Source: Chondrosia reniformis (Eukaryota; Porifera; Demospongiae; Chondrillida; Chondrillidae). From it: a stretch of DNA of 64,000 bases. The notes below the pieces were generated by a model, which saw nothing but the letters and a program-made list of their open reading frames with translations, searched no databases and was not told the DNA's origin. Shown one piece after another: positions 1-64,000 of the stretch; position 1 is the first letter of the stretch, and each line of letters opens with the position of its first letter. The translations under genes and the position numbers were made by a program. The DNA is taken from the NCBI GenBank assembly GCA_947172415.1, contig OX359195.1, positions 3,819,501 to 3,883,500 of the forward strand, in the 5' to 3' direction.

Positions 1-3000
1 TCTAAATCGGCGGCCATTTTTAACTCGGGATAGGTCGTAGGGCTTCGGGGACCCGTTAATCGGATTCGGCGGCCATTTTCATCCTAGAAATGGTCTTCGT
101 TTCGGTTTCATAGCTCATATTTTTGAAATCGGCGGCCATTTTTAACTCGGGGATTGGTCGTAGAGCTTCGGGGACCCTTTATTCGGATTCGGCGGCCATT
201 TTTATCCTAGAAACTATCTTCGGTTCGGCTTCATAGCCCATATTTTCTAAATCGGCGGCCATTTTTAACTCGGGATAGGTCGTAGGGCTTCGGGGACCCT
301 TTAATCGGATTAGGCGGCCATTTTGATCCTAGAAACGGTCTTTGTTACAACTTCATAGCCCATATTTTTGAAATCGGCGGCCATTTTTAATTCAGGGATA
401 GGTCGTAGAGCTTCGGGGACCCTTTAATCAAATGCGGCGGCCATTTTTATCCTAGAAACGACCTTCATTACGGTTTCATAGCCCATATTTTCTAAATCGG
501 CGGCCATTTTTAACTCGGGATAGGTCGTAGGGCTTCGGGGACCCTTAAATCGGATTAGGCGGCCATTTTGATCCTAGAAACGGTCTTTGTTACAACTTCA
601 TAGACCATATTTTTGAAATCGGCGGCCATTTTTAATTCAGGGATAGGTCGTAGAGGTTCGGGGACACTTTAATCAAATGCGGCGGCCATTTTTATCCTAG
701 AGACGACCTTCATTACGGTTTCATAGCCCATATTTTCGAAATCGGCGGCCATTTTTAACTCGGTGATAGGTAGAAGACCTTCGGGAATCAGTTCTTCGAA
801 TTCGTCGGCCATTTTTATCCTACAAAACTGTCTTCGGTACGGCTTCATAGCCCATATTTTCGATATCGGCGGCCATTTTTATCTCTGTGATAGGTCGTAG
901 AGCGTCGGGGATCCTAAATTCTGATTCGGCGGCCATTTTATCCTAGAAATGGTCTTCTTTACCGCTTCATAGCCCATATTTTCGAAAAAGGTGGACATTT
1001 TATTTCGGTGATAGGTCGTGGAGCTTCGGGGACCCTTTCATCGGATTCAGCGGCCATTTTTATCCTAGAAATGGGCTTCTTTAGGGCTTCATAGCCCATA
1101 TTTTCAAAATCGGCGGCCATTTTCAACTCGGGGATAGGTCGTATAGCTTCGGGGACCCTTTAATTTGATTAGGCGGCCATTTTTATCCTAGAAACGGTCT
1201 TTGTTACAACTTCATAGACCATATTTTCGAAATCGGCGGCCATTTTTAATTCAGGGATAGGTCGTAGAGCTTCGGGGACCCTTTAATCAAATGCGGCGGC
1301 CATTTTTATCCTAGAAACGACCTTCATTACGGTTTCATAGCCCATATTTTCGAAATCGGCGGACATTTTTAACTCGGTGATAGGTAGAAGACCTTCGGGG
1401 ATCAGTTCTTCGAATTCGTCGGCCATTTTTATCCTACAAAACTGTCTTCGGTACGGCTTCATAGCCCATATTTTCGATATCGGCGGCCATTTTTATCTCT
1501 GTGATAGGTCGTAGAGCGTCGGGGATCCTAAATTCTGATTCGGCGGCCATTTTATCCTAGAAATGGTCTTCTTTACCGCTTCATAGCCCATATTTTCGAA
1601 ATAGGTGGACATTTTATTTCGGTGATAGGTCGTGGAGCTTCGGGGACCCTTTCATCGGATTCAGCGGCCATTTCTATCCTAGAAATGGTCTTCGTTAGGG
1701 CTTCATAGCCCATATTTTCAAAATCGGCGGCCATTTTCAACTCGGGGATAGGTCGTAGAGCTTCGGGGACCCTTTAATTTGATTAGGCGGCCATTTTTAT
1801 CCTAGAAACGGTCTTTGTTACAACTTCATAGACCATATTTTCGAAATCGGCGGCCATTTTTAACTCAGGGATAGGTCTTAGAGCTTCGGGAACCCTTTAA
1901 TCAAATTCGGCGGCCATTTTTATCCTAGAAACGACCTTCATTACGGTTTCATAGCCCATATTTTCGAAATCGGCGGCCATTTTTAACTCGGTGATAGGTA
2001 GCAGACCTTCGGGGATCGGTTCTTCGAATTCGTCGGCCATTTTTATCCTACAAAACTGTCTTCGGTACGGCTTCATAGCCCATATTTTCGATATCGGCGG
2101 CCATTTTTATATCTGTGATAGGTCGGAGAGCGTCGGAGATCCTAAATTCTGATTCGGCGGCCATTCTATCCTAGAAATGGTCCTCGTTACCGCTTCATAG
2201 CCCATATTTTCGAAATAGGTGGACATTTTATTTCGGTGATAGGTCGTGGAGCTTCGGGGACCCTTTCATCGGAATCAGCGGCCATTTTTATCCTAGAAAT
2301 GGTCTTCGTTAGGGCTTCATAGCCCATATTTTCAAAATCGGCGGCCATTTTTAACTCGGGGATAGGTCGTAGAGCTTCGGGGACCCTTTAATTTGATTAG
2401 GCGGCCATTTTTATCCTAGAAACGGTCTTTGTTACAACTTCATAGACCATATTTTCGAAATCGGCGGCCATTTTTAACTCAGGGATAGGTCTTAGAGCTT
2501 CGGGGACCCTTTAATCAAATTCGGCGGCCATTTTTATCCTAGAAACGACCTTCATTACGGTTTCATAGCCCATATTTTCGAAATCGGCGGCCATTTTTAA
2601 CTCGGTGATAGGTAGCAGACCTTCGGGGATCGGTTCTTCGAATTCGTCGGCCATTTTTATCCTACAAAACTGTCTTCGGTACGGCTTCATAGCCCATATT
2701 TTCGATATCGGCGGCCATTTTTATATCTGTGATAGGTCGGAGAGCGTCGGAGATCCTAAATTCATATTCGGCGGCCATTTTATCCTAGAAATGGTCCTCG
2801 TTACCGCTTCATAGCCCATATTTTCGAAATAGGTGGACATTTTATTTCGGTGATAGGTCGTTGAGCTTCGGAGACCCTTTCATCGGATTCAGCGGCCATT
2901 TTTATCCTAGAAATGGTCTTCGTTAGGGTTTCATAGCCCATTTTTTCGAAATCGGCGGCCATTTTCAACTCAGGGATAGGTTGTAGAGCTTCAAGGACCC

Positions 3001-5337
3001 TTTAATTTGATTAGGCGGCCATTTTTATCCTACAAATGGTCTTCGTTACAACTTTATAGTCCATATTTTCGAAATCGTCGGCCATTCTTAACTCGGGATA
3101 GGTTGTAGAGCTTCTGGGACCCTTTAATCGGATTAGGCGCACATTTTCATCCTAGAAACGGACTTCGGGACGACATCATAGCCCATATTTTCGAAATCGA
3201 CGGCCATTTTTAATTCAGGGATAGGTCGTAGAGCTTCGGGGACTCTTTAATCGGATTCGGCGGCCAATTTTATCCTAGAAACTATCTTCGGTGCGGCCTC
3301 ATAGCCCATATTTTCGAAATCGACGGCCATTTTTAACTCGGGATAGGTCGTACAGCTACGGGGACCCTTTAATCGGATTAAGAGGCCATTTTCATCCTAG
3401 AAACGGACTTCGGGACGACATCATAGCCCATATTTTGGAAATCAGCGGCCGTTTTTAACTCGGTGATAGGTCGAAGACCTTCGGGGATCCGTTCTTCGGA
3501 TTCGTCGGCCATTTTTGTCCTAGAAACTGTCTTCGGTACGGCTTCATAGCCCATATTTTTGAAATCAACGGCCATTTTTAACTCAGGGATAGGTCGTAAA
3601 GGTTCGGGGACCCTTTATTCGGATTCGGGGCAAGTTTTTTCCTAGAAATGATCTTCGTTACGGTTTCATAGCCCATATTTTCGAAATCAGCGGCCATTTT
3701 TATCTCGGTGATAGGTCGTGGAGCTTCGGGGACACTTTAATCGGATTCGGCGGCCATTTTTATCCTAGAAACTGTCTTCGGTACGGCTTCATAGCCCATT
3801 TTTTCGAAATCGGCGGCCATTTTTATCTCGGTGATAGGTCGTAGAGCGTTGGGGATCCTTAATTCTGATTCGGCGGCCATTTTATCTTAGAAATGTTCTT
3901 CGTAACCGTTTCATGGCCCATATTTTCGAAATCGACGGCCATTTTTAACTCGGGGATAGGTCGTAGAGCTTCGGGGACCCTTTAATCGGATTCGGCGGCC
4001 ATTTTTATCCTAGAAACTGTCTTCGGTACGGCTTCATAGCCCATATTTTCGAAATCGGTATACATTTTTATCTCGGTGATAGGTCGTGGAGCTTCGGGGA
4101 CCCTTTAATCGGATTCAGCGGCCATTTTTATCCTAGAAATGGTCTTCGTTACGGCTTCACAGCCCATATTTTCGAAATCGGCGGCCATTTTTAACTCGGG
4201 GATAGGTCGTAGAGCTTCGTGGACCCTTTAATCGGATTTGGCAGCAATTTTTATCCTTGAAACTATCATCTGTACAGCTTCATAGCCCATATTTTCAAAA
4301 TCGGCGGCCATTTTTAACTCGGAATAGGTCGTAGAGCTTCGGGGAACCCTTTAATCGGATTAGGCGGCCATTTTTATCCTAGAAACGGTCTTTGTTACAA
4401 CTTCATAGCCCATATTTTTGAAATCGAGGGCCATTTTTAACTCAGGGATAGGTCGTAGAGCTTCGGGGACCCTTTAATCAAATTCGGCGGCCATTTTTAT
4501 CCTAGAAACGACCTTCATTACGGTTTCATAGCCCATATTTTCGAAATTGGCGGCCATTTTTAACTCGGCAATAGGTCGAAGACCTTCGGGGATCAGTTCT
4601 TCGGATTCGTCGGCCATTTATATCCTAGAAACTGTCTTCGGTACAGCTTCATAGCCCATATTTTCAAAATCGGTGGCCATTTTTGACTCGGTGATAGGTC
4701 GTAGAGCTTCGGGGACCCATTATTCGGATTCTGCGGCCAATTTTAACCTAGATACGGTCTTCGGTACGGCTTCATAGCCCATATTTTCAAAATTGGCGGC
4801 AATTTTTATCTTGGAAACAGTCGTCGGTACGGCTTCATAGCCCATATTTTCGAAATCGTCGGCCATTTTTAACTCAGGGATAGGTCGTAGAGCTTCGGGG
4901 ACTCTTTAATCGGATTCGGCGGCCATTTTTATCCTAGAAACTATCTTCGGTGCGGCCTCATAGCCCATATTTTCGAAATCGACGGCCATTTTTAACTCAG
5001 GATAGGTCGTACAGCTACGGGGACCTTTTAATTGGATTCAGAGGCCATTTTCATCCTAGAAACGGACTTCGGGACGACATCATAGCCCATATTTTGGAAA
5101 TCAGCGGCCGTTTTTAACTCGGTGATAGGTCGAAGACCTTCGGGGATCCGTTCTTCGGATTCGTCGGCCATTTTTATCCTAGAAACTGACTTCGGTACGG
5201 CTTCATAGCCCATATTTTCAAAATCAACGGCCATTTTTAACTCAGGGATACGTCGTAGGCCTTCGGGGACACTTTATTCAGATTCGGCGGCCATTTTTAT
5301 CCTAGAGACTGTCTTCGGGACGGCTTCATATCCCATA
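1..5337 (-). repeat. Satellite A array (123-bp unit), minus orientation
   Basis: Tandem repeat whose unit, read on the minus strand, has two related halves of about 63 and 60 bp, each opening with ATGGCCGCCGA. The 123-bp period is exactly 41 codons, and the minus-strand reading resembles MAADFENMGYEAVPKTVSRI followed by KMAAES and a PEALRPIPELK-like stretch, most copies being stopped by TAA in the second half. A higher-order repeat of 614 bp (five units) is visible: the variant CGATATCGG recurs at 861, 1475, 2089 and 2703. The array is rich in CpG compared with the other satellites here and runs off the left edge of the window. I see no gene in it. An inverted block of the same satellite lies at 22346-24320. 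Confidence 0.93.
700..2930 (-). repeat. 614-bp higher-order repeat inside satellite A
   Basis: Five successive 123-bp units repeat as a block with a period of 614 bp, seen from diagnostic variants at 861, 1475, 2089 and 2703 and from matching neighbouring variants such as the GTGGACATTTTATTTCGG unit. Copies differ by only a few bases, so this block was amplified more recently than the rest of the array. Confidence 0.8.
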
Positions 5338-8300
5338 TTTTACATAGTAAAATGTGGGAATATGTAGTACATAAAACTACTACATACAATTAGTAAATAC
5401 AACTAGTAGATACAACTATATAGTGCATAAAACTAGAACATACAACTAGTATTACAACTGGTACATAAAACTAGTACCTACAACAAGTTAATATAGCTAG
5501 TACTTCTACATAGAACTAGTACATACAACAATTACACACAACTAGTACATACAACTAGTACATACAATTAGTGCATGCAACTATAACATTCAACAAGTAC
5601 ATGCACCTAGTACGTACAACTTGTAAACATAACTAGTGCTAGTAGATACAACTAGCACCTACCTAGTACCTAGTATAACTAGTAGTAAAATCTACAAGTA
5701 GTACATATACTAGTATATACAGCTAATACATACGAGTAGTATATACAAGTAGTACCTACAACTAGTACACAGATATAGTACATAAAACTATACATATAAC
5801 TAGTAATTAACTAGTACAAACTATTAGTACATACAAATAGTACACACAACTAGTACATACAACTAGTATATAACTAGTACATACAACTAGTACATAAAAC
5901 TAGTTCATACAATTAGACCATACAACTACTACATACAACTAGTACATACAACTAATACCTACAAAATAGTAAATATAACCAGTGCTAGTACGTACAACTA
6001 GTACATATATACAACTAGTACATACATTAGTATATAACTAGAACATACAACTAGTACATAAAACTAGTTCATACAATTAAACATACAACTACTACATACA
6101 CTAGGACATACAACTAATACCTACAAGTAGTAAATATAACTTGTACTACTACATACAACTAGTTCATACAACTATTACATTCAACTAGTACACACAACTA
6201 GTGCCTACAGTTAGTATATATTACAAGTACTAGTACATTCCACTAGTTAATCCTACTAGAACATACTACTATTACATACACCTAGTACATAACTAGTACA
6301 TACAAATGGTACATACAACTATTATATACAATTAGTACATGCAACTATTACATTCGACTAGTACATATAAGTAGTACCTACAAATATTTAATATAACTAG
6401 TACTTGTACATTCAACTAATACCTACTTATTATCTAGTTTTACTAGTACTATTGCCTACAACTAGTACACATAACTAGTACATACACCTAGTACATACAA
6501 CTAGTACATACTACTAGTACATACTACTAGTACATACAAGTAGTACATTCACTTAGGACTTACAAGTAGTAAATACAACTAGGACATACAACTAGTACAC
6601 ACAACAAGTACATACACCTAGTATATAACTAGTCCATACAAGTGGTACATACAACTAGTACCTACAACTAGTAAATATTACCAGTACTAGTACAAACAAC
6701 AAGTTATTAGAACAAGTACCTGCAACTAGTACATAACTAATACATACAGTTATTACATACCACTAGTACACACAACTAGTAGATACAATTAGTACATACA
6801 AGTAATACCTGCAACTAGTATATAACTAGTACATACAACTAGTACATAAAACTAGTTCATTAAGTTAGAACATACAACTACTACATACAACTCATACATC
6901 AAATATTTAATATAACTAGTACTTGTACATTCAACTAATACCTACTTATTATCTAGTATTACTAGTACTATTGCCTACAACTAGTACACATAACTAGTAC
7001 ATACACCTAGTACATACAACTAGTACATACTACTAGTACATACTACTAGTACATACAAGTAGTACATTCACTTAGGACTTACAGGATATACAATTAGTAC
7101 ATGCAACTATTATACAATTAGTACATGCAAGTATTCCAACTATTAGTACAATTACTACTTATATGTACTAGTCGAATGTAATAGTTGCATGTACTACCTA
7201 CAAATATTTAATATAACTAGTACTTGTACATTCAACTAATACCTACTTATTATCTAGTATTACTAGTACTATTGCCTACAACTAGTACACATAACTAGTA
7301 CATACACCTAGTACATACAACTAGTACATACTACTAGTACATACAAGTAGTACATTCACTTAGGACTTACAAGTAGTAAATACAACTAGGACATACAACT
7401 AGTACACACAACAAGTACATACACCTAGTATATAACTAGTCCATACAAGTGGTACATACAACTAGTACCTACAACTAGTAAATATTACCAGTACTAGTAC
7501 AAACAACAAGTTATTAGAACAAGTACCTGCAACTAGTACATAACTAATACATACAGTTATTACATACCACTAGTACACACAACTAGTAGATACAATTAGT
7601 ACATACAAGTAATACCTGCAACTAGTATATAACTAGTACATACAACTAGTACATAAAACTAGTTCATTAAGTTAGAACATACAACTACTACATACAACTC
7701 ATACATCAAATATTTAATATAACTAGTACTTGTACATTCAACTAATACCTACTTATTATCTAGTATTACTAGTACTATTGCCTACAACTAGTACACATAA
7801 CTAGTACATACACCTAGTACATACAACTAGTACATACTACTAGTACATACTACTAGTACATACAAGTAGTACATTCACTTAGGACTTACAGGATATACAA
7901 TTAGTACATGCAACTATTATACAATTAGTACATGCAAGTATTCCAACTATTAGTACAATTACTACTTATATGTACTAGTCGAATGTAATAGTTGCATGTA
8001 CTACCTACAAATATTTAATATAACTAGTACTTGTACATTCAACTAATACCTACTTATTATCTAGTATTACTAGTACTATTGCCTACAACTAGTACACATA
8101 ACTAGTACATACACCTAGTACATACAACTAGTACATACTACTAGTACATACAAGTAGTACATTCACTTAGGACTTACAAGTAGTAAATACAACTAGGACA
8201 TACAACTAGTACACACAACAAGTAAATATTACCAGTACTAGTACAAACAACAAGTTATTAGAACAAGTACCTGCAACTAGTACATAACTAATACATACAG

Positions 8301-9825
8301 TTATTACATACCACTAGTACACACAACTAGTACATACAATATATACTTATACATATACTTACAGGATATACAATTAGTACATGCAACTATTATACAATTA
8401 GTACATGCAACTATTGCAACTATTAGTACAATTAGTACATGCAACTATTACATTCGACTAGTGCATATAAGTAGTACCTACAAATATTTAATATAACTAG
8501 TACTTGTACATTCAACTAATACCTACTTATTATCTAGTATTACTAGTACTATTGCCTACAACTAGTACACATAACTAGTACATACACCTAGTACATACAA
8601 CTAGCACATACTACTAGTACATACTACTAGTACATACAAGTAGTACATTCACTTAGGACTTACAAGTAGTAAATACAACTAGGACATACAACTAGTACAC
8701 ACAACAAGTACATACACCTAGTATATAACTAGTCCATACAAGTGGTACATACAACTAGTACCTACAACTAGTAAATATTACCAGTACTAGTACAAACAAC
8801 AAGTTATTAGAACAAGTACCTGCAACTAGTACATAACTAATCCATACAGTTATTACATACCACTAGTACACAGTATAACTAATACATACAGTTATTACAT
8901 ACCACTACTAGTACATACTATGTAAATGTAAGTATACAAGTGGTACATACAACTAGTACCTACAACTAGTAAATATTACCAGTACTAGTACAAACAACAA
9001 GTTATTAGAACAAGTACCTGCAACTAGTACATAACTAATACATACAGTTATTACATACCACTAGTACACACAACTAGTAGATACAATTAGTACATACAAG
9101 TAATACCTGCAACTAGTATATAACTATTACATACAACTAGTACATAAAACTAGTTCATTAAGTTAGAACATACAACTACTACATACAACTCATACATCAA
9201 ATATTTAATATAACTAGTACTTGTACATTCAACTAATACCTACCTATTATCTAGTAATACTAGTACTATTGCCTACAACTAGTACACATAACTAGTATAT
9301 ACACCTAGTACATACAACTAGTACATACTACTAGTACATACTACTAGTACATACTACTAGTACATACTACTAGTACATACAAGTAGTACATTCACTTAGG
9401 ACTTACAGGATATACAATTAGTACATGCAACTATTATACAATTAGTACATGCAACTATTGCAACTATTAGTACAATTAGTACATGCAACTATTACATTCG
9501 ACTAGTACATATAAGTAGTACCTACAAATATTTAATATAACTAGTACTTGTACATTCAACTAATACCTACTTATTATCTAGTATTACTAGTACTATTGCC
9601 TACAACTAGTACACATAACTAGTACATGCACCTAGTACATACAACTAGTACACACTACTAGTACACACTACTAGTACATACAAGTAGTACATTCACTTAG
9701 GACTTACAAGTAGTAAATACAACTAGGACATACAACTAGTACACACAACAAGTACATACACCTAGTATATAACTAGTCCATACAAGTGGTACATACAACT
9801 AGTACCTACAACTAGTAAATAACTT
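5338..9825 (+). repeat. Satellite B array, forward orientation
   Basis: Degenerate tandem repeat built on the 13-bp motif ACTAGTACATACA, with variants such as CCTAGTACATACA and ACTAGTAAATATA. The core contains the palindromes ACTAGT and TACTAGTA. Longer blocks of several hundred bases recur, for example the stretch around TACTTGTACATTCAACTAAT, found near 6395, 6920, 7220, 7720, 8025, 8495, 9215 and 9545. That indicates higher-order amplification. No open reading frame of note and no RNA gene is visible. Confidence 0.93.
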
Positions 9826-12800
9826 GTTGTTTGTACTAGTACTGGTAATATTTACTAGTTGTAGGTAAGTGAATGTACTACTTGTATGTACTAGTAGTAT
9901 GTACTAGTAGTATGTACTAGTTGTATGTACTAGGTGTATGTACTAGTTATGTGTACTAGTTGTAGGCAATAGTACTAGTAATACTAGATAATAAGTAGGT
10001 ATTAGTTGAATGTACAAGTACTAGTTATATTAAATATTTGTAGGTACTACTTATATGTACTAGTCGAATGTAATAGTTGCATGTACTAATTGTATATAAT
10101 AGTTGTATGTACCATTTGTATGTACTAGTTATGTACTAGGTGTATGTAATAGTAGTATGTTCTAGTAGGATTAACTAGTGGAATGTACTAGTACTTGTAA
10201 TATATACTAACTGTAGGCACTAGTTGTGTGTACTAGTTGAATGTAATAGTTGTATGAACTAGTTGTATGTAGTAGTACAAGTTATATTTACTACTTGTAG
10301 GTATTAGTTGTAAGTCCTAGTGTATGTAGTAGTTGTATGTTTAATTGTATGAACTAGTTTTATGTACTAGTTGTATGTTCTAGTTATATACTAATGTATG
10401 TACTAGTTGTGTGTACTAGTTGTATGTACTATTAGTTTGTACTAGTTAATTACTAGTTATATGTATAGTTTTATGTACTATTTCTGTGTACTAGTTGTAG
10501 GTACTACTTGTATTTATATACTACTCGTATGTATTAGTTGTATATACTAGTATATGTACTACTTGTAGATTTTACTACTAGTTATACTAGGTACTAGGTA
10601 GGTGCTAGTTGTATCTACTAGCACTAGTTATGTTTACAAGTTGTACGTACTAGGTGCATGTACTTGTTGAATGTTATAGTTGCATGCACTAATTGTATGT
10701 ACAAGTTGTATGTACTAGTTGTGTGTAATTGTTGTATGTACTAGTTCTATGTAGAAGTACTAGCTATATTAACTTGTTGTAGGTACTAGTTTTATGTACC
10801 AGTTGAAATACTAGTTGTATGTTCTAGTTTTATGCACTATATAGTTGTATCTACTAGTTGTATTTACTAATTGTATGTAGTAGTTTTATGTACTACTTGT
10901 AAGAAATAGTTTAATAATTACTAGTACTAGTTTTATGTACTAATTGTATGTACTAGTTATATACTAGTTGCAGGTATTACTTGTATGTACTAATTGTATG
11001 TACTAGTTGTGTGTACTAGTGGTGTGTAATAACTGTATGTATTAGTTATGTACTAGTTGCAGGTACTTGTTCTAATAACTTGTTGTTTGTACTAGTACTG
11101 GTAATATTTACTAGTTGTAGGTACTAGTTGTATGTACCACTTGTATGGACTAGTTATATACTAGGTGTATGTACTTGTTGTGTGTACTAGTTGTATGTCC
11201 TAGTTGTATTTACTACTTGTAAGTCCTAAGTGAATGTACTACTTGTATGTACTAGTAGTATGTACTAGTAGTATGTACTTGTTGTATGTACTAGGTGTAT
11301 GTACTAGTTATGTGTACTAGTTGTAGGCAATAGTACTAGTAATACTAGATAATAAGTAGGTATTAGTTGAATGTACAAGTACTAGTTATATTAAATATTT
11401 GTAGGTACTACTTATATGTACTAGTCGAATGTAATAGTTGCATGTACTAATTGTATATAATAGTTGTATGTACCATTTGTATGTACTAGTTATGTACTAG
11501 GTGTATGTGATAGTAGTATGTTCTAGTAGGATTAACTAGTGGAATGTACTAGTACTTGTAATATATACTAACTGTAGGCACTAGTTGTGTGTACTAGTTG
11601 AATGTAATAGTTGTATGAACTAGTTGTATGTAGTAGTACAAGTTATATTTACTACTTGTAGGTATTAGTTGTATGTCCTAGTGTATGTAGTAGTTGTATG
11701 TTTAATTGTATGAACTAGTTTTATGTACTAGTTGTATGTTCTAGTTATATACTAATGTATGTACTAGTTGTATATATGTACTAGTTGTACGTACTAGCAC
11801 TGGTTATATTTACTATTTTGTAGGTTTAGTTGTATGTACTAGTTGTATGTAGTAGTTGAATGGTCTAATTGTATGAACTAGTTTTATGTACTAGTTGTAT
11901 GTACTAGTTATATACTAGTTGTATGTACTAGTTGTGTGTACTAGTTGTATGTACTAATAGTTTGTACTAGTTAATTACTAGTTATATGTATAGTTTTATG
12001 TACTATTTCTGTGTACTAGTTGTAGGTACTACTTGTATATACTACTCGTATGTATTAGTTGTATATACTAGTATATGTACTACTTGTAGATTTTACTACT
12101 AGTTATACTAGGTACTAGGTAGGTGCTAGTTGTATCTACTAGCACTAGTTATGTTTACAAGTTGTACGTACTAGGTGCATGTACTTGTTGAATGTTATAG
12201 TTGCATGCACTAATTGTATGTACTAGTTGTATGTACTAGTTGTGTGTAATTGTTGTATGTACTAGTTCTATGTAGAAGTACTAGCTATATTAACTTGTTG
12301 TAGGTACTAGTTTTATGTACCAGTTGTAATACTAGTTGTATGTTCTAGTTTTATGCACTATATAGTTGTATCTACTTGTTGTATTTACTAATTGTATGTA
12401 GTAGTTTTATGTACTACTTGTAAGAAATAGTTTAATAATTACTAGTACTAGTTTTATGTACTAGTTGTATGTACTAGTTATATACTAGTTGCAGGTATTA
12501 CTTGTATGTACTAATTGTATGTACTAGTTGTGTTTACTAGTGGTATGTAATAACTGTATGTATTAGTTATGTACTAGTTGCAGGTACTTGTTCTAATAAC
12601 TTGTTGTTTGTACTAGTACTGGTAATATTTACTAGTTGTAGGTACTAGTTGTATGTACCACTTGTATGGACTAGTTATATACTAGGTGTATGTACTTGTT
12701 GTGTGTACTAGTTGTATGTCCTAGTTGTATTTACTACTTGTAAGTCCTAAGTGAATGTACTACTTGTATGTACTAGTAGTATGTACTAGTAGTATGTACT

Positions 12801-15430
12801 AGTTGTATGTACTAGTAGTATGTACTAGTTGTATATACTAGGTGTATGTACTAGTTATTTGTACTAGTTGTAGGCAATAGTACTAGTACTACTAGATAAT
12901 AAGTAGGTATTAGTTGAATGTACAAGTACTAGTTATATTAAATATTTGTAGGTACTACTTATATGTACTAGTCGAATGTAATAGTTGCATGTACTAATTG
13001 TATATAATAGTTGTATGTACCATTTGTATGTACTAGTTATGTACTAGGTGTATGTAATAGTAGTATGTTCTAGTAGGATTAACTAGTGGAATGTACTAGT
13101 ACTTGTAATATATACTAACTGTAGGCACTAGTTGTGTGTACTAGTTGAATGTAATAGTTGTATGAACTAGTTGTATGTAGTAGTACAAGTTATATTTACT
13201 ACTTGTAGGTATTAGTTGTATGTCCTAGTGTATGTAGTAGTTGTATGTTTAATTGTATGAACTAGTTTTATGTACTAGTTGTATGTTCTAGTTATATACT
13301 AATGTATGTACTAGTTGTATATATGTACTAGTTGTACGTACTAGCACTGGTTATATTTACTATTTTGTAGGTATTAGTTGTATGTACTAGTTGTATGTAG
13401 TAGTTGTATGGTCTAATTGTATGAACTAGTTTTATGTACTAGTTGTATGTACTAGTTATATACTAGTTGTATGTACTAGTTGTGTGTACTAGTTGTATGT
13501 ACTAATAGTTTGTACTAGTTAATTACTAGTTATATGTATAGTTTTATGTACTATTTCTGTGTACTAGTTGTAGGTACTACTTGTATATACTACTCGTATG
13601 TATTAGTTGTATATACTAGTATATGTACTACTTGTAGATTTTACTACTAGTTATACTAGGTACTAGGTAGGTGCTAGTTGTATCTACTAGCACTAGTTAT
13701 GTTTACAAGTTGTACGTACTAGGTGCATGTACTTGTTGAATGTTATAGTTGCATGCACTAATTGTATGTACTAGTTGTATGTACTAGTTGTGTGTAATTG
13801 TTGTATGTACTAGTTCTATGTAGAAGTACTAGCTATATTAACTTGTTGTAGGTACTAGTTTTATGTACCAGTTGTAATACTAGTTGTATGTTCTAGTTTT
13901 ATGCACTATATAGTTGTATCTACTAGTTGTATTTACTAATTGTATGTAGTAGTTTTATGTACTACTTGTAAGAAATAGTTGTATGTATATATTAGTTGTA
14001 GGTACTAATTGTATATCGTAGTTGTATGTACTAGTTTTATGTACTAGTAATAGTTATATTTACTATTTGTAAGTATATACTAGTTGTACGTACTCAATTG
14101 TTTGATGCACTAATTGCTTGGACTAGTTTTATGTACTAGTTGTGTGTAATTGTTGTATGTACTAGTCCTATGCACTGGTTGTATGTAAAAGTACTAGTTA
14201 TATTAACTAGTTGTAGGTACTAGTTATATGTACTAGTTGAATGTAATAGTTTCCTGTACTAATTGTATATAATAGTTGTATGTACCAGTTGTATGCACTA
14301 GTTATGCAGTAGTTGTGTGTACTAGTTGTATGTACTAGTAGGAATAACTAGAGGTATGTACTAGTACCAGTAATATTTACTAACTGTAGGCACTAGTTGT
14401 ATGTACTAGTTGTACATACTAGCACTGGTTATATTTACTAGTTGTAGGTACTAGTTGTATGATATAGTTGAATGTAATAGTTGTATGAACTAGTTCATAG
14501 TTGATGTATGAGTTGTATGTAGTAGTTGTATGTTCTAACTTAATGAACTAGTTTTATGTACTAGTTGTATGTACTAGTTATATACTAGTTGCAGGTATTA
14601 CTTGTATGTACTAATTGTATGTACTAGTTGTGTGTACTAGTGGTATGTAATAACTGTATGTATTAGTTATGTACTAGTTGCAGGTACTTGTTCTAATAAC
14701 TTGTTGTTTGTACTAGTACTGGTAATATTTACTAGTTGTAGGTACTAGTTTTATGCACTAGTTGTATGTACTAGTACATGGTATATTTACTAATTATAGG
14801 TATTAGTTTTATGTAGTATTTCTGTGTACTAGTTGTATGTACTAGTTTCATGTACTTCTTGTATGTACTAGTTTTATGGACTAATTGTATGTACTAATTG
14901 TATGTACTATTTATAGGTGCCAGTTTTATGTGTATGTACTAGTTATATGTAGTAGTTGGGTACTAGTTATAGGTACTAGTTGTAAGTTCTAGTACTAGTA
15001 AAACTAGGTACTAAGTAGGTACTAGTTATATGTACTAATTGCTTATACTAGTTGTATGTGCTAGTTGCGTACCAGTTGTATGTACAAGTTGTATGTGCTA
15101 GTTGGATGAACTAATTGTATGTACTAGTACAAGTTATATTTAATAGTTATATATACTAGTTGTATGCACTAGTACCAGTTATATATATTAGTTATATTTA
15201 CTAGTTATATTTACTAGTTGTTTGTACTGGTTGTTTGTACTAGTTGTATGCACTAGTTGTATGTAACAGTTATATGTGCTAGAAACTAGTTGTATGTAAC
15301 AGTTATATGTGCTAGAAACTAGTTGTATGTAACAGTTATATGTGCTAGAAACTAGTTGTATGTATTAGTTGTATTTACTAGTTGTATGTACTAGTTTTAT
15401 GTGCTATACTAGTTATATTTACTAGTTGTT
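9826..15430 (-). repeat. Satellite B array, reverse orientation
   Basis: From about 9826 the satellite B motif is read as TGTATGTACTAGT, the reverse complement of the preceding block. Large blocks repeat at roughly 9866-10890, 11225-12410 and 12745-13970, starting at a shared TAAGTGAATGTACTACTTG-like sequence. They are reverse complements of parts of 5365-6440 and 20270-21480. A 33-bp segment is triplicated at 15258-15356. No gene is visible. Confidence 0.92.
15258..15356. repeat. 33-bp triplication in satellite B
   Basis: Three consecutive near-identical 33-bp copies beginning TGTATGTAACAGTTATATGT. The mirrored arm at 18860-18905 has only one copy, so this is a local expansion after the palindrome formed, or a contraction on the other arm. 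Confidence 0.85.
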
Positions 15431-15798
15431 GGGGCGCCACAGGCGCCCCTTTATTGTTTTCAGAAATTATGTTAACATATGGCTTCCTGTTCGTAGTCTT
15501 GTATATATATATATATATCTGTCAAAAAATGGCGGACGTTCGGCTAGCTTTCGTTTTCTAGCTTAAAATTAGCTTTCTCTTCCTTAGCGTAGAACAGTGA
15601 ACGAACGAAATGGACTTAAAAACCACCCTTACTAATACTATGTAACGTAAAGCTTGCGTAAAAATGTTTTCTACGAGATATGGCCTTGAAAAATTGACGG
15701 CCAACAAGAGTCGATCGGAAATCGGTTAACCGGATATCTATGAGAAGCAGCCAAGTAGTTCGAGTTTACTTAGGGGCGCCTCGAACTCCTTGTTTTTA
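15431..15798 (+). mobile_element. GGGGCGCC-bounded dispersed element, left copy
   Basis: A non-satellite block of about 370 bp inside satellite B. It opens with the hairpin GGGGCGCCACAGGCGCCCC (15431-15449) and ends with GGGGCGCCTCGAACTCC. It includes a short TA microsatellite near 15505 and an AAAATGGCGGACG stretch. A near-identical inverted copy lies at 18427-18799 and a 98-bp fragment at 57061-57158, so it is dispersed. It has no coding capacity. Part of its interior (about 15515-15710) resembles the interior of the MITE at 26438-26939. I infer a non-autonomous transposable element of unknown class; the ends are not ordinary terminal inverted repeats. Confidence 0.65.
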
Positions 15799-16079
15799 CT
15801 AGTTGTATGTACTAGTACTAGTTATATTTACCTGTTGTAAGTATATACTAGTTGTGTGTACTCAATTGTATGTAGTGGTTGTGTGTACAATTGTATGTAC
15901 TGGTTTTATGTACTAGTTGTGTGTAATTGTTGTATGTACTAGTTATATTTACTAGTTGTATTTACTAAACGTATTTAGTAGTTGTATATATGTTCCAGTT
16001 GTATGTACCACTTGTGTGTACTATATAGTTATATGTAGTAGTTGTATGTACTAGTTGTATGTACTAGTTGTATGTACAA
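15799..16079 (-). repeat. Satellite B fragment in left palindrome arm
   Basis: Short run of TGTATGTACTAGT-type repeats between the GGGGCGCC element and the unclassified block. It is mirrored by 18149-18426 in the other arm. Confidence 0.85.
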
Positions 16080-16379
16080 ACCATTAGAAACGATTAGCAC
16101 ACATGATTTCAGAAAAGAAGAGGCAACCATACGCAACTACAATTTACTGGATTAGATATATGCTCAATTTCTTACTATTGTGATCTGCCGTGACATGCCT
16201 AAGAGGATCCAGACACTAATCCAAAAAGCTAAGTGTACCAGATTTTATCGAGCTAACAAATTCTGAGGCTAGAATCTGACATTGTTTTTATATATACATA
16301 AACTTATCCAACTATAAATCTATTATCTATATATAGTCATATTATTGTACAATTATCTTATTATAATAAAATGGTTAAC
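16080..16379. other. Unclassified AT-rich block, left palindrome arm
   Basis: About 300 bp of non-satellite sequence starting ACCATTAGAAACGATTAGC. It has no convincing reading frame and no recognisable motif. Its reverse complement occupies about 17849-18148. It sits immediately outside the MITE half, so it is either the sequence into which the MITE inserted or part of a composite element. Confidence 0.6.
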
Positions 16380-16381
16380 TA

Positions 16382-16725
16382 CAGTGGAACCTCCTATAAC
16401 GGACTGCCTGAATAGCGGAAACCTCTCTACTACAGACATTTTTCTGTGGCCCGAATAGTTGTCATAGGATTCCATACTTACGTAACCTCCGAATAACGAA
16501 ATCTCTATATCCCGTATAACGAACGCTAAAGAAATGATATAGCCCCAATAAAACCTCTATGAAACGGAAAAGATGTAAAATCGTATTAAAATGAATTATA
16601 TAAAGATAGATCGCACGACTCCGCGCTAACTGGGCGTCAAAGTGCCCACTAGTTAACATCCTTCCTGTGACGATCTAGACTCATTTAGTGCCGCGGCCGT
16701 CTAGCCTTGTGGACCACATCCCTGA
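16382..16725 (-). mobile_element. Half of a pogo-like MITE (inverted left copy)
   Basis: Starts with CAGTGGAACCTCCTATAACG directly after a TA (16380-16381), the terminus and target dinucleotide typical of pogo/Tigger-like Tc1-mariner elements. Subterminal copies of AACCTC and ATAACGAA-like motifs follow. The block is the reverse complement of the right half of the element at 17077-17846 and stops at about 16725, where satellite A sequence begins. It is therefore a truncated, inverted duplicate. The 65-codon frames here are by-products of the non-coding terminal region. Confidence 0.75.
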
Positions 16726-16731
16726 GAAAAA

Positions 16732-16935
16732 TTATAGCCCATATTTTTGAAATCAGCGGCCATTTTTAATTAGGAGATAGGTCGTAGAGCTTCGGGGACC
16801 CTTTAATCGGGTTCCGCGGCCATTTTTACCATTGGCAAGGTCTTCTGTACGCTTCATAGCCCAAAGTTTCGAGATTGGCGGACATTTTACTTGGAAATAG
16901 GTTGTAAAGCTTCGGGGACCCTTAAATGCAGGTTC
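16732..16935 (-). repeat. Satellite A fragment in palindrome centre
   Basis: Contains the satellite A signatures ATAGCCCATATTTTTGAAATC and GGTCGTAGAGCTTCGGGGACC in the same orientation as 1-5337. It covers a little over one and a half units and is more diverged than the main arrays. Confidence 0.85.
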
Positions 16936-17074
16936 GGCTATATACAACACACAACTACTACGTACAACTAGTACATACAAGTAGTATATACAAGTAGTAC
17001 ATACAACTAGTATATACATACAACTAGTACTACAACTAGTACTACAACTAGTACATACAACTAGTACATACAAC
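16936..17074 (+). repeat. Satellite B fragment in palindrome centre
   Basis: ACTAGTACATACAA-type repeats in forward orientation between the satellite A fragment and the MITE. An antisense frame through this stretch is satellite-derived and is not a gene. Confidence 0.85.
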
Positions 17075-17076
17075 TA

Positions 17077-17846
17077 CAGTGGAACCTCTCTACAACGGAC
17101 ACTTTGGGAACTGAAAGAAAGGATGTTATACAGAGGTTTCCACTATTCAGAGGTTTTCATTGAAGTCAATGAATATATAAATATGAATATATATGATTAA
17201 CACTAAACCAAAATGACAGTTTATAAAGGCTATAATGATAAACCAAAACTATTGTAACAGTTACTACAATAATATAGTATATAGTGTTATGCTAAAGAAA
17301 ACAAGATACCATAGAAGGTTAGATCCTGCCAAAAAATAGTGTCCAAACTTGTTTGACTTTTACTACTGTTAATACAAAAAGTGGTAACTACATCCAATAG
17401 CTAGTTTCGTTCGCGTCCCAGTAATGCCAAATTGAAAAAGGAGGCATGACGGCGTCTAGTCTTGTGACCGTGAACCAGACCCCTGGCAGTTCTTCGAACC
17501 TTTCAGGGGTGTGGTCCACAAGGCTAGACGGCCGCGGCACTAAATGAGTCTAGATCGTCACAGGAAGGATGTTAACTAGTGTGCACTTTGACGCCGAGTT
17601 AGCGCGGAGTCGTGCGATCTATCTTTATATAATTCATTTTAATACGATTTTACATCTTTTCCGTTTCATAGAGGTTTTATTGGGGCTATATCATTTCTTT
17701 AGCGTTCGTTATACGGGATATAGAGATTTCGTTATTCGGAGGTTACGTAAGTATGGAATCCTATGACAACTATTCGGGCCACAGAAAAATGTCTGTAGTA
17801 GAGAGGTTTCCGCTATTCAGGCAGTCCGTTATAGGAGGTTCCACTG
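17077..17846 (+). mobile_element. Pogo-like MITE, apparently complete (about 770 bp)
   Basis: Left end CAGTGGAACCTCTCTACAAC follows TA (17075-17076). The right end is the inverse, GTTATAGGAGGTTCCACTG, followed by TA (17847-17848). Terminal CAGT...AACCTC and TA target duplication are hallmarks of the pogo/Tigger branch of Tc1-mariner. There is no transposase frame, so mobilisation would need an autonomous relative. Outside the outermost ~20 bp the two ends are not perfect inverted repeats. The right half (from about 17503) is duplicated in inverted form at 16382-16725, which marks the inner edge of the large palindrome. Confidence 0.75.
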
Positions 17847-17848
17847 TA

Positions 17849-18148
17849 GTTAACCATTATATTATAATAAGATAATTGTACAATAATATGACTATATATA
17901 GATAATAGATTTATAGTTGGATAAGTTTATGTATATATAAAAACAATGTCAGATTCTAGCCTCAGAATTTGTTAGCTCGATAAAATCTGGTACACTTAGC
18001 TTTTTGGATTAGTGTCTGGATCCTCTTAGGCATGTCACGGCAGATCACAATAGTAAGAAATTGAGCATATATCTAATCCAGTAAATTGTAGTTGCGTATG
18101 GTTGCCTCTTCTTTTCTGAAATCATGTGTGCTAATCGTTTCTAATGGT
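17849..18148. other. Unclassified AT-rich block, right palindrome arm
   Basis: Reverse complement of 16080-16379 with few differences. No coding or RNA signature is seen. Confidence 0.6.
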
Positions 18149-18426
18149 TTGTACATACAACTAGTACATACAACTAGTACATACAACTACTACATATAAC
18201 TATATAGTACACACAAGTGGTACATACAACTGGAACATATATACAACTACTAAATACGTTTAGTAAATACAACTAGTAAATATAACTAGTACATACAACA
18301 ATTACACACAACTAGTACATAAAACCAGTACATACAATTGTACACACAACCACTACATACAATTGAGTACACACAACTAGTATATACTTACAACAGGTAA
18401 ATATAACTAGTACTAGTACATACAAC
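18149..18426 (+). repeat. Satellite B fragment in right palindrome arm
   Basis: ACTAGTACATACA-type repeats mirroring 15799-16079. Confidence 0.85.
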
Positions 18427-18799
18427 TAGTAAAAACAAGGAGTTCGAGGCGCCCCTAAGTAAACTCGAACTACTTGGCTGCTTCTCATAGATATCTGGTT
18501 AACCGATTTCCGATCGACTCTTGTTGGCCGTCAATTTTTCAAGGCCATATCTCGTAGAAAACGTTTTTACGCAAGCTTTACGTTACATAGTATTAGTAAG
18601 GGTGGTTTTTAAGTCCATTTCGTTCGTTCACTGTTCTACGCTAAGGAAGAGAAAGCTAATTTTAAGCTAGAAAACGAAAGCTAGCCGAACGTCCGCCATT
18701 TTTTGACAGATATATATATATATATATACAAGACTACGAACAGGAAGCCATACGTTAACATAATTTCTGAAAACAATATAGGGGCGCCTGTGGCGCCCC
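18427..18799 (-). mobile_element. GGGGCGCC-bounded dispersed element, right copy
   Basis: Reverse complement of 15431-15798 with scattered differences, for example ACGTTAAC against the left copy's ATGTTAAC-type reading and ATATAGG against TTTATTG next to the end hairpin. It ends in the hairpin GGGGCGCCTGTGGCGCCCC (18781-18799) and passes directly into satellite B. It has no coding capacity. Confidence 0.65.
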
Positions 18800-21636
18800 A
18801 ACAACTAGTAAATATAACTAGTATAGCACATAAAACTAGTACATACAACTAGTAAATACAACTAATACATACAACTAGTTTCTAGCACATATAACTGTTA
18901 CATACAACTAGTACATATAACTAGTACAAATAACTACTATACCTAATACATAAAAAGTACATATATCTAATACATACAACTAGTGCATACAACTAGTACA
19001 AACAACCAGTACAAACAACTAGTAAATATAACTAGTAAATATAACTAATATATATAACTGGTACTAGTGCATACAACTAGTATATATAACTATTAAATAT
19101 AACTTGTACTAGTACATACAATTAGTTCATCCAACTAGCACATACAACTTGTACATACAACTGGTACGCAACTAGCACATACAACTAGTATAAGCAATTA
19201 GTACATATAACTAGTACCTACTTAGTACCTAGTTTTACTAGTACTAGAACTTACAACTAGTACCTATAACTAGTACCCAACTACTACATATAACTAGTAC
19301 ATACACATAAAACTGGACCTATAAATAGTACATACAATTAGTACATACAATTAGTCCATAAAACTAGTACATACAAGTAGTACATGAAACTAGTACATAC
19401 AACTAGTACACAGAAATACTACATAAAACTAATACCTATAATTAGTAAATATACCATGTACTAGTACATACAACTAGTGCATAAAACTAGTACCTACAAC
19501 TAGTAAATATTACCAGTACTAGTACAAACAACAAGTTATTAGAACAAGTACCTGCAACTAGTACATAACTAATACATACAGTTATTACATACCACTAGTA
19601 CACACAACTAGTACATACAATTAGTACATACAAGTAATACCTGCAACTAGTATATAACTAGTACATACAACTAGTACATAAAACTAGTTCATTAAGTTAG
19701 AACATACAACTACTACATACAACTCATACATCAACTATGAACTAGTTCATACAACTATTACATTCAACTATATCATACAACTAGTACCTACAACTAGTAA
19801 ATATAACCAGTGCTAGTATGTACAACTAGTACATACAACTAGTGCCTACAGTTAGTAAATATTACTGGTACTAGTACATACCTCTAGTTATTCCTACTAG
19901 TACATACAACTAGTACACACAATTACTGCATAACTAGTGCATACAACTGGTACATACAACTATTATATACAATTAGTACAGGAAACTATTACATTCAACT
20001 AGTACATATAACTAGTACCTACAACTAGTTAATATAACTAGTACTTTTACATACAACCAGTGCATAGGACTAGTACATACAACAATTACACACAACTAGT
20101 ACATAACACTAGTCCACGCAATTAGTGCATACAACTACTACAAACAATTGAGTACGTACAACTAGTATATACTTACAACTAGTAAATATAACTAGTACTA
20201 GTACATACAACTAGGATATACAATTAGTACCTACAACTAATATATACATACAACTATTTCTTACAAGTAGTACATAAAACTACTACATACAATTAGTAAA
20301 TACAACTAGTAGATACAACTATATAGTGCATAAAACTAGAACATACAACTAGTATTACAACTGGTACATAAAACTAGTACCTACAACAAGTTAATATAGC
20401 TAGTACTTCTACATAGAACTAGTACATACAACAATTACACACAACTAGTACATACAACTAGTACATACAATTAGTGCATGCAACTATAACATTCAACAAG
20501 TACATGCACCTAGTACGTACAACTTGTAAACATAACCAGTGCTAGTAGATACAACTAGCACCTACCTAGTACCTAGTATAACTAGTAGTAAAATCTACAA
20601 GTAGTACATATACTAGTATATACAACTAATACATACGAGTAGTATATACAAGTAGTACCAACAACTAGTACACAGAAATAGTACATAAAACTATACATAT
20701 AACTAGTAATTAACTAGTACAAACTATTAGTACATACAACTAGTACACACAACTAGTACATACAACTATTATATAACTAGTACATACAACTAGTACATAA
20801 AACTAGTTCATACAATTAGACCATACAACTACTACATACAACTAGTACATACAACTAATACCTACAAAATAGTAAATATAACCAGTGCTAGTACGTACAA
20901 CTAGTACATATATACAACTAGTACATACATTAGTATATAACTAGAACATACAACTAGTACATAAAACTAGTTCATACAATTAAACATACAACTACTACAT
21001 ACACTAGGACATACAACTAATACCTACAAGTAGTAAATATAACTTGTACTACTACATACAACTAGTTCATACAACTATTACATTCAACTAGTACACACAA
21101 CTAGTGCCTACAGTTAGTATATATTACAAGTACTAGTACATTCCACTAGTTAATCCTACTAGAACATACTACTATTACATACACCTAGTACATAACTAGT
21201 ACATACAAATGGTACATACAACTATTATATACAATTAGTACATGCAACTATTACATTCGACTAGTACATATAAGTAGTACCTACAAATATTTAATATAAC
21301 TAGTACTTGTACATTCAACTAATACCTACTTAATATCTAGTAGTACTAGTACTATTGCCTACAACTAGTACACATAACTAGTACATACACCTAGTACATA
21401 CAACTAGTACATACTACTAGTACACACTACTAGTACATACAAGTAGTACATTCACTTAGGACTTACAAGTAGTAAATACAACTAGGACATACAACTAGTA
21501 CACACAACAAGTACATACACCTAGTATATAACTAGTCCATACAAGTGGTACATACAACTAGTACCTACAACTAGTAAATATTACCAGTACTAGTACAAAC
21601 AACAAGTTATTAGAACAAGTACCTGCAACTAGTACA
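18800..21636 (+). repeat. Satellite B array, forward orientation
   Basis: ACTAGTACATACA-type repeats mirroring 12590-15430. Diagnostic variants match the left arm in reverse, for example CATAAAACTAGTTCATTAAG near 19680 against 14550. No gene is visible. Confidence 0.92.
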
Positions 21637-22345
21637 TAGTTTTATGTACTAGTTGTATGTTCTAGTTATATACTAATGTATGTACTAGTTGTATATATGT
21701 ACTAGTTGTACGTACTAGCACTGGTTATATTTACTATTTTGTAGGTATTAGTTGTATGTACTAGTTGTATGTAGTAGTTGTATGGTCTAATTGTATGAAC
21801 TAGTTTTATGTACTAGTTGTATGTACTAGTTATATAATAGTTGTATGTACTAGTTGTGTGTACTAGTTGTATGTACTAATAGTTTGTACTAATTAATTAC
21901 TAGTTATATGTATAGTTTTATGTACTATTTCTGTGTACTAGTTGTAGGTACTACTTGTATATACTACTCGTATGTATTAGTTGTATATACTAGTATATGT
22001 ACTACTTGTAGATTTTACTACTAGTTATACTAGGTACTAGGTAGGTGCTAGTTGTATCTACTAGCACTAGTTATGTTTACAAGTTGTACGTACTAGGTGC
22101 ATGTACTTGTTGAATGTTATAGTTGCATGCACTAATTGTATGTACTAGTTGTATGTACTAGTTGTGTGTAATTGTTGTATGTACTAGTTCTATGTAGAAG
22201 TACTAGCTATATTAACTTGTTGTAGGTACTAGTTTTATGTACCAGTTGTAATACTAGTTGTATGTTCTAGTTTTATGCACTATATAGTTGTATCTACTAG
22301 TTGTATTTACTAATTGTATGTAGCAGTTTTATGTACTACATATTC
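21637..22345 (-). repeat. Satellite B block, reverse orientation
   Basis: At about 21637 the repeat switches abruptly to the TGTATGTACTAGT orientation. The block matches 13265-13965 as a direct copy and ends with TTTTATGTACTACATATTCC, which mirrors the A/B junction at 5338-5400. It therefore links satellite B to the inverted satellite A block just as the left edge of the region does. Confidence 0.85.
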
Positions 22346-24320
22346 CCATATTTTACTACGTAAAATATGGGATATGAAGCCGTCCCGAAGACAGTCTCTA
22401 GGATAAAAATGGCCGCCGAATCTGAATAAAGTGTCCCCGAAGGTCTACGACGTATCCCTGAGTTAAAAATGGCCGTTGATTTCGAAAATATGGGCTATGA
22501 AGCCGTACCGAAGACAGTTTCTAGGATAAAAATGGCCGATGAATCCGAAGAACGGATCCCCGAAGGTCTTCGACCTATCACCGAGTTAAAAACGGCCGCC
22601 GATTTCCAAAATATGGGCTATGATGTCGTCCCGAAGTCCGTTTCTAGGATGAAAATGGCCTCTGAATCCGATTAAAGGGTCCCCGTTGCTGTACGACCTA
22701 TCCCGAGTTAAAAATGGCAGTCGATTTCGAAAATATGGACTATGAGGCCGCACCGAAGATAGTTTCTAGGATAAAAATGGCCGCCGAATCCGATTAAAGA
22801 GTCCCCGAAGCTCAACGACCTATCCCTGAGGTAAAAATGGCCGTCGATTTTGAAAATATGGGCTATGATGTCGTCCCGAAGTCCGTTTCTAGGATGAAAA
22901 TGTCCGCCTAATCCGATTAAAGGGTCCCAGAAGCTCTACGACCTATCCCGAGTTAAGAATGGCCGACGATTTCGAAAATATGGGCTATGAAGCCGTACCG
23001 ACGACTGTTTCCAGGATAGAAATTGCCGCCAATTTTGAAAATATGGGCTATGAAGCCGTACCGAAGACCGTATCTAGGTTAAAATTGGCCGCAGAATCCG
23101 AATAATGGGTCCCCGAAGCTCTACGACCTATCACCGAGTCAAAAATGGCCACCGATTTTGAAAATATGGGCTATGAAGCTGTACCGAAGACAGTTTCTAG
23201 GATAAAAATGGCCGACGAATCCGAAGAACTGATCCCCGAAGGTCTTCGACCTATTGCCGAGTTAAAAATGGCCGCCAATTTCGAAAATATGGGCTATGAA
23301 ACCGTAATGAAGGTCGTTTCTAGGATAAAAATGGCCGCCGAATTTGATTTAAGGGTCCCCGAAGCTCTACGACCTATCCCTGAGTTAAAAATGGCCCTCG
23401 ATTTCAAAAATATGGGCTATGAAGTTGTAACAAAGACCGTTTCTAGGATAAAAATGGCCGCCTAAACCGATTAAAGGGTTCCCCGAAGCTCTACGACTTA
23501 TCCCGAGTTAAAAATGGCCGCCGATTTTGAAAATATGGGCTTTGAAGCCGTACCGAAGATAGTTTCTAGGATAAAAATTGCCGCCGAATCCGATTAAAGG
23601 GTCCCCGAAGCTCTACGACCTATCCCCGAGTTAAAAATGGCCGCCGATTTCGAAAATATGGGCTATGAAGCCGTACCGAAGACAGTTTCTAGGATAAAAA
23701 TGGCCGCCGAATCTGAATAAAGGGTCCCCAAAGGTCTACGGCCTATCCTTGAGATAAAAATGGTCGCCGATTTCGAAAATATGGGCTGTGAAGGATTACC
23801 GAAGACCTTTCTGGGATAAGAATGGCCGCCGAATCCGATTATAGGGTCCCCGAAACTCTACGACCTATCTCCGAGTTAAAAATGGCCGCTGATTTCGAAA
23901 ATATGGTCTACGAAGTTGTAACAAAGACCGTTTCTAGGATAAAAATGGCCGCCGAATCCAATTAAAGGGTCACCGAAGCTCTACGACCTATCCCCGAGTT
24001 AAAAATGGCCGTCGATTTCGAAAATATGGGCTATGAAACGGTTACGAAGAACATTTCTAAGATAAAATGGCCGCCAAATCAGAATTAAGGATCCCCAACG
24101 CTCTACGACCTATCACCGAGATAAAAATGGCCGCCGATTTCGAAAATATGGGCTATGAAGCCGTTCCGAAGACAGTTTCTAGGATAAAAATGGCCGCCGA
24201 ATCCGATTAAGGTGTCCCCGAAGCTCCACGACCTATCACCGAGATAAAAATATCCACCAATTTCGCGAATATGGGATATGAAGCCGTCCCGAAGACAGTC
24301 TCTAGGATAAAAATGACCCT
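22346..24320 (+). repeat. Satellite A array, plus orientation
   Basis: About sixteen units of the 123-bp satellite, inverted relative to 1-5337. Successive units start with ATGGCC, for example at 23145 and 23268, exactly 123 bp apart. Open stretches of 68 and 106 codons occur where the usual TAA of the second half is replaced by GAAGAA or similar. They have no independent start or end signals and are best read as satellite rather than as genes. The block ends at about 24320, followed by AT-rich satellite C. Confidence 0.92.
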
Positions 24321-24619
24321 TTAATCGGATTCAGAGGCCATATGCATATAAGATAATTATATATAGATAAGATATATACAATATATATTACATATAAGAT
24401 ATATAATACATATAAGATATATAATATGCATATAAGATATATAATACATATAAGATATATAATATGCATATAAGATATATAGAATATATATTAAATATAA
24501 GATATATAATATATATATAAAATGTATGCTTTTTTTTTTTCAGGACATAACCTGGTATTGAACCAGGGCATCCTAGTACCTTGTATCCAGAGGATGTTAT
24601 CCGTAACACCATCGGTCAC

Positions 24620-25420
24620 GTGGGTTCCACAATATATATTGTAAATGAAATCCTATTTATATACCACTCACTTTGACTCTACATATATATGCAATATATA
24701 AGATATATAATATGCATATAAGATATATACAATATATATTACATATAAGATATATAATACATATATAAGATGTATGCTTTTTTCTTTTTCAGGACCCAAC
24801 CTGGTATTGAACCAGGGCATCCTAGTGCCTTGTATCCAGAAGATGTCATCCGTAACACCATCGGTCACGTGGGTTCCACAATATATATTGTAAATGAAAT
24901 CCTATTTATATACCACTCACTTTGACTCTACATATATATGCAATATATAAGATATATAATATGCATATAAGATATATACAATATATATTACATATAAGAT
25001 ATATAATACATATATAAGATGTATGCTTTTTTCTTTTTCAGGACCCAACCTGGTATTGAACCAGGGCATCCTAGTGCCTTGTATCCAGAAGATGTCATCC
25101 GTAACACCATCGGTCACGTGGGTTCCACAATATATATTGTAAATGAAATCCTATTTATACACCACTCACTTTGACTCTACATATATAAGCAATATATAAG
25201 ATATATAATATGCATATAAGATATATACAATATATATTACATATAAGATATATAATACATATATAAGATGTATGCTTTTTTCTTTTTCAGGACCCAACCT
25301 GGTATTGAACCAGGGCATCCTTGTACCTTGTATCCCGAAGATGTCATCCGTAACACCATCAGTCACGTGGGTACCACAATATATATTGTAAATGATGTCC
25401 TATTTATATACCACTCACTT
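24620..25420 (-). repeat. Nearly identical adjacent satellite C monomers
   Basis: Three successive monomers are spaced exactly 249 bp apart and almost identical (compare 24668, 24917 and 25166), pointing to very recent monomer duplication. Confidence 0.8.
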
Positions 25421-26437
25421 TTGACTCTACATATATATGCAATATATAAGATATATAATGTGCATATAAGATATATACAATATATATTACATATAGATAT
25501 ATAATTCATATATAAGATGTATTTTTTTCTTTTTTCAGGACTCAATCAGGTATTGAACCAGGGCAGCCTCGTACCTGGTATCAAGAAGATGTCATCGATA
25601 ACACCATCGGTCACGTGGGTTCCACAATATATGTTGTAAATGAAGTCCTCTTTATATACCACTCACTTTTGACTCTACATATATATGCAAAATATAAGAT
25701 ATATAATATGGATATAAGATATATACAATATATATTACATATAAGATATATAATACATATATAAGATGTATGCTTTTTTTTCTTTTTTCAGAACCCAACC
25801 TGGTATTGAACCAGGGAATCCTAGTACCTTGTATCCAGAGGATGTCATCCGTAACACCATCGGTCACGTGGGTTCCACAATATATATTGTAAATGAAATC
25901 CTATTTATATACCACTCACTTTGACTCTACATATATATGCAATATATAAGATATATAATATGCATATAAGATATATACAATATATATTACATATAGATAT
26001 ATAATACATATATAAGATGTATTTATTTTTCTTTTATCAGGAACCAATCAGTTATTGAACCAGGGCAGCCTCGTACCTGGTATCCAGAAGATGTCATCCA
26101 TAACACCATCGGTCACGTGGGTTCCACAATATATGTTGTAAATGAAGTCCTCTTTATATACCACTCAGTTTTGACTCTACATATATATGCAAAATATAAG
26201 ATATATAATATGCATATAAGATATATACAATATATATTACATATAAGATATATAATACATATAAAAGATATATGCTTTTTTCTTTTTTCAGGACCCAACC
26301 TTGTATTGAACCATGGCATCCTAGTAACTTGTATCCAGAAGATGTCATCCGTAACACCATCAGTGACGTGGGTTCCACAATATATGTTGTAAATGAAGAG
26401 CTATTTATATACCACTCACTTTTGACTCTACATTATA

Positions 26438-26939
26438 CTGTGGAACCTCACAAATGCGACCACCTTTGGGACCACATTTTTTGGTCTTAATTTTGTGGTG
26501 GTCCTAATTCTGAAATTATTACCTACTTGTACACGTAGGAAATATGTCAACAAAATGGCGGACCCTCAGCTGGCTTCGTTTTCTACCATTAAAATAAGCT
26601 TTTTCTTCCTTAACGTTGAGCATTTAACCAGCGAAAGGGATTTAGAAAGCACTTTTACTAAGGTAAAGCTTGCACAAACGTTTTCTATGAGATATGGCAT
26701 TAGCGATGACCGGAACTCGAACTTTCTTTTCACACCTGGTCGTAATACCGAGGTTATTTGCCGGTTATTTTTACATATAGGTCCGAAAATAGTGGTCATA
26801 AAGGTGAATTCCGTGATGTTCGCTTTTCTGAACACCTGAAGTACAGAGCGATATACAAGAATTACTCGGGACTAAAGAAATCTGTCGCAATTTTTAGGTG
26901 GTCTTAATTCTGAGGTGGTCGTTAAGCGAGGTTTAACTG
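26438..26939 (+). mobile_element. Pogo-like MITE inserted in satellite C (502 bp)
   Basis: Left end CTGTGGAACCTCACAAATGC follows TA (26436-26437). The right end, ...GAGGTTTAACTG, is followed by TA (26940-26941). The reverse complement of the right end reads CAGTTAAACCTCGC, so the termini share the AACCTC core of pogo/Tigger-type elements, with repeated GACCACC and GGTGGTC motifs just inside. Both flanks are satellite C, which dates the insertion after array formation. Open frames of 114 codons on the plus strand and 89 on the minus strand have no recognisable domain and are unlikely to be genes. The interior resembles part of the GGGGCGCC-bounded element. Confidence 0.75.
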
Positions 26940-29900
26940 TATATGCTATATATAATATGCATATAAGATATATACAATATATATTACATATAATATATAT
27001 AATACATATATAAGATGTATGCTTTTTTCTTTTTTCAGGACCCAACCTGTTATTGAACCAGGGCGTCCTAGTACCTTTTATACAGAAGATGTCATCCGTA
27101 ACACAATCGGTCACATGGGTTCCACAATATATGTCGTAAATGAAGTCCTATATATATACCACTCACTTTTGACTCTACATATATATGCAATATATAAGAT
27201 ATATAATATGCATTTAAGATATATACAATATATATTACATATAAGATATATAATACATATATAAGATGTTTATTTTTTTCTCTTTTCAGGACCCAGCCAG
27301 GTATTCAACCAGGGCATCCTTGTACCTGGTATCCAGAAGATGTCATCCCTAACACCATGAGTCACTTGGGTTCCACAGTATATGTTGTAAATGAAGTCCT
27401 ATTTATATACCACTCAATTTTGACAACATATATATGCAATATATAAGATATATAGTGTGCATACAAGATATATACAATATATATTTCATATAAGATATAT
27501 AATACATATATAGGATTTATGCTTTTTTTCTTTTTTCAGGACCCAACCTGGTATTGAACCAGGGCATTTTAATACCTTATCTCCAGAAGATATCTTCCGT
27601 AACACCATCGGTCACGTGGGTTACCCAATATATGTTGTAAACGAAGTCCTATTTATATACCACTCACTTTTACTCTACATACATATGCAATATATAAGAT
27701 ATGTAATATGCAAATAAGATATATACAATATATATTACATATAAGATATATAATACATATATTAGATGTATGCTTTTTTTCCTTTTTCAGGCCCCAACCT
27801 GGTATTGAACCAGGGCATCCTCGTAACTTGTATCCTTAAGATGTCATCTGTAACACCATCGGTCACGTGGGTTCTACAATATATGTTGTAAATAAAGTTC
27901 TATATATGAATCATTCACTTTTGACTCTGCATGTATATGCAATATATAAGATATATAATATGCATATAAGATAAATACAATATGTATTACATATAAGATA
28001 TATAATACATATATAGGATATATGCTTTTTTCTTTTGTTAGGACGCAACTAGATTTTGAACGTGGGCATCCTCGTACCTTGTATCTAGAAGAAGTTCTCC
28101 GTAACACCATCAGTCATGTGGGTTCCACAATATATGTTGTATATGAAGTCCTATTTATATACCACTCACTTTTGACTCTATATATGTATATGCAATATAT
28201 AAGATATGTAATATGCATATAAGATATATAATATGCATATAACATATATACAATGTATATTAGATATAAGAAGTATAATACATATATAAGATGTATGCTT
28301 TTTTTCTTTTTTCAGGAACCAACCTGGTATTGAACAAGGACATCCTCGTACCTTGTGTCCTGAAGATGTCATCCGTAACACCATCGCTCACGTGGGTTCC
28401 ACAATATATGTCGTAAATGAAGTCCTATTTATTTACCACTCACTTTTGACTTAACATATATATGCAATATATTAGATATATAATATGCTATTTATATACC
28501 ACTCACTTTTGACTCTACATATATATGCAATATATAAGATATATAATATGCATATAAGATAAATACAATATATATTACATATAAGATATATAATACATAT
28601 ATAGGTTATATGCTTTTTTCTTTTCTCAGGACCAAACCTGGTATTGAACCAGGGCATTCTCGTATCTTGTATCCAGACGATGTCACCCGTAACACCATCG
28701 GTCACGTGGGTTCCACAATATATGTTGTAAATGAAGTCCTAATTACATACCACTCACTTTTGACTCTACATATATATGCAATATATAAGTTATATTATGT
28801 GCATATAAGATATATACAATATATATTACATATAGATATATAATACATATATAAGATGTATGCTTTTTTTTCTTTTTTCAGGACCCAATCTGGTATGGAA
28901 CCAGGGCATCCTCGCACCTTGTATCCAGACGATGTCATCCGTAACACCATCGGTCACGTGCGTTCCACAATATATGTTGTAAATGAAGTCCTATTTATAT
29001 ACCACTCACTTTTGACTCAACATATATATATGTAATACATAAGATATATAATATGCATAAAAGATATATAGAATATATATTTCATATAAGATATATAATA
29101 GTTATATATAGGATGTATGCTTTTTTTTTCAGGACCCAACCCGGTATTGAACCAGGGCATCCTAATACTTTGTATCCAGAGGATATCTTCCGTTACACCA
29201 TCGGTCACGTGGGTCACCCAATATATGTTGTAAATGAAGTCCTATTTATATACCACTCACTTTTGACTCAACATATATATGCAATATATAAGATATATAA
29301 TATGCAAATAAGATATATACAATATATATTTCATATATGATATATAATACATATATACGATGTATGCTTTTTTCCTTTTTCAGGACCCAAACTGGTATTG
29401 AACCAGGGCATCCTCATAACTTGTATCCTTAAGATGTCATCTGTAACACCATCGGTCATGTGGGTTCCACAATACATGTCTTAAATGAGGTCCTATTTAT
29501 ATACCACTCACTTTTGACTCAACATATATATGCAATATATAAGATATATAATATGCAAATAAGATATATACAATATATATTACATATATGATATATAATA
29601 CATATATAAGATGTATGCTTTTTTTCCTTTTTTAGGACCCAACCTGGTATTGAACCAGGGCATCCTCGTAACTTGTATCCAGACGATGTCAAACGTAACA
29701 CCATCGGTCACGTGGGTTCCACAATATATGTTGTAAATGAAGTTCTATATATAAACCACTCACTTTTGACTCTACATATATGTGCAATATATAAGATATA
29801 TAATTTGAATGTAAGATATATACAATATATATTACATATAAGATAAATGATACATATATAGGATATATGCTTTTTTTTCTTTTTTCAGGACCCAACCTGG

Positions 29901-32714
29901 TATTGAACCAGGGCATCCTCGTACCTTGTATCCAGAAGATGTCATCCGTAACACCATCGGTCACGTATGTTCCACAATATATGTTGTTAATGAAGTCCTA
30001 TTTATATATCACTCACTTTTGACTCTATATATATATGCAATATATAAGATAAATCATGTGCATATAAGATATATACAATATATATTACATATAAGATATA
30101 TAATACATATATAAGATGTATGCTTTTTTTCTTTTTTCAGGAATCAACCTGGTATTGAACAAAGGCATCCTCGTACCTTGTATCCTTAAGATGTCATCCG
30201 TAACACCATCGGTCACGTGGGTTCCACAATATATGTTGTATATGAAGTCCTATTTATATCCACTCACTTTTGACCCTATATATATATATGCAATATATAA
30301 GATAAATCATATGCATATAAGATATATACAATATATATTACATATAAGATATATAATACATATATAAGATGTATGCTTTTTTTCTTTCTTCAGGACCCAA
30401 CCTGGTATTGAACCAGGGCATCCTCGTACCTTGTATCCAGAAGATGTCATCCGTAACACCATCGGTCACGTATGTTCCACAATATATGTTGTTAATGAAG
30501 TCCTATTTATATATCACTCACTTTTGACTCTATATATATATGCAATATATAAGATAAATCATATGCATATAAGATATATACAATATATATTACATATAAG
30601 ATATATAATACATATATAAGATGTATGCTTTTTTTCTTTTTTCAGGAATCAACCTGGTATTGAACAAGGGCATCCTCGTACCTTGTATCCTTAAGATGTC
30701 ATCCGTAACACCATCGGTCACGTGGGTTCCACAACATATGTTGTATATGAAGTCCTATTTATATACCACTCACTTTTGACCCTATATATATATATGCAAT
30801 ATATAGGATATATAATATGCATATAAGAAATATACAATGTATATAAGATATAAGATGTATAATATATATATAAGATGTATGCTTTTTTTCTTTTTTCAGG
30901 AACCAACCTGGTATTGAACAAGGGCATCCTCGTACCTTGTGTCCTGAAGATGTCATCCGTAACACCATCGCTCACGTGGGTTCCACAATATATGTCGTAA
31001 ATGAAGTCCTATTTATATAGCACTCACTTTTGACTTAACATATATATGCAATATATAAGATATATAATATGCATATAAGATATATACAATTTATATTACA
31101 TATAGGATATATAATACATATATAAGATGTATGCTTTTTTTCGTTTTTCAGGACCCAACCTCGTATTGAACCAGGGCATCCTCGTAACTTGTATCCAGAC
31201 GATGTCAAACGTAACACCATCGGTCACGTTCGTTCCACAATATATGTTGTAAATGAAGTTCTATATATAAACCACTCACTTTTGACTCTACATATATATG
31301 CAATATATGCAATATATAATATGCAAATAAGATATATACAATATATATTACATATATGATATATAATACATATATAAGATGTATGCTTTTTTTCCTTTTT
31401 CAGGACCCAAACTGGTATTGGACGAGGGCATCCTCATAACTTGTATCCTTAAGATGTCATCTGTAACACCATCGGTCATGTGGGTTCCACAATATATGTC
31501 TTAAATGAAATCCTATTTATATACCACTCACTTTTGACTCAACATATATATGCAATATATAAGATATATAATATGCAAATAAGATATATACAATATATAT
31601 TACATATATGATATATAATACATATATAAGATGTATGCTTTTTTTCCTTTTTTAGGACCCAACCTGGTATTGAACCAGGGCATCCTCGTAACTTGTATCC
31701 AGACGATGTCAAACGTAACACCATCGGTCACGTGGGTTTCACAATATATGTTGTAAATGAAGTTGTATATATAAACCACTCACTTTTGACTCTACATATA
31801 CATGCAATATATAAGATATATAATATGCATGTAAGATATATACAATATATTTACATATTAGATATATGATAAATATATAGGATATATGCTTTTTTCTTTC
31901 TTCAGGACCCAACCTGGTATTGAACCAGGGCATCCTCGTACCTTGTATCCAGAAGATGTCATCCGTAACACCATCGGTCACGTATGTTCCACAATATATG
32001 TTGTAAATGAAATCCTATTTATATATCACTCACTTTTGACTCTATATATATATGCAATATATAAGATAAATCATATGCATATAAGATATATACAATATAT
32101 ATTACATATAAGATATATAATACATATAAAAGATGTATGCTTTTTTCTTTTTTCAGGAATCAACCTGGTATTGAACAAGGGCATCCTCGTACCTTGTATC
32201 CTTAAGATGTCATCCGTAACACCATCGGTCACGTGGGTTCCACAATATATGTTGTATATGAAGTCCTATTTATATACCACTCACTTTTGACCCATATATA
32301 TATATGCAATATATAAGATATATAATATGCATATAAGAAATATACAATGTATATAAGATATAAGATGTATAACATATATATAAGATGTATGCTTTTTTTC
32401 TTTTTTCAGGAACCAACCTGGTATTGAACCAGGGCATCCTCGTACCTTGTGTCCTGAAGATGTCATCCGTAACACCATCGCTCACGTGGGTTCCACAATA
32501 TATGTCGTAAATGAAGTCCTATTTATATACCACTCACTTTTGACTTAACATATATATGCAATATATAAGATATATAATATGCATATAAGATATATACAAT
32601 TTATATTACATATAGAATATATAATACATATATAAGATCTATGCTTTTTTTCGTTTTTCAGGACCCAACCTCGTATTGAACCAGGGCATCCTCGTAACTT
32701 GTATCCAGACGATG

Positions 32715-35150
32715 TCAAACGTAACACCATCGGTCACGTTCGTTCCACAATATATGTTGTAAATGAAGTTCTATATATAAACCACTCACTTTTGACTCTA
32801 CATATATATGCAATATATTAGATATATAATATGCATATAAGATATATACAATATATATTTCATATAAGATATATAATACATATATAGGATATATGCTTTT
32901 TTCTTTTTTCAGGAACCAACCTGGTATTGAACAAGGGCATCCTCGTACCTTGTGACCTGAAGATGTCATCCGTAACACCATCGCTCACGTGGGTTCCACA
33001 ATATATGTCGTAAATGAAGTCCTATTTATATAACACTCACTTTTGCCTTAACATATATATGCAATATATTAGATATATAATATGCTATTTATATACCACT
33101 CACTTTTGACCCTACATATATATGCAATATATAAGATATATAATATGCATATAAGATAAATACAATATATATTACATATAAGATATATAATAAATATATA
33201 GGTTATATGCTTTTTTCTTTTCTCAGGACCCAACCTGGTATTGAACCAGGGCATTCACGTATCTTGTATCCAGACGATGTCATCCGTAACACCATCGGTC
33301 ACGTGGGTTCCACAATATATATCGTAAATGAAGTCCTAATTACATACCACTCACTTTTGACTATACATATACATGCAATATATAAGATATATAATGTGCA
33401 TATAAGATATATACAATATATATCACATATAGATATATAATACATATATAAGATGTATGCTTTTTTTTCTTTTTTCAGGACCCAACCTGGTATTGAACCA
33501 GGGCATCCTAATACTTTGTATCCAGAGGATATCTTCCGTTACACCATCGGTCACGTGGGTTACCCAATATATGTTGTAAATGAAGACCTATTTATATACC
33601 ACTCACTTTTGACTTAACATATATATGCAATATATAAGATATATAATATGCATATAAGATATATACAATTTATATGACATATAGGATATATAATACATAT
33701 ATAAGATGTATGCTTTTTTTCGTTTTTCAGGACCCAACCTCGTATTTAACCAGGGCATCCTCGTAACTTGTATCCAGACGATGTCAAACGTAACACCATC
33801 GGTCACGTTCGTTCCACAATATATGTTGTAAATGAAGTTCTATATATAAACCACTCACTTTTGACTCTACATATATATGCAATATATTAGATATATAATA
33901 TGCATATAAGATATATACAATATATATTTCATATAAGATATATAATACATATATAGGATATATGCTTTTTTCTTTTTTCAGGAACCAACCTGGTATTGAA
34001 CAAGGGCATCCTCGTACCTTGTGACCTGAAGATGTCATCCGTAACACCATCGCTCACGTGGGTTCCACAATATATGTCGTAAATGAAGTCCTATTTATAT
34101 AACACTCACTTTTGCCTTAACATATATATGCAATATATTAGATATATAATATGCTATTTATATACCACTCACTTTTGACCCTACATATATATGCAATATA
34201 TAAGATATATAATATGCATATAAGATAAATACAATATATATTACATATAAGATATATAATAAATATATAGGTTATATGCTTTTTTCTTTTCTCAGGACCC
34301 AACCTGGTATTGAACCAGGGCATTCACGTATCTTGTATCCAGACGATGTCATCCGTAACACCATCGGTCACGTGGGTTCCACAATATATATCGTAAATGA
34401 AGTCCTAATTACATACCACTCACTTTTGACTATACATATACATGCAATATATAAGATATATAATGTGCATATAAGATATATACAATATATATCACATATA
34501 GATATATAATACATATATAAGATGTATGCTTTTTTTTCTTTTTTCAGGACCCAACCTGGTATTGAACCAGGGCATCCTAATACTTTGTATCCAGAGGATA
34601 TCTTCCGTTACACCATCGGTCACGTGGGTTACCCAATATATGTTGTAAATGAAGACCTATTTATATACCACTCACTTTTGACTTAACATATATATGCAAT
34701 ATATAAGATATATAATATGCATATAAGATATATACAATTTATATGACATATAGGATATATAATACATATATAAGATGTATGCTTTTTTTCGTTTTTCAGG
34801 ACCCAACCTCGTATTTAACCAGGGCATCCTCGTAACTTGTATCCAGACGATGTCAAACGTAACACCATCGGTCACGTTCGTTCCACAATATATGTTGTAA
34901 ATGAAGTTCTATATATAAACCACTCACTTTTGACTCTACATATATATGCAATATATTAGATATATAATATGCATATAAGATATATACAATATATATTTCA
35001 TATAAGATATATAATACATATATAGGATATATGCTTTTTTCTTTTTTCAGGAACCAACCTGGTATTGAACAAGGGCATCCTCGTACCTTGTGACCTGAAG
35101 ATGTCATCCGTAACACCATCGCTCACGTGGGTTCCACAATATATGTCGTA
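32715..35150. repeat. 1069-bp higher-order repeat of satellite C
   Basis: Blocks starting at 32715, 33784 and 34853 are spaced 1069 bp apart. The first two are effectively identical over their length, and the third matches until about 35146. Each block has four monomers plus a short truncated one (the TATGCTATTTATATACC junction at 33083, 34152 and 35221). This is a recent multimer amplification. Confidence 0.85.
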
Positions 35151-35827
35151 AATGAAATCCTATTTATATACCACTCACTTTTGACTTAACATATATATGC
35201 AATATATTAGATATATAATATGCTATTTATATACCACTCACTTTTGACCCTACATATATATGCAATATATAAGATATATAATATGCATATAAGATAAATA
35301 CAATATATATTACATATAAGATATATAATACATATATAGGTTATATGCTTTTTTCTTTTCTCAGGACCCAACCTGGTATTGAACCAGGGCATTCTCGTAT
35401 CTTGTATCCAGACGATGTCATCCGTAACACCATCGGTCACGTGGGTTCCACAATATATATCGTAAATGAAGTCCTAATTACATACCACTCACTTTTGACT
35501 ATACATATACATGCAATATATAAGATATATAATGTGCATATAAGATATATACAATATATATTACATATAGATATATAATACATATATAAGATTTATGCTT
35601 TTTTTCCTTTTTCAGGACCCAAACTGGTATTGAACCAGGGCATCCTCATAATTTGTATCCTTAAGATGTCATCTGTAACACCATCGGTCATGTGGGTTCC
35701 ACAATATATGTCTTAAATGAAGTCCTATTTATATACCACTCACTTTTGACTGAACATATATATGCAATATATAAGATATATAATATGCAAATAAGATATA
35801 TACAATATATATTGCATATATGATATA

Positions 35828-36076
35828 CTAGAGAAAAATAAAAATTTTCTACAAAAATAGTGAAGATGTAGGGATGGCACAAAAAGCACCGAAACAAGAA
35901 AGGCATGTTACACAGTGAAGCATTAGCTATATGCATGAATCATACAACACCCTTGCTTGTAGGATTCATGTATATAGCTAATGCTTCACTGTGTAACATC
36001 CCTTTCTTGTTTCTGTGCTTTTTGTGCCATCCCTACATCTTCACTATTTTTGTAGAAAATTTTTATTTTTCTCTAG
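35828..36076. repeat. Hairpin of element X1
   Basis: Inverted repeat centred near 35952 with arms of about 115 bp. The outer part CTAGAGAAAAATAAAAATTT matches its reverse complement at the right end, and GTAGGGATGGCAC pairs with GTGCCATCCCTAC. The arms are nearly but not perfectly identical. Confidence 0.85.
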
Positions 36077-36580
36077 TTTCTGTACTTTTTATGGAGCATA
36101 AGCTAGGAATTCGATTGTATCATTTAAACCCATTTTGGTTTCGCAATCTTCGACTGAATATGACGTCATTAAAATGGCGAATTTATCGAGGCCTTGACTC
36201 TGGGGCCATGAAAACCGTCATACTCAATAATAGCGTTATCGCTCTCGCTTCTACAAAAGAATACAGCTCGGAAAATTTGCAATAGTTTCGTTTAACAATT
36301 AGTCCAAAAGCTTGTATAGTTTTTTAGTTATGGCTGAGGAAGAATAAGAAGAATATGAAGAAGACGAAAATGGGAATTTTTAAAGTTTATTATTTCGCCA
36401 GCGGGACATATTCGCTTGCTTTTAAGGTCTATTTAGAGTATGTATATTGTATATTTAGCTATACATAGCCTTGTTTTGTCGATTTTCGGCCTATTTCGGG
36501 ATTTCGCTCCTATACCAATGTATGGGGAAAACGAAAAAAAACGTGTCATCCCTACATAGGGAGTACTACCGTACTCCCTG
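35828..36580 (-). mobile_element. Unclassified foldback element X1
   Basis: A 753-bp insertion interrupting satellite C between ...TGATATA and ATAATACAT. One end is a large hairpin (35828-36076). The other end is the short palindrome GGGAGTACTACCGTACTCCC (36560-36579), preceded by CATCCCTAC. Its reverse complement shares order and motifs with the element at 43297-44430: GAGTACGGTAGTACTC, then TAGGGATG, then CGAAATAGGCC, then a CTT-rich stretch, then the hairpin. No transposase frame is present; a 126-codon frame runs through hairpin and interior without recognisable domains. The class is unknown. Confidence 0.6.
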
Positions 36581-39500
36581 ATAATACATATATAAGATGT
36601 ATGCTTTTTTTCCTTTTTTAGGACCCAACCTGGTATTGAACCAGGGCATCCTCGTAACTTGTATCCAGACGATGTCAAACGTAACACCATCGGTCACGTG
36701 GGTTTCACAATATATGTTGTAAATGAAGTTGTATATATAAACCACTCACTTTTGACTCTACATATATATGCAATATATAAGATATATAATATGCATGTAA
36801 GATATATACAATATATATTACACATAAGATATATGATACATATATAGGATATATGCTTTTTTTTCTTTTTTCAGGACCCAACCTGGTATTGAACGAGGGC
36901 ATCCTCGTACCTTGTATCCAGAAGATGTCATCCGTAACACCATCGATCACGTATGTTCCACAATATATGTTGTAAATGAAGTCCTATTTATATATCACTC
37001 ACTTTTGACTCTATATATATATGCAAGATATAAGATAAATCATATGCATATAAGATATATACAATATATATTACATATAAGATATATAATACATATATAA
37101 GATGTATGCTTTTTTTCTTTTTTCAGAAATCAACCTGGTATTGAACAAGGGCATCCTCGTACCTTGTATCCTTAAGATGTCATCCGTAACACCATCGGTC
37201 ACGTGGGTTCCACAATATATGTTGTATATGTAGTCCTATTTATATACCACTCACTTTTGACCCTATATATATATATGCAATATATAAGATATATAATATG
37301 CATATAAGAAATATACAATGTATATAAGATATAAGATGTATAATATATATATAAGATGTATGCTTTTTTCTTTTTTCAGGACCCAACCTGGTATTGAACC
37401 AGGGCATCCTCGTAACTTGTATCCAGACGATGTCAAACGTAACACCATCGGTCACGTTCGTTCCACAATATATGTTGTAAATGAAGTTCTATATATAAAC
37501 CACTCACTTTTGACTCTACATATATGTGCAATATTTAAGATATATAATATGCATATAAGATATATACAATATATATTTCATATAAGATATATAATACATA
37601 TATAGGATATATGCTTTTTTCTTTTTTCAGTACGCAACTAGGTATTGAACGACGGCATCCTCGTACCTTGTATCCAGAAGATGTCTTCCGTAACACCATC
37701 GGTCACGTAGGTTCCACAATATATGTTGTAAATGAAGTCCTATTTATATACCACTCACTTTTAACTATATATATATATGCAATATATAAGATATATAATA
37801 TGCAAATAAGATATATACAATATATATTACATATAAGATATATAATACATATATAAGATGTATGCTTTTTTCCTTTTTCAGGACCCAACCTGGTATTGAA
37901 CCAGGGCATCCTCGTAACTTGTATCCAGACGATGTCAAACGTAACACCATCGGTCACGTGGGTTCCACAATATATGTTTTAAATGAAGTTCTATATATAA
38001 ACCATTCACTTTTGACTCTACATATATATGCAATATATAAGATATATAATATGCATATAAGATATATACAATATATATTACATATAAGATATATAATTCA
38101 TATATAGCATATATGCTTTTTTCTCTTTTCAGGACGCAACTAGGTATTGAACGAGGGCATCCTCGTGCCTTGTATCCAGAAGATGTCATCCGTAACACCA
38201 TCGGTCACGTATGTTCCACAATATATGTTGTAAATGAAGTCCTTTTTATATACCACTCACTTTTGACTCTATATATATATATGCAATATATAAGATATAT
38301 AATATGCATATAAGATATATAATATGCATCTCAGATATATACAATATATATTACATATAAGATATATAATACATATATATGATGTATGCTTTTTTCTTTT
38401 TTCTGGAATAAACCTGGTATTGAACAAGGGCATCCTCGTACCTTGTATCCTGAAGATGTCACTCGTAACACCATCGGTCACGTGCGTTCCACAATATATG
38501 TCGTAAATGAAGTCCTATTTATATATCACTCACTTTTGAGTCAACATATATATGCAATATATAATATGCAAATAAGATATATACAATATATATTACATAT
38601 AAGATATATAATGCATATATAAGATGTATATTTTTTTCCTTTTTCAGGACCCAAACTGGTATTGAACCAGGGCATCCTCATAACTTGTATCCTAAAAATG
38701 TCATCTGTAACACCATCGGTCATGTGGGTTCCACAATATATGTCTTAAATGAAGTATTATTTATATACCACTCACTTTTGACTCAACATATATATGCAAT
38801 ATATAAGATATATAATATGCAAATAAGATATATACAATATATATTACATATATGATATAAAATACATATATAAGATGTATGCTTTTTTTCCTTTTTTAGG
38901 ACCCAACCTGGTATTGAACCAGGGCATCCTCGTAACTTGTATCCAGACGATGTCAAACGTAACACCATCGGTCACGTGGGTTTCACAATATATGTTGTAA
39001 ATGAAGTTCTATATATAAACCACTCACTTTTGACTCTACATATATATGCAATATATAAGATATATAATATGCATGTAAGATATATACAATATATATTACA
39101 TATAAGATATATGATACATATATAGGATATATGCTTTTTTTTCTTTTTTCAGGACCCAACCTGGTATTGAACCAGGGCATCCTCGTACCTTGTATCCAGA
39201 AGATGTCATCCGTAACACCATCGGTCACGTATGTTCCACAATATATGTCGTAAATGAAGTCCTATTTATATACCACTCACTTTTGACTTAACATATATAT
39301 GCAATATATAAGATATATAATATGCATATAAGATATATACAATTTATATTTCATATAGGATATATAATACATATTTAGGATATATGCTTTTTTTCGTTTT
39401 TCAGGACCCAACCTCGTATTGAACCAGGGCATCCTCGTAACTTATATCCAGACGATGTCTTCCGTAACACCATCGGTCACGTACTTTCCACAATATATGT

Positions 39501-40911
39501 TGTAAATGAAGTCCTATTTATATACCACTCACTTTTAACCATATATATATATGCAATATATAAGATATATAATATGCATATAAGATATATACAATATATA
39601 TTACATATAAGATATATCATACATATATAAGATGTATGCTTTTTTTCCTTTTTCAGGACCCAACCTGGTATTGAACCAGGGCATCCTCGTAACTTGTATC
39701 CAGACGATGTCAAACGTAACACCATCGGTCACGTGGGTTCCACAATATATGTTTTAAATGAAGTTCTATATATAAACCACTCACTTTTGACTCTACATAT
39801 ATATGCAATAATTAAGATATATAATATGCATATAAGATATATACAATATATATTACATATAAGATATATAATACATATATAGGATATATGCTTTCTTCTC
39901 TTTTCAGGACGCAACTAGGTATTGAACGAGGGCATCCTCGTACCTTGTATCCAGAAGATGTCATCCGTAACACCATCGGTCACGTAGGTTCCACAATATA
40001 TGTTGTAAATGAAGTCCTATTTATATGCCACTCACTTTTAACTATATATATATATGCAATATATAAGATATATAATATGCAAATAAGATATATACAATAT
40101 ATATTACATATAAGATATATAATACATATATAAGATGTAAGCTTTTTTTCCTTTTTCAGGACCCAACCTGGTATTGAACCAGGGCATCCTCGTAACTTGT
40201 ATCCAGACGATGTCAAACGTAACACCATCGGTCACGTGGGTTCCACAATATATGTTTTAAATGAAGTTCTATATATAAACCACTCACTTTTGACTCTACA
40301 TATATATGCAATATATAAGATATATAATATGCAAATAAGATATATACAATATATATTACATATAAGATATATAATACATATATAAAATGTATGCTTTTTT
40401 TCCTTTTTCAGGACCCAACCTGGTATTGAACCAGGGCATCCTCGTAACTTGTATCCAGACGATGTCAAACGTAACATCATCGGTCACGTGGGTTCCACAA
40501 TATATGTTTTAAATGAAGTTCTATATATAAACCACTCACTTTTGACTCTACATATATATGCAATATATAAGATATATAATATGCATATAAGATATATACA
40601 ATATATATTACATATAAGATATATAATACATATATAGGATATATGCTTTCTTCTCTTTTCAGGACGCAACTAGGTATTGAACGAGGGCATCCTCGTACCT
40701 TGTATCCAGAAGATATCATCCGTAACACCATCGGTCACGTATGTTCCACAATATATGTTGTGAATGAAGTCCTATTTATATATGACTCACTTTTGACTCT
40801 ATATATATATGCAATATATAAGATAAATCATATGCATATAAGATATATACAATATATATTACATATAAGATATATAATACATATAAGATGAATGCTTTTT
40901 TTCTTTTTTCA

Positions 40912-40997
40912 GGACCCAACCTGGTATTGAACCAGGGCATTCTCATACATTGTATCCAGACGATGTCATCCGTAACACCATCGGTCACGTGGGTTCC
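40912..40997 (-). repeat. Representative tRNA-like segment of satellite C
   Basis: One unit chosen as a clear example; similar segments recur throughout the array. On the minus strand the 86 nt begin GGAACCCACGTGACCGATGG and end CCAGGTTGGGTCC. The T-arm is a perfect 5-bp stem with a 7-nt loop (CCTGG-TTCAATA-CCAGG), giving GGTTCAATACC, which fits the B-box consensus GGTTCRANNCC. The ends GGAACCCA and TTGGGTCC pair at seven of eight positions. TGACCGATGGTGTTACGG resembles an A box and D-arm like those of Ser/Leu tRNAs, with one base missing. At 86 nt the length suits a long-variable-arm tRNA. D and anticodon arms do not fold cleanly, so this is tRNA-derived at best, not a working tRNA gene. Confidence 0.5.
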
Positions 40998-43296
40998 ACA
41001 ATATATGTTGTAAATGAAGTCCTATTTATATACCACTCACTTTTGACTCTACATATATATGCAATATATAAGATATATAATATGCATATAAGGTATATAC
41101 AATATATATTACATAAAAGATATATAATACATATATAAGATGTTTGCTTTTTTTCTTTTTTCAAGACCCAACCTGGTATTGAACCAGGGCATCCTCGTTC
41201 CTTGTCTCCAGACGATATCATCCGTAACACCATCGGTAAAGTGGGTTCCACAATATATGTTGTACGTTAAGTCCTTTTTATATACCACTCACTTTTGACT
41301 CTACATATATATATGCAATATTTAAGATATATAATATGCATATAAGATATATACAATAAATATTACATATCAGATATATAATACATATATAAGATGTATC
41401 CTTTTTTTCTTTTTTCAGGACCCAACCTGGTACTGAACCACGGCATCCGAGTACCTTGTATCCAGACAATGTCATCCGTAACACCATCGTTCACGTGTGT
41501 TCCACAATATATGTTGTAAATGAAGTCCTATTTATATACCAATCACTTTTGACTCTACATATATATGCAATATATAAGATATATAATATGCATATAAGAT
41601 ATATACAATATATATTACATAAAAGATATATAATACATATATTAGATGTTTTCTTTTTTTCTTTTTTCAGGACCCAACCTGGTATTGAACCAGGGCATCC
41701 TCGTTCCTAGTCTCCAGACGATGTCATCCGTAACACCATCGGTCACGTGGGTTTCACTGTATATGTTGTAAATGAAGTCCTATTTATATACCACTCACTT
41801 TTGACTCTACATATATATGCAATATATAATATATATAATATGCATACAAGATATATACAATATATATTACATATAAGATATATAATAAATATATAAGATG
41901 GATGCTTTTTTCTTTTTTCAGGACCCTACCTGGTATTGAACCAGGGCATTCTCGTACAGTGAATCCAGACGATGTCATCCGTAACACCATCGGTCACGTG
42001 GGTTCCACAATAAATGTTGTACATTAAGTCCTATTTGTATACCACTCACTTTCGACTCTACATATTTATGCAATATATAAGATATATAATATGCATAAAA
42101 GATATATACAATATATTTTACATATAAGATATATAATACATATTTAAATGTTTGCTTTTTTTCTATTTTCAGGACTCAACCTGGTATTGAACCAGGGCAT
42201 CCTCGTACCTTGTATCCAGATGATGTCATCCGTAACACCATCGGTCACGTGGGTTCCACAATATATGTTGTTAATGAAGTTCTCTATATAAACCACTCAC
42301 TTTTGACTCTACATATATATGCAATGTATAAGATATATAATATGCATATAAGGTATATACAATATATATTACATATGAGATATATGATACATATATAAGA
42401 TGTTTGCATTTTTTCTTTTTTCAGGACCCAACCTGGTATTGAACCAGGGCATCCTCGTTCCTTTTAACCAGACGATGTCATCCGTAACACCATTGGTCAC
42501 GTGGGTTTCACAATATATGTTGTAAATAAAGTCCTATTTATATACCACTCACTTTTGACTCTACATATATATGCAATATCTAAGATATATAATATGCATA
42601 TAAGATATATACAATATGTATTACATATAAGATATATAAAACATATATAGGATGTATGCCTACTTTCCTTTTTTCAGGACCCAACCTGCTATTCTACCAG
42701 GGTATCCTCGTACCTTGTATCCAGACGATGTCATCCGTAACACCATCGGTCACGTGGGTCACCCAATATATGTTGTAAATGAAGTCCTATTTGTATGCCA
42801 CTCACTTTTGACTCTACATATTTATGCAATATATAATATATATTATAGGTATATAAGATATATACAATATATATTACATATAAGATATATAATACATATA
42901 TAAGATGTATGCTTTTTTTTCTATTTTCAGGACCCAACATGGTATTGAACCAGGGCATCCTCGTTCCTTGTATCCAGACGATGTCATCCGTAACACCATA
43001 GGTCACGTGGGTTTCACAATATATGTTGTAAATGAAGTCCTATCTATATACCACTCACTTTTGACTCTACATATATATATGCAATAAATAATATATATAA
43101 TGTGCATACAAGATATATTCAATATATATTACATATAAGAAATATAATACATATATAAGATGTATGCTTTTTTCTTTTTTCAGGACCCAACCTGGTATTG
43201 AACCAGGGCATTCTCGTACCTTGTATCCAGACGATGTCATCCGTAACACCATCGGTCATGTGGGTTCCACAATATATGTTGTAAATTAAGTCCTAT

Positions 43297-44430
43297 CATA
43301 GAGTACGGTAGTACTCTATTAGTAGGGATGGCTGAAAAAAAACATGGCCGCCCTATTCAATGTATTATCAATTAACACCTCATAAATCAACAACGTTCAG
43401 ATTTTCGGTTGCATTTGTGTGTTTGCAGTCGTATTTGCATGCTTTTCTTAACGCCAAAACATGTTACGATGCTCTACAACCTTCGCAAAGTGGTTAAACC
43501 GAAATAGGCCAAAATTCTGCTATTCCTCATTTTTTCTTCTTCTTCTTCTTCTTATTCTTCTTTTTTCAAATGAGCTAGCGCTAACATGCGAACTTACGCA
43601 GGTACATACAAATACTAAATCGTCATGAATGTTTCCGAACTAGGGAATAGGCTACCCTAGATTTCAACGCGCTCCAACCGAAGCGTGTTACTTTTGAAAG
43701 TGCCCAATTTAGGGCCTCTTTGAACGCCATTTTTTAATTAAGTTTCAAATTCTCTGTATATAAAATAAGTAACCCGAATGAGTAATATTTGTGGTACTGC
43801 CGTTACCCGAGATCGAATTTCTTAGTCGCTTTGCAGGGCCTATATACAGTCGTATTCTTAACGATTATGGACCCTTTAATATGCTAAACTGAATGTTAAA
43901 GAACGGTAGAAAACATCTTATCAAATTTGGGATCTTTTCGGACGCCATTTTTTAATTTAGAGCTCTCTATTATATCGTCTATTCTGCTACTTTATTTCGA
44001 GTTTTCGCCAAGAAAACTTTTAAAACAAATATTAACAAGAAAAAAGGAGCAATACAAGTTAAATAAAAACATTCAAAAATGAAGTTAAAAGTAGGAATGG
44101 CACTATAACAGTGATTGGCACATCTAGAAAAAGTAACGAAACAAGAAAGTGATCATATGGTAAGGCTAACATTGCAGAAGTGGCACACTGAAACTTAACT
44201 ATACACATCACTTCTATGTTTGGGCGCATCGATCCCTACTTCTAGTATATCCATGATGCGCCCAAACATAGAAGTGATGTGTATAGTTAAGTTTCAGTAT
44301 GCCACTTCTGCAATGTTAGCCTTACCATATGATCACTTTCTTGTTTCGTTACTTTTTCTAGATGTGCCAATCACTGTTATAGTGCCATCCCTACTTTTAA
44401 CTTCATTTTTGAATGTTTTTATTTAACTTT
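43297..44430 (+). mobile_element. Unclassified foldback element X2, copy 1
   Basis: Insertion of about 1134 bp in satellite C. It starts with the palindrome AGAGTACGGTAGTACTCT (43300-43317), followed by AGTAGGGATGGC, and ends with a large hairpin (44056-44429). The interior is ordinary AT-rich sequence with a CTT-rich run near 43545 and no transposase-like frame. A 68-codon frame in the hairpin has no recognisable domain. It shares end motifs and order with X1 in opposite orientation, so the two define one family. Structure resembles foldback or MITE-like elements, but no known superfamily end is recognised. Confidence 0.6.
44056..44429. repeat. Hairpin of element X2, copy 1
   Basis: Long inverted repeat centred near 44242, arms about 180 bp. 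AAGTTAAATAAAAACATTC at the left pairs with its complement at the right, and GTAGGAATGGCACTATAACA pairs with TGTTATAGTGCCATCCCTAC. The apex lies between two copies of the GGGCGCATC-type sequence. Confidence 0.88.
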
Positions 44431-45441
44431 TTGTATACCACTCACTTTCGACTCTACATATTTATGTAATATATAATATATATTATATGCATATAAGATA
44501 TATACAATATATATTACATATAAGATATATAATACATATTTAAATGTATGCTTGTTTTTCTATTTTCAGGACTCAACCCGGTATTGAACCAGGGCATCCT
44601 CGTACCTTGTATCCAGATGATGTCATCCGTAACACCATCGGTCACGTGGGTTCCACAATATATGTTGTAAATGAAGTCCTATTTATATACCACTCACTTT
44701 TGACTCAACATATATATGCAATATATAAGATATATAATATGCATATAAGGTATATACAATATGTATTACATATAAGATTTTTAAAACATATATAAGATGT
44801 ATGCCTACTTTCCTTTTTTCAGAACCCACCCTGGTATTCTACCAGGGTATCCTCGTACCTTGTATCCAGATGATGTCATCCGTAACACCATCGGTCACGT
44901 GGGTCACCCAATATATGTTGTAAATGAAGTCCTATTTATATACCACTCACTTTTGACTCTACATATTTATGCAATATATAATATATATTATATGCATATA
45001 AGATATATACAATATATATTACATATAAGATATATAATACATATATAAGATGTATGCTTTTTTTTCTATTTTCAGGACCCAACATGGTATTGAACCAGGG
45101 CATCCTCGTTCCTTGTATCCAGACGATGTCATCCGTAACACCATAGGTCACGTGGGTTTCACAATATATGTTGTAAATGAAGTCCTATCTATATACCACT
45201 CACTTTTGACTCTACATATATATATGCAATAAATAATATATATAATGTGCATACAAGATATATTCAATATATATTACATATAAGAAATATAATACATATA
45301 TAAGATGTATGCTTTTTTCTTTTTTCAGGACCCAACCTGGTATTGAACCAGGGCATTCTCGTACCTTGTATCCAGACGATGTCATCCGTAACACCATCGG
45401 TCATGTGGGTTCCACAATATATGTTGTAAATTAAGTCCTAT

Positions 45442-46575
45442 CATAGAGTACGGTAGTACTCTATTAGTAGGGATGGCTGAAAAAAAACATGGCCGCCCTA
45501 TTCAATGTATTATCAATTAACACCTCATAAATCAACAACGTTCAGATTTTCGGTTGCATTTGTGTGTTTGCAGTCGTATTTGCATGCTTTTCTTAACGCC
45601 AAAACATGTTACGATGCTCTACAACCTTCGCAAAGTGGTTAAACCGAAATAGGCCAAAATTCTGCTATTCCTCATTTTTTCTTCTTCTTCTTCTTCTTAT
45701 TCTTCTTTTTTCAAATGAGCTAGCGCTAACATGCGAACTTACGCAGGTACATACAAATACTAAATCGTCATGAATGTTTCCGAACTAGGGAATAGGCTAC
45801 CCTAGATTTCAACGCGCTCCAACCGAAGCGTGTTACTTTTGAAAGTGCCCAATTTAGGGCCTCTTTGAACGCCATTTTTTAATTAAGTTTCAAATTCTCT
45901 GTATATAAAATAAGTAACCCGAATGAGTAATATTTGTGGTACTGCCGTTACCCGAGATCGAATTTCTTAGTCGCTTTGCAGGGCCTATATACAGTCGTAT
46001 TCTTAACGATTATGGACCCTTTAATATGCTAAACTGAATGTTAAAGAACGGTAGAAAACATCTTATCAAATTTGGGATCTTTTCGGACGCCATTTTTTAA
46101 TTTAGAGCTCTCTATTATATCGTCTATTCTGCTACTTTATTTCGAGTTTTCGCCAAGAAAACTTTTAAAACAAATATTAACAAGAAAAAAGGAGCAATAC
46201 AAGTTAAATAAAAACATTCAAAAATGAAGTTAAAAGTAGGAATGGCACTATAACAGTGATTGGCACATCTAGAAAAAGTAACGAAACAAGAAAGTGATCA
46301 TATGGTAAGGCTAACATTGCAGAAGTGGCACACTGAAACTTAACTATACACATCACTTCTATGTTTGGGCGCATCGATCCCTACTTCTAGTATATCCATG
46401 ATGCGCCCAAACATAGAAGTGATGTGTATAGTTAAGTTTCAGTATGCCACTTCTGCAATGTTAGCCTTACCATATGATCACTTTCTTGTTTCGTTACTTT
46501 TTCTAGATGTGCCAATCACTGTTATAGTGCCATCCCTACTTTTAACTTCATTTTTGAATGTTTTTATTTAACTTT
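45442..46575 (+). mobile_element. Unclassified foldback element X2, copy 2
   Basis: Copy of 43297-44430 at an offset of 2145 bp, carried by the tandem duplication rather than by a second insertion, because the flanking satellite monomers are duplicated with it. Confidence 0.6.
46201..46574. repeat. Hairpin of element X2, copy 2
   Basis: Same long inverted repeat as at 44056-44429, displaced by 2145 bp. Confidence 0.88.
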
Positions 46576-49500
46576 TTGTATACCACTCACTTTCGACTCT
46601 ACATATTTATGTAATATATAATATATATTATATGCATATAAGATATATACAATATATATTACATATAAGATATATAATACATATTTAAATGTATGCTTGT
46701 TTTTCTATTTTCAGGACTCAACCCGGTATTGAACCAGGGCATCCTCGTACCTTGTATCCAGATGATGTCATCCGTAACACCATCGGTCACGTGGGTTCCA
46801 CAATATATGTTGTAAATGAAGTCCTATTTATATACCACTCACTTTTGACTCAACATATATATGCAATATATAAGATATATAATATGCATATAAGGTATAT
46901 ACAATATGTATTACATATAAGATTTTTAAAACATATATAAGATGTATGCCTACTTTCCTTTTTTCAGAACCCACCCTGGTATTCTACCAGGGTATCCTCG
47001 TACCTTGTATCCAGATGATGTCATCCGTAACACCATCGGTCACGTGGGTCACCCAATATATGTTGTAAATGAAGTCCTATTTATATACCACTCACTTTTG
47101 ACTCTACATATTTATGCAATATATAATATATATTATATGCATATAAGATATATACAATATATATTACATATAAGATATATAATACATATATAAGATGTAC
47201 GCTATTTTTCTATTTTCAGGACCCAACCAGGTGTTGAACCAGGGCATCCTCGTACCTTGTATTCAGATGATGTCATCCGTAACACCATCGGTCACGTGGG
47301 TTCCACAATATATGTTGTAAATGAAATCCTATTTGTATGCCACTCACTTTTGACTCTACATATTTATGCCATATATAATATATATTATAGGCATATAAGA
47401 TATATGCAATATATATTACATATAAGATATATAATACATATATAAGATGTATGCTTTTTTCTTTTTTCAGGACCTAACCTAGTATTGAACCAGGGCATTC
47501 TCGTACCTTGTATCCAGAGGATGTCATCCGTAACACCATCGGTCACGTGGGTTCCACAATATAAGTTGTAAATTAAGTCCTATTTGTATACCACTCACTT
47601 TCGACTCTACATATTTATGTAATATATAATATATATTATATGCATATAAGATATATACAATATATATAACATATAAGATATATAATACATATTTAAATGT
47701 ATGCTTGTTTATCTATTTTCCGGACTCAACCCGGTATTGAACCAGGGCATCCTCGTACCTTGTATCCAGATGATGTCATCTGTAACACCATTGGACACGA
47801 GGGTTCCACAATATATGTTGTAAATGAAGTCTTATTTATATACTACTCACTTTTGACTCTACATATATATATGCAATATTTAAGATATATAATATGCATA
47901 TAAGATATATACAATATATATTACATATAAGATATATAATACATATATAAGATATATGCATTTTTCCTTTTTTCAGGACCCAACCTGGTATTGAACCAGG
48001 GCATCCTCGTTCCTTGTATCCAGACGATGTCATCCGTAACACCATCGGTCACGTAGGTTTCACAATATATGTTGTAAATGAAGTCCTATTTATATACCAC
48101 TCACTTTTGACTCTACATATATATGCAATATATGCAATATATAATATGCATATAAGATATATGCAATATAAATTACATCGAAGATATATAATACATATAT
48201 AAGATGTATCCTTTTTTTCTTTTTTCAGGACCCAACCTGGTATTGAACTTTGGCATACTAGTACCTTGTATTCAGGCGATGTAATCCGTAACACCATCGG
48301 TGACGTGGGTTCAACAATGTATGTCGTAAATGAAGTCCTATTTATATACCACTCACTTTTGACTCTACATATATATGCAATATATAAGATATATAATATG
48401 CATATAAGATATATACTATATATATTACACATAAGATATATAATACATATTTAAGATGTATGCCTTTTTTCTTTTTTCAGGACCAACCTGGTATTGAACC
48501 AGGGCATTCTCGTACCTTGTATCCAGACGATGTCATCAGTAACACCATCGGTAACTTGGGTTCCACAATATCTTTTGTCAATAAAGTCCTCTTTATATAC
48601 TACTCACTTTTGACTCTACATATATATATGGAATATTTAAAAATATAATATATACAATATATATTACATAAAAGATATATAATACATATATAAGATGTAT
48701 GCTTTTTTCATTTTTCAGGACCCAACTTGGTATTGAACCAGGGCATTAGAGTACCTTGTATCCAGACGATGTCATCCGTAAAACTATCGGCCTTGTGGGT
48801 TCCACAATATATGTCTTAAATGAAGAACTATTTATATACCACTCACTTTTGATTCTACATATATATGCAATATATAAGGTGTCTTATATACATATAAGAT
48901 ATATACAATATATATTACATATAAGATATATAATATAAATATAAGATATATGCTTTTTTCTTTTTTCAGGACTCAACCTGGTATTGAACCAGGGCATCCT
49001 CGTACCTTGTATCGAGAAGATATCTACCGTAACACCATCGGTCACGTGAGTCACCCAATATATGTTGTAAAGGAAGTCCTATTTATATACCACTCACTTT
49101 TGACTCTACATATATATGCAATATATAAGATATATAATATGCATATAAGATATATACTATATATATTACATATAAGATATATTATACATATATAAGATGT
49201 ATGGTTTTTTCTTTTTTCAGGACCAACCTGGTATTGAATCAGGGCATCCTCATACCTTGTATCAGACGATGTCATCCGTAACACCATCGGTCACTTGGGT
49301 TCCACAATATCTGTTGTCAATGAAATCCTATTTATATACTACTCACTTTTGACTCTACATATATATATGGAATATTTAAGATATATAATATGCATATAAG
49401 ATATATACAATATATATTACATATAAGATATATAATACATATATAAGACGTATGCCTTTTTTCTTTTTTCAGGACCCAACCTGGTTTTGAACCAGGGTAT

Positions 49501-51096
49501 CTTCGTTCCTTGTATCCAGACGATGTCATCCGTAACACCATCGGTCACGTGTGTCACCCAATATATGTTGTAAATGAAGTCCTATTTATGTAGATACCAC
49601 TCACTTTTGACTCTACATATATATGCAATATTTAAGATATATAATATGCATATAAGATATATACAATATTTATTACATATAAGATATATAATACATATAT
49701 AAGATGTATGCTTTTTTCTTTTTTCAGGACCCAACCTGGTTTTGAACCAGGGTCTACGAGTACCTTGTATCCAGACGATGTCATCCGTAACACCATCGGT
49801 CACGTGGGTTCCACAATATATGTTGTAAATGAAGTCCTATTTATATACCACTCACTTTTGACTCTACATATATATGGAATATATAAGATAAAAAATATGC
49901 ATATAAGATATATACAATATATATTACATATAAGATATATAATACATATATAAGATGTATGCTTTTTACCTTTTTTCTGCACCCTACCTGGTATTGTACC
50001 AGGGCATCCTGGTACCTTGTATCCACACGATGTCATCCGTAACTCCAACGGTCACGTGGGTTCCACAATATATGTTGTAAATAAAGTCCTATTTATATAC
50101 CACTCACTTTTGGCTCTACATATATATGAAATATATAAGATATATAATATGCATATAAGATATATACAATATGTACTACATAAAAGATATATAATACATA
50201 TATAAGATGTATGCTTTTTTCTTTTTTCAGGACCCAACCTGGTTTTGAACCAGGGTATCCTCGCACCTTGTATCCAGACGATGTCATTCGTAACACCATC
50301 GGTCACGTGGGTTCCACAATATATGTTTTAACTTCTTTCAGGACCCAAACTGTTTTGAACCAGGGTATCCTCGTACCTTGTATCCAGACGATGTCATCCG
50401 TAACACCATCGGTCACGTGTGACACCCAATATATGTTGTAAATGAAGTCCTCTTTATATATATACCACTCACTTTTGACTCTACATATATATGCAATATT
50501 TAAGATATATAATATGCATATATATGAGATATATACAATATTTATTACATATAAGATATATAATACATATATAAGATGTGTGCTTTTCTTTCTTTTTCAG
50601 GACCCACCTGGTATTGAACCAGGGCATCCTCGTACCTTGTATCCAGACGATGTCATCCGTAACACCATCGGTCACGTGGATTCCACAATATATGTTGTGA
50701 ATGAAGTCCTATTTATACACCATTCTCTTTTGACTCTACATATATATGCAATATAGAAGATATATAATATGCATATAAGATATATACAATATATATTCCA
50801 TATAAGATATATACAATATATATTACATATAAGATATAAAATACATCTACAAATTGTATGCTTTTTTTTCTTTTTTCAGGACCCAACCTGGTATTGAACC
50901 AGGGCATCCCAGTACCTTGTATCCAGACGATGTCATCCGCAACACCATCGGTCACGTGGGTTCCACAATATATGTTGTAAATGAAATCCTATTTATATAC
51001 CACTCACTTTTAACTCTACATATATATGAAATATCTAAGATATATAATATGCATATAAGATATCTACAATATGTATTACATAAAAGATATATAAGA

Positions 51097-51859
51097 TAAA
51101 GCAGTCACAGCTGTTCATTTAGTAGAGCTCTTTAATTACCTTATTGACAACATTTATGTATGTGTAGACGGTTCTGTATTTAAGCAATGTGTAGGTATCC
51201 CTATGGGTACTGACTGTGCCCCTGTAGTTGCTAATCTTTTTCTGTTTGCCTATGAGTATGAGTTTATGAAAGGACTACTTAAGGATAACATCACCCTAGC
51301 TATTAAATTTTCCAATACTTATAGGTATATTGATGACCTTTTATGTATTAACAACAAGGATTTTGAACTGTCAATTAGTGATATTTACCCCAAAGAACTT
51401 ATTCTTAAAAAGACAAATACCAGCCCTAAAAAATCCCCCTTTTTAGACTTAGATATAACCATTACTAACAATCAATTTATCACTAAAGTATATGATAAGC
51501 GAGAGGACTTTAACTTTGATATAGTAAATTTCCCCCATTTAGATAGTAATATTCCTAATACCCCAGCCTATGGTGTCTTTATTTCACAACTAATTAGGTA
51601 TTCTAGAATATGTAGTGACTTCTCCAGTTTTCAGGCTAAAAGTTTGCAGTTATGCAGTAGGCTTATTAAGCAGGGTTACAAATACTTTAAGCTAAAATCA
51701 ACCTTTAAAACCTTCCTATCCCGGCAGCCTCTAGTTAGAATCAAGTATAAGCAAAAAGTAGCTAGTATGCTTAAGGACTGTCTTGTGTTACCCCATATTG
51801 TGTTACCCCACCTCCAAAGAAATGTTACTACTAGAAGACCTAAGGGTAGACTTACGTAA
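51097..51859 (+). pseudogene. C-terminal fragment of permuted PLE polymerase
   Basis: The open frame corresponds to residues about 721-973 of the full protein at 52439-55360 and appears identical to it. It lacks the GIY-YIG domain and the first half of the reverse transcriptase, including the FDFSTLYT motif with the first catalytic aspartate. It retains GIPMGTDCAPVVANL and YRYIDDLL. The first internal methionine is at 51203 (within the GIPMG motif), giving at most a 218-residue product. It cannot be a working polymerase. It exists because the leading copy of the tandem is 5'-truncated. Confidence 0.88.
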
Positions 51860-52035
51860 TATGTCCTACTTGTGTCTATAGTTATGCTGAGTCTGTTTTA
51901 CCTGTACAAGCAAGATTACTAATAGATTTATAATTAATTCATAAAAGTTAATTGGACCTACATTCCTTTCATAAAATTAAATTTCATCATGTGTCTTAGT
52001 TAACACCTTATTTAACTTTTGGCGCCAAAATAGTG

Positions 52036-52044
52036 TATATAAGG
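52036..52044 (+). promoter_or_regulatory. Candidate TATA box of upstream pseudo-LTR
   Basis: TATATAAGG lies about 75 bp upstream of the hammerhead-like motif and 400 bp upstream of the full ORF. If used, transcription would start near 52065 in the truncated copy and read through the complete unit. The same sequence recurs at 55537-55545. Confidence 0.5.
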
Positions 52045-52114
52045 CCCCTAGATTTAGCATAGTGAGCCAAGGATTCACAGAAGATCAAGATAAAGAAAAA
52101 GACAAAGACTCCCA

Positions 52115-52160
52115 GGATCACTGATGAAGGGTGGAATTCCCAGAAACGGCTGTCTGACCC
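52115..52160 (+). ncRNA. Hammerhead-ribozyme-like motif, copy 1
   Basis: Core strings are in order. CTGATGA (52121-52127) is followed by stem II, with GGG 52129-52131 pairing CCC 52139-52141 and a 7-nt loop. GAA (52143-52145) comes next. Stem III has two pairs: A52146 with T52153 and C52147 with G52152, loop GGCT. Cleavage would follow C52154 in the GTC triplet. Stem I pairs GGATCA (52115-52120) with TGACCC (52155-52160), with one A-C mismatch. The very short stem III is typical of hammerheads in PLEs. Odd points are the A-A opposition (52128/52142) where G-C usually closes stem II, and the stem I mismatch, so activity may be weak or lost. Confidence 0.6.
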
Positions 52161-52438
52161 AGTGGAGAAGAAGATGAAAGAAGGGAAAAGAAGGAAGAAA
52201 AGACTACTGTATCTTCATCTAAAGCTCTCTTTAGGTTTAGTTCCCCTATAGGCTCTTTTTACAGAATAGGCATATAGCATGTAGGAAAATGGTATCTTAG
52301 ATTTTTCATGTGTTTACTTAGCCTCATGTTAGTCCTTGGTGGCTGTTGAGCCATTGTTGCCTTTAAATAGTCCCGGCTACATGTAATAGGTTAAGTCTTT
52401 GTGGACTAGCTTGTCTAGTCCTTGACCCATTTCCAATC

Positions 52439-55360
52439 ATGACAAGTACAAAGTATAGAGATAGGATACCGGCTGGGAGGTCGCCCGGGTTAACAAGCTC
52501 CCCGTCATTAGGTAAAGGTAGGGTGCCTGGTGATGAAAAGTTAGCTAACTCTCCCCCATCTGTAGGTAGAGGGGTGCCTACTGGTGGGCAAGCTAGCCCC
52601 TCACTAGTTAAGAAGTGTAGTAATAAGCGGTGTAAAACATGTCCCTCTTTAGTTACTGGCCCTACTTTTAAGAGTTCAGTTACTGGCAGGACCTATCAAG
52701 TCCGTAGCCCTTGTGGTCCCCTAGGATGCCAGAGTAGGAATGTTGTGTATCTTATTACTTGTAAACAATGTGATGTACAGTATGTAGGAGAAACCTCTCA
52801 GATGCTTAGGAGTAGAATGAACAACCATAGGACTAGTACCAAAGGTTTTAAGCCACTGTATCTTTACAATCACTTTAATTCTGATAACCATAGTTTTGAT
52901 GATGCCTTGATTATGCCCATAGAACAGATACCTGAGACACCTAATTCTACTAGCCTCAGACTACTGAGAGAAGCGTTCTGGTACAAGGAACTCTGCTCTA
53001 TTTACCCATATGGACTTAACGATAACATTAAAGGCGTTGGCAATATTTCGAAACTTAAAAAAGAAATCATCGTATGGAACCTTTTTAATCGCTTATCTCA
53101 TAAAAGACGGCATCGGCGCTCCAATCTAAAATCGACAGGCAGTAGTAATAACGCTGCCTACGACCCTAAATGGCTCAAAGAACGACTACCACTTTACAAG
53201 AACGTTGGCTTTCTAGCCAAACTTAAACGCGATACTTTTGCATTACCAGCTCGACACCTTCATCGTTTGTTAAACTCGGTACAATGTCTCATCGATACCC
53301 CAGAAACACCTTTTCCGCTTAGACTTATGCTAATGATTAAAGACGTTATTAAAGCACGCGCTTCAGCCAGCCTTCCCAAACACCCAACGAAAACGACAAG
53401 TCCAGAAGGGTTTCTTAAAATCGTGTTTCGTAATAAAGGTGTAGAAAAAATAGGCCTCTCAGGTATCTTAAACCAAAAGTTAGTGTTAGAAACTGTCCCA
53501 CCCTTTATACAAAACAAAGAGCCCCCATGTGTAGTATATAAGTATACCCAACCAATAGGACCTCAAATCTTTAACTTTTCACAAGCCTCCAAGTCAGATG
53601 TTTTTAGAAAACCAGAACCATGTGAGTGTCACAAGTCCCCCTTCATTTACAAGCCCCTAGGCCATGTTTTAACAGGTGATCTACGTATTGTTAGTAACCC
53701 AAAACTTAGAAAACTTCTTAAGAAAGGACCAAAATTTAGAGAACCTAATAACTTTAATTGGGTAACTGCTTTAAAAATGTGTAAGGAAGGTCTTAGAAAA
53801 TATAAGATTACCTGGGCCCGTAGAGAAAATGTATCTACTTCTGTATTTAGTGAGTGGGAAAATGCTGTACTTAAGAAAATTAATGATAGGATCTCTAAGC
53901 TGTCTAAATCGTATACCAAATCCTCAGTAGCCAAGAAGACCCTTACTTGCCCTAAAATTAAGAAATTCTTAGCAGACCTACATGATAAGTATGTTATAGC
54001 CCCTGCCGATAAGGCCTCTAATAATATAATTTTTATATGTAAGTCCTACTATAGACAAATTATTAATGAAGAACTAGGCAGTACCTCCACTTATGCTAAA
54101 TGTGCAGTAGAACCCCAACAGTTAATTAGGAAACACATAGATTTCTTAAAACTAGAGAACTTAGAACCTAAACCAGACTGGTGTAACCTTCCCTCTTTTT
54201 ACTGGATGCCTAAGCTACATAAGAACCCTTACAGCTACAGATTCATAGCCGCCTCTCACAAATGTACTACCAAACCCCTTTCTAGATTTCTAAATTCGGC
54301 GCTCAGACTAATTCTCAAACATTTTAGAGAATACTGCCTAGGTATATATAGGAATACTGGTGTTAATGCCTTTTGGATTGTAGAAAACTCACTAGAAGTC
54401 TTAGATAGTCTTAGGTCTATACCCACTAGAAAAGCCCAGCTAGCTAGTTTTGATTTTTCTACATTATATACAGCGATCCCCCATAATCTACTAAAAGATA
54501 AGATTACTAACCTAATTCATAGTGCCTATACCTGTAGAAAGTCCCAATATATAGAAGTCTGTCAGGATAAAGCCTTTTGGTCTAACAATGTCTCCAATAA
54601 AGCAGTCACAGCTGTTCATTTAGTAGAGCTCTTTAATTACCTTATTGACAACATTTATGTATGTGTAGACGGTTCTGTATTTAAGCAATGTGTAGGTATC
54701 CCTATGGGTACTGACTGTGCCCCTGTAGTTGCTAATCTTTTTCTGTTTGCCTATGAGTATGAGTTTATGAAAGGACTACTTAAGGATAACATCACCCTAG
54801 CTATTAAATTTTCCAATACTTATAGGTATATTGATGACCTTTTATGTATTAACAACAAGGATTTTGAACTGTCAATTAGTGATATTTACCCCAAAGAACT
54901 TATTCTTAAAAAGACAAATACCAGCCCTAAAAAATCCCCCTTTTTAGACTTAGATATAACCATTACTAACAATCAATTTATCACTAAAGTATATGATAAG
55001 CGAGAGGACTTTAACTTTGATATAGTAAATTTCCCCCATTTAGATAGTAATATTCCTAATACCCCAGCCTATGGTGTCTTTATTTCACAACTAATTAGGT
55101 ATTCTAGAATATGTAGTGACTTCTCCAGTTTTCAGGCTAAAAGTTTGCAGTTATGCAGTAGGCTTATTAAGCAGGGTTACAAATACTTTAAGCTAAAATC
55201 AACCTTTAAAACCTTCCTATCCCGGCAGCCTCTAGTTAGAATCAAGTATAAGCAAAAAGTAGCTAGTATGCTTAAGGACTGTCTTGTGTTACCCCATATT
55301 GTGTTACCCCACCTCCAAAGAAATGTTACTACTAGAAGACCTAAGGGTAGACTTACGTAA
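52439..55360 (+). CDS. PLE polyprotein: N-terminal GIY-YIG endonuclease plus reverse transcriptase (973 aa)
   Basis: Predicted single-protein retrotransposition enzyme that nicks target DNA and copies its RNA. A basic, proline/serine-rich N-terminus is followed by a cysteine cluster (C60, C65, C68, C92, C97, C108, C111), probably a zinc-binding motif. The GIY-YIG domain shows NVVYLITC (101-108), YVGETSQMLRSRMNNHR (115-131), and E178 in LLREAFWYKEL with GLN at 192-194. A linker contains CECHKSPF (395-402) and GHVLTGDLRIV (408-418). Reverse transcriptase motifs follow: APADKASNNI (521-530), FYWMPKLHKNP (587-597), FDFSTLYTAIP (671-681, catalytic D672), GIPMGTDCAPVVANLF (753-768), YRYIDDLL (795-802, catalytic D799 and D800) and SPFLDLDI (833-840). 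The frame is unbroken, so the element may be active. The start is the first ATG of the long frame. Confidence 0.93.
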   Translation: MTSTKYRDRIPAGRSPGLTSSPSLGKGRVPGDEKLANSPPSVGRGVPTGGQASPSLVKKCSNKRCKTCPSLVTGPTFKSSVTGRTYQVRSPCGPLGCQSRNVVYLITCKQCDVQYVGETSQMLRSRMNNHRTSTKGFKPLYLYNHFNSDNHSFDDALIMPIEQIPETPNSTSLRLLREAFWYKELCSIYPYGLNDNIKGVGNISKLKKEIIVWNLFNRLSHKRRHRRSNLKSTGSSNNAAYDPKWLKERLPLYKNVGFLAKLKRDTFALPARHLHRLLNSVQCLIDTPETPFPLRLMLMIKDVIKARASASLPKHPTKTTSPEGFLKIVFRNKGVEKIGLSGILNQKLVLETVPPFIQNKEPPCVVYKYTQPIGPQIFNFSQASKSDVFRKPEPCECHKSPFIYKPLGHVLTGDLRIVSNPKLRKLLKKGPKFREPNNFNWVTALKMCKEGLRKYKITWARRENVSTSVFSEWENAVLKKINDRISKLSKSYTKSSVAKKTLTCPKIKKFLADLHDKYVIAPADKASNNIIFICKSYYRQIINEELGSTSTYAKCAVEPQQLIRKHIDFLKLENLEPKPDWCNLPSFYWMPKLHKNPYSYRFIAASHKCTTKPLSRFLNSALRLILKHFREYCLGIYRNTGVNAFWIVENSLEVLDSLRSIPTRKAQLASFDFSTLYTAIPHNLLKDKITNLIHSAYTCRKSQYIEVCQDKAFWSNNVSNKAVTAVHLVELFNYLIDNIYVCVDGSVFKQCVGIPMGTDCAPVVANLFLFAYEYEFMKGLLKDNITLAIKFSNTYRYIDDLLCINNKDFELSISDIYPKELILKKTNTSPKKSPFLDLDITITNNQFITKVYDKREDFNFDIVNFPHLDSNIPNTPAYGVFISQLIRYSRICSDFSSFQAKSLQLCSRLIKQGYKYFKLKSTFKTFLSRQPLVRIKYKQKVASMLKDCLVLPHIVLPHLQRNVTTRRPKGRLT

Positions 55361-55536
55361 TATGTCCTACTTGTGTCTATAGTTATGCTGAGTCTGTTTT
55401 ACCTGTACAAGCAAGATTACTAATAGATTTATAATTAATTCATAAAAGTTAATTGGACCTACATTCCTTTCATAAAATTAAATTTCATCATGTGTCTTAG
55501 TTAACACCTTATTTAACTTTTGGCGCCAAAATAGTG

Positions 55537-55545
55537 TATATAAGG
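55537..55545 (+). promoter_or_regulatory. Candidate TATA box, downstream pseudo-LTR
   Basis: Second copy of TATATAAGG, 3501 bp downstream of the first. Here it could drive transcription into the flanking satellite. Confidence 0.4.
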
Positions 55546-55615
55546 CCCCTAGATTTAGCATAGTGAGCCAAGGATTCACAGAAGATCAAGATAAAGAAAA
55601 AGACAAAGACTCCCA

Positions 55616-55661
55616 GGATCACTGATGAAGGGTGGAATTCCCAGAAACGGCTGTCTGACCC
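55616..55661 (+). ncRNA. Hammerhead-ribozyme-like motif, copy 2
   Basis: Same sequence as 52115-52160 at an offset of 3501 bp. With two copies bracketing the full unit, self-cleavage at both (after 52154 and 55655) would release a monomer-length 3501-nt RNA. Confidence 0.6.
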
Positions 55662-55810
55662 AGTGGAGAAGAAGATGAAAGAAGGGAAAAGAAGGAAGAA
55701 AAGACTACTGTATCTTCATCTAAAGCTCTCTTTAGGTTTAGTTCCCCTATAGGCTCTTTTTACAGAATAGGCATATAGCATGTAGGAAAATGGTATCTTA
55801 GATTTTTCAT

Positions 55811-56549
55811 ATAATACATATATAAGATGTATGCCTTTTTTCTTTTTTCAGGACCCAACCTAGTATTCTGCCAGGGTATCCTCGTACCTTGTATCCAGAC
55901 GATGTCATCCGTAACACCTTCGGTCACGTGGGTCACCCAATATATGTTGTAAATGAAGCCCTATTTATATAACACTCACTTTTGACTCTACATATATATG
56001 CAATATATAAGATATAATATATGCATATAAGATATATACAATATATATTACATATAAGATATATAATACATATTTAAGATGTATGCTTTTTTCTTTTTTC
56101 AGGACTCAATCTGGTTTTGAACCAGGGCTTCCTCGTACCTTGTATCCAGATGATGTCATCCGTAACACCATCGGGCACGTGGGTTCCTCAATATATGTTG
56201 TAAATTAAGTCCTATTTATATACCACTCACTTTTGACTCTACATATATATATGCAATATTTAAGATATATTATATGCATATAAGATATATACAATTTATA
56301 TTACATATAAGATATATAGTACATATATAAGATGTATGCTTTTTTCATTTTTTCAGGACTCAACCTGGTATTGAACCAGGGCATCCTTGTACCTTGTATC
56401 CAGACGATGTCATCCGTAACACCATCAGTCACGTGGGTTCCACAATATATGTTGTAAATGAAGTCCTATCTATATACTACTCACTTTTGACTCTTCATAT
56501 ATACATGCAATATTTAAGATATATAATATACATATAAGATATATACAAT
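55811..56549 (-). repeat. Satellite C, last units
   Basis: About three satellite C monomers follow the PLE insertion and share the tRNA-like segment (for example 56092-56190). The array ends at the foldback element beginning at 56550. Confidence 0.9.
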
Positions 56550-56949
56550 ATGAGTAGTATAGTCTCTACAGATCATATAAAGTTAAACGCATGGCCTTCC
56601 AATTACCTTTTCACACCTTAGTATAGACTGAAGATGATGCATCTGCATGCCATTATCAGCAAAAATTGCAGTCTCATGCAAGGGGTCTCAGCCAATAATC
56701 ACCGTAGATTTGACTTACCTTGAGTGTGTTGTTTATGTGAATGCATGCAAGCAACCGACGGCACTCCTAGCTCAAACTCAAGGCAAGTCAAATCTGCGGT
56801 GATTATTGGCTGAGACCCCTTGCATGAGACTGCAATTTTTGCTGATAATGGCATGCGGATGCATCATCTTTAGTCTATACTAAGTTGTGAAAAGGTAATT
56901 GGAAGGCCATGTGTTTAACTTTATATGATCTGTAGAGACTATACTACTC
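56550..56949. mobile_element. Foldback element of 400 bp
   Basis: Inverted repeat with arms 56550-56728 and 56772-56949 and a ~43-nt apex. It starts GAGTAGTATAGTCTCTACAG and ends with the complement CTGTAGAGACTATACTACTC. Arms differ at a few positions. No coding capacity. The sequence is unrelated by eye to the X1/X2 hairpins. Likely a foldback-type non-autonomous transposon; it lies exactly at the end of satellite C. Confidence 0.7.
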
Positions 56950-57060
56950 TGTACGCAGCAGTTGAGAATTTCAGTGTGGCTAAAGTCTTGTAGCGTTTAA
57001 TATACCTGATTGTGATTATCTTGGGAGTCACTTGCATCCGTGTATAAATTTGTAACTTGC
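56950..57060. other. Short unclassified spacer
   Basis: About 110 bp of non-repetitive sequence between the foldback element and the GGGGCGCC fragment, with no recognisable signal. Confidence 0.5.
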
Positions 57061-57158
57061 ACTATATATGTATATATATATATACAAGACTATGAACAGG
57101 AAGCCATACGTTAACATAATTTCTGAAAACAATATAGGGACGCCTGCGGCGCCCCAAC
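57061..57158 (-). mobile_element. Fragment of the GGGGCGCC-bounded element
   Basis: About 98 bp matching 18712-18799: a TA microsatellite, then ACAAGACTATGAACAGGAAG, ending in a degraded end hairpin (GGGACGCCTGCGGCGCCCC). It covers only one end of the element and passes straight into satellite B, as the other copies do. Confidence 0.7.
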
Positions 57159-60100
57159 TACTACATACAACTACTACATACAACTAGACCATACAACTAG
57201 TAAATAGAATGAGTACATACAGCTAGTACAAAAAACTAGTACATAGAACTAGTACAAACAACTAGTACATACAACTAGGACCTACCTATTACATAGTTCA
57301 ACTAGTACTAGAACCTACAATTAGTACATACAACTAGTACATACAACTAGTACATACAACTACATACACCTAGTACATACAACTAGTACATACACGTAGT
57401 CCATACAACTAGTGCATACAACTAGTGCATACAATTATTACTACAATTAGTACTTAGAACTAGTTCATAGAAGGGTACATAAAACTAGTACATACAGCTA
57501 GTATATATTAGATATACATAGCCATTACATGCAATTTGTTCATAAAACTTGTAAATATAACTGGTACACATCTAGTACATATACCTAGTACATACAACTA
57601 GTACATTCAATTAGTACATTTGCATAGAACATACACATACAACTAGAACATATACATTGTACATATAACTAGTACATTAAACTAGAACATATAACTAGCA
57701 CAAACAACTAGTACATAACTAGTACATACAACGAGTACATACAACAAATACACACAATTAGTACATACAAATATTACATTCAGCTAGTAAATACAACTAG
57801 TACCTACAACTAGTACGTACAACTATTACCTTCAACTAGTAAATAAAACCAGTACTAGTACATACAACTAGTACATACAACTAGTCCACAAAACTAGTCC
57901 ATAAAACTAGAACATACAACTAGTACACACAACTAGTACAAACAACTAGTACATACAACTAGTATATAAAAATATTACATACAACTAGTTCATACAAGAA
58001 GTACATAACTAGTATATATAACTAGTATATGTACCTAGTACATACACCTAGTATATATAACTAGTACATATAACTAGTATGTATAAATAGTACTAACAAC
58101 TAGTACATACTACTATTTCTTACAACTAGTAAATATAACTAGTACCAGTACATAAAACTAGTACATACAACTGGTACATACAACTTATACATACAACTAG
58201 GCCATACAACTAGTTACTAGTACACACAACTAGGATATAAAACTAGTATATACAACTAGTACATTCAGCTAGTTTATAGAACTATTACTTACAATAAGTT
58301 CATAAAACTAGGTACTAGTACATACAACTACTTCACACAACTAGTACATACAACTATTACATAAAACTAGTGCTACAACTAGTATATCCTACTAGTATAT
58401 TCAAATGGTACATATTTTTATTACATACACATATAACTATATAGTACTTACAAATTGTACATCAACTTGTATCTAGTACATGCAACTAGGATCTACCTAG
58501 TACCTAGTATAACTACAACTAGAACCCACAACTAGTATATACAACTAGTACATATAACTAGTACATACACATATAACTAGTATATATAAACAGTATATAA
58601 ACGTAGTACATACAACTAGTTCCTAGAAGGTGAACATAAAACTACCACATAAAACTAGTATATACAACTAGTACAGAGTTAGTAGATACGAGTTATATAT
58701 ACATACAACTAGTACATAAAATTGGTACATAACTAGTACATACAACTATTACATACAACTAGTACATGCAATTCGTACATACAACTACCAAATGCAACTA
58801 CTACATACAACTTGTACCTACAATTATTAATACTAGTCTATACAACCAATACATAGAACTAGTACATACACCTAGTACATAAAATTAGTACATTCAACTA
58901 GTACACACAAGTTCTACATATAGCTAGTACATATAACTAGAAACTAGTACATGCAACTAGTACATAAAAAGAGTACATAAAACTCATACATACAACTAGT
59001 ACGAACAACAAGACATTAGTACATACATCTACTTCATAGAACGTGAACATAAAACTACCACCTAAAACTAGTATAAAGAACTAGTGCACAGCTAGTACCT
59101 CCAAGTTATATATACATGCAACTAGTACATACAATTGGTACATAACTAGTACATGTAACTGCTACATACAACTTGTCCCTCCAACTATTAAATATAACTA
59201 ATACTAGTCCATACATCTAGTACATTAAACTAGTACTTAAACCTAGTATATAAAATTAGTACATACAACTAGTACACACAACTACTACAGATAACTAGTA
59301 CATACAATTAGTACATAGAACTAGTACATACCTCTAGTACATAGAACAAATACATAAAAGTAGTACATACAACTGGTGCATACAACTGGTACATAACTAG
59401 TACATATATACAACTAGTACATACAACTAGTACATATATTTATTACATACACATGTAACTAGAACATACAAAATGCACATCAACTTGTATATAGTACATG
59501 CATCTAGGATCTACCTAGTACCTTGTATAACTAGAACTAGAACCTACAACAAGTATATATAACTAGCACATATAACTAGTACACACACATATAACTAGTA
59601 TATATAAATAGTACATACACCTATACATACAACTAGGACATACAAGTAATATACACAACTAGTACACACAACCAGTGCAAACAACTAGTAAATACAACTA
59701 GCAACTAGTACATGCAATTAGTACATAGAAAGAGTACATAAAACTCATACATACAACTAGTAGGAACAACAAGAGACTAGTACATACACCTAGTTTATAG
59801 AACGTCATCATAAAAGTACCAAATAAAACTAGTATATACAACTAGTACGCAGCTAGTACAGACAAGTAATATATACATACAACTAGTACATACAACTAGT
59901 ACATATAACTATTACATTAAACTATTACATACAACCATTACATACAACTTGTACCTACAACTAGTAAATATAACTTGTAATAGTACATATATACAACTAG
60001 TAAAATCAACTAGTACATACAATTAGTATAATGAACTAGTACATACAACTAGAACCTATTTAGTATCTACTACAACTAGTACTAGAACCTACAACTAGTA

Positions 60101-63100
60101 CTTACAACAAGTATCGAGTGCATACAACTAGTACAAACAACTAGTACATACACCTAGTCCTTACAACTAGTACATACAACTAGTACCTACTTAGTACCTA
60201 GTATAACTAATACTAGAACGTACAACTAGTACAAACAGCTTGTACTTACAACCAGCACACAGGTAACTAGTACGTATAAATAGTGTATGCAACTAGAACA
60301 TAAACTAGAACATACAACTAGTACATTGAACTAGTACATACAATTAGAACCCACGTAGTACCTAGTACAATGAGTACTAGAACCTACAACTAGTACTTAT
60401 AACTAGTACATATAAACAGTCCATACACCTAGTACATGCAACTAGTACATACAAGTAGAACCTACAACTCTTTAATTTTACAAGTAATATTACCTCCAAC
60501 TAGTTCATACAACTAGTTCATACAACTAGTCAATAAAGGTGCATAAAACTGGTTAATATAACTAGCATAAACAACTACCGCATATTTGGTACTTACAACT
60601 AGTACATACAACTAGTACATACAATCAGTACAAACAACTATTACATAAACTTGTACATACAACTTGTGCCTACAACTGGTAAATAAACCTAGTATATACT
60701 AGTACATACAACTAGTCCATACACCAAGTAAAAATAACTAGTTCATATAACTAGTAAATATAACCAGAACATAAAACTAGTACATTCAGCTAGTCCATAA
60801 AACTAGTTCATACAACTAGCACGTACATTTAGGTTCTTCAACGTGAAAATGTAACTAGTCCTAGTACATACAACAAGTAAATTACATACAATCAGTTATT
60901 ACAAGTAGTACATTCAAATAGTACATACAACTAGTACATACAAGTAGTATATAACTATTAGATATATATAACTAGTATATATACCTAGTATATATGACTA
61001 CTTTACACAACTAGTACATTCAACCTGTATGTACATGCAACTAGTCCTTACAACTAGTATATACAACTAGTAACGAGTACATACAAGTAGTCCCTAATAC
61101 CAGTACATACAACTATTACATACAATTAGTACATATAATTAGTACCTACAACTAGTTATATTTACTAGTTGTTTGTACTAGTTATTTAGAAGTTGTATGT
61201 ATGTACTAGCTGTATGTACTAGTCCATATAACTAGTACATACAACTAGTACATACAACTATTATATAAAACTAGTACATACGAGTAGTGCATGCAACTAG
61301 TACACACAACTAATACTTACAACTATTACTTACAACAAGTACATACAGTAGGTACATACAACTACTTCTGAGTACATACATGTAGTACATACAATTGGTA
61401 CCAACAACTAGTAACGAGTACATAAAACTATTACATACAACTAATACATACAACTACTACCTACAACTGGAACATAAATCTAGTACTTACAACTAGTACA
61501 TACATATAGTACCTACAAATATTAAATATACCTGGTACCAGTACATACAACTGGTACATACAACTAGTACCTATGACTAGTAAGTAAAACTAGCACTAGT
61601 ACATACAACTAGAACATACAATTGGCACATACAGCTAGTAACTAGTACATATAACTAGTAAATACATCTAGTATATAAAACTAGTACATACAACTATTAA
61701 TTACAAGTAATACATACAACTAATAACTAAACCTAGGAAATATAACTAGTAGTAGTACATACAACTAGTATACACAACTAATACCTGCGACTAGTAATTA
61801 TAACAAGTATTAGTACATACAACAAATACATAAAACAAGTACACACAACTAGAAGATAGAACTAGTACATACAACTAGTACATTCACCTAGTACATACAA
61901 CTAGTCCATTTACTAGTACATATACTTAATACATACAACAAGTACATATAACTAGAAAATATATCTATTATATACAACTAGTAACTAGTACATACAACTG
62001 GTACATAAAACTTGAACCAATTATAACTAGTATAAGCACATACAACTAGTACATACAACAAGTAGATACAACTAGTTTGTACAATCAGTAACTACATAAA
62101 ACTAGAACCTACAACAAGGAAATGTAACTAGTACCTACAACTAGCAAACATAACTAGTACTAGTATATAAATCTACTACACACAACTAGTACATACAACT
62201 ACTGCATGCAACTAGTACATACAAGTAGTACATATAACTAATACATACAACTAGTGTATACAATTAGCACCTGCAACTAGTAGATACAACTAGTACACAT
62301 AACTTAAAACTATAGCTAGTACTAGTGCATACAAATAGTACAAACAACTAGGATATACATACAACAAATACATACAACCAGTACATTCAACTAGTAACCA
62401 GTACATACAACTAATATATATGATTAGTGCGTAAACTAGTAAATATAACTTGTTCTAGTACATACAACTAGGGCATAAAACTAGTACATGCAAATAGAAA
62501 GGAGAAGTTACAAATAGTACATACAATTTACACATAGAACTAGTACATAGAATGAGTACATAAAACTAGTATGTACAACAAGTACCTACAACTAGTTCAT
62601 ATAACTAGTTCATACAACTAGTACATACAAGCAGAAACTTGTGCATACAACTAGTACATACAACTAATACATAAAACTAGTACATAGAACTAGTACGTAC
62701 AACTAGTACATTAAACTAGTACATATAACTAGTGCATGCAACCAGTACACACAACTAGTACATACAACTAATACATACAACTAGTACATACAGTTACTAC
62801 ACACAACTAGTTATGAGTACAGAAATGTAGTACATACAATTAGTACAAACAACAATTTACGAGTACATAAAAACTAATAAATACAACAAATACATACAAC
62901 TACTATATACAACTAGAACATAAATCTAGTACATACAACTAGTACATACATATAGTACCTACAAATACTAAATATACCTTGTACCAGTACATACAAATAC
63001 TACAAACAACCAGTATCTATGACTAGTAAATAAACCTAGTATTAGTCCATACAACTAAAACGTACAACTGTCACATTCAGCTAGTAATGTGTACATATAA

Positions 63101-64000
63101 CTAGTAAATACATCTAGTATTTACAACTAGTACATACAACTATTAATTACAAGTAATACATACACCTACTACATAAAACTAGTACATACACATATAACTA
63201 GTACATATAAATAGTACTTACAACTACTAAATACAACTAGTACATACAAGTGGTACATAACTAGTACATACAACTAGTACATATAATTAGTACATACAAA
63301 TAGTACAAACAGATAGTACATACAACTTGTAATTACCTAGTACCCACTATAACTACTACTATAAAGAAGCTATAACTATTACATACAGCCAGAACATATA
63401 TACAACTAGTGCATACAAGTAGTACTTACAACTCGTACATATAACTAATGCATACAACTAGTACATACACATAGTAAGTACATGTAGTATGTACAACTAC
63501 TACACAAAACTAGTACATAAAACTAGTACACACAACTAGTACATACAAATAGTACATACAACTTGTGTCTAGTACATGCAACTAGGACCTACCTAGTACC
63601 TAGTATAACTAGGACTAGAACCTACAACCAGTACATACAACTAGTACATATAACTAGAACATACAGCTAGTATATACACCTAGTACACACAACTACTACA
63701 TATAACTAGTACATACACATATACCTAGTACATGTAAATAGTACATACAACTAGTACATACAACTACTACACAAAACTAGTACATATAACCAGTACACAC
63801 AATTACTACATTAAACTAGAACCTACAAGTGGTACATAAAACTAGTACATACAACTAGAAGCTACTTAGTACGTAGTACAACTGGTACTAGAACCTACAA
63901 CTAGTATCTACACCTAGTCATACAACTAGTATCGAGTACATACAACTAGTACAAACAACTAGTACATACAAAGACTCCATACAACTAGTACCTACTTAGT
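57159..64000 (+). repeat. Satellite B array, forward orientation, right edge
   Basis: Degenerate ACTAGTACATACA repeats to the end of the window, more diverged and less block-duplicated than the arrays at 5-22 kb. A short reversed patch (TATATTTACTAGTTGTTTGT and neighbours) lies near 61146-61224. No gene, RNA gene or transposon is seen in these 6.8 kb. Confidence 0.92.
61146..61224 (-). repeat. Small inverted patch in satellite B
   Basis: About 80 bp where the motif reads TGTATGTACTAGCTGTATG inside an otherwise forward array, a micro-inversion or a strand-switch relic. Confidence 0.6.

Follow-up and report, generated by a model that had tools for sequence, protein, structure and literature searches.

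Background

Penelope-like elements (PLEs) of the Naiad/Chlamys type carry an N-terminal GIY-YIG endonuclease and a PLE-type reverse transcriptase (RT), lack a C-terminal endonuclease and possess a pseudo-LTR (pLTR) derived from a 5′-truncated tandem copy. Such permuted PLEs were reportedly described by Craig et al. in 2021.

For the canonical Poseidon element PAc of Anolis, tandem units with pLTRs and a hammerhead motif in the locus are described in the available part of the source, in which reverse transcription from an internal RNA site and AT-rich targets were measured (PMC11167929). PAc is introduced there as the first PLE with activity in vitro (PMC11167929). To judge from a limited literature search, permuted PLEs thus still seem to await biochemical study. 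The pLTR structure of PLEs is described in the accessible portion of a further source, with which the element analyzed here agrees (PMC8969392).

The window, i.e., the whole analyzed stretch of 64,000 nucleotides, is located at 0.455 of contig C7 in a host assembly of 117.4 Mb and 15 contigs. The host is probably a sponge: its mitochondrial COX1 is read best with genetic code 4, AGR codons standing for Arg and many ATA codons for Ile at the positions where COX1 of known structure has these residues, and 4 tRNAs were found in the first 10 kb. An assignment to Ciona was dropped on these grounds. It very likely contains a recent insertion of a permuted-domain PLE with the GIY-YIG domain N-terminal and the RT C-terminal. 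The features are listed in Table 1.

Table 1. Features of the element and its insertion site (positions in the window).
Feature	Coordinates	Strand	Basis and remarks
Probable TSD ATATAA, left copy	51089..51094	.	Flank comparison; an unexplained G follows at 51095
Upstream pseudo-LTR, 5′-truncated tandem copy (unit positions 2288-3501)	51096..52309	+	0 mismatches to 54597-55810
TATATAAG, possible promoter box in the pLTR	52036..52043	+	Read from the sequence; putative function
Hammerhead-like motif, upstream copy	52109..52167	+	Descriptor match; predicted cut between 52154 and 52155
Full unit, 3501 nt	52310..55810	+	Unit junctions and common 3′ end in the family (see text)
Open frame, 973 codons and stop	52439..55360	+	First ATG at 52439
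GIY-YIG endonuclease region, aa 84-219 of the 997-residue reading	52616..53023	+	Pfam match at aa 126-159 and comparison with L050, L065 and L070
PLE-type reverse transcriptase region, aa 502-965, YIDD at 821	53870..55261	+	Weak RT profiles and protein comparison
Downstream 1214-nt repeat, end of the full unit	54597..55810	+	Repeat comparison
Hammerhead-like motif, downstream copy	55610..55668	+	Descriptor match; predicted cut between 55655 and 55656
Probable TSD ATATAA, right copy	55809..55814	.	Flank comparison; first two bases could belong to the element

Structure of the Element

The original prediction, made from the letters of this stretch, had named two apparently identical 1214-bp copies and an open frame of 973 codons. 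Pairwise re-alignment of the two direct repeats revealed no mismatch over 1214 nt, and the coordinates given were correct. The repeats are spaced by 3501 nt and their identity ends abruptly at both edges. Read from stop to stop, the frame covers 997 codons (52367-55360) and lies wholly inside one unit, with about its last 250 codons repeated in the upstream copy (frame 51095-51859). The possible promoter box has a second copy in the downstream repeat (55537-55544). Directly 5′ of the box in the pLTR, a 12-nt palindrome, TTTGGCGCCAAA, was observed at 52018-52029, which judging by its sequence is perhaps a promoter element.

Family Copies and Unit Boundaries

A search of the host assembly with the window protein resulted in at least 49 matches at no fewer than 46 places, three copies being split; this copy number is a lower bound, as 46 of 1450 candidates were scored. 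At least eight copies, including that of the window, read from residue 1 to 997 without a stop. At the DNA level 30 loci were compared (the window's included), and their main pieces share 97.3-100% identity with the window unit; the closest other copies are L001 and L003, both with 99.97%. Many of the 30 loci contain stops or are truncated at the 5′ end. Because near-identical copies carry open frames, recent mobility is supported by the sequences, and the family appears to be recent. The near-identical copies, which the original prediction had left to be counted, together with the open frames and the mismatch-free repeats, uphold its claim of a recently inserted, apparently intact element.

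The 3′ end falls at unit position 3499-3501 in all 30 loci. Eighteen of them consist of several pieces, and 17 of these 18 show a junction of position 3501 to position 1, the exception being a rearranged locus (L027). The 5′ starts are scattered over positions 2116-3464 in the multi-piece loci and over 21-708 in the 12 single-piece loci, where it has to be considered that L025 is truncated by the end of the locus and that the first bases of L001 look like satellite. In L007, a stretch of 32 nt (3347-3378) is duplicated in each of the two copies. The element shows the variable 5′ truncation and fixed 3′ end of the pseudo-LTR that are a feature of PLEs, and reverse transcription beginning at a fixed internal site would be expected to leave a common 3′ end with scattered 5′ ends. 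Directly after the terminal ...TTTTTC, ATA or ATG is found in 27 of the 30 loci (background trinucleotide frequency 0.06). Since the unit continues with CATGTG, this AT, in some copies ATG, may be copied from the RNA.

A spread of the near-identical copies by segmental duplication or gene conversion instead of retrotransposition was also considered. It would fit the copies of the window and L001, which are separated by 424 kb on the same contig and encode identical proteins, as well as the crowding at positions 0.30-0.60 of the contigs, where 38 of 46 permuted and 43 of 48 canonical PLE places are located among the matches listed (split matches counted once, by hand). It is nevertheless highly improbable, because the flanks of the 30 loci differ by eye (the left flank of L025 is missing) and the 5′ starts differ at a common 3′ end, as separate reverse-transcription events would give.

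Domain Order and Relatives

In the Pfam search of the window protein (E up to 1), PF01541 (GIY-YIG) at aa 126-159 was the only match (E 2.2e-4), with 21.9 bits narrowly missing the cut-off of 22.6; RT, integrase and gag were not found. The RT matches in NCBIfam and PHROGs were weak, those in NCBIfam lying far under the curated cut-offs. By blastp, aa 84-219 matched the C-terminus (823-951, E 2.9e-19) and aa 502-965 the middle (273-706, E 3.8e-18) of the protein of the canonical PLE L070, in which Pfam places an RT at 405-585 and then a GIY-YIG domain at 860-942, both above cut-off. As the two blocks match in swapped order, the permutation can be seen directly. The predicted location of GIY-YIG N-terminal to the RT was confirmed by these blocks, the PF01541 match and the position of YIDD, and no GIY-YIG pattern was found C-terminal to the RT of the window protein.

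Over about 900 residues, the window protein is collinear with L050 (30% identity, E 1e-124) and L065 (28% identity, E 1e-95; blastp). For L050, Pfam detected GIY-YIG at 154-234 (PF01541, 28.2 bits, above cut-off) and an RT at 711-861 (below cut-off); for L065, it found neither GIY-YIG nor RT. Among the residues invariant in the three permuted proteins are the endonuclease residues Y128, Y139, G141, R148, H154, E202 and N218 and the RT residues D696, Y821, D823 and D824, which we take to be catalytic. The same holds for C84, C89, C92, C121, C132 and C135, presumably the cysteine-rich, zinc-finger-like motif of permuted PLEs that precedes GIY-YIG; since canonical L070 has similar cysteines, they are not diagnostic. 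AlphaFold2 on the three-sequence alignment gave an unusable model (mean pLDDT 32.4), and a sequence search against solved structures gave three matches, all at chance level.

Relatives were searched with the motif pattern Y..PKxHK.....R.I, which resulted in 8 viral and 37 genome-contig stretches, whose frames were read. Six stretches were kept (L050, L053, L054, L065, L070 and L075) and 39 were dropped, among them L048, which is PLE-like at the contig start and then continues with unlike sequence. No matches were obtained with a second motif pattern, and no relative was confirmed by searching the window protein against viral and genome contigs or an alignment against viral contigs. The PLE-like frames of the six stretches were observed inside records whose titles name bacterial genomes or MAGs and are probably eukaryotic contamination.

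The RT of the window was compared by blastp with eight other PLE-like RTs, assumed to be PLEs on the basis of their motifs and in five of eight cases also of a linked GIY-YIG. Three matched at E 3e-31 or better, including the 210-aa piece L053, and five at 4e-12 to 2e-18. In the RT tree, which has eight rows, is unrooted and without outgroup, includes L075 as a flagged long branch and leaves out L053, the three permuted proteins (window, L050 and L065) were split from four canonical ones with a support of 100/99, a split that was present in 100% of 200 bootstrap trees. Shuffled labels gave a value as low in 32 of 500 cases, which is weak at such a small size. A placement of the RT with canonical PLEs, which would speak against the permuted type, was not found; it groups with the two permuted PLEs (three against four rows, unrooted).

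The window element has the PLE RT in common with the canonical elements L097 and L105, two rows of the tree that come from the window's own genome, and with L070 and L054, at an identity of 22-24%. L097, L105 and L070 possess a GIY-YIG domain too, but after the RT, unlike the window element; L054, classed among the canonical PLEs, runs off the contig end with the endonuclease out of view. The L070 protein has 51 matches in the host genome. For 7 of 12 loci examined, GIY-YIG lies C-terminal to the RT, as read directly in L097, L100, L101 and L105 and by pattern in L104, L106 and L107. The canonical matches often form close opposite-strand pairs, minus then plus (seven by eye among the 51, e.g., C4:4108277- / 4111362+ and C2:5956390- / 5958457+).

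PLE units are arranged in tandem, so that an incorrectly placed cut could permute the domains, and canonical PLEs are common in the host genome. A canonical PLE whose order merely seems permuted, through misjoined tandem units or a frame across a unit junction, is nonetheless scarcely credible here, as the frame lies within a single unit, no GIY-YIG pattern follows the RT, and L050 and L065 from other records share the same order and group with the window by their RT. The RT frame between direct repeats could also recall an LTR retrotransposon with true LTRs, which can be dismissed because the start of the upstream repeat, coding sequence included, varies among the 18 loci with several pieces, the other 12 of the 30 consist of a single piece and Pfam gave GIY-YIG and neither integrase nor gag.

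Target Sites

Outside of the permuted PLE, the window consists mostly of tandem repeats, with 123-bp units at 4-5341 and 22362-24315, 13-bp units in both orientations at 5365-15406, 18803-22338 and 57155-63995, and 252-bp units in much of 24448-50696 and at 55809-56551. This repeat-rich, mid-contig region is perhaps located near a centromere. An inverted repeat (56552-56949) that borders the 252-bp satellite has 177-nt arms that are 96% complementary and 44 nt apart, perhaps a small DNA transposon.

Joined with ATATAA taken once, the flanks of the window copy agree with a neighboring satellite monomer in 135 of 144 positions, and the single gap of the alignment lies away from the join; the copy was probably inserted into a satellite monomer with a 6-bp target site duplication (TSD). 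A direct repeat of at least 3 nt was found at the insertion in 23 of the 30 loci, 21 of these repeats having 3-7 nt and two, in periodic satellite, being longer. By this rule, under which several repeats have 3 nt only, seven loci showed no TSD; a looser rule gave other repeat lengths. The base before the putative TSD is C in 15, T in 7 and A in 1 of the 23 cases (background ATR sites: C in 466 of 2474). The excess of C is in part due to the sequence of the 13-bp satellite itself; in the loci outside of it, C was counted by hand in 6 of 10, two of them with doubtful repeats.

Fifteen insertions into the 13-bp satellite were scored, with a right flank fitting the satellite at 17 of 26 positions or more. 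Twelve of them are at one phase and on one strand, GTAC^ATACAACT, and 14 are on that strand. Because the monomer holds one AT per strand, the preferred phase is in part a consequence of the AT, and the strand bias is the stronger signal. Over all 30 loci, the right flank matches the 13-bp satellite in 15, which are not the same 15 as the phase-scored loci, and either side in 17. As background, 47 of 980 random 40-mers matched it (in 3 of 20 sampled loci), and 487 of 1600 from the window itself. In view of this window background and of the canonical PLEs, which crowd the same mid-contig zones, we do not claim that satellites in general are preferred. Insertions of the family are often found in repeat DNA, with one position favored.

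Hammerhead-Like Motif

Both pLTR sites contain the string CTGATGA...GAAAC...GTC with possible stems. A descriptor of CUGANGA, stem II, GAAA, a short stem III, UH and stem I, allowing an A.A mismatch adjoining stem II, was found in the window at these two sites only. Written after the string was seen, it occurred in 1 of 3000 first-order simulated units on the plus strand. The Rfam hammerhead models gave no match at the gathering threshold in the whole window or at E up to 10 in 51800-52500, and the hammerhead fold has -6.2 kcal/mol vs. -14.4 kcal/mol for the best fold, which is without hammerhead. Among the 30 loci, the core string is exact 35 times vs. 46 covering pieces. Within the sequence examined of six other PLE-like loci, the full descriptor was found in none, and the core CTGANGA...GAAA is present in L053, L070 and L075 and absent in L050, L054 and L065. 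Hammerhead motifs, usually minimal, are attributed to all available PLEs in the part of the source at hand (PMC6155905). A hammerhead in the pLTR is plausible on the sequence evidence.

Proposed Mechanism and Comparison with Known Systems

In the proposed mechanism, the pLTR would drive an RNA longer than one unit, which may be trimmed by means of the hammerhead-like motif of each pLTR. The element protein would nick AC^ATR sites, and the freed ...AT(G)-3′ end would prime by pairing at the internal ...UUUUUCAU site of the RNA. The cDNA would run back through the full unit into the preceding unit and stop at a variable point, giving rise to the 5′-truncated upstream tandem copy. Target-primed reverse transcription with an internal start is consistent with the AT-rich targets, with the scattered 5′ ends and with a 3′ end that is constant although the RNA must extend beyond it. 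It is possible, if still rather doubtful, that this permuted PLE combines a minimal pLTR hammerhead with pairing of the cut ...ATG-3′ end to the internal UUUUUCAU of its RNA, which would lead to landing at one phase and on one strand of the 13-bp mid-chromosome satellite (GTAC^ATACA), RT start and target being matched by microhomology, unlike in PAc.

It is well supported that the window element represents a known but little-studied kind of retroelement and belongs to a young multi-copy family. In a limited literature search, no description of this PLE family was recognized, which is no evidence of absence. With its several uninterrupted frames, defined unit, fixed cDNA start and readable target preference, the young family is a useful subject, and a genome with permuted and canonical PLEs is suited to asking whether the relocation of the endonuclease alters priming and landing.

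All listed features of the Naiad/Chlamys type are in common with the window element, and nothing was shown to differ; the window family is observed to insert into the 13-bp satellite with a bias of phase and strand. With PAc, as characterized in the available part of its description, the element shares tandem pLTR units, a probable internal RT start, AT-rich targets and possibly a hammerhead motif, but GIY-YIG is C-terminal in PAc and N-terminal here (PMC11167929). Set against the same portion of that source, the window family has CAT in common to many targets and the unit end (PMC11167929), which suggests, at the level of sequence, priming by microhomology.
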